From Hypoxylon rubiginosum (taxonomy: Eukaryota > Ascomycota > Sordariomycetes > Xylariales > Hypoxylaceae): a stretch of DNA of 64,000 nt. Location: the NCBI GenBank assembly GCA_902806565.1, contig CADCXA010000008.1, forward strand, positions 620,001 through 684,000. The letters run 5' to 3'. Shown here in pieces: positions 1 to 64,000 of the stretch. The position numbers and the translations under genes are program-made. The stretch's first letter is position 1. Every line of letters starts with the position of its first letter. Below the pieces are notes generated by a model. That model saw nothing but the letters and a program-made list of their open reading frames with translations. It was not told the origin of the DNA and searched no databases.

Positions 1-2168
1 CGCCAAGTGCGATTTATAGTATATAGGCCTAGACGCCGGTCGATCCCGGTTCGATCCCGGTGCCTTGCTAGCCTCGGTTCCTGGTTTCTTGCTGTATCCA
101 CTTAGCCGTCAGCATGAGGTCGCTGGCTGGCGGACGAGCAGGCTCGGGTGACCGGCCTTGATTACTCACGTCTACCAGACCACGACATACTGGCTGGCTC
201 GCCTATACTACGGTACTAACACTCACGTCCTATTCCAAAATTTTCTTAGTTTCCACAATTTTCATAACGCCGTATCTAGCCAGGATAGCCGAATTAGAAC
301 ATGTGCCCTGTTTCTTTTACGAAATCTAAACCACGCCGATATTTTACAGTCAAGAAGTTCGTACGCTCATTGACATCACAGCGCGTTGTCACTATCGAAA
401 TAGTGCGATGGCTTGCGCTTAACCCCTCGTCACAAGAACGCCGGCGTTGCGTTGGTCACGGAGAATCGTTGAAAACTTTGCAAGCTACGGTCACAGCATG
501 GATTCTATCGGGGCAACTCGAAAAAAAAAATGGTATGTCTATCTCGTCGTGACCACTCACCTGCAACTGGATGCCCAGTATACCCCCATTATTCGTGGCG
601 CGGAGACTATCGACCATTTCCCCATTTCTATCTGACTCCCTTCGCGACTTGGAGCCTGGACAAGGTTATCTTGTCAGTAATCGGTCAAGAAATGTGAAAT
701 ATTTATCTAGTCCTCTCTCGACTGGTTCCACGTGTCGATTAATATTCGGCTGAACAACTGAGCAAAGGAATTCATCCGATCGCAAAGTCCAATAGCATGG
801 CTTATTTGCTGAGCTGCCTAGTCACGCAGCCGTGGGTACGGTGATATATACCGCATGGTCATTTTGTTGAGCAAACTCTTTGTCCAGATGGAGTTGTACC
901 CTCTGAGGGCATGCCACATAGTACCGATGCCACATGGGTTTTATGTCAGGTACCAGGAACACCAGGAACAAGACTTGGCCAGCGGTCCAATCGGGTTCTA
1001 GACTTTGTTAAATCGACTGGTTGCTCATGCAGGTAAAAATTCTTTTCTTGTTCTCTTTGTGTGCCACCCCCCCTTGTCTATCCTTGTCCATCCTTTTTGG
1101 TTTTCCCGCCCTTTCGGGCAGTCCACCCGGTGCCATGAGATTGGTCGAAACGCCAGGACTTACCCTGCAAGGTACTGGTCGCATTTTACATCCACGCCCC
1201 CTCCATCTCACATCTCATCCATCAGTCAGCCCTAAAGGTTGGCAGCGCCAAGATCTCACGAGCTCGCCAACCGCCAAGCTTCCACGATCAAGGACAGCGC
1301 GCATCGGAACGGGGGTGACGCTATACATCAACGCCTTCTAGAATTGCTTGTTAGTGGGTAATAATATGGATAAAGGGTCGGCGGGCTGGGTTCAGCATCT
1401 GAGCATATGGTATTCGCCCCGTGTTATAGGCTTGAACGCACTTTGTTCCCCTCTGGAGGGGATTACTAGTGCAGGGCTTGCCGTTTAGCTGTCAAGCCAG
1501 CCAGACTTGGGATGTAACCTTGATTCAGGAACAGGCTATCATCCTCCACAATCACCGCAGTCAGCCAATGGATTTCCCACACCGTGGCTGCGCTTTTTCT
1601 GATACATTCACGGCTCCAGATGGATTGGATGGATTATGGATCGTGGAATCGGCCCAGCAGCCCCACAGCTTGCTCCTCTCTATACTATACTAGATGTACT
1701 CGACGTTTCTTCTCTCGTCAGGGTATTTTGATTGGTGGAAGTACACAATGGGAGGGCCACGCACCCGAGTACCAGATGCCTTTGTCACTTTGACATTTAT
1801 AAAGCCCTCGTACTATCCAGAGGCGTTTTCTTTCCACCCCTTCTACTAAACTTATCAACTTCTGGTTCTTGACACTCTCCTTGCGCTCTTGGTAGCTAGC
1901 ATTTTCGTTCCTTCTTTGAAGCATTTCAGTGATACACTCCTTTTTATCACTAAGCCCTTCTACACAGCATAGCTACAGTACACAGTTCTTGCAATTCTTT
2001 CTAGAAACCCAGACTATCCTTCACTTCGTTGAAGCTGATCACCGCCGAGCTCTCCTTACCGGCTGGAAACTTTAAGACAACCACCAAAACACAGATTTGA
2101 CAACAAGTCAAACGATTTACCTCAACTTTCATTTCTACGAGAATAGAAACAAAAATAAAGACTACAAA
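1..2168. other. Intergenic, no gene recognised
   Basis: Normal base composition. Open frames here are short, overlap on both strands and show no recognisable domain or convincing exon structure. The last 400 bases probably hold the promoter and 5' leader of the secreted-protein gene at 2169, including a TATA-like element at 1796-1804 followed by a pyrimidine-rich stretch. Confidence 0.6.
1796..1804 (+). promoter_or_regulatory. TATA-like element upstream of secreted protein gene
   Basis: TTTATAAAG is followed by a CT-rich tract (about 1815-1880), a common arrangement at fungal transcription starts. It lies about 365 bp before the ATG at 2169, so it would imply a long leader. Seen in sequence; function inferred. 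Confidence 0.35.
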
Positions 2169-2790
2169 ATGCAGTTCTTCACTCAGATCACCGCCTTTGC
2201 CGTCGCCGCGGCCACTCTGGCAAGCGCCAACTCGCTCACCTTTATCAACCAGGACGACACTACTCGGACGATCGTCTTCACCCCCAACGCGGGACTGCAA
2301 AAGCTCGACGATGTCACAGTTCAGGGAAACGACCAGGTCAAGGTAGATATCCCAACTGGGTGGATCGGGAACGCCTACTCTGTCAGCGAAGGTGCTCAAG
2401 ACGTTCCCGGCATGCTTGCCGAGTAAGTCCTCCATGGTTGTTAGTAGTGTAATTCATCATACTTATATATACTCAAGGGTCACCTTCCAAGGCTGGGGTG
2501 ATAAGACATACTTTGATGTCTCGGCCATCGTCAACAACAATGACAAGGACGGCGTCAAGCAGATGTACCCAGCTACCCAGGTCAACTCCCTAGTCAAGGA
2601 ACTAGTGTCCGGATGCCTCGTCTTCCCTTGCAACAGCGCCTACTACCAACCCGATGAGATCCAGACAGTCTCTACTGACGAGACGGATCTTTACGTCACC
2701 CTGGGCAACTCGGCTTCCGATGTTGCTGCCCGTGAGGCCCAGCCTGCGTTGGTGGCCCGGCACTACGTCCTCGGCAAGCTCTCGGCCTAA
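2169..2790 (+). CDS. Small secreted protein (fungal family often labelled 'DNase1 protein')
   Basis: Two exons, 2169-2422 and 2478-2790, separated by a 55-bp intron with a GTAAGT donor and a CAAG acceptor; the splice joins GA to G to give Glu and yields 188 aa. The ATG follows an A-rich context (ACAAAATG). The first 20 or so residues (MQFFTQITAFAVAAATLASA) are a clear signal peptide, so the product is secreted. The mature part is beta-rich in character, starts with LTFINQDDTTRTIVF and carries two cysteines in CLVFPC. From memory it resembles a family of fungal secreted proteins annotated 'DNase1 protein'; I see no nuclease catalytic motif and do not claim nuclease activity. A role at the cell surface or in host contact is possible but not shown. 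Confidence 0.8.
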
Positions 2791-3774
2791 GCGAAACCCT
2801 GTTGATCGACCCACCTCGCATTTTGGAGAGACGCAAAGGCGCTGAGCGCTCAACAACGATGACATGACGATCCTACGGTTATGGTTTTTAAGATACCCGC
2901 TTTTTCACTTCACTTCTTACTCGGCCGTGCCCGGCAAAGGGCATCGCATTTCTTCAGGCCATTTATGAGACATAGACATAGGGGAAGGGGGATAGAGACC
3001 ACTGGTGTTCGGCGAAGGAAGCACTCGAAAAGCAAGCGACTGCGAGCGAATACTTTTTTCGGGGGGGTTTTTTTTTAGGGGCAAGTGTATAGGAAGGGAG
3101 ACTGGGAAGTGTTGCTTTGTTGAAGCAATCCGTCCACACACACACATTTAACCGCGAGCCTAGCTGCTCCGCGCAATGTTCACGAACCTCGACGGTTCGT
3201 GCTGGCAAAAAGACAAAACTTGTTTTCCCTGGCGGAGTCCCGCATGGCGTGCCCATCCAAGATCCCTTTCTTGCACAAAATCATTTTATCAACATTCTCG
3301 ACATTCGCTATCGAATATTTTTTTCAATTTCTATTCTTGTACATACTTATTTTAGATGATACTTCTTACTGGAAGGACAATACGCCCCGGTTGTCCTACC
3401 GAGAGCTGTCTAACGAATAGTTAGAGAGAAACAAAACCAATGCCTAAGAATACGACCCCTTGCAATGTGAAATTGTCTGTATTGTTCCTGTCTTTGAGCT
3501 CGACACACACACCCCGGGTGTGAAAGCTCACTTTGTTAATTTCGGTTTGTCTCCTTTTTCTTGTTTCATTGTTTTAGAGGTGGTTATTCCCGCTAGCTCA
3601 GCTGGCGAGGCTGGTTCTAAGCGTGTGGTTCAGGTCCAGGGGCTCTAAGCCTCCGCGACGGAGATTTTATTGGTCTCCGCAAGGATTGCGTGGCCCATTT
3701 TGGCTTACGCGGCACGGCGTCAAAATAGTACACCCCCCTTAAAGAAAAGAAATACAACATGGGGGCGTGCTCCC

Positions 3775-3794
3775 CTACTTGCGCGGGTTGAACA
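3775..3794 (+). repeat. Dispersed 20-bp repeat, copy 1
   Basis: The 20 bases CTACTTGCGCGGGTTGAACA are identical to 35594-35613, where they form most of one arm of a 22-bp inverted repeat. Here the second arm is missing. Both copies are intergenic. An exact 20-bp match 32 kb apart is unlikely by chance, so this may be a fragment of a small non-autonomous element. Confidence 0.6.
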
Positions 3795-4999
3795 ATGAAA
3801 CAATGAAACTATTGCGAACAGACAGCAATCCCGAAGCCAGGCGTACCTGGTTGGCCGGATCCCATGTCCATCTACGAAGTCTACTTCGGGCTTACGCACG
3901 ACAAAGAAATTAAATTTAATTCGATGGCCTGACAAGAAATCGACATGAGTCTGATTTACTGCCGCGAAGTTGCGATCCTCAGGTCCCTTAAATTTTCCCC
4001 TACACGTCATTGGTGGGCTTTTTACTCGAGACAAAAAAAATCCCATCAAGTCGGCGACGTTTCGCAACAGAAAGAACTTCCGTCTTTTACCTAGGTATAC
4101 ACGCGCCGCAATGTACGTGCGACTATTGTTTGCTCCTCCTCCTCGTTCGAAACAAGCTTGGCCTTCCCCGGGTCTTGCGCCGCACCGCCGCGAGGAGACG
4201 TGCGGGTATTTTGTGGGAGAGTGATAACCTTGAATTAACTCGAACTAACTGTCCCCAACTGCTTGATTGGTGGTTGAAACCCAACACTGCCCGCAGCCCA
4301 CAGCTCCGCGATACTTCAGAGACTTTACCTTCCACGTAGGTCAGGCACCTATAACTAGCTCACCCAGTCACAGCAGCAGAGCGCGCATCGTGAAGCGCCC
4401 CAGCACTACCCACTTACGCACTTGCTTGCTTGCACCACACCATATGCTAGGTGATGTCGTTAAGTATCACCGTCTGATGATACAGACAGCATGGCAGAAC
4501 GTCGTCAAATCAAGCCGGCCCCAGCGCCAAGACAGCATGCGGTTCAAATAAACCTTTAGCTTTTCTGGGGGCCCTGGAAAGATAATTTACCAGAGGCACG
4601 GGCGCCAAGCTTTAGGAGTACTACCTATCCCGGTTCTCAAAAATAGCTGGAGAGATGATCGTCGACCATGTGTCCTCTCCCCTTGTCTTCGTTGCTGCTT
4701 TGCTGCTGCAACGCGGGCGGATAGTGCCCCCCTCTCCAACCCCCCAAACCCTACCAGCATGGCCCATCCAATCTAATATCGACGGTGTTCTGTGCATGTG
4801 AGACATTGCCGGATCGAAAACGCCATTATAGATCCGACACATGTGAGTTGGTAGTTATTTGCGCATTTATACGTGAATCCATTGCACGGCGACCTCACCC
4901 CAGTACGTTGTGAGATATGTATGTACTACAGCCACTGATCGCCTCATGACAGGCGCCTCTCAGACCCCAACAAATGCGCCCGCGAAAGCTGTGACACTT

Positions 5000-5023
5000 G
5001 GGGGGGGCTTGGGGGGGGGCGGG
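5000..5023 (+). other. G-rich tract, possible G-quadruplex
   Basis: Runs of 8, 9 and 3 G separated by CTT and C. The pattern could form a quadruplex or simply be a slippage-prone low-complexity tract. No gene is adjacent. Confidence 0.4.
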
Positions 5024-6784
5024 TATAACCTTACCAAGCGAATCGTGATATGCTTATTCGTCCCTTTATACTCCAACGCGGCGTGCACTACTGTACGGGC
5101 GAAACCATGCTAAAAAAAATTTCTGAACGTGTCGGTGTGCGCGCGGATGTCACCGCGAAGTTTAACTCTATCGCTGTCCCGTCCCATGTACAAGTTAAAG
5201 TAAACCGACCGATGTAGTATTTTAAAAATTAGGCGGTAGTTATTACCTAGGTTAAGGGTGTATCCCTAAGATCGGCCCAAACCTATATGCCAGCGGTTAG
5301 CGACATGAACACCAAATTCCGAGTCTGCATCGAAGAAGCTTGCACTCCACGTTTTTCTTTTCTTTCCTAAATTGCAAAGGCCCCCGTGCGATGGTGTGTG
5401 CGACGGTGTGCGACGGTGCCCCCTAAATGAAGTGGCTACCCGGGGCCGGTACCCGATAATATGGCAACCTCCATAACGGCCCCTTCCCCTTTTTTTGTTC
5501 TTCCTAGCTCCTAGCACATGCATGGTAGAAATATCATCACATAGATTGCGTACTGAGGATCTGAGTCTTCCCCAGATAAAAGCAAATTAAGACGAACCAG
5601 CGCTTCGGGTTCTTTGTATGCAAGTCTTCGTCGTACAACACTTATTCGTAGTCTATAAATAATACCGAGTTGATATTAGTATATCATCCCTGGGGGAGCC
5701 CTAACCTAGCACCTATCTACCTTAGATATCTACCGGCAGCAAAACGCCTCTGCCGCGAGCCGACTCTCCCCCCTCGCTGGTGTGAGGTAAAACGAGTGCG
5801 GGGGCTTTTCCCCAGATGCGAGGGGCTACAGGACTCTGAGATATGACGATTGGGCTCTATTTCACACCAAGGTTGGATATAAGAACCGTTCAATGCTCTC
5901 CCCACACGTAGCTCAGCATCGATGCTGTAACTGTCACACATATAACTCATCGTGCTACCTCTCCGGTCTCACGTATATTCCTACGTACCTACTTTCTCGC
6001 GACTCACAAGAAACGAACACCTAGCAGTACCATGTTCTGTCAGACATACACAAAGGTAGGTAGGTTATACGTCCCATGCGCAGACGGAGCGAACGGGAAA
6101 GTGAGACGGTCTCAGGGGGACAAGAGAGAAAGAAATATTGTACGAACCCGGGCTGCGACGGTCCACAGAGTGTATATATATACATGAGACATTCCCGTTA
6201 CCTTCCGGTCGCCGGCGCGGGTATATGAAGATGTGGTACAACTACTACGGTCGGACGGCTTCGCGATGCGTAAAAGTAGGTGGTAGATAAGGCGGTGCTA
6301 CGGAGCAGCTACAGGAAGTAGGTAGGCAGAAACCCGACTTCCTGTGGTTCCGAGGTAGGTTTGATGTCGAGCCGAATAGATAGTCGTTCACCTATACGAA
6401 TATGTTCCGCGAATCGAAGCACCCGGATATTTACTCATTGCAGGCACTTTGATGTTAATATACAAGATAGACCAAACACAACAGTGCTTATGCCACAGGT
6501 TCACGTGGAGAAATAATATAGTCCACGATTTCGAACAAACTCGACCATTTAGCTACAGTGTTGGCGAAGATAGGATATATACCATGGCGTAGCAAAAAAG
6601 GGGGTTATCTAAGCTAAGCCCTCCCAATCAAGAATACTGTACTGCAGTTCCTTTCTACGGAGCCGGAGGAGAAAAAAAAACGCCTGCTTCTGCTTTCGAT
6701 GCCTTGTGAACCAAACATTTTACAGAACAAAAAAAATAGACCCAAGGCTTGACAAAAGCATCACATGCTACGCTTTTCCCGCCC

Positions 6785-9700
6785 CTACTTGCTCTCCTCT
6801 TTCGGCTCCTCGCTCGGCTTGTCGCTATCCGCGTCGCTCTTCTCCTTGGGTTCTTCGCTGCTGTCCTTCGTAGCTGCCGGCTCCGTGTTGCTCTCTGGCT
6901 TGGCAACGGCAACCGGTTCAGCTTTCTTCTCTGGTAGTTTTTTAGACCTGACGATGCCGAGTAGGTTCTCCCCGGTGTCGCCGAAGCCTTCTATCTTGCT
7001 GAGTCGGCTCATGAGGTATTCGATATCCGATTCCATGCTATCGCCTCTCGGTTAGCCCAGCTGTGCATGACGCCCCGTTCTGCTTGAGTTTTAACTTACC
7101 GTTTCACTGCACCCTCGCTCGTCGGCTCCAGACCCTGTAGTGCTTTCCCGAGCTGGCTCTTGTAGCTGTCGAACACGGGTGCCATGATTAGCGTCACGGT
7201 GCCCTCTTGTAGATGCTTCGTGAGTACTCTATGCAGCGTAACTGTCTCTTTGACAAGCGTCTCCATGTACAAGTTGACCGTCGCCTCGACGTTCTGTTCC
7301 CAGTCCAGGTTCTTCATGCTCTTCGCGTGCGCCGCGGCGCGCCCGCTCATGATCTCTACCAGCTTGTCGTAGATGCTGTTCTGGTGCTCTTGGAACAGCC
7401 GCCTGACCTTGTCAAACTCGCCCATGAGGGCCGCTACGTTGTTGTGATTTACGTTTGGGCCCGACCCCGCGTGTCGCCGTACAAATTCGCGCACGTGCGG
7501 GATGAGAGTCGAGATGAACGCTAATGCTTGTGAGGCGAGTGCAAGATGTCTTGTCGTAATGTTCTTGAGGCCCGCAGAGCGAGTGGCACCGGCACCTAAG
7601 ATCAATTGCGTACATCGTGAATTGAAAAGCTGCAGATATGCAATCAAAGAACTGGACACGTCCGAGGTCATTGAGGGAATTCCCGATATGAGATGTAAAA
7701 AGTGAGACATCCCTTCTAAGCAGAGGATGGCCGAGTTTGGGAGTATAAACGTCTCTCCGTCAATAACTGCGCTCCGTATCTTCTCTTTGGCCCCATTAGA
7801 TTCGGCTCTCGCCCGGCCGCTGGAGTTTTCTTTGCCTTCCGATTCCGAGAATGGTGTCCAGATCTTGCTCCCTTCTAACCAGGCTGTGCTATCCTTTGTA
7901 CTGCTTTCCAGTATTCGATTGAGCAAGACAGTATATTCTTCTGTGAAATCTTTGGAACTCCATTGGTCAGACTCCATGCCTTGGGCCAACTTCTGCTTCT
8001 CCGCATCGCCATGCGTCTGGATGAAATCCCTGATTTGCGAATTAACGATGTTCTTCAAAGAAGTTCCGCTTCGTCCCGAGATCGCTTCGCATTCGTTTGC
8101 GAAGTAAAGGTTAAGGGTGAAGTATCGTAAGAACCATATCAACGGTAAATGAGAGCTCTGGTCAGATCGGACTCGGAGTATCTTCACCATTTTTTCCTGA
8201 GAGGTATCGACCGCCTGGCCAAGGAGGTTCGCCATGTCCATGGTTAAATGGATATCTTCTTGCAAATCGCGATTTGCGCTATTAAGGGGGGGAGACTTTA
8301 AGCCGGAGTCTATGGTAGGTTGTTCTCCTAACGAACTCGCAACATCGAACAACACTTTAACCTGAGTAGTTAATCTTCGTAATGTCTCAGTGACACTAAT
8401 GTACATCTTGGCGAAAAGCGCTTCAGCATCTCCTTCATCTAGTGCTCGAAGATTTCGTGCGAGAATAGATGACTTTTCCTGTTGAGTAAGGCGTTTAGAA
8501 TTCATAGTAGATGCGGACATTACGGACTCGTTATCATCGTCGTTAGAGGTCGGGAGTGGCCGTTTGATGAGCATTCGCACTTCGCGCAACACAACCTCTC
8601 TATAAGAGGCTATGGCGATTGTGACGTGTTTTGAGCGGTGCAAGCCGTCAAGGATAGGTACCAGCTGTGAGCGGAGGGTCTCGGTTGCGGCCAAATAAGC
8701 CGGATACGCTGAGGGCTCCCTGCTATGCGCTCCGCGAGATCGCATTGCTGAAATACTCCATCTTAGTAGAACATCCTGCGTTGAGACAGTTTCAACGTGG
8801 TGTCTGAGATCTCCGAGCAATACGTCCACGAACTTGGACTCAAACGCTTTACCAATGCGAAACCGCAGCGTAGAGACATCGCCGTTCACTCCTTGAAGGG
8901 CAACGGCATCTCTCAAATCGCGGAGCTGAGGAGCACGGCTCTGATCCTTGCTCGATTGACCTATCCGTTCGCCGGCGATTAGCTTCTCTAGGGAATCAAT
9001 ATGATCCAACGCCTTTTCGACGTCCCCTGAGTCCACCATAGCCTCACATGCGGCAACCGATTCGACAATTTCTTTTAATTGTTTAACTGCATCGTTTAGT
9101 TGTTGGAGATTTTCGCGCCGGCGTTGTTTTTGGACGATTTCCAACCCGGTAGTTGCGATCTCCCGGTCGAGTGTGTCGAGTTCCTGTCGAAGAGTCTTGA
9201 TTCTTTCAACCGATTCCGCAGCCTCAGCGTGTAATTCTCTTAGCGATCCCAACGCTGTAAAGAAGGTGGTTGAAGCCGTCGAGATAGATGATATTAGGTG
9301 CATTTCGATCGTATCCATATACCAAGATAGTTTTTCTTGCAAAATCGCGTTCGTAGCAAGAGCTTTACGTGGAGCCGTAGCACTCCCGTTGGCAGCGTTT
9401 TTTTCCTCGGCAGAGCCAGGCGGTGGGCGGACAACCTCGGACCGTTCGCTAACGACATCGAATGTACGTGGGTTCTCTAGGTGGAAATCGTCGTCGAAAT
9501 AGACATTTGGTATAGTCGATAAAGGAGGTGGTCCTTGACTCGATCCCTTTCGACTAAAGCCTGAGCTGGACCTCCGACGTATTGGACGTGCCGAGGGTGA
9601 TTCGATGGGCGACATAGACCTTGTCGAAGATGCTGACACTTTCCTCGAGCTTGACGGGCGGCTGCTTGGCTTCAGGTGCCCGTCATCTATACCGTCCCCA

Positions 9701-10185
9701 AACTCGTCAACTCTGCCACGTCCGAATACGTGATCGCTGCCGTCATCGTCACTTTCCTTTATGCGCCTTACTTGTTCATATAAAGCTCCGACCTGTGTCA
9801 AATAAGGCTTGAATTCGGCAGGGTCAATATGCGGTATGTTTGTCAGAGTGACCGGGGGTATATCTCTTGCGGTCGGCGGTTTATGCGTGCTCGAAGCGGG
9901 GGCAGACGTGTGCGGTAGTAATCCCGTGCGGACTATGGGCGGCTGGAGGAGAGTAGAGATAGCATTCCTACCTGTCTCGTGAACCGTCTGAGACCAGCTG
10001 CTCGACGTGTCTAGGTGACCTCCAATCGAATGGATTGAATGGATGGAGCTCGCGGTTGAGCCTCGTCGGGCCGTAGGATGGGAGCTATTAGAACCTTGTC
10101 GATAGAAAGCGAAATCGGATCGGGCGTTGGGCGACAAAGGCGGCAAGCTGTCGACAGACTTGCGAGCTCCCGAGTTGGAAAACAT
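6785..10185 (-). CDS. vps54: Vps54, subunit of the GARP tethering complex
   Basis: Two exons: 10185-7100 and 7037-6785, joined over a 62-bp intron (GTAAGT donor, TAG acceptor; codon CG|C), giving 1,112 aa. The start is the ATG at 10185 (MFSNSGARKSV); the open frame extends 10 codons further only through TTG. GARP (Vps51-54) tethers endosome-derived vesicles at the trans-Golgi. Residues about 1-270 are Ser/Pro-rich and low complexity. A coiled-coil region follows (SWYMDTIEMHL, then Leu/Glu-rich heptads such as ESVERIKTLRQELDTLDREI), typical of the Vps54 N-terminal domain. The C-terminal part matches the Vps54 domain (LNSRCTQLILGAGA, KNITTRHLALASQ, HRVLTKHLQEGTV). The last exon carries SRLSKIEGFGDTGENLLGIV and ends in a Lys/Glu-rich tail. 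Size is near that of filamentous-fungal Vps54. It diverges from mcm5 across an 844-bp promoter region. Confidence 0.88.
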
Positions 10186-11029
10186 GGCGAGAGAAGCCAG
10201 AAGGCTTGTTGACAAAGCTCGCAGAAGTGCTACCGGGAAATCATAGCTATGCTAAAATGGTCTGATCGCCTGTCTGTAGACGTCAGGAAGGGAGAAGTAT
10301 GGTTTCCCTAGCCCAACCCAATTGGTGCGACGGGGAGGGAGCTGAAAGCTCAGAGGGTCTGAAGGTTCGTTGAATACTTGAAGATGTGACAATGAAGATT
10401 GCCGTGCGCCAGATAGACAGTTCTGTATAATTCAAGGTCAACTACGGACCATGACGATACGTGTATGGTTGTGTAGGAAGAAGTGTATGTATAGGATGAT
10501 ATCGCAAATCGTCGTCTTACTAGCCAGCTAGCTTCGATATTCATGTACTTGTACTTATTCCCAACACCTGCAAGCTCTCGATATTAGCATTGGCTGGATT
10601 AGACGGTACTTTAAAAAAGGTTACATTGCCGCGTCCCGACTTGTGGTCAGTGCACGGTTCGTTGCTGACGTAATGGCAAGACGGGACGATCAGGACGATC
10701 TGGTCTGATGAAGATGACACGTGATATCGGTGGTCGGTGATGCGCATTCTGAAATTCAGGGGTTAGACTTTTGAGTTCAAAAAGAGCATAGCGTATTATG
10801 CAACCTCTCAACGCGCTCCCCTGTCAAAGACGCGTCTCCATTTCGCGTTTCAATTAACGCGATATTTGTACCGATGGGGTTAAACAAATTAAATCTTCCA
10901 ACCCCTCGATCGATAACCACGATCGCCAACGATTCCTCCAACCTTACTATCACCACTCAGCCCAAGAATCGCGACTCGTACGTATACTGAATAAAGTCCA
11001 ACGAAGAAGGACATAATCAGTTATACAAA
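10186..11029. promoter_or_regulatory. Divergent promoter region between vps54 and mcm5
   Basis: 844 bp between two start codons on opposite strands. The part nearest mcm5 holds a cluster of ACGCG-core sites at 10811-10861. No other gene is seen. Confidence 0.6.
10811..10861 (+). promoter_or_regulatory. Cluster of MCB/SCB-like cell-cycle boxes upstream of mcm5
   Basis: Four ACGCG or CGCG-core sites in 51 bp: ACGCG at 10811, a full MluI box ACGCGT at 10830-10835, TTTCGCGTTT at 10841-10850 (reverse strand AAACGCGAAA, both MCB- and SCB-like) and AACGCG at 10856-10861. They lie 170-220 bp before the mcm5 ATG. In fungi, MBF/SBF factors bind such sites to drive G1/S genes, including MCM genes; use here is inferred. 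Confidence 0.65.
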
Positions 11030-13325
11030 ATGGATCGCCAATCATCCTACGCAGTCTCTGTCTTCCAGTCCACTACAGGACCTAACGAAGACTCCCGACT
11101 ACAGGTTCAAGAGCAGCTTGTGACTTTCATCCTTCAGTTCAGACACGACAACATCTTCGTGTACAGAGATCAGCTGAGAGAGAATGCGCTACTAAAGAAA
11201 TATTTTTGCGACATCGACATTACCGACCTCATCAAATACAACGAAGAACTCGCACATCGATTAGTAACGGAACCTGGCGAGATCATTCCTGTGGTATGTC
11301 GCATATCGTATTTCGCATGCCATGACGAAAACTTCTATGACTTGAGCTAAAACTTCATAACAGTTTGAAAGCGCCCTAAAGAAGTGTACGCACCGAATTG
11401 TGTTCCCACACGACCGTGACGCTGTCATCCCTGAACACCAGCTTCTTCTCCATTCCACTGCCGAAGATGTCTCCATCAGGAATTTGGGTTCCGATACCAT
11501 CGCAAGGCTCGTCAGGGTACCCGGTATTGTAATTGGGGCCTCTGTCATGTCTTCCAAAGCCACCGAGCTACACATACAATGCCGAAATTGTCTCCACACC
11601 CAGATGATTCCCGTTCTTGGCGGGTTTACCGGCGTCACGCTCCCGCGACAGTGTGGTCGTCAGCGGCCACCGAATGACCCTTCCGAAAAATGTGGTATGG
11701 ACCCTTATTTCATCACCCACGAGAAGTCTAGGTTTGTAGACCAGCAAATCATCAAGCTCCAAGAAGCGCCCGACCAGGTGCCCGTTGGAGAGCTTCCGCG
11801 ACATGTTCTCATCTCGGCCGATCGGTACCTGACGAACAGAGTCGTTCCAGGTTCGAGATGCACGATCATGGGCATCTTCTCCATCTACCAGAACAAGGGC
11901 TCCAAGAACTCCTCTGCCGGCGGTGCTGTGGCTATTAGGACGCCCTACTTGAGAGCAGTAGGCATCCAGACAGATCTTGATTCCACGGCGAAGGGCCTCT
12001 CTCTCTTCTCCGAGGAGGAAGAACAAGACTTCATGGAACTTAGCAGGCGACCCGATCTCTATAACATAATGGCAGACTGTATTGCCCCGTCCATTTATGG
12101 TAATCAAGACATTAAAAAGGCCATATTGTGCCTGCTACTTGGAGGCTCCAAGAAGATCTTACCAGATGGCATGAAACTCAGAGGTGACATCAACGTGCTC
12201 CTCCTTGGTGATCCGGGTACGGCCAAGTCGCAATTGTTGAAATTCGTCGAGAAAGCCGCTCCCATATCCATCTACACCTCTGGAAAGGGCTCATCCGCAG
12301 CCGGTTTGACGGCCTCTGTCCAAAGAGACCATTCTACGCGAGAGTTCTACCTAGAAGGTGGTGCGATGGTATTGGCAGATGGCGGTGTGGTCTGTATCGA
12401 TGAGTTCGACAAGATGAGAGATGAAGACCGAGTCGCCATCCACGAAGCCATGGAGCAGCAGACAATCTCTATTGCAAAGGCCGGTATCACAACGATCCTG
12501 AACGCGCGAACTTCCGTACTCGCCGCAGCCAACCCGATATTTGGTCGGTACGACGACATGAAGACGCCGGGCGAGAATATTGACTTCCAGACAACGATCC
12601 TGTCCCGTTTCGACATGATCTTCATCGTCAAAGACGAGCACACCCGGGAGAAGGACGAGCGCATCGCCAAGCACGTCATGGGCATCCACATGGGTGGCCG
12701 CGGCCTCGAGGAGCAAGTTGAAGGCGAAGTGCCCGTCGAGAAGATGCGGCGGTACATCAGCTATTGCAAATCGTAAGCAATCCATCTTATACCACATGTC
12801 GACAAATTGCTAATCTGCATCCGTCATAGCCGGTGCGCCCCGCGCCTCTCCCCCGAGGCCGCGGAGAAGCTCTCGTCGCACTTCGTGTCGATCCGGAAGC
12901 AAGTGCACGCGTCGGAGCTGGAGGCGAACGCGCGGTCGAGCATCCCCATCACGGTGCGGCAGCTGGAGGCCATCGTCCGCATCACGGAGGCGCTGGCCAA
13001 GCTGACGCTGTCGCCCGTGGCCGCCGAGCGGCACGTGGACGAGGCCATCCGGCTCTTCCTGTGCAGCACCATGGACGCCGTCACCCAGGGCACCGCGAAC
13101 CAGGGGGGGCGCGAGCTCAACGACGAGGTCGCCCGCGTCGAGCAGGAGCTCCGCCGCCGTCTCCCCATCGGCTGGAGCACGAGTCTGGCGACTCTCCGCC
13201 GCGAGATGGTCGAGGGCCGTGGGTTCTCCGAGCAGAGCCTGAACAGGGCCCTCATGCTGCTGCAGCGCCGCGACACCATCATGTTCCGCAACCAGGGCGC
13301 GCAGGTGTACAGGAACGGTGCTTGA
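11030..13325 (+). CDS. mcm5: MCM5, replicative helicase subunit
   Basis: Three exons, 11030-11293, 11364-12772 and 12830-13325, with introns of 70 bp (GTATGT..CAG) and 57 bp (GTAAGC..TAG), giving 722 aa, the usual fungal MCM5 length. MCM5 is part of the Mcm2-7 hexamer that is loaded at origins and unwinds DNA in the nucleus. Visible marks: the N-terminal MCM domain with a zinc-binding region (CRNC then [15 protein letters not shown]), the AAA+ core with Walker A GDPGTAKS, Walker B CIDEFDKM, the [12 protein letters not shown] segment and the arginine-finger motif SRFD, then a C-terminal winged-helix-like end ([18 protein letters not shown]). All key residues are present. Exon 3 is much more GC-rich than exon 2. 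The upstream MluI-box cluster suggests G1/S expression. Confidence 0.95.
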
Positions 13326-13775
13326 TGTATGTATGTATGTACATGAGAGGGTTTTATGCGGGGACTAGGTTATGACTCGTGGCGTGGTGTTGTGATGCAT
13401 AATGGCTGCTTGCTTTGCGTTCGGAGTTCCGGTTCTGTTAGGGTTAGGCATGCGACTACGATGATTCTCCAGATGCTGGTGGATGTTGATAATACGCGAG
13501 CAACGAGTATGGTACCCAAATAATAACGAAACGTTTCAGAGCTACTACTACAATTGAAAGGGTATAATGATCCATATTATATGCATATCAGAATCAGACA
13601 TCGTTGTCAATTGTGAGAAAGCTAGCTAAAAACTACCGGCTAAATCGTAAAAGACCGCTTCCCTATCCGCTCAAAGAAGTCGGAAGACAAATAAATACGA
13701 GAAGAAGATAAGCGTTATCGAGTAACTCATCTACCATCACACAAAAAACCTAATCCGACGCGGGCCTTCTTCTTC
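13326..13775. other. Intergenic between convergent genes
   Basis: 450 bp between the stop codons of mcm5 (+) and the adenylate-forming-like gene (-). It starts with a short ATGT repeat near 13325-13343. No gene is seen; it should hold both 3' UTRs. Confidence 0.6.
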
Positions 13776-15567
13776 TTAAGCATAAGCCAGCGTGTTGTCA
13801 ACCCGCACGGTCCCGATGATCCCGAGCGCGGCCTCGCCGCCCGCGACCGCGGGGCCCCGGACCACGATCTCGCCGGTGTAGCTCTCGTCCGTGATCTTGT
13901 GGGCGCCGCTGTCCCGGAGGAAGATCTCGGCGGAGCTCAAGGGCGGGCCGAAGTGCGTGTCGCCGCCGCCGTTGTCGCCGACGCGGTAGTCGTGGAACTG
14001 GGTCTGGGCGGCGGCGCCGGCGACCTTGGGGGCGCTCAGCGCGTAGACGAGGCGGGCGCCGGTGAAGACGCGCAGGTCGGAGAGGGTGCGCTCCGAGAGC
14101 CGGGGGGCGCCCGCGGCACCGGCGGGGTCCGCGACGTATAGGAGCCGGAGCTTGCCCGGGGCGGGGGTAGGCGGGCCGGCGGTGCCGATCTTGGGCCGCA
14201 GGGAGTCGTTGTAGGACGCGAGGAAGGAGGCGGCGGGCATGGCGCCGTTCTGGACGAGCGACCGCGTCGAGACCCAGTGCGAGAGGCGCGCCAGCAGCGA
14301 CGCGATCTTGCCGGCGGTCTCGGCGTGCGTCTTGGCGAGGGTGTGCGGCGTCGCGACGACGATGGTGGGGGCGACGCCGGCGGTGGCGAGGACGAGGTCG
14401 GGCGACGTGCCGGCCACCGAGTTGAAGGCTACCGAGGCGTTGGAGTAGAGGGCTGCCAGGGTGAGGATCAGAGGGAAGGAAGACGACAGCGAGGCGGAGG
14501 GCAGGAAGAGGTCGGCGGGCGAGAAGCGCTCCTTCTGCGGGATCGCGGTGAGCTGGGCCGAGATGGCGGAGACCAGGTTGCCCTGGGTGAATCGGACCAT
14601 CTCCTCGAGGGCGTTGGGCTTAGACTGCCAGAAGAAGACGACGTCCTGGATCTCGGACTTGGGGTCGACCTCGGGTAGTTCGACACCGGCGCTTTGAGGG
14701 TTGTCGTTCAGGACGTCCTGCCAGGTAGAAACGTTAACGCTACCGCCGATGCCCTTGGGCACCTCGTTCCAGTCGAGGTGCTTGTTCCCATCATCGACGA
14801 CCCAGATGAGCTGGCGGAGGGCCGGGTAGCTCTTGACGACATTGTCGAAGGGGAAAGCACCGGGGGCGGTCACAACAGTGTCAGCACCAGACTTCTGAAG
14901 CATGGAGATGATGACATCCTCAGGCTGGTCGAATGGCAATAGAATGGCGGTAAGGTTGTAGAAGCTGCAAGCAAATAGCGTTGAAATAAATTCGACAGAG
15001 TTAGGTAGATAGACGGCCACCTTGCTACCGCCTTGCGAGGCAATATGCCGTCCAACGAGGTTGATCTGTCTGGTGATATCGTCTACAACATGTTAGTAAC
15101 TCCTATAACGCTCTTAGCATCAATAGGGGGAGGCGTGTCATACTGAGGTTATGCTCGATGACCTTCTCACTACCCAGAACTGTCAAAATGCGACCCTTGC
15201 CCTTAGATCCGTCTCCCTCCGGCGGTCCAGAGACGGCTCTGCGCCAGACATCTCTCAGGTCGCCATCTCGACCCGGAGCCCACTTCGAAGCACCGGGATC
15301 CTTCACATTGAGACCGCTGTTCAGGGGCATGCCGTGAGGCGCCGAGTTCCCGCGGTAAACGGGAGACTCTCCTTCATTCCGGACTGGCGAACCTGAAGCC
15401 TGGCGCGCAAGAAGCATAGGATGGATTTCAGGCTCGACTCGGTTCATGATAGAGTAGGTGAGGATTAGCACGAAGGACGTGATGATAGCTGTGGAGTAGC
15501 CATTCCATTGGCCGAGGAGGGAACTCAGTCCCTCGTCGAACTGGTTCAAGAGGCTACCAACGCTCAT
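13776..15567 (-). CDS. Membrane-anchored AMP-binding (adenylate-forming) family protein, probably non-catalytic
   Basis: Two exons, 15567-15144 and 15082-13776, joined over a 61-bp intron (GTATGA donor, TAG acceptor, codon A|AC), giving 576 aa. Residues about 24-40 (TAIITSFVLILTYSIM) form one membrane helix. The middle follows the AMP-binding fold: KVAVYLPNSVEFISTLFACSF, ILLPFDQPEDVI, DADTVV-like segments, TQGNLVSAISAQ, and GEIVVRGPAV near the end. The phosphate-binding loop expected as (Y/F)TSGTTGxPKG is replaced by VVFFWQSKPNALEEM, and the protein stops just after GEIVVRGP without the small C-terminal lid domain. Both points suggest that it does not make acyl-adenylates in the usual way. 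Exon 2 is strongly GC-rich. Substrate and role are unknown; a scaffold or regulatory role in lipid metabolism is only a guess. Confidence 0.75.
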
Positions 15568-16397
15568 GTTGGTTGTAGTGAGGTAGGCTCAGCTCTTATA
15601 ATGAGTAGAATCAAGTTGGGGATTTATTAGGCCGCAACTCTCATTAATAGGATAGACAAGCTAGAAGTACAATACTAGCCATCTACTGCCGGACTGGTCG
15701 GGACTATATATTGGGGAAGAGAAGGTCAGATCCTTCGAAAGAATAAGAATTCGTAATGAGACCCGATGAGGATGATATTTGTAGGTGGTGGGGGTGTCAG
15801 CCCTGTAGGTAACCAACTTCGTAGGTTGTAGGCTGTTTAGTTGTGACGCAGGGCTCGGGCAAGGGAGGGTCCGCCCCTAGTCTTTTAGTGGATGACTAAA
15901 GCATTAAAGCATTGGCTGGTTGCTGGCTGGTGCTGGCTGGGGGCCCGCTGGCTGGTAGCAACTAAATGCATGTGGCTAGGGGGTTGGATGACTAAGGTAA
16001 GGTACGAGTGGAACCTCGAATTGTTTTCGCAACGCCTTGACAACCGAACTCTCAGAAAAACAACCTTAAGCAATCCAGAAACATCTAGCAGACACAGCTT
16101 CTTGACGACGGCCTGCGCTTGCAGCGCCTACCATACTAACCTTAGGTACTTACTAACAGAACAGGTAAATTCAGGGAACCCAATGTCATTAAGTTGACCT
16201 CGAGGAACACTCAACCGCGCCTTTCTCGAGACCAGACCACATTGTTACTATCGCCAAGTTACAAGAGGTGCAGGATCTAAAAGAGTGGTCAAAGAAAACA
16301 ACTTGGACTCGTAGACACACGCGTTCCTCGATACGAATCTCAACTTACTTTTCTCACGCTCTCGCCTCAAGTCAAAACAGCGAAAAGCATAGTAAGA
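15568..16397. promoter_or_regulatory. Divergent promoter region
   Basis: 830 bp between divergent start codons of the AMP-binding-family gene (-) and the POM34-like gene (+). It contains a local GGCTGGTTGCTGGCTGG-type imperfect repeat around 15914-15955. No gene or specific binding site is claimed. Confidence 0.5.
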
Positions 16398-17291
16398 ATG
16401 TCTCTGTCAATTGCGCAGACGACGTCCGTGTCGACTCCTCAGAAGCAATCAGCCGCGACGCCCGTCACCGACAGCCCGGGCACATGGCGACACCCACGCA
16501 TGCAAGAAATCATCCGACGCCAAGAAGCCGCCACGTTTACCGATAAGAACCTGCGGCGTATTGCTGTCAACGTCGCCGTTCTCTCCATCGTCATCCTCAT
16601 CCACGGCCTGCTCGCGCGCGTGCTGCCCAACAAGAAGTCATTCCCCTACTTGTATGTCTCCGACTCCCAGTATCTAATCAGAAACGACACTGACTGGTTG
16701 CAACTAACCAGAGTCTGGTACTACTCACGATACGTGTACTGGGCCATCCTCGCCGTACCCATTTTCAACATCGGCACCAACCTACTGCCTCTCGCCCGAC
16801 ATAAGGACGATTTCTCCGACATCCCCCTGACGCCTAGCCAACGAAAACTGCTAGGCCTACCGCCTTCCTCCCTACCGCCCACGCCGGGCTCCGTATACAA
16901 CACGCCTCCGCGCTTCTCCCGCACCCCCTCGATCTCCGGATCCGCGGGCAGCAAGCGCAGCTTCTCCAGCTCGCCCCGCAGCCCGTTCTCGAACCAGGGA
17001 AGCCCGGTCGCCAGCAGCGGAAGCGCAAATCCCGGCGTATTGGGATTGCCGAGCAGCCCCTTGCTCCAGAAGGCCATGAACGGCGCGCGCCGTTCTTCAT
17101 TGGGATCGCTGGGATCGCCTAGCCCCCTGGGTGCCAGCACGGGTGCTTCGTTCTACGGAGGCGTTCCGGATAGCCCCAGCCCGACGCCGGCGGCGGCGAA
17201 GCGGAGTACGGTTGGTCTTAACAACAAGTGGTTGTATGAGAGAGGTCGGGATCGCAGGAGTTCGTCGGGCAATGCTTGGTTGCATACCTAG
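16398..17291 (+). CDS. pom34: POM34-like nuclear pore membrane protein
   Basis: Exons 16398-16651 and 16712-17291. The 60-bp intron (GTATGT donor, ACTGAC branch point, CCAG acceptor) has a length divisible by three, so the frame also reads through it; the signals are near perfect and the read-through peptide looks non-coding, so I take it as spliced, giving 277 aa. The family (fungal nuclear pore complex component, POM34-type) anchors the pore in the nuclear envelope. Seen here: a conserved N-terminal segment (TWRHPRMQEIIRRQEAATFT), a first membrane helix (VAVLSIVILIHGLLARVL), a second (YVYWAILAVPIFNIGTNLL), then the signature DIPLTPSQRKLLGLPP and a long Ser/Pro/Gly-rich tail. The family call rests on remembered motifs and topology. 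Confidence 0.7.
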   Translation: MSLSIAQTTSVSTPQKQSAATPVTDSPGTWRHPRMQEIIRRQEAATFTDKNLRRIAVNVAVLSIVILIHGLLARVLPNKKSFPYLYVSDSQYLIRNDTDWLQLTRVWYYSRYVYWAILAVPIFNIGTNLLPLARHKDDFSDIPLTPSQRKLLGLPPSSLPPTPGSVYNTPPRFSRTPSISGSAGSKRSFSSSPRSPFSNQGSPVASSGSANPGVLGLPSSPLLQKAMNGARRSSLGSLGSPSPLGASTGASFYGGVPDSPSPTPAAAKRSTVGLNNKWLYERGRDRRSSSGNAWLHT

Positions 17292-17653
17292 GGCAAGCTG
17301 GAGGGTTGTAACTTGGTACATTTGCGTGCTTCAGTTTGCATACATAAGGTATGTACTATAGACGTTACGAACAAGATTAATGCGGCAAAGATACTTTTTG
17401 ATATAGTCTAAATGACTTCTAGACTCGTGAAGTTAATGCCTCTTAAGATAAAACTACATATACTACATACAGTGAGGACTAGTACCTCATGTTTAGTTTC
17501 TAAATTACAAATTACATGACCACACTCGGTTTTGATTCTCTCACATTCCACCTGGGTTTTCTTCAAAGTGTCTCGGAGGAATGTATCTAATCATACCTAG
17601 GTACATAGCTTCAAAAATCACCCTTCGTTAGCAGTGATTACCTTTCTAGGTCA
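17292..17653. other. Intergenic between convergent genes
   Basis: 362 bp between the stop codons of the POM34-like gene (+) and the 3' half of the NLR gene (-). No gene seen. Confidence 0.6.
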
Positions 17654-19293
17654 TCAGTACTTAGAGGCCTCTTCCCTAAAAGCCTTCATCATAGCCTTCC
17701 AGGTGTCAGCCAAAATGTATTTGCGACCTTCCTCATCTGGTTCGACATTTTGCGTTGAGAGAAAAGCTGCCTCTTCCTTTGCGTTCTCACTGGAGTCGGG
17801 GTCTGTAGACAGTGATATCAACCTATCCACAAGGGATCTCCGCTCCGTGCTAAGCGCAGCCCAAATTGGTGTGTGACCTTCTGCATCTCGTGAATTCAAT
17901 TTCGATCCTGTCTTCACAAGCAGTTCGGCGAGCCCATCATATCCTTTCTTCGCCGCGCAATGAAGTGCCGACCGATTGTGTATAGAGCAAATCGGTTCTC
18001 CCCATCCTGGTCCGTTTAGAAAGGCGAATGAACCCCCAGCTTCGATCAGGATCTCCGCCACCCATAGATAGCAAGATTCGATCGCGATATCTAGCGGTGT
18101 TTTCGACTGCGCATTGAGGGCATTGATATCGACGTTGTGGCCTATCAGCCTTCGGGATCCGTGAACGGAACCCACGCTGGCGGCAAGGTGAATGAGAGAG
18201 TCCCCGTTATCGGCCGCGTCTCGAAAATGGAGCTCACTAAAATTTTCCACGATATCGTCATGATGTAGGCTGAAGATCACCCTAGCATGCCTCTCAAAAC
18301 GAGTTAAGTCCCGACCTTGGTCCAAGTAAAGACTCCGGAAATTGGCGTAGAGAGCATCTGCTAACGTCCAGTAAGGGTAACTAGGACCCGAAGGCATGGG
18401 TTGACAAAATTCGACAACGTGTTTGAATAGGTCCGTCTCTGGAATCAGCTTTGAAAATTGGCAATGATAGGTCCACAGGGAAGCAGCATAATCTAGGAAG
18501 GGGTGGATCTCTGCTAGTTTCTGGAATTCGATTTGATGGTTAGGTTTCCAGGATATCGCTTCGATGTCGCTTCTCGAATCCAGAATGCTATTCTGATTCT
18601 GAGTCGTCGATTCCAACGCAAAGTATCTCAGAGACTGAGACTCTGCCCAGCCACTCCTCTCCCCACAACCAAGGTAGAAGATACAGGCTTCAAGTACGGT
18701 TGCGTGTGCGTCTGAAAGTTCGATTGAATGCCGCCATGTATCCTGTACAGAGGATCGGGCTGGGTACTCCTTTTGAAGGAACTCTCTGGCTGTCTGGTGG
18801 ACCAAATGAACTTTTCCGTGGATAATTCTGACAAAGCTCCCACCGAGGAATCTGATGAAGTTCTCATGGGGCCGTCTAATGTAACGACAGAGCTCCTCCA
18901 AACTTTTGTGAGATGGTAGAACCGTTAGGGCGATGTTCATCTCCTCGACGCCCAAAGGCCTTTTTGCAGCAATAATGATTCGCAGCATCCTGTGCAAATC
19001 AAGCTTTTCACTGGAGTCAAGCATCTCGCTAACATCGCTCAGCATTGTTTGGTATAAATCAAATAATATGTTCTTGCCGGGAAGTAGATCGAGCAATTCC
19101 CTGTGCGACGCCTTTCCAGGAGACTTGTCCTGTTTCTCCAGGATATCGATCATTCGCGTTGCCCAGAGGAACGTGTTGTCAGCACCGGCCTTGAGGCCGG
19201 TCGAAAGGCTCTCTAAAGTCATGGGCATAATTTGCCTCTTTTCCTTTAGGCGTTCAAGGCGGTGGTTTATCACCAGGGATACATCGTGGTTAA
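17654..19293 (-). pseudogene. NLR (hydrolase-NACHT-ankyrin) gene, 3' half, cut off by Helitron
   Basis: A single open frame of 1,640 nt with no stop, starting abruptly at the insertion junction (INHDVSLVINHRLERL) and ending at TGA 17656-17654. It is the direct continuation of the 5' half at 33500-35354: removing 19294-33499 joins GCA A|TT AAC, in frame, through DETKAINHDV. It encodes the end of the NACHT module (TFLWATRMIDIL, then helical segments such as RMLRIIIAAKRPLGVEEMN and VHLVHQTAREFL) and at least two to three ankyrin repeats (DSLIHLAASVGSVHGSRRL, SALHCAAKKGYDGLAELL, HTPIWAALSTERRSLVDRL). Fungal NLR/STAND proteins are implicated in non-self recognition and regulated cell death. This half has no ATG context or promoter of its own that I can see, so the gene is disrupted, although its sequence shows no RIP stops. 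Confidence 0.85.
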
Positions 19294-19523
19294 TCAACTT
19301 CTCTTTATTTTATTAGTACTGCCATAATTTCACCAACCAATTATATATTTAGAATTGCCTTGTATTTTTTGATGTTTTCCTTTGTAATTCTATCACAATA
19401 AAATCTATAAAAATGTAAATAATATAAAAAAGTTACGTAAAATAAGTTTTATTAAACCATATTAATTATTAATTTTTTTAAGTTATAATAAAATAAATTA
19501 ATTAATTTTATAAAAAATTTATT

Positions 19524-20760
19524 AAATATATATTAAAATATAGTTAACTAATTAATATAAATGTTAATATAATATAAAAAAATATAATAAATTTAATTTT
19601 TAGTTATAACTTTTTCTTTTAAAAAATATACGTTAAAATATAATTAGTTAATTAATATAAATCCTATATATAATATAAAAAAATATAATAAATTTAACTT
19701 TTAATTATAATTTTTATTTTAATAAATATAATATTATATAAACTTATAATATAGTTTTTTTTTTTTTAATTAAAATTAAATAAGTTTTATAAAATTTATA
19801 ATATCTTAAATTATATTATTAGTTACCGTTTTTATAATTACTTATTTATAATATTTAATTAGTTTATATTATTAATAAAATTTATAAAAAAACATTTAAA
19901 TTATTTAAAATTATTTATTTAATTTTAACTAAATATATTTAAAAATTATTATATTTATAAAACTTATAAAAAAGCGGTTTAGTTTTTTAATTACAATATA
20001 AATAAGCTTAATTAAATTTAACTAAATATATTTAAAAAATATATAAATTTATAAAAAAATATTTTAATATATTTTAATTATTATTTTTAAATATATTTAA
20101 TTAAATTTAATTAAATATATTTAAAAAATATATAAATATATAAAATAAGATTTTAATATATTTAAAACATTTTTAAATAAATTTAATTAAATTTAATTAA
20201 ATATATTTATAAAATAAATAACTAAACCTTTAATTATTTAATTAATTTATAATTTTTACACTATGTTTATAAATTTTATAAGAAAATATTAATTTTTTAA
20301 TCGGCTTTAAATATAATTAATTAAGTTTAATTAAATATAATTAAAAAATAAATAATTTTTATTTATTTAACTTTTAGTTATTTAATTAATTTATTATTTT
20401 TTTAATTATATTTATAAACCTTATAAAAAGGTATTAATTTTTTAATTAATTTTAAATATAATTAATTAAGTTTAATTAATTATAATTAAAAAATAAATAA
20501 GTAATTATTATTTTTATTATTTAATTAATTTAGATTTTTTTTTATTACGTTTATAAAATTTATAAAAAAATATTTAAATTTTAATTTTAATTTAAATATA
20601 TTTAATTAAACTTGGTTAAATTTATTTAAAAAATAAATAACTTATAATTATTAAAGTTTTTAAAAATAATAAATATATTTAATAAAATTTAACTGGTTAT
20701 ATTTAAAAAATAAATAACTTATAATTAGTTAAGTTTTTAAAAATAAAATATATTAATTTA
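19524..20760. repeat. Degenerate tandem repeats near the Helitron 5' end
   Basis: Two adjacent copies of a unit of about 100 bp (19524-19623 and 19624-19722) share long stretches such as ATATAAAAAAATATAATAAA. From about 20000 a second family recurs with a spacing of about 130-145 bp, each unit containing a variant of AATTAAAAAATAAATAA. Low complexity makes the exact period uncertain. Confidence 0.5.
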
Positions 20761-23700
20761 AAAATAGATTATTTATATTAATTTAAGTTTTTAACTGTGA
20801 ATATTTTTTAAATATCCTATATTATATTAATAATAAAATATTAATTTATATTTATATTTATATATAATAAGAGGTTAAATTTATTTTTTTATTTTTATAT
20901 ATTTCTTTTTTTTTTTCTTGTTTTTTTATTTTTTTATTTTTATTATATTTAAGTTTTTTTTTTTATTCTTATTTAACTATAACCTAATTTTTAATATTTA
21001 TAATAAATATTATAATAAGATTAAAAATTAAAATACCAAAATGTTAGGATATTACGTGATATTTTAGGCTGTATATAGTTTAAGCTTACTATATAATTTA
21101 CTTAGATATTATATTAAAATAACTTTTTTTTAAATATTATTTTTATTATATACGGTGCTTTAATATTAATTAGATATTTATACCGATTAACGTATTTTTA
21201 ATATATCCTTTATATTTATTATTACTTATAATAACTTTTAATTATAAGATATTAAAACTATATTTTATTATAGTATTTATTTAATTTGTTAAACTATATA
21301 ATAAAATAAGTATTTTTTAATATTAAAACTTAGTTATAAAAATTTTTTAAATTTAAAGTATATAAATATTTTTTTTTGTTTTTAGTGTTATAATTATTTT
21401 TTATTTTAATAGTTAATATATTATTATTATAATTTTTTTATTTATTATAATTTATTTTCTTAAAAATATATATATATTTATTAAATTTATTTAGAAATTA
21501 AATTTATTAAATAGTTTTATATTTTAAATTAATAAAAAATAATTATTTATTAATAATATTAAATTAAAAATAATGATAATAATAATAATAAAACTAATTT
21601 TAAATAAATAAAATTAATTTATTAGTTTATATTTTTTAAAACTATAAAATTATCTTTTTATTATTTAGTCCCAGATTTTTTTTTACCTTTTTTATATAAA
21701 TTTTCCATAAGAATTATTTTTAATTATTACTTTTTAAATTAAAGTTTTAATAACTATCTATTAAATAATATAAATAGTTATTTTATAAGGTTATAATATT
21801 TTAAGGTTTTTATTAATAATAAATGTTTTTAATTATATATATAAGTTTTTTATAATATTAATAATTTTTTTAATGGATTTTTTAATGTTTTTTTTATAAA
21901 AAGCTATTTTATATTATAATTTTTTTTTTTTTTTTAGTTAATAAAGGTTTATTATTATAAAAATAAAATTTATCTTTTAATTTTTTCTAGGATTTTAATA
22001 AGTTATATTAAAAATGGTTTTATTAAAAAAATAATTCTTATAAACCAATATTATTCTTAGTTATATTTATAAATAAAAAGGCTTTTATTTTTATAAATTT
22101 ACTAGATAATTTATTTTTTTTATTTATAGTTTTTAAAAAAAATAACTTTTTATTATTATTAATATTAATTAATTTAATTATAATAAATAATAACTTAAGC
22201 TTTTTATTAAAATTTATATTAATATTTATTTTATTAAAATTTAATAAAGTGTTTAGTTTTTTTTTAAAACTTAAAAATATTAAATATAAAACCAAATAAA
22301 AATTAATAATATTAAGTATATTAAAATAAAAATTAAAATAAAATATACTTATATTTAGTTTTAACCATTATATTTTAATAATATTTAATTATTTCCAATA
22401 AAATTTAAAAGAAATTAATAATATATTAATATATAATTTAAATATTTAAATAGTTTTAATATATATTTATTTCTTTAAAATTTCTTATTTTATTTATTTC
22501 TTATATAATAAAATATATTATAATAAAATATGTTAAATATATCCTAGAAATGTTAACCTAAAAAAAAATAAGTTTTATATATATTTTTTTTTATCTATAA
22601 GTTTTTTTATTTTTTACTTAAATTTTTTACTTATATTTCCTAACTTTAATTAATATTAAATGTTTCTTTTAATTATTATTATTTTATCTGTTTTTAATAT
22701 ATAAATATTATTATATTTTAATATATAATTAAGTTTTTTTAAAGTTTATTATTATTTAAAATTAACTTATTATAATTATATATTATTTACTTTTTTTTTA
22801 CTTTTATATAATAAATATATATAAGTTTATTAAAATTTATATTAAATATAAAAAGGTTTATATATTATTTAAAATAATTTTTAATTTTTATATAAAAAAC
22901 TTTTATTATATTTATTATTTATATTATATTTTAAAATAATATTAATTATTAAATAAAATTAATTTAAATGTATTTTATTAATTTAAATATTTTTAAAAAT
23001 CTAAGATTAAAAAAAATAAAATAATTAGATAATAATAATTTAAACTTTAAAATTTTTTATAATTATTTTAAACTTTAAACTAATAGTTTTTAAAATAAGA
23101 TTATTTATTATATCCTTTATATTTTTATTATAAAAAATAACTAAACCTTACTAAATATTATAAAATTTAATTATATAATAATAAATTTTTATAGATAAAT
23201 ATTTATAATATTAATATTATAAATAAATAATATAACTTTTATAACATATTTTATTAATTTAATAAATACTTTAAAAAGAAAATAAAAAAAAATAAAACTT
23301 TTATATTTTATTATAAAAATAAAAATATATAATTAATAAAAATCTATAAACTTCTTAAGTTTTTATAATTATTATTAATTAACTTTAATTTAAAAATTTA
23401 AAAGTTTTAAAAAAATATCTAATAATTTAACTTTATTTTTTTTTTTATATTTGTTTTATATAAATTTATTAATTATAATACCAATAACTTAAATTCTAAT
23501 TATTTTTAAATTTAAAAAACCTTATATTATATAATTAGTTTTTTAAAAATAATATAAAATAAATAACTTAAATATATTTAGTTATATTTTTATAATTTAT
23601 AGTTAATTACTTAATATTAATTTATTATTAATAATAATAATTTAAACTTAAATATTTTAATATAGCTTTTTAAAAAGATTTATATAAATAATTTATATAT

Positions 23701-26700
23701 TAAAAAATATATTATAACTTAAAAATAAATATAAAAAGCTATAAATAATTTAAAGAATTTAAATATAAATAGTTTTATAATTTAATTTATATTAAAACTT
23801 AATTTAAATATAATTTTTAAAAAAAGTGTAAATTAATAATATAAAAACTTTTTAAAAACTAAAAATATTACTAATATTATCCTAGATATTATAAAAAAAA
23901 ACTAATAATAAAAAGAAATTATTTTAATTAAATAAATTATTATAAAAAAAATATTATTTTTTTATATATATGTTTTTATAAGTTATCTAATATATATATT
24001 ATTTATTTATATATTAATATAATTATATAAAAAAACTAGTTATAATTTAAATATATAACTTTATAATAAAAGTTATAAAAAAAGGAATTTATTTTTATAA
24101 TAATATTTTTAATATTATTTATATAATTATAAATAAGAAATATTAATCCTATTTATATTTAATTAACTTTTTTAATAATATTTAATTAATACTTAAATTA
24201 TTATAAAATAAGTTACTTTAAAATAATTAAAATATAAATAAAATAATTTATAAAAAACTTTTTAAAATAGTTTCTATAACACTATTTTAATTAAAAATAT
24301 TAATTTAATTAATATTAACTATAATATATATTTATTATTTTTATTTATTAATAATAAAAAATTTATATTTTATTATTATTAGGATTTAATAGTTATTATT
24401 TATTATTTAAATTAACTAACCCTTTTTATTATTTTCACTATTAATTTAAACTAGTTAAAAATAAAAAATAAGCTTTTTTTAAATTAAATTATAAGTAATT
24501 AATTTAATATTAATATCTATATTTTTAACTAAAAATAAAAGGTATTTTTAGATAATATTATAAAAAAAAATTACTTTAATAAATATTATAGTATAGTTTA
24601 AATAATTAAATACTAAAAAAAAAACTTATTTTATATATATTATTTGGTTTTTTTATTATTATTAAACTATAATTAATTTATAGAATTTATAAATATTAAT
24701 TACGTTATATAAACTAAAATTCTAAGGATTAATATTAATTTAAATAACGTTTTATAACAAGTAATATTATTTAATATAATATATAAACCTTATAATATAA
24801 TAAATTTAAAATTATTTTATATAATTAAAAACTATTATTTTAAAAATTTTTTAAAGTTGTTTTATTTTAAAACCATAGTTAAATTAAATAAATATTTAAC
24901 ATATAAATAAAAATTATATATTAAAGTTTTAAGTTATTTAAAACTAGTAAAATAAAATAATAATTAAATAATGTTATATAATTTTTTTCTTAGCTAGAAA
25001 TATTAAACATATATTAATATTAAAGTTTATATTACCATAAAAATAATTAAATATATTTATAAATATATTTATAAAAATAGTAATTAAATTATAACTTATT
25101 TATATTAAAAAAAAATATTATTATAATAAAATTAAAATTAAAATTAACCTTATAATAAAATTAATAAATATTTATATAACTACTTTATTAAATTATATAA
25201 ATTAATATATTATTTTTTAGAATTTTTAGTTTATAATATATATCTATTTATTTAACTTTTAGTTATTTATTTAAAAAAGAAGAATAAAATAAAATACTAT
25301 GTTAAAAATAATTTTAAGTTAATAGTAAAAACCTTAAAATAAAACTATATAATTTTTATAGTATAGTTTAAATATAATAAAATTTATAAAAATAATTAAA
25401 ATATTTTATATTAAGATTTTCTATATTTATTTTAATGGTATATAAAAAAAAAATAAATAAAATATAAATGAAAAGTGGTAGGAAAGCTTAATTAAATATA
25501 TTTTATTTATTTAAAAGTTAATAAAAAATTTTATTTATAAATACTTTTTATTTTAATTTTTAAAACTAAAAATTAATTTAATTTAATAAAATATAATAGT
25601 ATTTAATACTTAATATTTTAAAACGCCTACCAGGTTTAAGGCTTTTTAAAAAATAATAATTATTAAAAGAATTTTTTTAAGAAAATATAAATATCTTTAA
25701 TTAATAATTAATTAAAAACTGTTTTTATATATATTTTATAAAAAAGTAATATCTAGAATTTAGTTTATATTTAAAATAAGTTTTAAAAATTTATATATAA
25801 TAATTTAATATAAATATTTAATAGGATATAAAACTTACCTAGTTTAATTAAAACTACTTATTTAAATTATAATTTATATTTAATTAAAGTAATTACTATA
25901 AGCTTAAAAAATTAAAATAAAACAAGCCTCTCTTTATTTTAATTTAATTAAAAAAAGGTTTATATTAATTACTTATTTAAAAAAAAGTTAAATTATAATT
26001 ATAATATTAAAATAAACTTATATAATAAAGCGCTTTTAATATTAAATAATAATTAATATATTATATATAATATTATTATAATAATTATTAAATAAACTTT
26101 TTTTTTTACACATTTTTATTTATAAGGCTTAGTTAGAACTAAGAAAATCTTTTTATATTTAATGTTTTATTATTATTATTAATTAAAAAAAAAAATTATA
26201 TTATATATGGTTTTATTTAATATTATAACACTTTTATTACTTAATAAAAAAATTATTTATTTATAATTTAAAATTCTTATTATTTTAAATAGTAATTTAA
26301 TATATAATATTTAAAAAAAATTAATAAAAATAAATTTTTTTTAATAAATATTACTAATTATTTAAAATAAAATTATTATATAATATAAATATATATTTAA
26401 AATAGTTTATAAGATATTATATAACATATAAAAAAATTAATTTTTATTTAATAAAATGTTTATTTTATTTAAAAAAGATTTTATATAAATTTTACTTATA
26501 ATTAAAAAAGGATTAAAACTATAAATTATTAACATTTATCTATAAAATTTATTTTTATAGTTTAAACTTTAAAAATTATACCTAATAAAAAATATAAAAG
26601 TTTAATAAAATAATATAAAAAATATAAAGTTCTTATAATAACTTCAAATAATTTTTTATAGTTTTAAAGTTAATAAATTAATATTATTATTTAATATAAT

Positions 26701-29630
26701 AAAAATGTTTAATAATATTAAAAACTTTTATAATTATATTTATTTAAAAAAAATCCTAGATAATATATTATATAACTTAAACGTTTTTATTTTTAAATTT
26801 ATTTTATTTATATATAACATGTTTATATAAAAAATTAATAATAATTTATTATTTAACATTTTTAAAAAAAAATAAAAATATTTTTTAATAAATAAATTTA
26901 TTAAAATAAATAATTAACAAATTAAAAAAACATTAATTAAAATAATTTAAGTTTTATAGCTAAGAAAAATACCACCAGCTAAATTAAAATTAAAAGTTGG
27001 TTTTTTTATTATAATATTATATAATTTAAATCTTAATTAAAATTTTTATAACAATATTTAAATAATTATAACTTAACTTAATAAATATAATATAAAAGTT
27101 AAGATTTTTAATAAATTATTTAATAAAATAAAACATATTTTATTAAAAGTTAAATTAATTTAAAATAATAAAAACTAGTTATTTATATAATTTAAATAAT
27201 AGTTCTTAATATTAGTTTATTTTATTATAATTATAAATAAGTTATAAAAATAATTTTTTAATATAATTAATATTAATTAAAAGATTCTTATATTTATATA
27301 TAAATAGTTTTATATAATTATATTAAAAATTAAATTTATTTAAAAATTAAAAGTTTTAAAAATATTAAAAATAAAATTTAATAAACTATTAAATATTATA
27401 TATTTTAAAATCTTATAAAAATTAATAAATAATTAAAAGAAAATACTATAAATGATATTATATTTAATATATATATAAAATGTTTTTAATTAATTATTTA
27501 ATTTATTTTTATTTTTTAAAATAAAAAATCCTATTATATTTTAACTATTTTATTTTTTTTATTATATTAAGCAATTAAAATAATAAGTTATAAATCGCTT
27601 TAATTACTTTAAATAAACGAGTGTTAATTGGTTTTTATTTTATTATAAGCTTTATATTTTTCTTAGTTATTAATAATAAAATGTTATATTAAAAAAAAGT
27701 TAAAATTAATATAAAAATATTAACCAGTATATTACTTATTTTAATATATTTATTAATAGTTATTAAAAAAGTTAATTATTATTATTTAAATTTATTAATA
27801 TCTATATATTATATATTAAGTTAATAAAAATATTTATTTTTAATATTATTATAATAATAACTAATATATATATTATTAAAATAATTAAATAAAATAATAT
27901 AATATTAAAATTTATTATTATTTATTTTATAGTTAATATAACTTTGTTTTAAGGGTAAAATAATATTATATATTTATATGTAAATAGTTAATAATAATTA
28001 AAATTTTTAGGTTAATTAAAAAAAATTAATATAAATTTATTTTTATAGTTAATAATTAATATTTTATTTAACTTAATTTTTTTATAATAATAAACTTAGT
28101 TTTTATATTATATATTTAATGAAAAAGTTTATTTAATAATAAGTTATTAAATTATTAATAAAATATTTATTTAAAAAAATAATAAAATTTAATATATATA
28201 TAAATTATTAAATATTAAAACTATAATATTATTTATTTTTATTTTTTTAATTTTAACTAAAATTTATTATATATATTTAATTAAATCTTTATTGTTTTTT
28301 AGTATAAAATAATTGTTATTTTTATTAATATAATAAAAAATCTTAAGTATATAAAATAAAACTAAAAAATAATTTAATTTATTTTAATTTAAAACTAATA
28401 TTTATTTTTAATTAAATTTAAAAAAGTTAAAATAATTTATATTATAAAATAATAAGTTTAATAAATAAAAGCTGGTATATTAATTATTATTATTTTAATT
28501 TATAAAATTATAAAATTGTTTTTTTAACTTAATAATAATAGTTATTATAAATACCGTTCTTATAATATAAAAAAGTTAAAATAAAATTAAAAGGTTTTTT
28601 AAAATTAATAAAATTCTTTAAAAAATATTCTTTATAAATTAAAAAAAAATTTTATAAATTATATAAATTTAAACGATATTAATTAAAAATAATTATAAAA
28701 GTTTATAAAATTTAAAAGTTTAAATTAAATAATTATTTAAATTAAATAAATAAAAAAAATATTAAATAATTTAAAATTAATATTATATAAATTACGTTTT
28801 AATAATAGTTTAAAAAAACATATAATAATTAAATATATGTTATATATTAAAAATAAATTAATTTGAAATATATATAAAATAATAAAAAAAATAAAAATTT
28901 TAAATAAGTTATAATTATAAAACTAATTAATGTTAAAAATAAGCTTTAAATAAATAAAAATTATTTAATTAAATGTTTTTAATTTTATATTATAAAGTTA
29001 TAATATAAAAAAAGGTTTTATATTTTAAAAATATAAAAAAATATTAACTTAAAATTCTTATTAAATAATATATAAAATAATAAATTAATTTATTAAATTG
29101 TTTTTTTTTTATTTATATATATATATTTTATAAAATATTATTTTTATAAAAATACTTATTTAAAAAATATTATAAATTATATATATAAAAAAGTAATATA
29201 TAAAAAAAAATCCAACCTTTTTAATTATAATATATTAAAAAAAACTTAATTTTTTATAAATAAAATATTAAAAGAAATTAAATTTTTTAGTGAATATAAT
29301 TATTATAAGTGTGCTTAGGAGTGATTTTATGGTTAATTTTAAAATTAGTATTAATAAAGGATTTAATATTAGTAAAAAATTTAATATTAATAAAAATTAT
29401 ATAAAAAATAGTTAAAATAAAATAATTTTTATAATAATTTAAATTTTAATTATTATTATTTATTAAATTAAATATAAATATAAATAATTTTAAAATAAAA
29501 TTAAAATTAATAAGTAAATAAAATAATATAAGTTTAATTTTAATATTTAAATATAAAAAACTAGGCTTAGTTTTTTTTTTTTAATTAAATTAAAAATTAT
29601 TATTTAAATCGCTAAAAAAAAAAAGTTAAA

Positions 29631-29668
<38 letters not shown>

Positions 29669-29860
29669 TTTCATTGTTACTATTATTATTATTATTAATA
29701 AGTTTAAATTATTTAATATATATTAAAAATATTAATTTCTTATAACGATATTTTTAAAAAAAATATTTAAAATTATTATTATTATTAAACTTTATTTATT
29801 TAATATATATTAAATAAATTAAATGTTTATTTAAATATTTAGTATTACTTTTTTTTTTAG

Positions 29861-29950
29861 TTTTATTTACGTTTTTTTCTTTAATTTTATTTATATTTTT
29901 TTCTTTAATTTTATTTACGTTTTCTTTTTTAACTTTATTTATATTTTATA
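29861..29950 (+). repeat. 24-bp tandem repeat inside Helitron
   Basis: Units at 29861-29884, 29885-29908 and 29909-29932, then a partial fourth. Unit form TTTTATTTAYRTTTTTTTCT plus TTAA. Units differ mainly by CG versus TA, the pattern left by C-to-T and G-to-A change after duplication. Confidence 0.7.
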
Positions 29951-31915
29951 AAATTTTATTAATATTATGTTTTTAATTAGTTTTTTTAATACTAATAGCT
30001 TTTATTTTAAAATTAAGAAGTTATTTTATTGTTATTATTTATTATATAAATTATTTATTATAAAGGTTTTTATATTTAAAAAAAATAATAAAATATTTTT
30101 AATAAGAAGTATTATTATTAAATATTTTAATTATTTTTTTAATAAATAAAGCTTAAATAAAATAAATAAATAAAAGTTTAATTAAAATATAAGGAATTAA
30201 ATAAAGGAAATAATTATAAAATAATATATATATTTTAATATTTATATTATAATATTTAATTAATAATTAAAAAATATATAATATTAAATAAAATTTATTC
30301 TTTTATTTAAGGTTTAGTTTTAAATAAATAATAATATAATTCTTATTTTAAACGTAATAAAAATCTTAGTAAAAAACATATAATTAAAAAAAAAAATATA
30401 AATAACGTTTAATAAATTTTTTATAAAATATATATATATTTAATTAACTAATAACTAAAAATTTATAATTTTAAATATAATATAATTATTCTTTAACTTT
30501 ATTAATTATAATATAAAGATGTAATAATTATAGTTAAAATTAAATTTAAAATCAATATAATTAAATAAGTTATTAATATATATATTTTTTTATTACTTAA
30601 ATATATTTTTATAAAAAAAAAACTAGTGTTTTTAAAAAAAAATTATTAAATATAATATATTAATTATAATAAAAATAATTAATATAAATATATATATATA
30701 ATATTTAAAATTAATTATAATATTTAAATATATAATTTATATTTATATGGTTTTTATAAAAAACGTAAAAATAATAAATTTTAATATTAATTAAATTATT
30801 TTAAGATACTAGTAAATAAAAAATAATTTAATTAATAAATAAAATAAAATATAGTTTTTATATATTTTTAGTATCATTTTAAATATTTTTAATAATAATT
30901 ATATAAATTTTATAAAATAATAAATAATAAAATTTATTATTATTAATAATATATAAAATAATTAATATATATAATAAATTATATTTAAGATAAAAAATAT
31001 AAATAATTTTTTAAATCTAGTTAAATATATTATTATTATTATTAAAAAATATAATAATTATAAATTTTTCTTTTAAATTTATTTTATATTTTATATTAAT
31101 AAAAAATATATTAATAAAAAATAAATATTAAAGTAAAAAATAAAAAATTAAAATAACATTAAAAAATACTTATATATTATATAACTTACTTATATATATA
31201 AATAAATAATAAATTATTAATATTTTAAGTTTTAAAGTAACTTATTATTTAAATAGTTTATATAAATAGATTTTTATAATTTTATTTATATTATAATAAA
31301 TATAATTTTTTATTATTTATATATATTTAAATTTATATATATTATATTTATATATTTAAAAATAAATAATATTAATAAATTATATTATTTAGTTTATAAA
31401 TTATTATTATATAATTTATATATATAGTTATAACGTAAATTTAATATATATTATCTAAAATACCTAAAAATAAAATTATTATTTAGTTTTAATTTTTTAA
31501 ATTATTTTAATATAATTTTTAATATTAATTATAAAATAGTTTATATTACTTATATTATTATTATTAATAATTATTAGTATCTAATAGTAAAAAAAAATAT
31601 TAATATATTATAAATATATAAAAATAAATATAATTTTTATATTTTAAAAATCTTTAAAAACGAATTATTTATTATATTTAATTATAAGATTTTATTATTT
31701 AATAATTATTAATAAATCTAATTAATAAATAATATTAAATATTTTTTTATTATAATATTATAATAATTATTTAAGTTTATTAATAAAATAATATTAATAA
31801 ATAATTATGTTTTTTATTTAAATTTTAATTAATAAATAATATTTATTATTTTACTTTTATTATAAAAAAAAATAATAAGTTTAAAATATAAACATAATAA
31901 ATTAATTATAAGTAA

Positions 31916-32005
31916 ATTAACTTTAAATAAATTAATTTTAAATAAACTAATTTTAAATAAATTAACTTTAAATAAATTAACTTTAAATAAATTAACTTTA
32001 AATAA
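31916..32005 (+). repeat. 15-bp tandem repeat, six units, inside Helitron
   Basis: Six contiguous units of ATTAACTTTAAATAA with single C/T differences. Seen directly. Confidence 0.8.
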
Positions 32006-33463
32006 TAAGAAAATATTTTTATAAACTTTAATTATTAAAATTATAATAAACTTAAAAAAATTAATAAATAATTATAACTTTTTAATTAAAACTTATTGTT
32101 TTATAAAAGCGTTAATTAAAATTAAAATAACTTATATTATATTAAAAGTATATTTAATTTAATTTAATAGTTATTATATATAAAATTTTATAACCTTATT
32201 TTTAAATATAAATAATTTTTTTAATAATAATAAAAATTAAATAATAATTTAAAATAATATTTATTATTTATTTAATTATAATTATATAGTTATAATATTA
32301 AAAAAAAATAAAAATAAAAATAATAAATTAAATAAATTATATATATTATAAATTTATATATTAAATTTATTAGGATTTTTTATTAATAAAAATTTATTAT
32401 ATTTAAATTTTTATTATAATATTAAATATTATTTTATCTTAAAAACACCCCTTTAATATATATTTATATATTTTATTTAAAGTTTAATATATAATAAAAT
32501 AATTTTATTATTTAAAGATAAAAAAGTAATAAAAAATTAAAAATTTAATTTATTATTAATAAAATTTTAAAAAAATAAATGTTATAAATAAAAGTTATTA
32601 AAAATTTTAATTAAAATATATAAATTATAAATAAAAATGTTAAAAATAAATAATTAAAAAAAGGGGAAAAAATAAAATAAAAATTAATAGTTAAGAGGCT
32701 TAAAATTAAAAGGCTTAAAGTTAAAAGGTTAATAATTAAAAAATAATTATAAATATTATTTTTTAATTTTAAAAAAAAACTTTTTAAATTTAAATTTAAA
32801 ATTTAATAATAACGGTTTTAATGTTTATTATTAGTATTATAAGAAAGTTTTTATTATATAAAAATAAAATAAATTAAAATTAATAATTAATAATAATAAT
32901 TATAAAAAAAAGTTTAAAATTAATAAAAAACTAAAAATAAAATATATAAAATTAATATTAATTTTAATTTATATTAAAATTAAATAACTTAAATTTATAT
33001 TTAGTGATATTATATTTAAATTAAATATTAATTTAATTTTATTATTTAATAATTTTATTAATAATAATAATAATATTTAAACTAATAATAAATAAAATTT
33101 TAATAAATATAAATATAATAACATTTTAATAGTTAAAAAAAATAATAATCACTAATTAAAAAATTTCCAAAAAAAAAAATAGTAAAATTTAAATAAAAGT
33201 TTAGAAAAAATAAATATAAATATAAATATAAAATATAAAATATAAATAAAATAATTAATATAAATATATTAATTAAAAAAAAATAATATAAATTAATAAA
33301 AGGTTTTAATAAAAAGTAATAAATTTAATAATTAAATACCAGTTTTATAATTTTTATTTTATATTTTTATAGATAAATTTTAATTAATTTAAATTATGTA
33401 AAGTTAATATGGTGCGATGGTGAAATGCTTATATAATCTAAAAAAAAAACCCATAGCTTCTCT

Positions 33464-33499
33464 CCTGGCCGTGCTTGCACGGCCGGGTTGCGCAGCTAG
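33464..33499 (+). other. Helitron 3' terminus: hairpin and CTAG
   Basis: The perfect 8-bp stem GGCCGTGC/GCACGGCC with a TT loop extends to 11 bp (33464-33487) with one T-G pair. CTAG at 33496-33499 follows and the next base, T33500, is host sequence. The hairpin acts as the 3' replication end signal in this transposon class (established knowledge). Confidence 0.8.
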
Positions 33500-35354
33500 T
33501 TGCTTTGGTTTCGTCTTCTCCTTTCAGCCTTGTGGCGTGTTGAAAATCCATCAAGGCGTCTTTGATCCAAAATTTCGGACGGCTGAGTATTATCAACTTT
33601 AGATAGTGCGTAGGAGTATTATCCAGTTCCTTGCAGAGTTTATTAATAGCATGAAGTAAGTTTTCCATGTCATATCGTAGACATTCATCTATGCCATCTA
33701 GAATGCAAACGACATCCGCCAACCCAGGATCCCTGACAATCGCTCTCAGCACCTTGAGCAACCTGTTAAAGTCAGTCATCATCTCAGCGCCCTTTAGTTC
33801 ATATTCAGAAGACAGATGTCTTATAAGCGCTTTATTACGCAAGAGAATCTGATGAAGGATAGCACGGAGAGCTAGTACGGTGTCATGCTGCGCGGAGTTG
33901 CCGTCTTTGAAAAAGAAATGGCATATTGACTCCTGGTAGCCAGTCGGACGTCGCGTGGATCTTAGGTGATCGACTAAGAATTTTGCGAGGGTTGACTTGC
34001 CACAACCTGGGTTGGCTGATATCCATAGGAGGCTGGATTGCTCTCCGTTTAACCATTCTCTATATTGAGAATGTTGTAGAAGCCACTCGCAAGTACCTGG
34101 GGTCCGAGTTACGTTGAAGTCTTTAAAGTCTTCATAGTCTTCATAGCTTCCAGGATATAGGGCTCGCAAGCATTCTAGATCTGACAAAAAATTAGACTAG
34201 GGCGAACCACATAGCATTTATTAAGTGTCTAGGTCGTACTTGTTACGGGAATCGCTTCATTCGCCATGCATTCAATGGTTGCCAAGACCACTTCCAATGA
34301 TGGGTCGCCTTTTTTTGTGAATTTGCATATGGACCGATGATCACCATTCAGAGGAACAGGGGTTTCATTTGGCAAATGAAGCAAAGCAGAATCTTTCGGC
34401 ACGACCTATGAGGGTTGTTAGTGAAAATCTCGCCGCTCGGGGCCTAGGGCAGTAGACTTACTATGAAGTTGACTCCATCGAGTTTATACGTTTCATAAAA
34501 ACTCGTTATGTTGAGCCTGGCACCTGGTTTAACGAAGGATTGAGAGATACCGAGCAGCTCTTTTGACTTCGTTTTCAGACCATTTAGAATTGTAGTCCGT
34601 ATACCAATGGGTACGATTTTGGCCACGTTGCCCAATAAAGCGGCCCAGTCTGCAACTTCAGAACCTCGGTGAGGAGTGCCAAAAAATGCAACCCCCTTAA
34701 CCTCTTCCAAAAGTGCATTATATTGGTTATGCTCGTGCGCCTGAATAAGGGCCTGGAGTAAGAGATCTTGTCAGTATTCTAAAGGACATTTCGTAAATCA
34801 TAGAAGAAAAGGAGTTTCGCTACCTTCTTGAAGACAATTCCGCCTAGGCCATGGCAAATAAATAGAATCGGTCGTCTCTTCTCTGCCACTGTGCGTCTCT
34901 TCACCACTAGTCCCAAGAGAAGCTGCTGAGCGTAGTCAAAGTCGGCAACTGATTGGCTGAACACGGCAGAATCATAGCCAAACGACATGACCCTAGCACT
35001 TGGAATTGCCTCGGGGAGAGCAGCTTCAAGCCAATTATAACGTTGATCGGAACCCGGCACTTGCGCGCTCCAAGTGTCCATGTAGTGTCCATTCAGGCCA
35101 TGTATCGCAACAATATCGATACCGCCCTCCTGCTCACTAGGCTTCTCAACCAGAACGAACAATCCATGCTTTTTACCGGATCCTGTATGGGTTGCTTGCA
35201 GCTCGGCTGTAGCTGAGGAAACGGGTTCCTTAGATGCTACGTCGGCTTCGGTTAGGATCGAGGAACCGGATTCCGCGGATGTTAGCTGAGACTCAGCCTT
35301 GTTCGAATAAGAGAGGCGCCAGAGGGCCTTTCGAATGTATCTTAACTCCGGCAT
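33500..35354 (-). pseudogene. NLR (hydrolase-NACHT-ankyrin) gene, 5' half, cut off by Helitron
   Basis: Exons 35354-34824, 34752-34462, 34405-34240 and 34180-33500, with introns of 71, 56 and 59 bp that have good GT..AG ends and CTGAC, CTAAC and CTAAT branch points. Start ATG 35354 (MPELRYIRKAL); codons upstream reach only GTG. With the 3' half the gene encodes about 1,102 aa. Domains: an alpha/beta-hydrolase of the SesB/PGAP1 type (VAIHGLNGHYMDTW, FICHGLGGIVFKKAL, VAFFGTPHRGSEVADW), then a NACHT ATPase with Walker A ANPGCGKST, Walker B CILDGIDE and sensor-like LIILSRP. The expected nucleophile in GHSxGG reads CHGLGG, Gly for Ser, so hydrolase activity is doubtful. At the insertion the frame runs 20 codons into the Helitron tip and stops (33438), predicting a 576-aa hydrolase-NACHT fragment. 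Confidence 0.87.
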
Positions 35355-35594
35355 TTTCGAGAGTGCGCTGGCATTCGCATTTATAGTCAGCACCACGATA
35401 TCTCAAACTATTAATTCATGTGGTAGATAGTGTAAAACTAACCCTGGCACGAAAATAAGGCTGATAGGGGGTAAATTAGAATTAGATGCTGCCTATGGCG
35501 AGAACTTGTTTTTGATTGGGCACCTTGAGATGGTTTGATGAAGGAGTAATGGAGCGTAGTCGTTCTCAGCATAGGGAGCTACCGCATTTAATAC

Positions 35595-35648
35595 TACTTG
35601 CGCGGGTTGAACACACCCATCCCCTTGTGTGTTCAACCCGCGCAAGTA
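35595..35648. repeat. Perfect 22-bp inverted repeat with 10-bp spacer
   Basis: Arms 35595-35616 and 35627-35648 are exact reverse complements; the spacer is CCATCCCCTT. The first 20 bases from 35594 recur at 3775-3794. CTGG followed by T lies 12 nt after the right arm (35661-35665), which resembles a Helitron 3' end, but CTRR is common by chance. Could be a MITE, a Helitron terminus or a remnant of a larger element. Confidence 0.75.
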
Positions 35649-35931
35649 AGGCCGCCCGGCCTGGTGGTGACATGGAAAGAGAGAATGGACTACAGCTGGC
35701 GTGGTCGTGGCGCGCGCCTGTTGGAAGTCATGCTCGAACGTGATTGGACGCCTCTTAATTTATCTACACTGAAGTGCACGGTTCTGACTACACCCTGACT
35801 ACTTTCTGACTACCTTCCAACAGGAGGCTCTGACAACGGCGAGGACCTCGCCGCGAAGTCCAGCTCGGTGACAATGTGCTCGATCACGAGTTAAAGTTAA
35901 TATGAGTGACAGTAAGTAGAGTGATTCAAGT

Positions 35932-36231
35932 TCAAAGTAAACTGACTAAGTGACAAACATAGTAGCTCTTGGGATCGAAACTGAGCAGCGTACGGTCCAA
36001 AACTAGCCGCTCGCTTCTTACGTGCCAGTTTGCACCCCACAACGTATCTTGCTGGGCGGCTAACAGCTCGTCGACAAGAACATCCGGGTCGTGAAATGAC
36101 AGGGCATGAGTTAAACTAGCTGCCGTCACTAGTTTGTGCATACGCTCGCCCAAGGCCTCGGCGCTCGTGCTCAGGGCCGTGACTATGGATAACTTGTCCA
36201 ACACGTACGCCAGGGCTATTGAGTTAGTCAT
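35932..36231 (-). CDS. Possible small hypothetical protein, 99 aa
   Basis: ATG-started open frame (MTNSIALAYVLDKLSIV) without recognisable domain, signal peptide or membrane helix. The composition is protein-like (mixed Leu, Ala, Asp, Glu) and it is the only ATG-started frame of note in this gap. It may be a fragment of a decayed gene or chance; no promoter or intron evidence supports it. Confidence 0.2.
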   Translation of the reverse strand: MTNSIALAYVLDKLSIVTALSTSAEALGERMHKLVTAASLTHALSFHDPDVLVDELLAAQQDTLWGANWHVRSERLVLDRTLLSFDPKSYYVCHLVSLL

Positions 36232-36701
36232 TCGGTCCCATGAGCGAAAAAATTCCCGGGCGCGGTATTGGGTCGGATCATAATCTCACTGCTCCACTGC
36301 GGCCGGGCGCCATTCGAACGGCTCGCCGGCATAAGCCCTGGCTAGTTAGTGACGGTCGTCCTGCACGCATACACTTCAGAAAACAATATGGAGATCTGGA
36401 TCGGCGGCGTGTGTGCTAAGGCACTCATTTGCGTTTCTGTAATGATCTATTGGAACCAAACCTGGTTCTTCGCGTTGAAAAAAGGGAGAAAAAGGAAAGA
36501 AAGGCAAATCTATGCGGAATTCTATTCTTCGCCTTGTCCTCTTGAAAGGAATTCTAATATATGACAGCAAGGAGGTAATACTCCATCAAGTTTTGTGTAC
36601 ATCCACCCCATAAGGCACCTAACATATCCATATACATACCAGCACCTGGTTCAAACCCCTAGCGTGATTAGGGGTTATCAAGAGCCGAGACTGCTCCTAC
36701 T

Positions 36702-37712
36702 TCACGCATCACCCGGTGAACCCGGCGTATACGGCGGCGAGTCGTTCCAGTTTCCGCCATTCGGCCCCGGCTCTTCGACGTTATTGCACGCGTACTTATA
36801 GTACGAGTTGGTGGCGTGCCACGCGTAGTTATCGGCGTTGGTGACGGCCGTCTCTCCGGTCTCGCCGTTCTTGTTGTCCTGGGCAGCGTCTACGAGCCCG
36901 TGGGCACGCTGCGGATAGTACGCGCGGATCCCGTCGTCGTTGTCTTCCTCCCTGATCTGCGAGTTAAAGATGGGGGTCCCGACACTTCGGAAGTGGATCA
37001 CTGGTGGACGTATTAGTTCGCGGACGGGACTCAGCACACACATCGAGGCCGCAGAGGAGAATAACGTACTCTCGTGGAGGATGATTCTCGCCAGTGACTC
37101 CATTCTTATATCGGGGTAGTCGATTAGATTGGTACATTCAATATCAGAGGGGAGATTATAGAAGTCGTAGGCCGAGTTGCAGAGGTGAAATTTCTCGAGC
37201 TGATCCCCACCGCTGTCAATTCCCCAATATGCGCCTTCTTCTACCGCGTCCGGATCAGAACCACCGTCTTCGGGGCAGAGACCCAGGAAGTCGTTATTGT
37301 CCAGTATCATATACGCAACGATGGGCTGTGCCTCGCCATTGTCGGTGTCCACGAGTGCCGAATAGACCTGGCCAACTTCCGACTTAGTTTCGTCATTGTT
37401 AACAAAGTAGCGGCTAAAGAGAGTCGTGTCAGTGTCGTCCAGGTTCCCGGCGCCGTACACCAGAAGCTGCGACCAGCCGGTGCAGAAGGCCTGGTGGGCC
37501 GACTGAACGTGAGTGAGTTGATCACCGTCACTCACGTCGAAGTTGAGATATTTAAACTCATTGGCGCATGCAGGGGTGTCGCCTCCGGGGTAGGATGAGG
37601 GTTCGGTGCTCCGTCTAGTCTTGTCCCCACGGACCGGGAACGTCTTGGTGGCCGGAATTGCAACGGCACCAGATGCAAGAAGCATAAAGCTTAGGATCGC
37701 CAGATGATTCAT
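36702..37712 (-). CDS. Secreted zinc metalloprotease, aspzincin/Lys-specific endopeptidase-like
   Basis: Exons 37712-37070 and 37000-36702 with a 69-bp intron (GTACGT donor, CACCAG acceptor, ACTAATA branch-like), giving 313 aa. The intron is in frame, so an unspliced reading is open but lacks the catalytic motif; splicing joins HE to MIH to form ILHEMIHF, the HExxH zinc site. A signal peptide is clear (MNHLAILSFMLLASGAVA). Downstream, ADNYAWHATNSYY near the C-terminus resembles the conserved end of deuterolysin/aspzincin-like domains (NADNYAxFA). Cysteines are present on both sides (CANEF, CTGW, CPEDGG, CNSAYDF, CTNL), suiting a secreted disulfide-bonded protein. Predicted role: extracellular protein degradation. 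The third zinc ligand is not assigned with certainty. Confidence 0.78.
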   Translation of the reverse strand: MNHLAILSFMLLASGAVAIPATKTFPVRGDKTRRSTEPSSYPGGDTPACANEFKYLNFDVSDGDQLTHVQSAHQAFCTGWSQLLVYGAGNLDDTDTTLFSRYFVNNDETKSEVGQVYSALVDTDNGEAQPIVAYMILDNNDFLGLCPEDGGSDPDAVEEGAYWGIDSGGDQLEKFHLCNSAYDFYNLPSDIECTNLIDYPDIRMESLARIILHESTLFSSAASMCVLSPVRELIRPPVIHFRSVGTPIFNSQIREEDNDDGIRAYYPQRAHGLVDAAQDNKNGETGETAVTNADNYAWHATNSYYKYACNNVEEPGPNGGNWNDSPPYTPGSPGDA

Positions 37713-38705
37713 CTTGGAGCGACGAGGAGTATAAGGTTTAAGGGAGATGTATAGTTAACCTAGGTTGGTGAGGATAAATATCTTTTCTAATACCACGATA
37801 TCCATGGGGAGAAAGGCATTCTTGTACTCGTGATACCCCCTGCCAGGGCATCCTGTCTGCTCAAGAACCCGCGCCCCTCTCACTGATCGAAGTGCTCGTC
37901 GAAATATGACATCCTCACTTGGTAGGTTCAATTTCTAAAAAAAATAAGCCCATCGAGAGGCTGAAGATGTTGCTAAGCCTTCCGAGCAACTAAGTATAGC
38001 ACAGCACTCTAGAAGCATTATATTCCCTATTAAAAAGCCACGCGTTGATCAGCAGTAGCTTATCGTCACACAAGTACTAATCACCAAAGCAAATTTAATG
38101 ACCAAAGCAAATTTAATGACGCCGTACCATCAGCCGAATCAAGATACAGCCTGACCATCGGTAGCGCCTCGAGTCTAGTTTGCCGCCCCTAAGTATAAGA
38201 CTGGAGATTGTGGAGGAGGCGTAGCGGGAAGAGGGGCATGTTTGACGCGACTGCCCACGAAGAAAACATGCCTAGATTAGGTGTAGGTTCAATGAAATCT
38301 AACATCAGCTTCGTGCGAGCAATAATAAGCCTGGGGCGGCTGGGCGGATAGCTTGGTCCGTTTTCTGTGTAACCTGTCGATCATTTCAACGTATAAGAAG
38401 AGGTACGGCGAGATACCAGCTACCTTGTGCGATTTCGAGTTATGAGGCTACTCTTGACTTGTGGCTGTTTCAGTTTACTATTAATAAAAAATTTCCTCTT
38501 TTCGTTTAAATTATACGATACCGATATTATATAAATACATTACTGCGTTTTACTCGCCATTTAGGAAGTCGATGTGACGTCACCAAACTAGACTTTGTAC
38601 AACATCGCCTTTTGAGGAGTCATCTTTTACACTCCTAGGCTCCCTGCTTTATGTCTTTACAATCCCGAACGCTTTTATTCTTCATATCAACAATTTTCTG
38701 TCCCC
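37713..38705. promoter_or_regulatory. Divergent promoter region
   Basis: 993 bp between the start codons of the protease gene (-) and the gene at 38706 (+). It contains an exact 18-bp tandem duplication at 38083-38118 and an AT-rich patch near 38480-38545. No other gene seen. Confidence 0.5.
38083..38118 (+). repeat. 18-bp tandem duplication
   Basis: ACCAAAGCAAATTTAATG occurs twice head to tail without mismatch, in the divergent promoter. It may be a recent duplication. Confidence 0.85.
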
Positions 38706-39902
38706 ATGGCTGCAGTCAACACGGAAAGTCAAGAGCTCCCAATCTGGATTAGCATCAGAGGCAATAACCGCCCGCTTGTTTTCGACCTTTCAGGGGCTGT
38801 ACCTTTTGAACTATACTTGGCTATACGCAGAAACGCGGAGGGCGACGCGGATTCCCGAGATCTCGCACTCCTGAAGACCGGTTCCGTGTTTGACTTTCCA
38901 GCAGCACTGGACAAAGGTCTCGTGGAACTGGTCGACGAGGCCAGTGGGGAGGTCGTCCGCCTACCTCACAGTACTACGGATCAAGTCCAGGCTCAGCAGG
39001 TCGCTCCCACAACCATCGATCCTGAGTCATTCATCACACTCCCTCCCGACGTCCAGCGTAGGGACCGCACTATACAAACCGTGCCGCTGCATCCGGCACC
39101 ATGTCTTCGCGCATTGGTACAATCAGGGCTCAAGTACCACCTGCGACTGCATGACAAGCACCTAGGCGTGCGTTGGTGGGCATGGGGAAGCCCTCACGGA
39201 CCATGCAAGGACGGCAGTGAGCTGCCTCCTTCTGAAAGCAAGACACTCGTTTCGTGTGGTCCGCTACGCTCCAAGACGTTCACCGTCGTGTCAGAAATAC
39301 CCCTACCACCGAAGCTATCCATCGGCTTGTCCCTAGGAGAAGACGAAACCCATGCTTCGAGGGAAGACGACAGCGCCGAGTCTGAAGTATCATCACCATC
39401 ATCATCATCACCTGTCATACAGATCACCATCACGAACACCAGCAGCCGACCGATCATACTCAAGACCATCGGAGACCAGCCCCACCTCAAGGCCCCCGGC
39501 GAAACCACCGACCCGCGCGCCCGCGTCACGGCCGACCGCCCGGACCTGCAGAACTTCTCCGTCGTCGACCAGGAGACCCGAGAAGACCTCATCAGCGACG
39601 CGCCCCTCTTCACATCCCCCCTCGCCGGCGGCAGCGGGCGCGGCTGGCCGCGGAAGCAGTTCCTCGCGCTCGCGCCGGGCGGGCGGGCCGTCCGGACGGC
39701 CGTGCTTCCCGGTCGCAGGCTCGTTCCCGGTAGGGAGTACCGCGTCAGCCTGCGGCGGTCCGGGTGCTGGTGGGCGTACGGGACGCTGGACGACCTGTTC
39801 GGCGAGGGCAACGACGTCTTAAGGAGCTGGCCGTCGGCGCCGACGGTGCCGATGCCGCTGGAGAGCGAGGACGTAGTGGAGGTCGTCGTTCGCCCGAGTT
39901 GA
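38706..39902 (+). CDS. Hypothetical protein, 398 aa
   Basis: Single-exon frame from an ATG in CCCCATGG context to TGA. Not recognised. It has no signal peptide and no membrane helix. Features seen: an N-terminal Ig-like or beta-rich start (ELPIWISIRGNNRPLVFDLSG), a Trp-rich segment (GVRWWAWGSPHG), an acidic Ser-rich linker (about residues 220-240, with a short CAT/ATC repeat in the DNA), a second beta-rich segment (VIQITITNTSSRPIILKTIG) and a C-terminal part with GCWWAYGTLDDLFGEGNDVLRSWPS. The 3' half is markedly more GC-rich than the 5' half. It is probably a conserved fungal protein of cytosolic or nuclear location; no function is assigned. Confidence 0.7.
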   Translation: MAAVNTESQELPIWISIRGNNRPLVFDLSGAVPFELYLAIRRNAEGDADSRDLALLKTGSVFDFPAALDKGLVELVDEASGEVVRLPHSTTDQVQAQQVAPTTIDPESFITLPPDVQRRDRTIQTVPLHPAPCLRALVQSGLKYHLRLHDKHLGVRWWAWGSPHGPCKDGSELPPSESKTLVSCGPLRSKTFTVVSEIPLPPKLSIGLSLGEDETHASREDDSAESEVSSPSSSSPVIQITITNTSSRPIILKTIGDQPHLKAPGETTDPRARVTADRPDLQNFSVVDQETREDLISDAPLFTSPLAGGSGRGWPRKQFLALAPGGRAVRTAVLPGRRLVPGREYRVSLRRSGCWWAYGTLDDLFGEGNDVLRSWPSAPTVPMPLESEDVVEVVVRPS

Positions 39903-40431
39903 GCTGTTATGGCGGGTACGACGACGCGGTTATGGCGGAAGAAATATAGTGAGGCTCAAGTTTAAACATGTACCTGTTTCAGTAGCCCGATGTTCCCTTG
40001 ACTAGGGCAATGTTGCTGTCAGGGACATAGTGGAGATCAGGAGTGGTCCACTTTAAAAAGGGGCAGTAGGTTAAGAGTGTAGGTGTCAATGATCGTCTTA
40101 CTCTTACACACTGCCGTGCAGTTAGTTTAAAGTACGCGCCTCAGAATTTTGATTTAAATGTTACATTTCGGGTTGCACTTTGCACTACGGTGTAGTCGGC
40201 GAGGTACTAGAGGTAGTTACTTATTTGAATTACACCGCAAGGGACGTGCCTACGCCTGGAATGCTATTTACCAATGCCATTGGCCAGAATCAACATGCTT
40301 TTGCACGATTCCCCTATACTCCGTTGACCTGATGATTATCTACAATGCTTTCGCTATGTCCAATGGTTCAAACTGTATTTGAAAACGCCGCCCTCTTAAA
40401 CAAGGAATCACGGTTTAATGGTCGTAATGGT
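39903..40431. other. Intergenic between convergent genes
   Basis: 529 bp between the stop of the gene at 38706 (+) and the stop of the permease (-). No gene seen. Confidence 0.6.
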
Positions 40432-42332
40432 TCATCTCCGCCACCGTTCCCAGAACTTCCATGGCGAGGGCGAGTCGCCAAGTTCGCGCTTAGTGATTTG
40501 ATCACGACCTTGTATCCTCCAGAAGAACACCGGGATGCCGGATAGGACGAACGTGACGACGATGAGCGTCTTGAACGGTTGCGCGAACACCGCGCGGCTG
40601 AGTAGAAACAAGCTCACGCAGCAGAAGATGATGGGCGTCGTGATCCAGGTCTTGTAGGGTCTCTCTAGGTTAGGTTCCTTTACTCGCAGGATGATAAGTC
40701 CGAGGACTGTAAGAAAATAGAAAGAATATCCTGCGACGCCGTAAAAGGTAAGCAGCTCGCCGAACTCTCCAACGATCACGTAGATAGCCGTTAATACGGC
40801 ATTTAAAACTAATGCATATATCGGCGTGAAGAAGAGACCCATCTCTTCATCGCCAATCATGCTATGCAATCGCTTAGAAAACCAATTCCTTGATCTCGTT
40901 GTTGCCATTCTGGGTTCGCGGGAGCCGACGCCCACGCGGCTGATGATGGTAGGGACATAGCCCTCCTTGGCAGCAGCATAAACCAGTCGGCTGCTTGTAA
41001 ACGTAGATGAGTTGAGTGCACCGAAACATGAAGCACTGACGATGAGCGCAAATATGAGCGCGCCAATCGGGCCGAATATCTTGCTGCCGAACATAACAGC
41101 AACAGTATTGGTAGAGTTAAGGGTGGCCTGCGGTAAAACAAGGAAGTATGATACGTTGGCGAGAAGGTAGCAAATAATCACAAGAGGCATGGCCGTGTGA
41201 ATTACACGCGGAAGGTCTCGTGAAGGGTTTCGAAACTCGCCCACTACGTAGTTGGTCTGCGTTCCTGGTCAGCATTGGTAGAGCATATCTCCAAAGAGCG
41301 CGCACTTACATTGTCCCAACCGTCATATGCCCATAGACCGGCATACAAAGCAACAGCCCAATGACTCATATCCGAACTCGTGCCATCAAACCAAGAATGG
41401 GTTTTCCACTCCATGTTAGCTGTTCCCGAAAAGGAGAATCCGGTGAGAGCCACCACCACTCCGCAGATGGTGACGCCAACCAATGCAATGAATTTTAAGA
41501 ACATGAGCATATCGTTTACGCGGGTTCCTAGCCTGGTCGATACGCAATTTAAAAACGTCACGATGAACAGCCCGACAAGGCCCACGCACTTGTTGATCCA
41601 GGGGTTCACCGTCTCGGCCTCGGCCCCGATCACGGCGCGCACGAGATATTCGCCCATGATAATTGCGATAATCGCAGCGCCGCCCGGCTTGAGCACGAGA
41701 ACAGCGACCCAGGTGAAAAGGAAGCCGGCCAACTCGCCCATGATCTTGGACAGATACGCTTGCGCGCCGCCGTTCAGAGGAATGGCGCCACCAAGTTCCG
41801 CATAACTTGCTGCGCCCGTCCAAGCGAGGACGCCTGATATCGCCCACACGATCAGGGACGCCCCAGGCGAGCCGACGTTTACGTTGACTTGGCTGGGAGA
41901 CGAAAAGATACCCGATCCGATTATTAGCCCGACGATCAGACCGAGCCCGTTCAGATACGTCAGGGTCTTGTGTTTCTCCAGCGAAGCTCCTCCCAGTCCG
42001 CCATGACGCTGCGCAGCTGACGTAGGCGCGCCGAGGGGAGCGTAGCCGGGAGCGGTGGAGGACGAGAGCGGGAAGAGATTCGCGGCGTAATCGAAGTTGG
42101 AGGTGACGGAATATGACCTGCCGTGACCTGAGCCGAAATCAGGACGGGCGGCAGGATTATTATGATCTAAGGGGTCATCTTGCTCGAGCGAAAGCTTGCG
42201 CGACGAGGATATGGAGGATCTCGAATCTGTTTCGGAATAGGTGTCGGGCCCGTGGCTAGAGGATGCTAGGGAGGCGAGTTCGAGGGAATCTCGAGCGCTT
42301 GGTTGGAGAGCGGACGTGTATTGTGCTGGCAT
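40432..42332 (-). CDS. L-type (LAT/APC family) amino-acid permease
   Basis: Exons 42332-41310 and 41256-40432 with a 53-bp intron (GTAAGT donor, CTGAC branch, CAG acceptor); the splice gives AYDGWDNTNYVVGEFRNP, which matches the conserved LAT motif, and a 615-aa product. The start is ATG 42332 (MPAQYTSALQ); the frame extends upstream only to GTG. A cytoplasmic N-terminal tail of about 120 residues (Ser-rich) precedes the first membrane helix with the APC signature GLIIGSGIFSSPSQVN; about 12 helices follow (for example FLFTWVAVLVLKPGGAAIIAI and YGVAGYSFYFLTVLGLIIL). It should import neutral or sulfur amino acids across the plasma membrane by analogy with fungal LAT/MUP1-type carriers; substrate not determined. 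Confidence 0.88.
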
Positions 42333-42766
42333 CGCAGCTGGCTCAGGATATGGATGTCGGTCTGAGTATAGGACGGTAACCTTAGCTATAATTGTATGTT
42401 GGGTCACAATTGGGAATAAAAATCATGTCGGCCGCCGAAGAGTCGCAAAAAAATGCCGAACAAGTTCGTGGCGTCAATGAGAGAGAGCTTGTGATGTCAG
42501 AGTCCCCCAAAGCAAAAAGCCAAGAAACCCTCCCAAAGTCACGTATTATTTGAACGATCGAGATTGGTATATCGGAAAACTAAGCTGTCGATATTCAAAC
42601 GGGATGGATGCACTTAATCGGGATATGTTCGAGTTCTAGACAATGAAACCGGGATGAGAAGAAAAATGTTGAGGACAATGAAAGTGTTAGTTGTTAGTAC
42701 CAGGTAGTTGGCAGAGTGCTGTTTGTTTCTGATCCAGTTAGACTAGACTAGACCAATGATGCTCAT

Positions 42767-42783
42767 CCCCCCCCCCCCCCCCC
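42767..42783 (+). repeat. Homopolymer of 17 C
   Basis: Seventeen consecutive C bases. Likely length-variable and prone to sequencing or assembly error. Confidence 0.8.
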
Positions 42784-43345
42784 AAAAGTGCCCAGGTACT
42801 TACTGTCCAAAAGCCCAACTCCTGCCCCCTTACTAGCATCCAATCAAGTCAAGTGTGGTGTCCGTGCACGCAAATACCCGTACCCGAAAAAGCTTACCTT
42901 ACCCACACATTATTTCTTTAATGCTGACGTTACCCCTCCACCCTTTACCATCGTCACTCTCATTGCTTTCATTGCTTTCTCATTGCTTCGAAAGCTTGTT
43001 AGAGCTGCCTTCGCCTGAAAGCTTTGTATCGAGCTGTAGGAAGTAAAGCTATTTGCATGAAGAACGTTATCTGAATTGTTAACAACAATATCATTCAGGG
43101 GATTCGATCATGTATTAGTCCCCCTTTCTTATTTCCCTTTCTCACATCCTCAGGAAACAAGAGCCTGATATTGTCTTATATGAACTTCAAAGTTCATCCT
43201 TGTTCGAGGACATGTGTATTTGCAATAAAGGCCTTCAACAAAGATTCTTTCTATTTTTTCGTGACAATACCATTGTCATGAAGTAGATAATGGCAATGTC
43301 TACCTACCTGGTACCTAGCTCTAGAAATAGTACATACCTAGGTAG

Positions 43346-43353
43346 TATATAAG
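43346..43353 (+). promoter_or_regulatory. TATA box of gene at 43437
   Basis: TATATAAG lies 91 bp before the ATG at 43437, a usual distance for a fungal TATA-containing promoter. Confidence 0.5.
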
Positions 43354-43436
43354 GCTGGTATGCGCGCGCCGGCCTAAACAAATTCGAAGGGAAGCAGTTC
43401 CACTCAAACTCACAATCTAACTACCATCATTGAGAA

Positions 43437-44060
43437 ATGTCTTCTAACGAGCAGACTAGTAAGTACATCCCAGGGAGACCGCTAAGAATTACCAAAATGA
43501 CGTCTAAATTCGACCAAGAAAAAGACTTCGCGGGTATGTACAAACTAGTCTCTGAGTTGACTCAGACTTCGGAGCGATCACACCACCAGATCGCATCGGC
43601 CGCATGGGACCTTCTGCGCATCTTTGGTTCTCGACAAGTTGACAGGGACCCGAGTGGCCGATGGGTTCAAGACCTAGATAAGGATGCCCACAAGGCTTTG
43701 GGCTGCCTCATCGTAGCTAAAACGGATGATATTCGCAGTTGCCGAGAAGGTGCCTCAGAGGTTGATCTCCCCTCTGTCGAAAAGAAGCTTCGCATGGCCG
43801 CAGAGGCCCTTCGCCGCGCCATTAACCGTCTTGAGTTACGCCACAACAAGTTTCATGTACACAACTCGACTCCTCCAGTTATTAAAGAAGTCAATGATAT
43901 ACCTCTAGAGGAAGACGATATGCCTGCTCTAGAGGGAGAAGAAGAAGAAGACGACATGCCTGCTCTAGAGGGAGAAGAGGAAGACGACATGCCTCCTCTA
44001 GAGGGAGAAGAGGAAGACGACATGCCTTCTCTAGAGGGAGACGATATACCTTCTCTATAG
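43437..44060 (+). CDS. Hypothetical protein with acidic C-terminal repeats, 207 aa
   Basis: Not recognised. The body is helical and charged (KDFAGMYKLVSELTQ, SVEKKLRMAAEALRRAINRL), then an acidic array of about 11-residue repeats, EGEEEDDMPxL, fills the last 50 residues. The array continues in the same frame past the TAG at 44058-44060 for 11 more codons to TGA 44091-44093, so the present stop looks like a nonsense change within the repeat (GAG to TAG). A GTAAGT at 43459 just after the start could be a donor, but I see no convincing acceptor, and an internal ATG at 43497 is an alternative start. A TATA box lies 91 bp upstream. Acidic repeat tails of this kind are often binding or buffering segments; function unknown. 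Confidence 0.6.
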   Translation: MSSNEQTSKYIPGRPLRITKMTSKFDQEKDFAGMYKLVSELTQTSERSHHQIASAAWDLLRIFGSRQVDRDPSGRWVQDLDKDAHKALGCLIVAKTDDIRSCREGASEVDLPSVEKKLRMAAEALRRAINRLELRHNKFHVHNSTPPVIKEVNDIPLEEDDMPALEGEEEEDDMPALEGEEEDDMPPLEGEEEDDMPSLEGDDIPSL

Positions 44061-44078
44061 GGAGACGACATGCCTTCC
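43905..44078 (+). repeat. Coding minisatellite, about 33-bp units
   Basis: Repeats of CTAGAGGGAGAAGAGGAAGA followed by CGACATGCCT and a variable codon, with unit lengths of 21-36 bp, all in frame. The last unit lies beyond the stop codon of the host frame. Confidence 0.8.
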
Positions 44079-44421
44079 AATGTACAACACTGATAGCAAG
44101 CGACCACTAGCTGTAGTCATATAAACTTAGTTAAGTTGACATCGTACTCATTCCTTATTGCTTTTTAGATTAGAACAAATAAAGTCTTTTGAAACGCACA
44201 TAGTCTCCGCTCTTCAATAACATATTTCAAATCAATTGCCCTGTCTAGTGTATGCTGTAGATGAAAAATGCCATATATTTCCCCGTAAGCGATAAGATAA
44301 TATTATCTGAGTAGCTTGCCTGGGAATAGACTACCGGTGTGAACTCAGAAGGCAGAATAGCATCGCCTTTGCCCTTAACACAATCATTCCGATATTATCA
44401 AGCTCGTTAAATCGAGCTGGA
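44061..44421. other. Intergenic between convergent genes
   Basis: 361 bp; starts with the last repeat unit of the upstream gene and holds both 3' ends. No gene seen. Confidence 0.6.
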
Positions 44422-44886
44422 TCATTCCATACCTGCTTTCGCTAACATCTGTTCTAAGACCTTAGTACTCTCGTACGTATCCACGAACTCCATGATCTGC
44501 GAGACCCGAGTCCCATCCTCCGAGAAGTTGAGGTCCCAGATCACCTCCACGACACTCTCGGATCCGTTCGCCGTGAAGACCGTCTGCTCGGTCCATAACG
44601 TAGCCCTTCGCTCGACCGTGTCGATCACTGTCCTGGTGACCTTCTGCGACACGTCTCGCATGGTCTGGAGCTCGACCTTCATCTGCGCTTCGTAGTCGGC
44701 ATTCGTGATGTGGGTCTTGAAGAACTGCGGGTACCTCCGGATGAAAGAGAGCGGCCGGTACATTCGAATGCAATCCTCCGTCAGGATCGCCGAGAACAGC
44801 GATGGATCCTTTTTCTGGACAGCAAGCGTGTTGTTCTCTACAAAAGCTTTGGCAGTCTTCTGCAGAACTTCCCGGAATTCCGCCAT
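44422..44886 (-). CDS. Small NTF2-like (SnoaL-type) protein, 154 aa
   Basis: Single exon from ATG 44886 to TGA. An N-terminal helix (FREVLQKTAKAFVENNTLAV) is followed by a segment typical of the NTF2-like fold, SAILTEDCIRMYRPLSFI, and beta strands (RRATLWTEQTVFTANGSESVVEVIWDLNFSEDG). Length and pattern match the cone-shaped alpha+beta barrel found in SnoaL-type proteins, which serve as small enzymes or ligand binders; no catalytic residue is assigned. A TATATATAG element on the minus strand (about 45001-45010) lies about 120 bp before the start. The call is from fold pattern only. Confidence 0.65.
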   Translation of the reverse strand: MAEFREVLQKTAKAFVENNTLAVQKKDPSLFSAILTEDCIRMYRPLSFIRRYPQFFKTHITNADYEAQMKVELQTMRDVSQKVTRTVIDTVERRATLWTEQTVFTANGSESVVEVIWDLNFSEDGTRVSQIMEFVDTYESTKVLEQMLAKAGME

Positions 44887-46284
44887 TGTGAATATTTTTG
44901 ATGGTATCTGTAACGTTGATGGTGGGGTGGTACCGAAGAATGAAGCAGCAAAGAGAGGATGGTATAAGAAGAGTAGGAGGCAGCGAGGCAGTGAGACTAC
45001 ACTATATATAAGAAAAGAGACAGCTATTCTTTATTATGGTAAGCTATCGCCCGGTTTTCGGCTTTTACCTGCGAAATCCCAAGACGAATGCGTAATCTGA
45101 TATTAAAAATGGGCCTTCGACTGGGTTAATTGCCTGCGCCTCCCACCAACACCAACTCCTCCAACTTCAGCTTATCCCATGGAAACTAGATCTAGTTGGG
45201 CACAAGCTGCTGGTACCCTTGCTCTCGTCATCTTCAAAGCTAAACCCCTTAGAGTCGAAGTAAACAAAGGGCATCGATGATTACAATCCTCAACCCCCTC
45301 ACAGCGTCAGAACTTGACTAAGCAACTAGATACGGTCAGAGAAGAAATATGGACTTTGTATGCTGAAGAGTTGGTTTTCGAAGTCTGGCTGAAGCCCTTC
45401 AGACACAATTCAGAGCTATGTCGTTGTCGAAATGTCGTGAACTTTAGGGGAATTTAGCCCAGAAGACATGTAATTTTTAGATGCATATTTCACCTAGCCT
45501 ATAAGTTAAACCTTCCACCACTTGGATAACGAGACCTTCCCTAATTAAAGGGATATTTTGCAGAGCTACAGCAGATCGAAGGACCCTATATCGGTAGTAT
45601 TGACGGAAGCTTCTGCGAAGACTAGCACCTTGATGATGACCCTGGACGGTACGGACTATATACGAATTCGTCCAATTTTATAGTCTCGAGGACGGGTTCT
45701 TCCCCCCTTTATGCCTGATGGCGCTTAACATCTTCCAAGATTAAAAGATTGATATGACCTATAAAGCTTTCAACCTTTAGAACATGCTAGTTCGTGGTTC
45801 CGAGGTTCTTGCTATTCTCGACTGGGAGAAGTCTGGCTTCTATCCCGAGTTTTGGGAGTTCTGCAAAACTCTGTGCCATCCAGGCTGGAGTTGCGGATAG
45901 ACTAGGCAGACAGGGTCTTAATACCATATTACTAGGAAGCCTTCAGAGATCCGTTAGCTTTCAATCTAGCCACCCGCCAATACGTATCAACATATTTTAG
46001 GTAGTTTATGATTCAAGCCATATATTCATTACATTGTTGCCGGGAAAAAATCGGAAAATCTTTACTAAAAGGCTCGCTTTTTTTGCATAGTTCATTGAGA
46101 TTGCTTTGTCATTAGATACCTTCGTAAGTGTTACCCTGTTGGCGCAAACAACACCAGACGTAGATCAATGGGACCTACATATATATATTTAGCATTAAAT
46201 CTGACCAATGAACAGTCAGAAATGATATATCAGAATCTTCTTACACAGCTAAGATAGAATTAGAAATACACATTATCACCAAAT
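44887..46284. other. Intergenic region with a decayed pseudogene
   Basis: 1.4 kb. It starts with the promoter of the NTF2-like gene (TATA-like element about 45001-45010), includes the phosphotransferase-like pseudogene at 45548-45900 and ends with the promoter of the gene at 46285. Nothing else recognised. Confidence 0.5.
45548..45900 (+). pseudogene. Decayed APH-type (aminoglycoside-phosphotransferase-fold) kinase fragment
   Basis: Two segments in different frames resemble fungal APH-family proteins. The first, from 45548, reads GYFAELQQIEGPYIGSIDG with an in-frame TAG soon after (45611-45613 region). The second, from 45781, reads NMLVRGSEVLAILDWEKSG followed by FYPEFWEFCKTL, matching the Brenner-like NILV...AILDWE(S/K)AGFYPEYWE core of the family, and ends at TAG 45898-45900. 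Stops and a frameshift lie between them, and the catalytic HGDL segment is not readable. The C-terminal lobe of the kinase is therefore a relic. RIP-like C-to-T change may explain some of the stops. Confidence 0.6.
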
Positions 46285-47154
46285 ATGTCCTCTTCTAGTA
46301 ACTCAAACAGCTCTGCACAAGCGCATACGGGGCTACCACCCGTTAATCGCATGAGTGCCGCAGTGATCGAAGAACTCATCGGCAACGAGCAGCAAGATCA
46401 TATACAGCAGAGAATGATAATGATAAAGGGTGTGGCGTCTCATCTCGCCTGGTTGGTTAGGAAGCTTAAGGCTATGCCTAGACCTAGGTTTCCGCCCGTC
46501 TTCAAAATAACACATCTTGACCAATACGACGAAGAATCTTTAGACTGGTTGAGACTCGAACTGGAATGCTGGACTGTCAGGAGTGATCTCGTTGCTAAAC
46601 TTATGCCCGAAGAAGACCCCTTTAGCAGTTTGTATATTACAGATATGGATCTCTGCTGTTTGTCATGCCATGAGCCCACTACCCCATCCCACCCTCCCGC
46701 TGAATTATTTACTCCCTCTGCTCTAGTGGCAGAAGAACTTGATGAGACATCAAGACCACGCGTAGACTCCCCCGAAGGGGAATGCACAGGCGCGTCGTGC
46801 GCATTTGAGGCTTGTGAAGATCCTTGCTCCGCTTCCATCCTAGGAGACGAAGGAGATATGATGCCTAATATCCCCCCCTCATTGAGAGAGATGATACTGG
46901 CCCAGATGCTACACCAAGTGTCGAGATCCCACAGTCGAAGCATAGACCATCTCAGGTTGTACATGGCAAACAACCTGGAGTCATCTCAAGACATAGACTA
47001 TATCAGGGGACTCCAACTCATGGAATCGGCGTCAAATGTTCTTAATAACATCCCCAATTATATTGGAAAACCCAATCACCCTGAAGGGGAGCCTGGTGCG
47101 GAACAGGAGCGGAGGGTCGATAAATTCATGCAATACGTGTGGAATAGCTCGTAG
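46285..47154 (+). CDS. Hypothetical protein, 289 aa
   Basis: Single open frame from ATG (AAATATGTCC) to TAG. Not recognised. The N-terminus is Ser/Asn-rich, then helical segments (MSAAVIEELIGNEQQDHIQQR, SHLAWLVRKLKAM) and a mid-region with several cysteines (DLCCLSCHEP, CTGASCAFEACEDPC), then further helices (LREMILAQMLHQVSRSHSRS). No signal peptide or membrane helix is evident. It may be lineage-specific. Coding status is supported by length and by composition typical of the flanking genes. Confidence 0.55.
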   Translation: MSSSSNSNSSAQAHTGLPPVNRMSAAVIEELIGNEQQDHIQQRMIMIKGVASHLAWLVRKLKAMPRPRFPPVFKITHLDQYDEESLDWLRLELECWTVRSDLVAKLMPEEDPFSSLYITDMDLCCLSCHEPTTPSHPPAELFTPSALVAEELDETSRPRVDSPEGECTGASCAFEACEDPCSASILGDEGDMMPNIPPSLREMILAQMLHQVSRSHSRSIDHLRLYMANNLESSQDIDYIRGLQLMESASNVLNNIPNYIGKPNHPEGEPGAEQERRVDKFMQYVWNSS

Positions 47155-48164
47155 CGTTGCTTGTCAGGAGCATAGCACTCGTCACACGTGGACTGGGCTA
47201 CGGACCTGTTGGTCGCCCTTGGGGCCCAGATGGGAGTCACGGAGTCCTCATAGCCGGAATAGGAGACAAAGGGTCCTGGATAGGAGACTAGGGGTCCTGG
47301 ATAGGGGTTACAGGCTTATGTGTATGAAGGGATAGGTCCCTTTGTCCTGGCCTCCTGTATATACATAGGACTTAGTAGCCTCCTTGGTTCGCAGCTCTTC
47401 GTGCAACAACATACAAATTGAACAGCTTTGGTTTTCATTTAATGTAGTTATTTAGGATGTAGACAAATTGATAATCAGCCAGTTCAACATAAGCTCCTAC
47501 GAATCCCTCGTAGTGGTTTGAAAATTTCGTAGAGATAAGTGACCAAGCTAATATTCCAACGGGTTACCTACGCTGACTATCATTTGACTGTTATGTACCT
47601 TGGGAGGAGGTAACTTATAGTTAGAAAAGCCATAGCCATGTCAGTACTGGTAGGTAAAGAGCGGAACATATACATTATGGTATAGCATTAACAGCTGGCG
47701 GTTTTATATTCATTCGTTATCTCTCGCATTAATTGATTGGATTTGATTGGATTTGTGACAACACATTGATGACCGTACAGTGTACATTTTTCTGAAATTC
47801 TGTAGATTCGTTTAGCCCAATCCTAGGCCGGCGCACCAGGTCATTAGGTGGCTGAGCAGTTGGGCAACACACCATTTAGGCCACGTAGCAGGCCTGCCTC
47901 ATCCGTTTTCAGAAACTTCTAGCTGGCGTTGAGCAGTACGATCGATTCATTTTATTTACGGACGCCCTCTGAATTCTCTATTGTAAGTCGATTTTACGAT
48001 ATCCATCAATAGCCATCCGAAATGAAAGATGACGAAAGACAGTCAATCGCCACACCATTCACAGACTTCCTAAGGAGGTATCCCAGACTTCAATGTCCCC
48101 TCGAAGGATGTCAAGACGAATACTCAAACAGAGAGGACCGAATTACTCTTGATTCTTGATCTTC
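47155..48164. other. Intergenic, with a short tandem repeat
   Basis: 1.0 kb between the gene at 46285 (+) and the stop codon of the split DUF6594-type gene (-). It contains the repeat at 47256-47311 and no other supported feature. A 45-codon plus-strand frame at 48021 is judged to be chance. Confidence 0.5.
47256..47311 (+). repeat. About 21-bp tandem repeat, 2.6 units
   Basis: Units of the form GGATAGGAGACWARGGGTCCT, with a one-base insertion in the first unit. Confidence 0.7.
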
Positions 48165-48354
48165 TTAAGTGGAACTGGTGCCGATGAGCACGACCTGGAC
48201 CGCAGCAAAGCTATAAAGAGGACGGGTCATCAGGATCGATCTCAAGTACATAAGCAAAGAGGGAATGATAAGGAAATGGACTTACGTAGAAGTTGCGCCG
48301 AAAACCTCAACCAACTCACCATCGTTCATGAACCACAATGCGCTAGAAAACATA
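48165..48354 (-). pseudogene. DUF6594-type gene, 3' part, cut off by LTR retrotransposon
   Basis: This is the end of the gene that starts at 56207. Exon 3 resumes at 48354 (completing GCT, then MFSSALWFMNDGELVEVFGA) and ends at 48286; a 75-bp intron (GTAAGT donor, TAG acceptor) leads to exon 4, 48210-48165, which reads TFAAVQVVLIGTSST and stops at TAA 48167-48165. The C-terminal pattern EVFGAT(S/A)xFAAVQVVLIGTS is characteristic of DUF6594 proteins as I know them and corresponds to the last membrane helices. No stops or splice-site losses are seen in this part. Confidence 0.82.
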
Positions 48355-48359
48355 GCGCT
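48355..48359. repeat. Target-site duplication, left copy
   Basis: GCGCT directly precedes the left LTR and is repeated at 55343-55347 directly after the right LTR. Keeping one copy restores the host reading frame. Confidence 0.85.
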
Positions 48360-48682
48360 TGTAACAAGGGTCTATATCAGAGACTTAGAATAGCTTTAAT
48401 TTAATATAATAATCTTTACAGGTCCTAAGGTCCTTAATTTCTTTCAATTTAAATAGGAATTTAAGGCCTTATTTATATCTTAAAATTACTACTTAATTTT
48501 TACCTTATTACCGCTTTAAGCGCCTAACTAACATATATTAATCTTGTTATTTTAATTTAAGTTATTTTTATTTATTTAACTTTAATTAATTTATATATTA
48601 ATATATAAAATATATATTTATTAAAATTTATAATTATAGGTTTTTTTAATTAAATAAACTATTTAAATTAAACTATATAATA
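48360..48682. repeat. Left LTR, 323 bp
   Basis: Aligns with 55020-55342 over its whole length without indels; the mismatches I checked are C/T or G/A. The outer (left) edge retains normal composition, while the inner part is AT-saturated. Confidence 0.9.
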
Positions 48683-51600
48683 TTAGTTTTTTTTTTTTTA
48701 AACCTTATTTTAAAATATTATTTTATAAATATAAAAATTTATAAATTTCCTTAATTATTACTAGTAAAAATTTTTAATAAAATATTTAACTTTTTTATTA
48801 AATAAATAATTATAAGGTTTTTAAGTTTAATATTTTTTAATAAACTATTTTTTTTATTTAATTAAATATTTTATTTTTTTTAAATTTTTTATAAAGTTTT
48901 TTATTTTTTTTATTTAATAATTTTTTATTTTAATTAAAATTATTTTTTATAAAATTTAATTAAAGTTAAATAATATTTAATTATTAACGCGATAAAGTTT
49001 AATAAAAAAAATATAAAATAAATTATAAATTTTTTAATTTTTAAAAAATATAAGTTTTATAATAATTAAAAAGATTATTTTTTAAATCTTAAAAAATCTT
49101 AATATTTTTTAATCTAGCTTTTTTATAGGTTTTTTTATTTTTACGTTTTTAATATTTAATATAACTAGTTATTTTTTAATATATTTAAAATTTTTAATAT
49201 ATTTTTTATTTATTTAAATTTTTATTTATTACTAGTTTTACTTAAAATATTTTTAAGTATTTTTTTAGATTTAAGTTATTTAATAAAAGTAAAATTAGTT
49301 TTTTAAGTTTTTAAATGTTTTAAATAAAAAATTATACGTCGTGAAATAATAACTATAATTAATATAAAAAAATATTATATAAAAAAAAAAAAAATTATAT
49401 TATTATAAATAAATTTAACTATAAAAAATAGGTTTTTTTAATTGTTTATTTTATAATTAATAAATAATTATAAATAAATTTTAAAAGTTTAATTAAATTA
49501 TTTAATTTAACCGTTAATTTAAAAATAAAAAGCTATATTTATATAAAATTTAATATTTATTAACTTAAAAAAGTTTTTTTATAAGTGTATTATAAACTTA
49601 AAGTTTTTATTAAAAATAATATTTAATAATATATTATATAGTTTTTAATATTTTTTAATAAAAATTTTAATAAAGTTATTAGTTTTTTTTTTTTTATTTT
49701 AAAAGAAATAAAATAAGCTATCTTTATAAAAAAATCTATTATTATTTATATAAAATCATATTTATTTAATAATAATAAATTTATAATAAAGTTTATTATA
49801 ATAATATATTAAAATTTATAATAAAGTTTTATAAATTAAAAAAAACCGTAAAATACGTGTTTTAAAATTTTATTTCTTTAATATTTTAAGTATCTTTTAA
49901 TATATTTTCTAATTATATTTTCTAAGTTAAATTATTAAAAGTTATAAATTATTAATTCCATGGTTTTATTTATTTTTATATAACTAGTAATATATATATT
50001 ATATTTAAACTTTATAATTTTTTACTATAAAACTATTAATATTTATAAGTGGTTTTTATAGTAAAATAAATTATTTTATATTTTTATATTTTTTTTTAAT
50101 TAAATCTTTTATTTTAAATAAATAAAATCTTTTAATATAACTTTTTTAAAATTCTTTATAAATTTTAATAACTATTATAATATTTTAAAATTATAAAATT
50201 ACTTTAATATAAATAAAATAATAATTAAAATAATAAATATAATTCCTTATAAATACGAAAAATATTTTTCTTATAAAACCAAAATAATTAACTAATTTTT
50301 AACCTTTTTTTTTTAAAACAATATTATAATAATTTAAATAAAATATTAATCTTTTTATTTTAATATTTTAATTAATAATTAATAATAAATTAATATAAAA
50401 CAAGTTATTAAACTTATTAAGTTTATTTTTAGTTTAATATTTTAATAATAATAAAATAAAAAAAGTTTTAATAATTAGAATAAACCTTAATTTAATAATA
50501 TATTTTTTTAAAATATTATTTTTATTTCTTAAAAAAGTTAATAATATTTAATAGTTCCTTATTATAAATTTTATAATTTATTTTGGTTAAATTTAGTTTT
50601 TAAAAATGGAATATTATAAAGTAAAATTTCCTAGTTTTATTTTTTTAAAATAAAATTAATTTTATTATAAAATTTAAGGCATTTATTTTAATATAAATAA
50701 TTAAATTTAAATTAAAATAAGTAAAAACTAAAGCGGTTATAAATTAATCTTTTAATATTTTAAAAATAATTAACATTAATTTTATTTATTTTTAATTTTT
50801 CTTATCTTTTTTATTAATATTTATTAAAAGTTTAATTATTATTAAAAAATTATAAATAAAATATTAATAAAAGTTTATAAATTTTATAAATTATTAACAT
50901 TTTTTAAAGCTAATTAAATTTTCTTATTTTTAAATACTTTTAATTTTATTTAAACTTATAAATATATTATTAACTTTAATAATATATTTTAAAAATTTAA
51001 TTTTTTAAACTTTTTAAAAATATTTTTTTAGTAATATAACCAAGTAATATTTTATTAGTTATTTAAGAATTTCTTTTATTAAAATATTATATTTTTTTTA
51101 AATATCTTTATAAATAAAAATATTATTAAAATAAATAAATATATTAATATTAATTAAATTTTAAAAAATATTATTTATTATAATTTAAAAGATTATTAAA
51201 ACGTTAATAAGTTTAAAAAATATTACTAAATATTTATATAAACCATATTTATATTTAAAAATTATTTTTTATTTGTTTTTTTCCTTAATTTATATAAGGT
51301 TAAATTTAAATTTAAAGTTAATTTTAATAAAGAATTTAATAATTTTAAATTATACTTAAAATTTTATAATTAAAAAAATTAAATAATAAATTAATATAAT
51401 AATAATATTAAGTTTTTAATAGTTAATAATAAGTTATAATAAATCTTTTAAATTTATTTTCTTAATAAATATTATTAAAATAATATATAATAAAATAAAC
51501 TTTTTAATTTTTTTTATATTAATTATTTTTTTTAGTTAAAACTTTAAAGTAAATAATTTTTTTTTATTTATAATATAAAAAGGTTCTTAAAAAGATATTT

Positions 51601-54600
51601 TTTTTTTATAAAAATTTATAATATAATCTTAAAATTAATAATTAAGGAATTATTATTTTACTTTTTAAATTATAATTAAGTAAAATTCTTAAAATTTCTT
51701 AAAAACATTTCTAAATGTTTTTTAAGTATTTATTTAAATTATAATTAAAATAAAAAAAAATGTTAATAAGTTTATTAAAATCTTATTAATATAGTTTTTT
51801 TTATAATACTTAAAAATAAATTAAATTCTTTAAATTTAAAAGAAAAAATAAACTAATTAATATTATTTAAACCATTATTAAAAAAAATAATATTACATTT
51901 TTTATTTAAGTTAATAAGTTTAAAATTAAAATAAGTAAAATAATTTTTCTAATATTATAATATAAAAGTTTTTAAATAGAATTTACCTTTTTATTTAAAT
52001 ATTAAAATGTTAAAATTCATTATAAATTAAAAATATTATTATTTATAAATAAGGATTTTTTATTAATATATTTTAAAGAAAAATATAACTAATATATTAT
52101 TTTTTATATTTATAAACACCTTTATTTAATATTTTTTATTATTATAAATAAATGTTATTTTATAAATAAATTAACTTTTAAAATATAACTTAGAAGTTAA
52201 TTTATTAAAAGTTAAAAATCTTTTATAATTTATAGTTTAATATATTAAAAAAAAGTGTAAAAATTTATTAAAGTTTTTTATAACTTTATATATTTTTTTT
52301 AATTTTAATTATTTAATAAATAAAATTTATTATAATTCTTATATTTTAATTAAAATAAATTTATTATTAAGCTATTAATTTTTTATTAATATAATAAAAT
52401 AACTATTTAAAAATCTAAGTCGGAGTTTTTTTTTTTAATAATTTTTAAAAAAAAAGGCTTTATTAAAATTAAATTAATTTTTATTTTTTTTATAAATATA
52501 AAAACTAGTGTTATATTATTATTAGATTTTTATTTTATAAAAGTAACTTTTTTTAAAGTTATAAATAATTCCTTTTTATTAATATTCTTTTTTATAAAAT
52601 AAAATAAAATGTTATAATTATTTTTTTTATAATATTAATATAAATATTTATCCTTTTTATATTAATTAATATCCGTTTAATTAATTCCTTATAAAGTTTT
52701 TTTATTAAAAACTTAATGTTTATTTTTAAAATTAAGTTAGTTATTATTTATTTATCGATTTTATTTTTTTAAAAATTAATTTTAATTAAATTTAAAATAA
52801 TTATTTTTATTATAAAATTAATAATTTAATTTTAATTACTTTGTTATTAAATCGGGCTTGTTTTTTCTTAATAAACTAAGGTTTATAAATATATTTTTAT
52901 AAATTTACCTAGCTTTTTAAATAATATTAATAAATTTTTTATTATTATTTAAAAAACTTTTTTAATAAAAATATATTAACTTAATAATTTTATTTAATAA
53001 AATTTTAATAATATAATTTAAAAAAAGTATTTTAAATTATTAAACTAATTTATTAAAGTTTAATATTTTAATAAAATATTAAATTATATTTTTATAATAT
53101 TTAAGCTTAGATATTTTTTTTAAGTTATAATATTTTTTTAAAAGGTTTTTAAAATATTCTTTTAAAATAAGTTTATAATTTACTTAAAAATTTATAAGTT
53201 TTATTTATTTTATTATTTATAATTTTTACTAATATTATATTTAAGTTTTATTTATTAATAAAAACCTTATTTAATTAATATAATAATAATTTTTTAAAAA
53301 GCTTTTTATATATATTTTTATATATAATTTTACTTTTAAATATTAAGGTTAAAATTTAAAAAGGTTTTTATTATTATAAGTAGTAAATTTATTAAAATAT
53401 ATAAAATTAATAATAATAAAAACAAAACAAATTAATTATTTAAATATTTAAACTAATTTATCTTTTAATATAATTAAAAAAGTTAATTTAATATATAAAA
53501 TATAAAAAAGTAACGGCCCTTATAAAGGTTTTAATAATAGCTTATTTTTTTTATTATTAAAATTATTTAAGTTACTATTAAAATTATTAAAAAAAAGTAA
53601 TAAATTTCCTTTTTTATTTCCTTTAAATATAAAAAGTTTAATTTAAATAAAATTAAATTAAATTTAAATATTAATGGTAATCCTTTTAATTTAACTAATT
53701 TATAAAGTTTAAATAAATAATTAATTTCTTATTTTTACTTTTAAATTAAAATATATAAATAAAAAATAAATATTAAAAATAATATTAATTTAAATTAATT
53801 ATTAAAAGTTAAATTTAAATATAACTTATTCTTTTATATTTTTAAATACTAATTATATATTAATTAATTAATTAGTGGTTAATTATTTAATAAATTTAAT
53901 AAAAATAATTTTAATATATATTTAAAAATTTAATAATTACTTTTAAAAAGTTTAATTTAATTAAACTAAATTAATATATTTTTAAATAAATAATTTATTA
54001 ATTTAAAAGTTTTTAATAATAATTTATTTAACGATTTTATTTTAAGTTTTTTTATAAATATTAAAATTAATATATAATAATTTTAAAACTAGGTATTATT
54101 TTTAGGTAATTTAAATTAATTTATTAATTATAGTTTATTATACGGTATTATTATCTATAAACTTAATAATAATTTTTTAAACTTATTATAAAAATATTTA
54201 ATTAAACTATTTAATTTAATGTTTAAAATTAATAATTTAAATAGTTAATATTTTAATTTTTATATTATATATTTAAATAATAATATTATAAATTATATAA
54301 AAAATATTATAATTTTCATGGATTTTTTAGTTTTTTTAATAAGTAATATTTACTTAAATAACTAAAATTTAAATAATATTATAAAAGTTTTATATTTAAA
54401 TATAAAATTATAAAATTTATTTTAAAAAGTTAATAATAATAATATTAAATATAGTAAAATTAAAAATATTTTTTATAATTAATTTATAATTTTAAAATTA
54501 ATAAAATATAAAAATTAAACTTTTAAATTAAAATATTATTTTTATTTTAATAGGTTTTTAAACAATAAAAAAGATATTAAGTTTAATAAAAAATCTTTTA

Positions 54601-55019
54601 AATTTTTAACAAGGAAAAAATAAAAAAGATTTTTATTAATATTATTTATATAAAAAATTAATTAGTTAAAAGGTTTTTTTAATTAAAAGGATTTTAAATT
54701 TAAATTCTTTAAAAAATAAAATAAACTTTTCTTATTTTAATAGTTTTAAAATAAAATATAATAAAATTATTAATAAAAATAATAATAATATTAAACTATA
54801 AAAAAATTACGTTAAAATAATAATATAAATTACTTTAAAAAAAGTATTTTTTAATAATAATAAAAAAATATTACTTATTAAAAAAAAAAGTTTTAAATTA
54901 TTAAAAAAAGTTATAAAATAGTTAATTTAAAGTAAAAAAGTTTTAAAATATTTAATGTTTTAAAAGTTTTTATTAATTATTTAAATTTAATATAATTTTT
55001 AAAAAAAATAAAAATTATT

Positions 55020-55342
55020 TATAATAAAAATTTATATTAAAAATTTAAAATAGTTTTAATTTAATATAATAATTTTTATAAGTTTTAAAGTTTTTAATTT
55101 TTTTTAATTTAAATAAAAATTTAAGGTTTTATTTATATTTTAAAATTATTACTTAATTTTTATTTTATTATTATTTTAAACGTTTAATTAATATATATTA
55201 ATTTTATTATTTTAATTTAAGTTATTTCTATTTATTTAACTTTAGTTAACTTATATATTAATATATAAAATATATGTTTATTAAGATTTATAACTATAGG
55301 TTTTTTTAATTAAGTGAGCTACTTGGATCGAGCCGTGTGATA
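55020..55342. repeat. Right LTR, 323 bp
   Basis: Same length as the left LTR. Its inner start is mutated (TATAATAAAAA for TGTAACAAGGG), while its outer 35 bases or so (from about 55308) keep G and C where the left copy has A and T. The two copies together preserve most of the ancestral sequence. Confidence 0.9.
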
Positions 55343-55347
55343 GCGCT
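55343..55347. repeat. Target-site duplication, right copy
   Basis: GCGCT, identical to 48355-48359. Confidence 0.85.
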
Positions 55348-56207
55348 GAAGATACCAATTAGAGCCAACTGGTGTTCTATATCTTTCACAATATAAAGAA
55401 CCATGATAGATAGAATCGGTAGCATGGAGGCGATAACAGTGCAGATAAACGCGGAAGCCGAGATGAGACGAGCGTCATCGTATGTTGCGATACCGGTATC
55501 TGCAGACGTTGGGGAAGATAGGCTATGCGACTTCAGGAGAATTCTATATATACTCTCTACCTAAACCAGGGTCAGTATAGCCTGGACACGAGGAAGAAGA
55601 GCCTTTCAACACACTGTGGTGCTGTGTCTGAGACGATGATAGAGGGGCAAAGCTCTGCCGGCGACAAACCTGGAGAAGCGATTGGTATGAGGAGGCGGTA
55701 CCAAAGCCATAAGGTCTCTGCCTTGTGACCACACATCGTGATCACGGCCGAGCAGATACACGCCTCCTAGCCTTGGCTCCCTCAGCCAACACTGGAGTTT
55801 CTGTAGATCGTGTGGATCCGGAGCAGGTATTTTGGACAGTTGGCAATACTGCATTACAGCATCATCTGTCTGGTATAAGCACCTGCGTGGTTTACCCAGT
55901 GGATGAACTGACTGTATTCCTTTAGTACCTTGCGGAGCTGTAGCCACTTTTCCCACTGCTCCCCGGCGCCGGGTGTGTTATGCACGTGGGCAAGCGTGTA
56001 CCAGTCCAAAGCGAAGTCGCGTCTATCTTCTTCGCCGGAAGAGTCATTATCGGTTTCCAGCTTGTCAATGTCTCTCTGCAGGTTAGTGATTTCAGCTTGT
56101 AGATAGAGAATGTTTTGCAAGTTCAACGCGGCGAAACGGCGCACTATGGCATCTTCAGGGTGATTTTGTATGAATGATGCGATTTTGGAATATCCTTTCT
56201 TGTTCAT
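55343..56207 (-). pseudogene. DUF6594-type gene, 5' part, cut off by LTR retrotransposon
   Basis: Exons 56207-55913, 55865-55615 and 55560-55343 (then 48354-48165 beyond the insertion), with introns of 47 bp (GTCAGT..CAG) and 54 bp (GTGTGT, CTGAC branch, TTAG). Joined, the gene encodes 292 aa, the usual size of the family. The N-terminal GYSKIASFIQ, the block FAALNLQNILYLQAEITNL, the pair LRKVLKEY/NDAVMQYCQL, LQCWLREP and DLMALVPP fit DUF6594 (a fungal family of unknown function with an N-terminal helical domain and C-terminal membrane helices). The first helix is SASAFICTVIASMLPILSIM; the insertion sits inside the second (LALIGIFSA|MFSSALWFM). Reading into the LTR adds 12 codons, then TAA (55308-55306). 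The 47-bp intron is the least certain element. Confidence 0.82.
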
Positions 56208-56509
56208 TCCGTCCTTGGAGTATATATCACGATGAGATTAACAAGTTACAAGTTAGGTGTTTTCCAGAGAATCTAACAAGGCGGCTTGAAATTCCGCCAA
56301 TTGATATTATCGTAAGGCGATAAGGCTCGGTTTATGGCTGCTTATGCGGCTGCACCATTCGGGCTGTGGGCCCAGATAGCCAATAGGATAGCGGACTATA
56401 AGACCTAAAACCGCCAACCCCGTTAATTTCTAACGGTCCGTATTTCTTTTATTAAATACTGTGGTTCTAACACTGTATTTGCCTTGTAATTATAAGGGGC
56501 TTAATGTTA
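56208..56509. promoter_or_regulatory. Upstream region of the DUF6594-type gene
   Basis: About 300 bp of normal composition between the gene start and the third AT-rich block. It contains AGCCAATAGG (around 56378), a CCAAT-type element. The AT-rich block begins within what should be the promoter. Confidence 0.4.
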
Positions 56510-57174
56510 TATATTTTATAAATAAAAATATTATATATTATTAAATTTATATTATAATTTTAATATTATTTTATTTTATTTTTATTTTTTAATAAACTTA
56601 AAATAATAAACCTTATAAATTTATTAATAAATTTATTATATTATAAATTTATTATATTATAAATTTATTATTTTTTTTTAAAATAAAAATTTTTAAAATA
56701 ATATTTTTTATTAATTTTATTATATATTATTATTTAATTTATAAATTATAATTTATTTTTTTTATAATTTAATTAAAATTAAAATTAATTTTTTATTATT
56801 TTATAATTAAAGTTTTTAATTTATTAAACTTATTAATAAGTTTTTAAAAATATTTTAACTTATTTTTTTTAGTTATATTAAAATTATTTTTTAATTATAT
56901 TAATTAAGTTATTATATTTATTATTATTATATTTTAAATATTAAATTTATTAACTAAGTTATAAATATTTTTATATAAATTATAATTATTTATAATTTTT
57001 TATATAAAATAAACTACGTGGTTTTTATTATATATAAAAAAATTTAAAATAATATTAATTTTTTTAATATAATATTAAATAATATAATAAAAAATATTTA
57101 ATTTTTATAAAATATTTTTTATTTAGTTTTAAATTAATATATATTTTATAATTTTTATTATTAAATTTTATAAA

Positions 57175-57237
57175 ATTATTATTAAATTTAATAAAGTTAT
57201 TATTAAACTTAATAAAATTATTATTAAATTTAATAAA
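57175..57237 (+). repeat. 21-bp tandem repeat, three units, in third AT block
   Basis: Units at 57175, 57196 and 57217 of the form RTTATTATTAAAYTTAATAA plus A; they differ only by A/G and C/T. Confidence 0.75.
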
Positions 57238-60200
57238 ACTATTATTTATATTAAATTTAATTAATTTAAATATATTAAACGTTTTATAATAAAAACATTA
57301 AAACTATTAAATATTTTTATATATTTTAAAATTAAAATAAAAACCTTAATAAATAATTATTTTTTTTATATTATAAATTAGTTTCTTATTTTAATAATTA
57401 TATAAAAGTTTTTTTATATTTTATAAATCTTAAAATAACTAATAAATAAAAATCTTTTTTTATAGTTATAAAAAATATTAATTTTATAAAAAACTTATTT
57501 TAATAGTTTTTTATTATTTTAAATTTTTATTATTATTTTTTTTATTATAACTTTTTTAAAAACTATATAATAATAAGTTTTTATAATATAAAAAATATTT
57601 AATTTAAAGGTTTTATAATTTAAATTATAATATAATTATATTATTATATAATATTTAATATAATTAATTTTTTTATTATTAATTTTTATTAATTTTTAAG
57701 TGTTTTTAAGTTAAAATTTTTAAGTTAATTAACAGTTATTTAAATTTTATAAAACTATTAATTAATATTTTTTAATTATATTTAATTCTTTATTTATATA
57801 TTTAAAATTATAGTTTTAATAAGTTTATTTTTTTTTTAATTTTAAAGAAAATATTACACGTTTTTTTTTTTTATAAATTATTAAGTTAATTAAACGATAT
57901 TTTAATTAATATAAATAATAAATTAATTCTTTTAATAATTTATAACTTATAAGTTTAAAAAACTTTATTTTATTATTAACTATTATTTATATTTTTTATA
58001 TAAAGCTTTTTAATAATTATAACTTTTAAATGGTTTTATTTTTTATAATATATTAAATAATATTAATTTCTATTTATTAAAAGTTTTTTAAAATTTATAA
58101 AATTTATTATATAAAATTAATTAAATATAAAAGCTTTTTTTTTATTATAAATAAATTAATTATTATTAATTAAATATTTTAAAATAATATTTAATTAATT
58201 ATAAATTTTATTTTTTATTTTAAATTTTACTAAGGTTTAATATTTTATTTTAATATAAAAGTTATTATATTTTTAATTTTCTAATTATATATATTAACCG
58301 TTATAATATTAACACTACGTATATTTATTTAAAAAATATATTATAAATATATAAAATTAAAAGTTTTTATTTTTTATTATAAATTTTTAAATTTAATATA
58401 AAATAATACTTATAATTCTTAGTTTATTAAAAATATTTAATTATTTAAATATAATTTATTCCTAGATATCTTTTATAAAGAAATATATTATATATAAAAA
58501 AATATAAAAAAAACGGAAATAATAACTAATTTATAGTTAAAATAAATATAATATATAATATATAAAAAGAAAATATAAAATTAATTTCCTAGTTTATATT
58601 AATAAGTAAATATATAATAGTTTTTAATATATATTATAAAAACTAGAAATTAATTTAATAACTTTAATTATAAAATAAAAATAAATAAATTCTTAATATA
58701 TATATATTTTTATATAAAAAAACTAAAAACCAATTTAATAATTTAAATAAAAAATAAGAATTAATAAATCTTTAAAATATAATTGTTTTTATAAAATAAA
58801 ATAAAAATTAATTTAATAATTTAAATTAAAAATAAAATAATTAAGAAATTATTATTATATATATATGTTTTTATAAGGAAAAAAAAGAATTTAATTTAAT
58901 AAATTAAACTTAAAAACAATATATAAATATTTTTAATAAATATTTAATATATATGTTTTTTAAAAAAAAAAAAAGTTTAATTAAATATTTATTTAATTAT
59001 TTATAAGGAGGTTATATTACGTATTTATATATTTATTTTTTTTATAGTTTTTAAAACCTTATTATTAATTTTTAATTTATTTTATAATATATTTTTTTAT
59101 TATTATTTATTTTATTATTATTAATATTTATTAAAATATTAATAAATAAAAATAATATTAAAATAAGATTATTATTAATATTAAAAAATATATAAGTTAT
59201 ATTTTTTTAAGTTAATTTAAAGTTATTTTAATTATTTTTTTTTAATTATTTTTATATTATTTAACTATTATTTTTTTTAAGTAAATTAACTTAAAATTCG
59301 TTTTATTTATTATTTAATTTATTATTTAACTTATTATTAATAGTAATATAATTAAGTATAACCTTATTTTAAAAATATATATTAATTTTATTTAAATAAT
59401 AAAACTTAGTATTATATTTATTTATTTTAATTTAAACACGTTTTAAGTTTTTTTTAATAAAAGTGGTTTAACTTAAACGTGAAAAAAGAAATTTACTACT
59501 TTTTTTATTTTTTATTATTTATTTATATTAATTTATATATGTTTTAATATATTAAAATATTTAAAATTTAATAAATAAATATATTATAATAAAAATTAAT
59601 ATAATTTTATTATTAAAAATATTTTAAATAAAATAAGTAAAAATAAATTTAAAAGATATAAAAATAAGGTTAAGTTATAATAAATTATAATAATATTATA
59701 TTAATTTAAATTTACTTTTATTATTATAAAATAATAATTAAAATATATAAATAACTAAATAAAATTTATTAAAATCTAGATTTGTTTTTTTTAAAAATAT
59801 TATAAATATGTTTTTATTTAAAAGATAATAAAAATCACTATAAATAAATATTTTATTACTAATTTCTTTAATTAAAGTTTTATTAACATTTATTTTATTA
59901 TATTATTTTATATTATTATATATAAATTAGGTTTTTTTATTTTAAAAATAATATAGTTAATTTCTAGTTTTATTAATATTTTAATTAAGCGGTAATATTA
60001 AATGTTATAAATTATAAAATTAAAATACTATAAATTTATATAATTATTTATTAGTGTTATTATAATTTAAATATAGTTGTTTATTATTATTATTATATTT
60101 TTACGGTTTAGTTTAATAAAATTAATTAGTTTTTTAAATTAATATTTAATATTTTATTAATAAATAAAAAATTTTTTAAGGAAAATCTATTTTTTAAAGG

Positions 60201-61459
60201 ATAAAATAATAAGATATTAATTGTTTATAAAATATAATAAGTAGTTAAATATAAAAAATTAAATATTAAAATTTTAAAACTTATATTTTTTTAAAAGAAT
60301 ATTATTTTAAAATATTAATATATAAAGATATATTATTTTTTATAATAATTTATTATTACTAGAAGATAAAAGATAATAAGTTTAATTTTTATTAAAAGAT
60401 ATAAATAAAAATAAATACTAATAATTTAACGTTTTATATATTTTTTTTTTATTATAATATTAAATATTTCTAGTAATTATATAATAAATATAATATATAA
60501 TATAATAATTTATAACGTTATTATTAAAAATAATAAAAACTAACTATAAATTAATATTATTTTAAAATAATAATTTAATTTAAATTATAAATATAAAATT
60601 ATAACTTTTTATTTTATTAAAATTAAAGAAATTATAATAAAAATAAGGTAATTTTTAAACTATATTTAAAGTTATATTTAAAACTTATAAAAAAAAAAAA
60701 ACTTTAAATAAAAATAAAAATAAAAATAAGGATAAAAATAAAAATAAGAAAATAATAACAATAAAAACTAAAATAAAAATGAAAATAAAAATAAAGATAA
60801 ATAAATAAAAATATAATTAAAAAAAAAAAGCATTTTTAATAAATAATAATATCTTTAAAAAAATTTAATTTAATATTATATTTATATATATATATATATA
60901 CTTAAATATTTAATAAAAGTAAATTAATATATTATATTATATTTTATTTAATAATAGTTATATTATTAGTATTTTATTAAAAAATATTTATTTTATATTA
61001 TAAAATACGTTATATTTATTTATTAACGCTTATTATTTTAAGTTATTTAAATAATAGTTATTTATTTTTATTTAACATTAAATTATTTAATATTTTATAA
61101 AAAAAATTAAAATATTTTTAACATTAATTTAAATTACTTAAATATATAAAATAAAATATAAATAAATAATAAAATATTTTTTTAATTAAATTATTTAATA
61201 TATATTTAAATAAAAAAATAACTAAAAATTAAAAAAATAATATTAATATTATTATAAAATTAAATTATTATTAAGTTAAATAAACTATTAAAATTACCTT
61301 ATAATTAAATGAAATTATTAATAAATATAATAAGATATTTTAAGAAATTTATAATAAAATAACTATTAAAATAATTAATATATTAATATAAAATAAAAAA
61401 GTTAAAGTTGTTAATAAAAAATTTAATATTATAATTATTTTAAATAATACTTTTAAAGG

Positions 61460-61516
61460 TTTTATTAATATTTTTATAAATTTTATTAATATGTTTATAA
61501 ATTTTATTAATATTTT
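61460..61516 (+). repeat. 21-bp tandem repeat, 2.6 units, in third AT block
   Basis: Units at 61460 and 61481 of the form TTTTATTAATATKTTTATAA plus A, then a partial unit running into TTTTCGCCGCC, a rare G+C-bearing island in this block. Confidence 0.7.
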
Positions 61517-62085
61517 CGCCGCCACTTATATAAATATATTATTTATTATATTAATAATATAATATTTATAAATAAATAAATAATTAGAATATAAAATCTA
61601 AAATATTAATATTATAATTTAATATTATTATATAAAATTACTTTTAAAGCGATAAATTAATATTTTTCCAGTGTTATAATATAATTATAATAATGTAAAA
61701 AAATAAAAAAAAATATAAATATTTAATATTATTAATTGAAATTAATATATTTAATTATTATTTATAAAATTTAAAAAATTATAACCATTATATAAAATTA
61801 ATAAAAAATTAATATATATTTTAATTATATAAAGAATATTTTTTATTATATATTTAATTTTATATAAAACTTTTTTTTTTTTTAATAAATAGTAATATTA
61901 TAAAGATATTATTTATAAGTGTTAATATATTTAAATAAAAAGTTTTTATAGATTTATTAAAATTTATAATATAATTTTTATTATTAAATAAACTTATATT
62001 ATTAAATAATTTATTAAAATTAAAAATATAATTATAATTAAAACTTAAAAATGTTTTTAATTTAAATTAATAATGGATTAATTAG

Positions 62086-62126
<41 letters not shown>

Positions 62127-64000
62127 TTAAAATAATTAATTATAAAAATATTAAAATTATAATTAAAATTATTAATAAAAGTAATATATTTATTAGTTTT
62201 ATTAGATTTTTTTTAAGGTATTTTTTTATTTAAATAATATAAATATATTAAATGTTATTTATTATTATTTTAATAATTATATATATTATAATTTTAATTA
62301 ATATAACTTAATATAACTTTTTTAATATATAAATATTTTATATTTTATAAAATAATAATTTTAATTTTATTATTATTTAAAATTAAAATATTAGATTAAA
62401 TATATATATAAGTAATACTAGGAAATAATAAGGTAAATATCTTATAAATTATATTTATAAATAATATTTAAATAAATTAAATAAAAATATATTTAAACGT
62501 TATTTAATTTTAATTATTTATAATAAAGTTATAAAAATATTTTATAAGTTTTATTATTTTAATAGTTATAATAATATTTTTTTATAATATATATATTATT
62601 TATTAATATTAAATAAATTCGGTATTTAAATTAATTTTAATATATTTAATTTAAGGTAAATTAATATAAAATTTAGTTTAAAATAAATTAATATAAGTTA
62701 ATTTAAATTTTTTTTTTATAATTATATTAACTTTTAATTAATTAAAAAAATATTTTAAATAAAAGTAATAAAAATATTAAAGTGTGAAAAAATTATAATA
62801 AATATAAATAATATGTTTATAATAATGTTAGTTTATTAAACTAAATATTTAATAATAAGTTATAAAAGGAATTTTTTAAGAAATAAAATTTAAAGAAAAT
62901 TATTAAAGGTTTTATAAAAATTAATATAAAAAAAAATTATATTATTATTAGTGTTTATATACTTTTAATTAATATAAGTAAAATTATTAAAAAAATATTA
63001 ATATATTTTATTAGTTTTAAATTATTAATATTTATATTTTAATATAATATAATATTTATTTAATTTAATATTATAACTAGTTATATAATATAAAGCGGTG
63101 GTTTATTATTATATATTATTATATTTATTAATTATTAAATATTTTAAATTAGTTTATTAATTAAATAACTTCTTATAAAAAAAAACTTAATTTAAAAAAA
63201 ACACGTAAATAATATAAAATTCTTTTATAATTTATTAATATAAAAAAAAATAATTTTAATATAATATATAATAAATTTAATTTAAACTTTAAAACATAAA
63301 AATAATATATTATTTTCTAGCGGTGTTATTTTATTTTTATATTAAAAAAAAGATAAATATAATTTATTTTTAGTATTTAACTTTTTATTATTTTTTTAAA
63401 TATTATTAATAAAAATATAATAAGTATAATATATAATAAAATAATTAATATCATATAAATTATTATTATAAAAATTAAGTAAAACCTGCGAATTATATTT
63501 AAAATAATAGATTATAATAATTATATTATTTTAATTTAAAAAAAAAAAGATATAATAAATAAAGTTAGTTTTTATAATATTTTTAACTTATAAAAAGCTT
63601 TTTTAAAACATTTTTTAATAATAGTATTTTTTATTATTATAAAAAATAAAAAGATATATATATATAATTAAATAAATTAAATAATAAATATAATTAAAAT
63701 TAAAGTTATTAGTTTAATAAAATAAAAATAAAAACATATATAATAAAATAATATAAAATAATTTATTAGATAATTTAAAATAAATAATTAAATAAAAATA
63801 ATATATTATATAAATATATAAGTAAAATAATAAATATATAATCGCTTAATATTAAAACAAAAAGTGGGGAAAACACGTGGAAAATTCGTGTAATTTTTAT
63901 TAAAATAATTTAAAAGTTTTATAATATAAATTATATAAAAAAAAGTTATATATATAAAATATTATTAAAAAAAAAGGTTAAATATTTAATTAGTTATTTA

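Follow-up and report, generated by a model that had tools for sequence, protein, structure and literature searches.

We analysed a stretch of 64,000 nucleotides from the genome of the wood-inhabiting fungus Hypoxylon rubiginosum (contig CADCXA010000008.1, positions 620,001 to 684,000), henceforth referred to as the window, in which a minus-strand NLR gene of the hydrolase-NACHT-ankyrin type is interrupted by an insert of 14,206 bp (positions 19294-33499). Judged from its copies elsewhere in the genome, the insert is a canonical (Helitron1-type) Helitron. We consider it very probable that the element entered the last exon of the gene, between an A and a T, while it was still unmutated, and that RIP then mutated the copy in place, leaving a broken allele here and an unbroken one in another H. 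rubiginosum lineage.

The gene is encoded on the minus strand in five exon pieces. Exon 1 (34824..35354, start codon at 35354) encodes a DUF676-like hydrolase, and the splice model places exons 2 and 3 at 34462..34752 and 34240..34405. Exon 4 is divided into a part upstream of the insertion (33500..34180), which encodes the NPHP3_N/NACHT domain, and a part downstream of it (17654..19293), which encodes a winged helix scoring below the cut-off and ankyrin repeats and ends in the stop codon. This splice model was taken from the original prediction, and it ranked top among 150 frame-consistent solutions under a simple splice-site score made for the present analysis. The predicted coding sequence of 3,309 nt was likewise confirmed, as the sum of 1,669 nt up to the junction and 1,640 nt beyond it and not as a gene rebuilt from the two halves. 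An N-terminal effector, a NACHT domain and C-terminal repeats occur in one gene, as in fungal NLRs, and the broken allele is split between the NACHT domain and the winged helix. The open frame runs up to and past the junction in the same phase, where the codon A|TT is predicted to encode Ile.

We found the uninterrupted allele as a protein. The Logan protein P0001 spans the junction and reads DETKAINHDVSLVI, exactly as had been predicted for the in-frame joining, with no residue gained or lost. When the two NLR halves were aligned to it separately, 93 of 94 residues matched in the upstream half and 540 of 545 in the downstream half. Between them P0001 has Ile, the residue predicted for the junction codon, and with this Ile counted 634 out of 640 residues are identical. 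The expected allele without the insertion was therefore recovered at the protein level, and not as DNA. P0002, P0003 and P0005 likewise extend through both halves, so that together with P0001 they show that the halves belong to one gene. Another protein, P0111, derives from part of the adjacent Vps54 gene and is identical to the NCBI H. rubiginosum protein P0034 (735/735 residues). Because the contigs behind P0001 and P0111 are both 25,095 bp long, the two proteins probably lie on one syntenic contig.

Both ends of the insert have the form expected of a Helitron, as originally proposed. The insert begins with TCAACTTC at 19294, next to a host A at 19293, and its last letters, at 33499, are GCTAG, followed by a host T at 33500. 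The 5' end, TCAACTTCTCTTTATTT... (19294..19393, plus strand), is a shoulder partly spared by RIP. Near the 3' end lies a subterminal hairpin with a 10-bp stem and a 4-nt loop (33464..33487, plus strand), whose DNA fold is stable relative to shuffled sequences (z = -2.98; 1 of 200 shuffles equally good); the terminus CTAG occupies 33496..33499 on the same strand. Neither terminal sequence arose by chance in 100 shuffles of the window. The coordinates of the insert and the splitting of the NLR gene were correctly called, but the accompanying claim that the reading frame fixes both ends to the base was too strong. The element's first letter and the first host letter beyond its other end are both T, so that the readings A|TC...CTAG|T and AT|CA...CTAGT|T leave an identical empty site, with an ambiguity of one base. 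The choice of ends is settled by the convention of TC...CTRR in A|T, without help from the reading frame. Other AT-rich blocks lie at 47.5-64 kb in the window. Compared with the element they gave matches of only about 65%, in both orientations, as AT background does, and they were rejected as homologues.

A genome search for further Helitron ends, run in modified form, found both ends in dozens of places under the same A|T rule. At least 41 matches to the 5' end are listed, in a list for which 40 of 138 candidates were scored, and a 30-nt pattern of the 5' end has 84 exact matches in the genome. Each of the 30 3' ends that were fetched reads CTAG|T and carries the hairpin sequence with minor variation. 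Among the fetched 5' ends, 29 of 30 are preceded by A, the exception being a short copy preceded by G (L037); 23 begin with TC and 7 with TT. In these 7 the match started only at base 3, and the boundary was moved two bases outwards. We read TT as the RIP-derived form of TC. The 80 listed paired copies comprise 58 of 263-799 bp, 18 of 13,852-14,476 bp and four larger ones, with none between 0.8 and 13.8 kb, and the window copy falls inside the 13.85-14.48 kb class. It was these shared termini, target and length class that bore out the Helitron identity of the insert. Rolling-circle insertion is in turn suggested by membership in this family.

The interior of the insert bears RIP-type damage, and the adjoining host DNA is free of it. 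G+C is 6.8% over the whole length of the insert; TpA/ApT is 1.15 inside versus 0.72-0.82 in the flanks, and (CpA+TpG)/(ApC+GpT) is 0.28 versus 1.23-1.29. As a multicopy sequence with C to T and G to A transitions, an excess of TpA and a loss of CpA/TpG, the element has the marks of a RIP-mutated repeat. Around the fetched ends, median G+C is 37-44% in the first 50 bp outside and 45-54% further out, and about 5% inside. In the copies examined, the outermost 50-75 bp of the element escaped most of the damage: at the 5' end, 14-24% of C/G sites are changed in the first 75 bp and 48% at 76-100. C to T changes in the 5' shoulder show a weak context bias (CA 40%, CG 39%, CT 34%, CC 19%). In one copy, L055, the spared 5' shoulder is unusually wide, at about 450 bp; an octamer inside this copy that resembles the 3' end was rejected as a terminus, as reading the sequence showed it to be internal.

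The damage was nearly uncorrelated between copies. After removal of site means, the mean pairwise correlation of retained C/G states was -0.027 at the 5' end (sd 0.091), in an alignment that took in six loci of short elements, where host DNA makes up most of the inner stretch, and -0.034 at the 3' end (sd 0.065); about -1/29 is expected for independent copies. Two pairs stood above the mean (L015/L030, r = 0.35; L036/L054, r = 0.25). The two ends of the same copy agree in their degree of damage (Spearman 0.84, 15 pairs). The near-independence of the damage argues that insertion of live elements came first and mutation at the new sites afterwards.

That the insert is RIP-damaged, and its helicase unrecognisable, goes beyond the Helitron insertion that had been foreseen and that held. 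No Rep (PF14214) or helicase domain was detectable in the window copy. A Pfam PIF1 search of the genome gave no match in the window at E up to 10; tblastn of the longest frames of 11 helicase loci against the window copy found nothing at E 1, as did reversed and shuffled controls; and with locally built PIF1 and Rep profiles, searched in six frames with X at stops, the element scored no better than shuffles. A sibling copy retains a PIF1-helicase remnant (C27:528494-529069, E 2.2e-11, 19 stops), which is the only PIF1 match contained in a listed paired copy. Positions 26042..26617 of the window (plus strand) match this remnant collinearly at 91% DNA identity. PF14214 was found in seven places in the genome, none of them within a listed paired copy of this family, where RIP may have erased the Rep domain.

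These observations are best accounted for by a sequence of events in which a still unmutated Helitron would have entered the last NLR exon at an A|T site, in rolling-circle fashion and without target duplication. RIP, presumably the mutator and acting in the sexual cycle, would have struck this copy because the family is multicopy, and would have lowered its G+C to about 5-7% where it stood, with little effect on the element tips and the host gene. The outcome would be an NLR allele broken in the sequenced strain, probably with loss of function, and the same stretch unbroken in another H. rubiginosum lineage. The order of events could differ if a copy already killed by RIP had been mobilised in trans through its spared ends and had inserted AT-rich. 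The outer tips, with the cis-acting ends, are largely spared, so that dead copies could remain substrates. RIP sites, however, are common to copies little beyond chance, and the best pairwise identity of the ends is 95-96%, even though most sites are A/T; given the nearly independent RIP patterns, we regard such mobilisation as very unlikely.

Other alternatives concern the locus itself. An improbable one is that it still yields a functional truncated hydrolase-NACHT protein without the ankyrin part. Exons 1-4a are intact, start codon included, and so is a short open tail, the tail (33438..33499, minus strand) consisting of 20 Helitron-tip codons and a stop, with one host base shared in the first codon. 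Such a product would nevertheless lack the winged helix and the repeats, and its message would enter AT-rich DNA, which is usually silenced. The open frame in the same phase on both sides of the junction would also suit splicing of the insert as a giant intron from a working gene. We rejected this reading, which we hold to be extremely improbable: on the coding strand the insert begins with CT and ends with GA rather than GT-AG, and 14 kb is an extreme size for a fungal intron. Almost negligible, too, is the chance that the AT-rich block is a generic one, set between two unrelated gene fragments or placed there by an error of assembly. The window does hold further AT-rich blocks, a kind of sequence sometimes hard to assemble, but P0001 and three other homologues cover both halves and both ends of the insert are defined by the family; P0001 refutes this explanation unless it is itself chimeric.

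Surviving long copies in genes look rare, which selection or insertion preference may explain. We compared the open runs flanking 15 copies with both ends fetched (14 from the 13-15 kb class of 18 and one from the four larger) with 600 cuts placed at random in the left flanks of the 30 5' loci, among which is the NLR flank. At the window copy, the frame stays open for 232 codons on one side and 499 on the other; on the shorter side, one other copy reaches 78 codons and the remaining 13 at most 36. Random cuts attain 60 in 40% of cases, with a 99% point of 226. Seven short copies were measured and retain 33-54% G+C; the 33-34% in two of them may reflect mild RIP. A tentative reading, to which we give somewhat less than even weight, is that RIP mostly skips the edges of elements as well as short repeats, and that the Helitron family has thereby come to fall into two classes within one genome: 14-kb copies destroyed by RIP after landing, which keep usable cis-ends, and derivatives of 0.26-0.8 kb that share the 5' end, mostly evade RIP and could go on spreading, with none found between. 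The broken NLR would be a casualty of the long class.

The insertion is an unusually well documented example of already known kinds. The element shares with canonical Helitrons (Helitron1) the 5' TC, the 3' hairpin near CTRR, and insertion in A|T without target duplication, and the PIF1-type helicase remnant of a sibling copy may be a further common trait; it differs in its size of about 13.9 kb and in the RIP degradation of the full-length copies examined. In the parts of PMC5148889 consulted, the FoHeli elements of Fusarium oxysporum are fungal Helitrons with ends confirmed by pre-insertion sites and a similar one-base T ambiguity, and RIP marks are reported for FoHeli1 in F. solani; unlike the window Helitron, FoHelis have asymmetric terminal inverted repeats, ends of ATTTT or CTCCTGT and lengths of about 5-11 kb. 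The NLR resembles fungal NLRs with alpha/beta-hydrolase N-termini (PMC9815663, in part) in its DUF676-type hydrolase, NACHT and ankyrin repeats, and differs in being split between the NACHT domain and the winged helix. Its hydrolase motif is CHGLGG, versus CHSLGG in the Daldinia relative P0030. The Podospora NLR pseudogene nwdp-1 (PMC12222747, in part) is a comparable fungal case, disrupted in one strain while other strains seem to have a working copy; there the break is due to stop-codon mutations and not to a transposon. Within the portions covered of the open-licence literature on Helitrons, Hypoxylon and NLRs, we found no description of the present insertion, and Helitrons go unmentioned in those of PMC9910759 and PMC12543289.

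The locus offers a clean natural example where one can read a transposon insertion together with its exact target, the allele without it and the RIP-type attack that came later. It puts canonical Helitron ends on record for an ascomycete, and the G+C step at the element ends indicates that RIP-type damage respects repeat boundaries sharply. As a polymorphic break in an NLR gene, it may also serve as test material for allorecognition.

The genome of the wood-inhabiting Xylariales fungus Hypoxylon rubiginosum carries, at 19294-33499, a Helitron of 14,206 bp and 6.8% G+C that interrupts host DNA of ordinary G+C and splits a minus-strand hydrolase-NACHT-ankyrin NLR gene. The insert starts with TCAACTTCTC, closes with a hairpin (10-bp stem), eight bases and then CTAG, and is flanked by a host A on the 5' side and a host T on the 3' side. 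These coordinates and A|T flanks agree with the original prediction, but its statement that the reading frame fixes both ends to the base is too strong. Because the element begins with T and the host sequence also resumes with T at the opposite end, the empty site is compatible with either TC...CTAG in A|T or CA...CTAGT in AT|T. PMC5148889 gives a comparable caveat on end ambiguity for Fusarium Helitrons.

We modelled the broken gene by splice-site scoring. The introns (34823-34753, 34461-34406 and 34239-34181, minus strand) and the coding length of 1,669 + 1,640 = 3,309 nt are those originally proposed, and this model ranked first of 150 frame-consistent solutions under our own simple splice-site score. 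The part before the break encodes a DUF676 hydrolase (E 1.2e-5), NPHP3_N (E 9.9e-38) and NACHT, and the part after it a winged helix (sub-threshold) and ankyrin repeats; the cut falls between NACHT and the winged helix. Reading on from the upstream half, the frame stays open for 20 codons inside the Helitron tip and then meets a stop; in the downstream half the earliest Met lies at residue 22 after the junction Ile. The full NLR protein was likely lost as an outcome of the insertion. The hydrolase motif at 34839-34856 reads CHGLGG; compared with CHSLGG in P0030, a relative from Daldinia, the presumed catalytic serine is replaced. A perfect 22-bp inverted repeat with a 10-nt loop lies at 35595-35648, ~240 bp ahead of the start codon of the NLR.

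With the downstream half as sole query, we retrieved a Logan protein of 640 residues (P0001) that reads across the junction. Over the 94 residues aligned to the upstream half, ending ...DETKA, 93 are identical; Ile follows, as predicted for a junction codon A|TT, and 540 of the 545 residues aligned to the downstream half are the same. Three other NLR homologues (P0002, P0003 and P0005) likewise span both halves, and P0030 ends before the break. Judged by these protein comparisons, the two NLR halves are one gene, and an allele without the insertion exists as P0001, which is without the N-terminal part of the gene and so shows it unbroken only over the stretch that the protein spans. P0001 and P0111, the latter a fragment of the adjacent gene Vps54, come from contigs of equal length, 25,095 bp, from which we infer that the two lie on one contig. 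P0111 is identical to the NCBI H. rubiginosum Vps54 record (P0034) at 735 of 735 residues and shows 3 differences from the window Vps54, which is itself 99% identical to P0034.

Both Helitron ends recur in the genome. Across the 48,274,338 bp (70 contigs) of the source genome, the 3' end query (70 bp) gave 41 matches, 40 of them full-length over 70 bp (40 of 48 candidates scored), and the 5' end query (100 bp) gave at least 41 (40 of 138 candidates scored). CTAG is followed by T in 30/30 fetched 3' ends, and A precedes 29/30 fetched 5' ends. Of these 5' ends, 23 start with TC and 7, whose boundaries we shifted by two bases, with TT, which is a RIP-type change. Exact patterns occur at 84 5' ends, 51 long-hairpin 3' ends and 59 short-hairpin 3' ends. 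For each of 102 known 5' ends we took the closest same-strand 3' end, out of 120 known, that lay no more than 30 kb away; this yielded 80 pairs and 22 5' ends without a partner, counts that leave out diverged ends missing the exact patterns. The pairs fall into classes of 263-366 bp (45 pairs), 570-799 bp (13), 13,852-14,476 bp (18, the window copy included) and 19.7-23.7 kb (4, presumably holding nested inserts), and none of the 80 measures 1-13 kb.

Six short loci were read directly (L037, L040, L045, L046, L052 and L060); the element measures 342-352 bp in five of them and 634 bp in the sixth, and all end in CTAG|T. The short relatives have the 5' end in common with the long copies, and 44 of the 45 in the shortest class carry another kind of 3' hairpin end, CGGGTCACGYAGCTAG. 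At L046 (G000:C41:555974-556674) two short copies stand in tandem and the 17-bp flank between them is repeated after the second, as if replication ran past the 3' end and then re-entered the element.

RIP indices are extreme within the insert and ordinary in the host flanks. The 30 fetched 5' loci comprise 24 long and 6 short elements. Between 200 and 1,500 bp inward, G+C is 3.0-13.4% at the 24 long 5' loci and 2.4-15.7% at all 30 3' loci; the host median in the first 50 bp outside is 43% at 5' ends (44% for the 24 long loci alone) and 37% at 3' ends, and 45-54% further out. Damage deepens inward from the tips. Relative to five short copies, 14-24% of C/G sites are changed in the first 75 bp of the 5' end (24 loci), 48-51% at 76-125 bp and 83-88% at 226-275 bp; at the 3' end, median G+C falls from 68% over the terminal 50 bp to 20% over the adjoining 50 and to ≤10% deeper in. 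The width of this spared shoulder varies, reaching ~450 bp in the C29:1380989 copy. The sites at which C or G is retained show almost no correlation from copy to copy (mean -0.027 and -0.034, the 5' alignment including the six short loci; L015/L030 correlate most strongly, r = 0.35), and the extent of damage is concordant between both ends of one copy (Spearman 0.84, n = 15). The insert was therefore damaged after insertion, every copy being mutated separately once landed. Three full-length copies of 8-16% G+C (L055/L028, L050/L016 and L058/L019) are less RIP-degraded than the other 12 of 15 paired copies and are perhaps the youngest insertions.

The seven measured short copies have 33-42% G+C, with 54% in the 634-bp copy; in the 24 long loci the initial 350 bp have 7-38%, the upper value coming from C29:1380989. 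The lowest short copies, L045 and the second copy of L046 (33-34%), may carry mild RIP. The natural reading, with 7/58 short copies measured, is that short copies escape RIP by their shortness.

A full-length sibling on C27 contains a PIF1-helicase match (E 2.2e-11, 19 stops) on the expected strand, ~6.5 kb from its 5' end. The collinear stretch of the window, 26042-26617, has 91% DNA identity to it and by itself is not recognisable as a helicase. None of the seven Rep-domain places in the genome lies inside any listed paired copy. Open genes with Helitron_like_N and PIF1 occur at L076/L085 (C60), L079/L088 (C25) and L080/L091 (C66), with frames of 1412, 2108 and 1439 aa; since they are located away from the listed ends of the window family, they apparently belong to other Helitron families. 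Elsewhere in the window, further AT-rich blocks of about 6-7% G+C (48500-55000 and 56500-64000) enclose a ~1 kb island richer in G+C, in which two overlapping open frames (55606-56237) match DUF6594.

Among the 15 copies with both ends fetched, only the window copy has long open frames on both sides. Fungal NLRs are a gene class that is often dispensable and polymorphic, and the NLR insertion may therefore be a tolerated hit. Our analysis confirms the observation and explains it well: the element belongs to a fungal Helitron family with canonical ends, and the NLR is a naturally broken allele, each of a known kind. What is more novel is the two-class size distribution of the family, apparently shaped by RIP.
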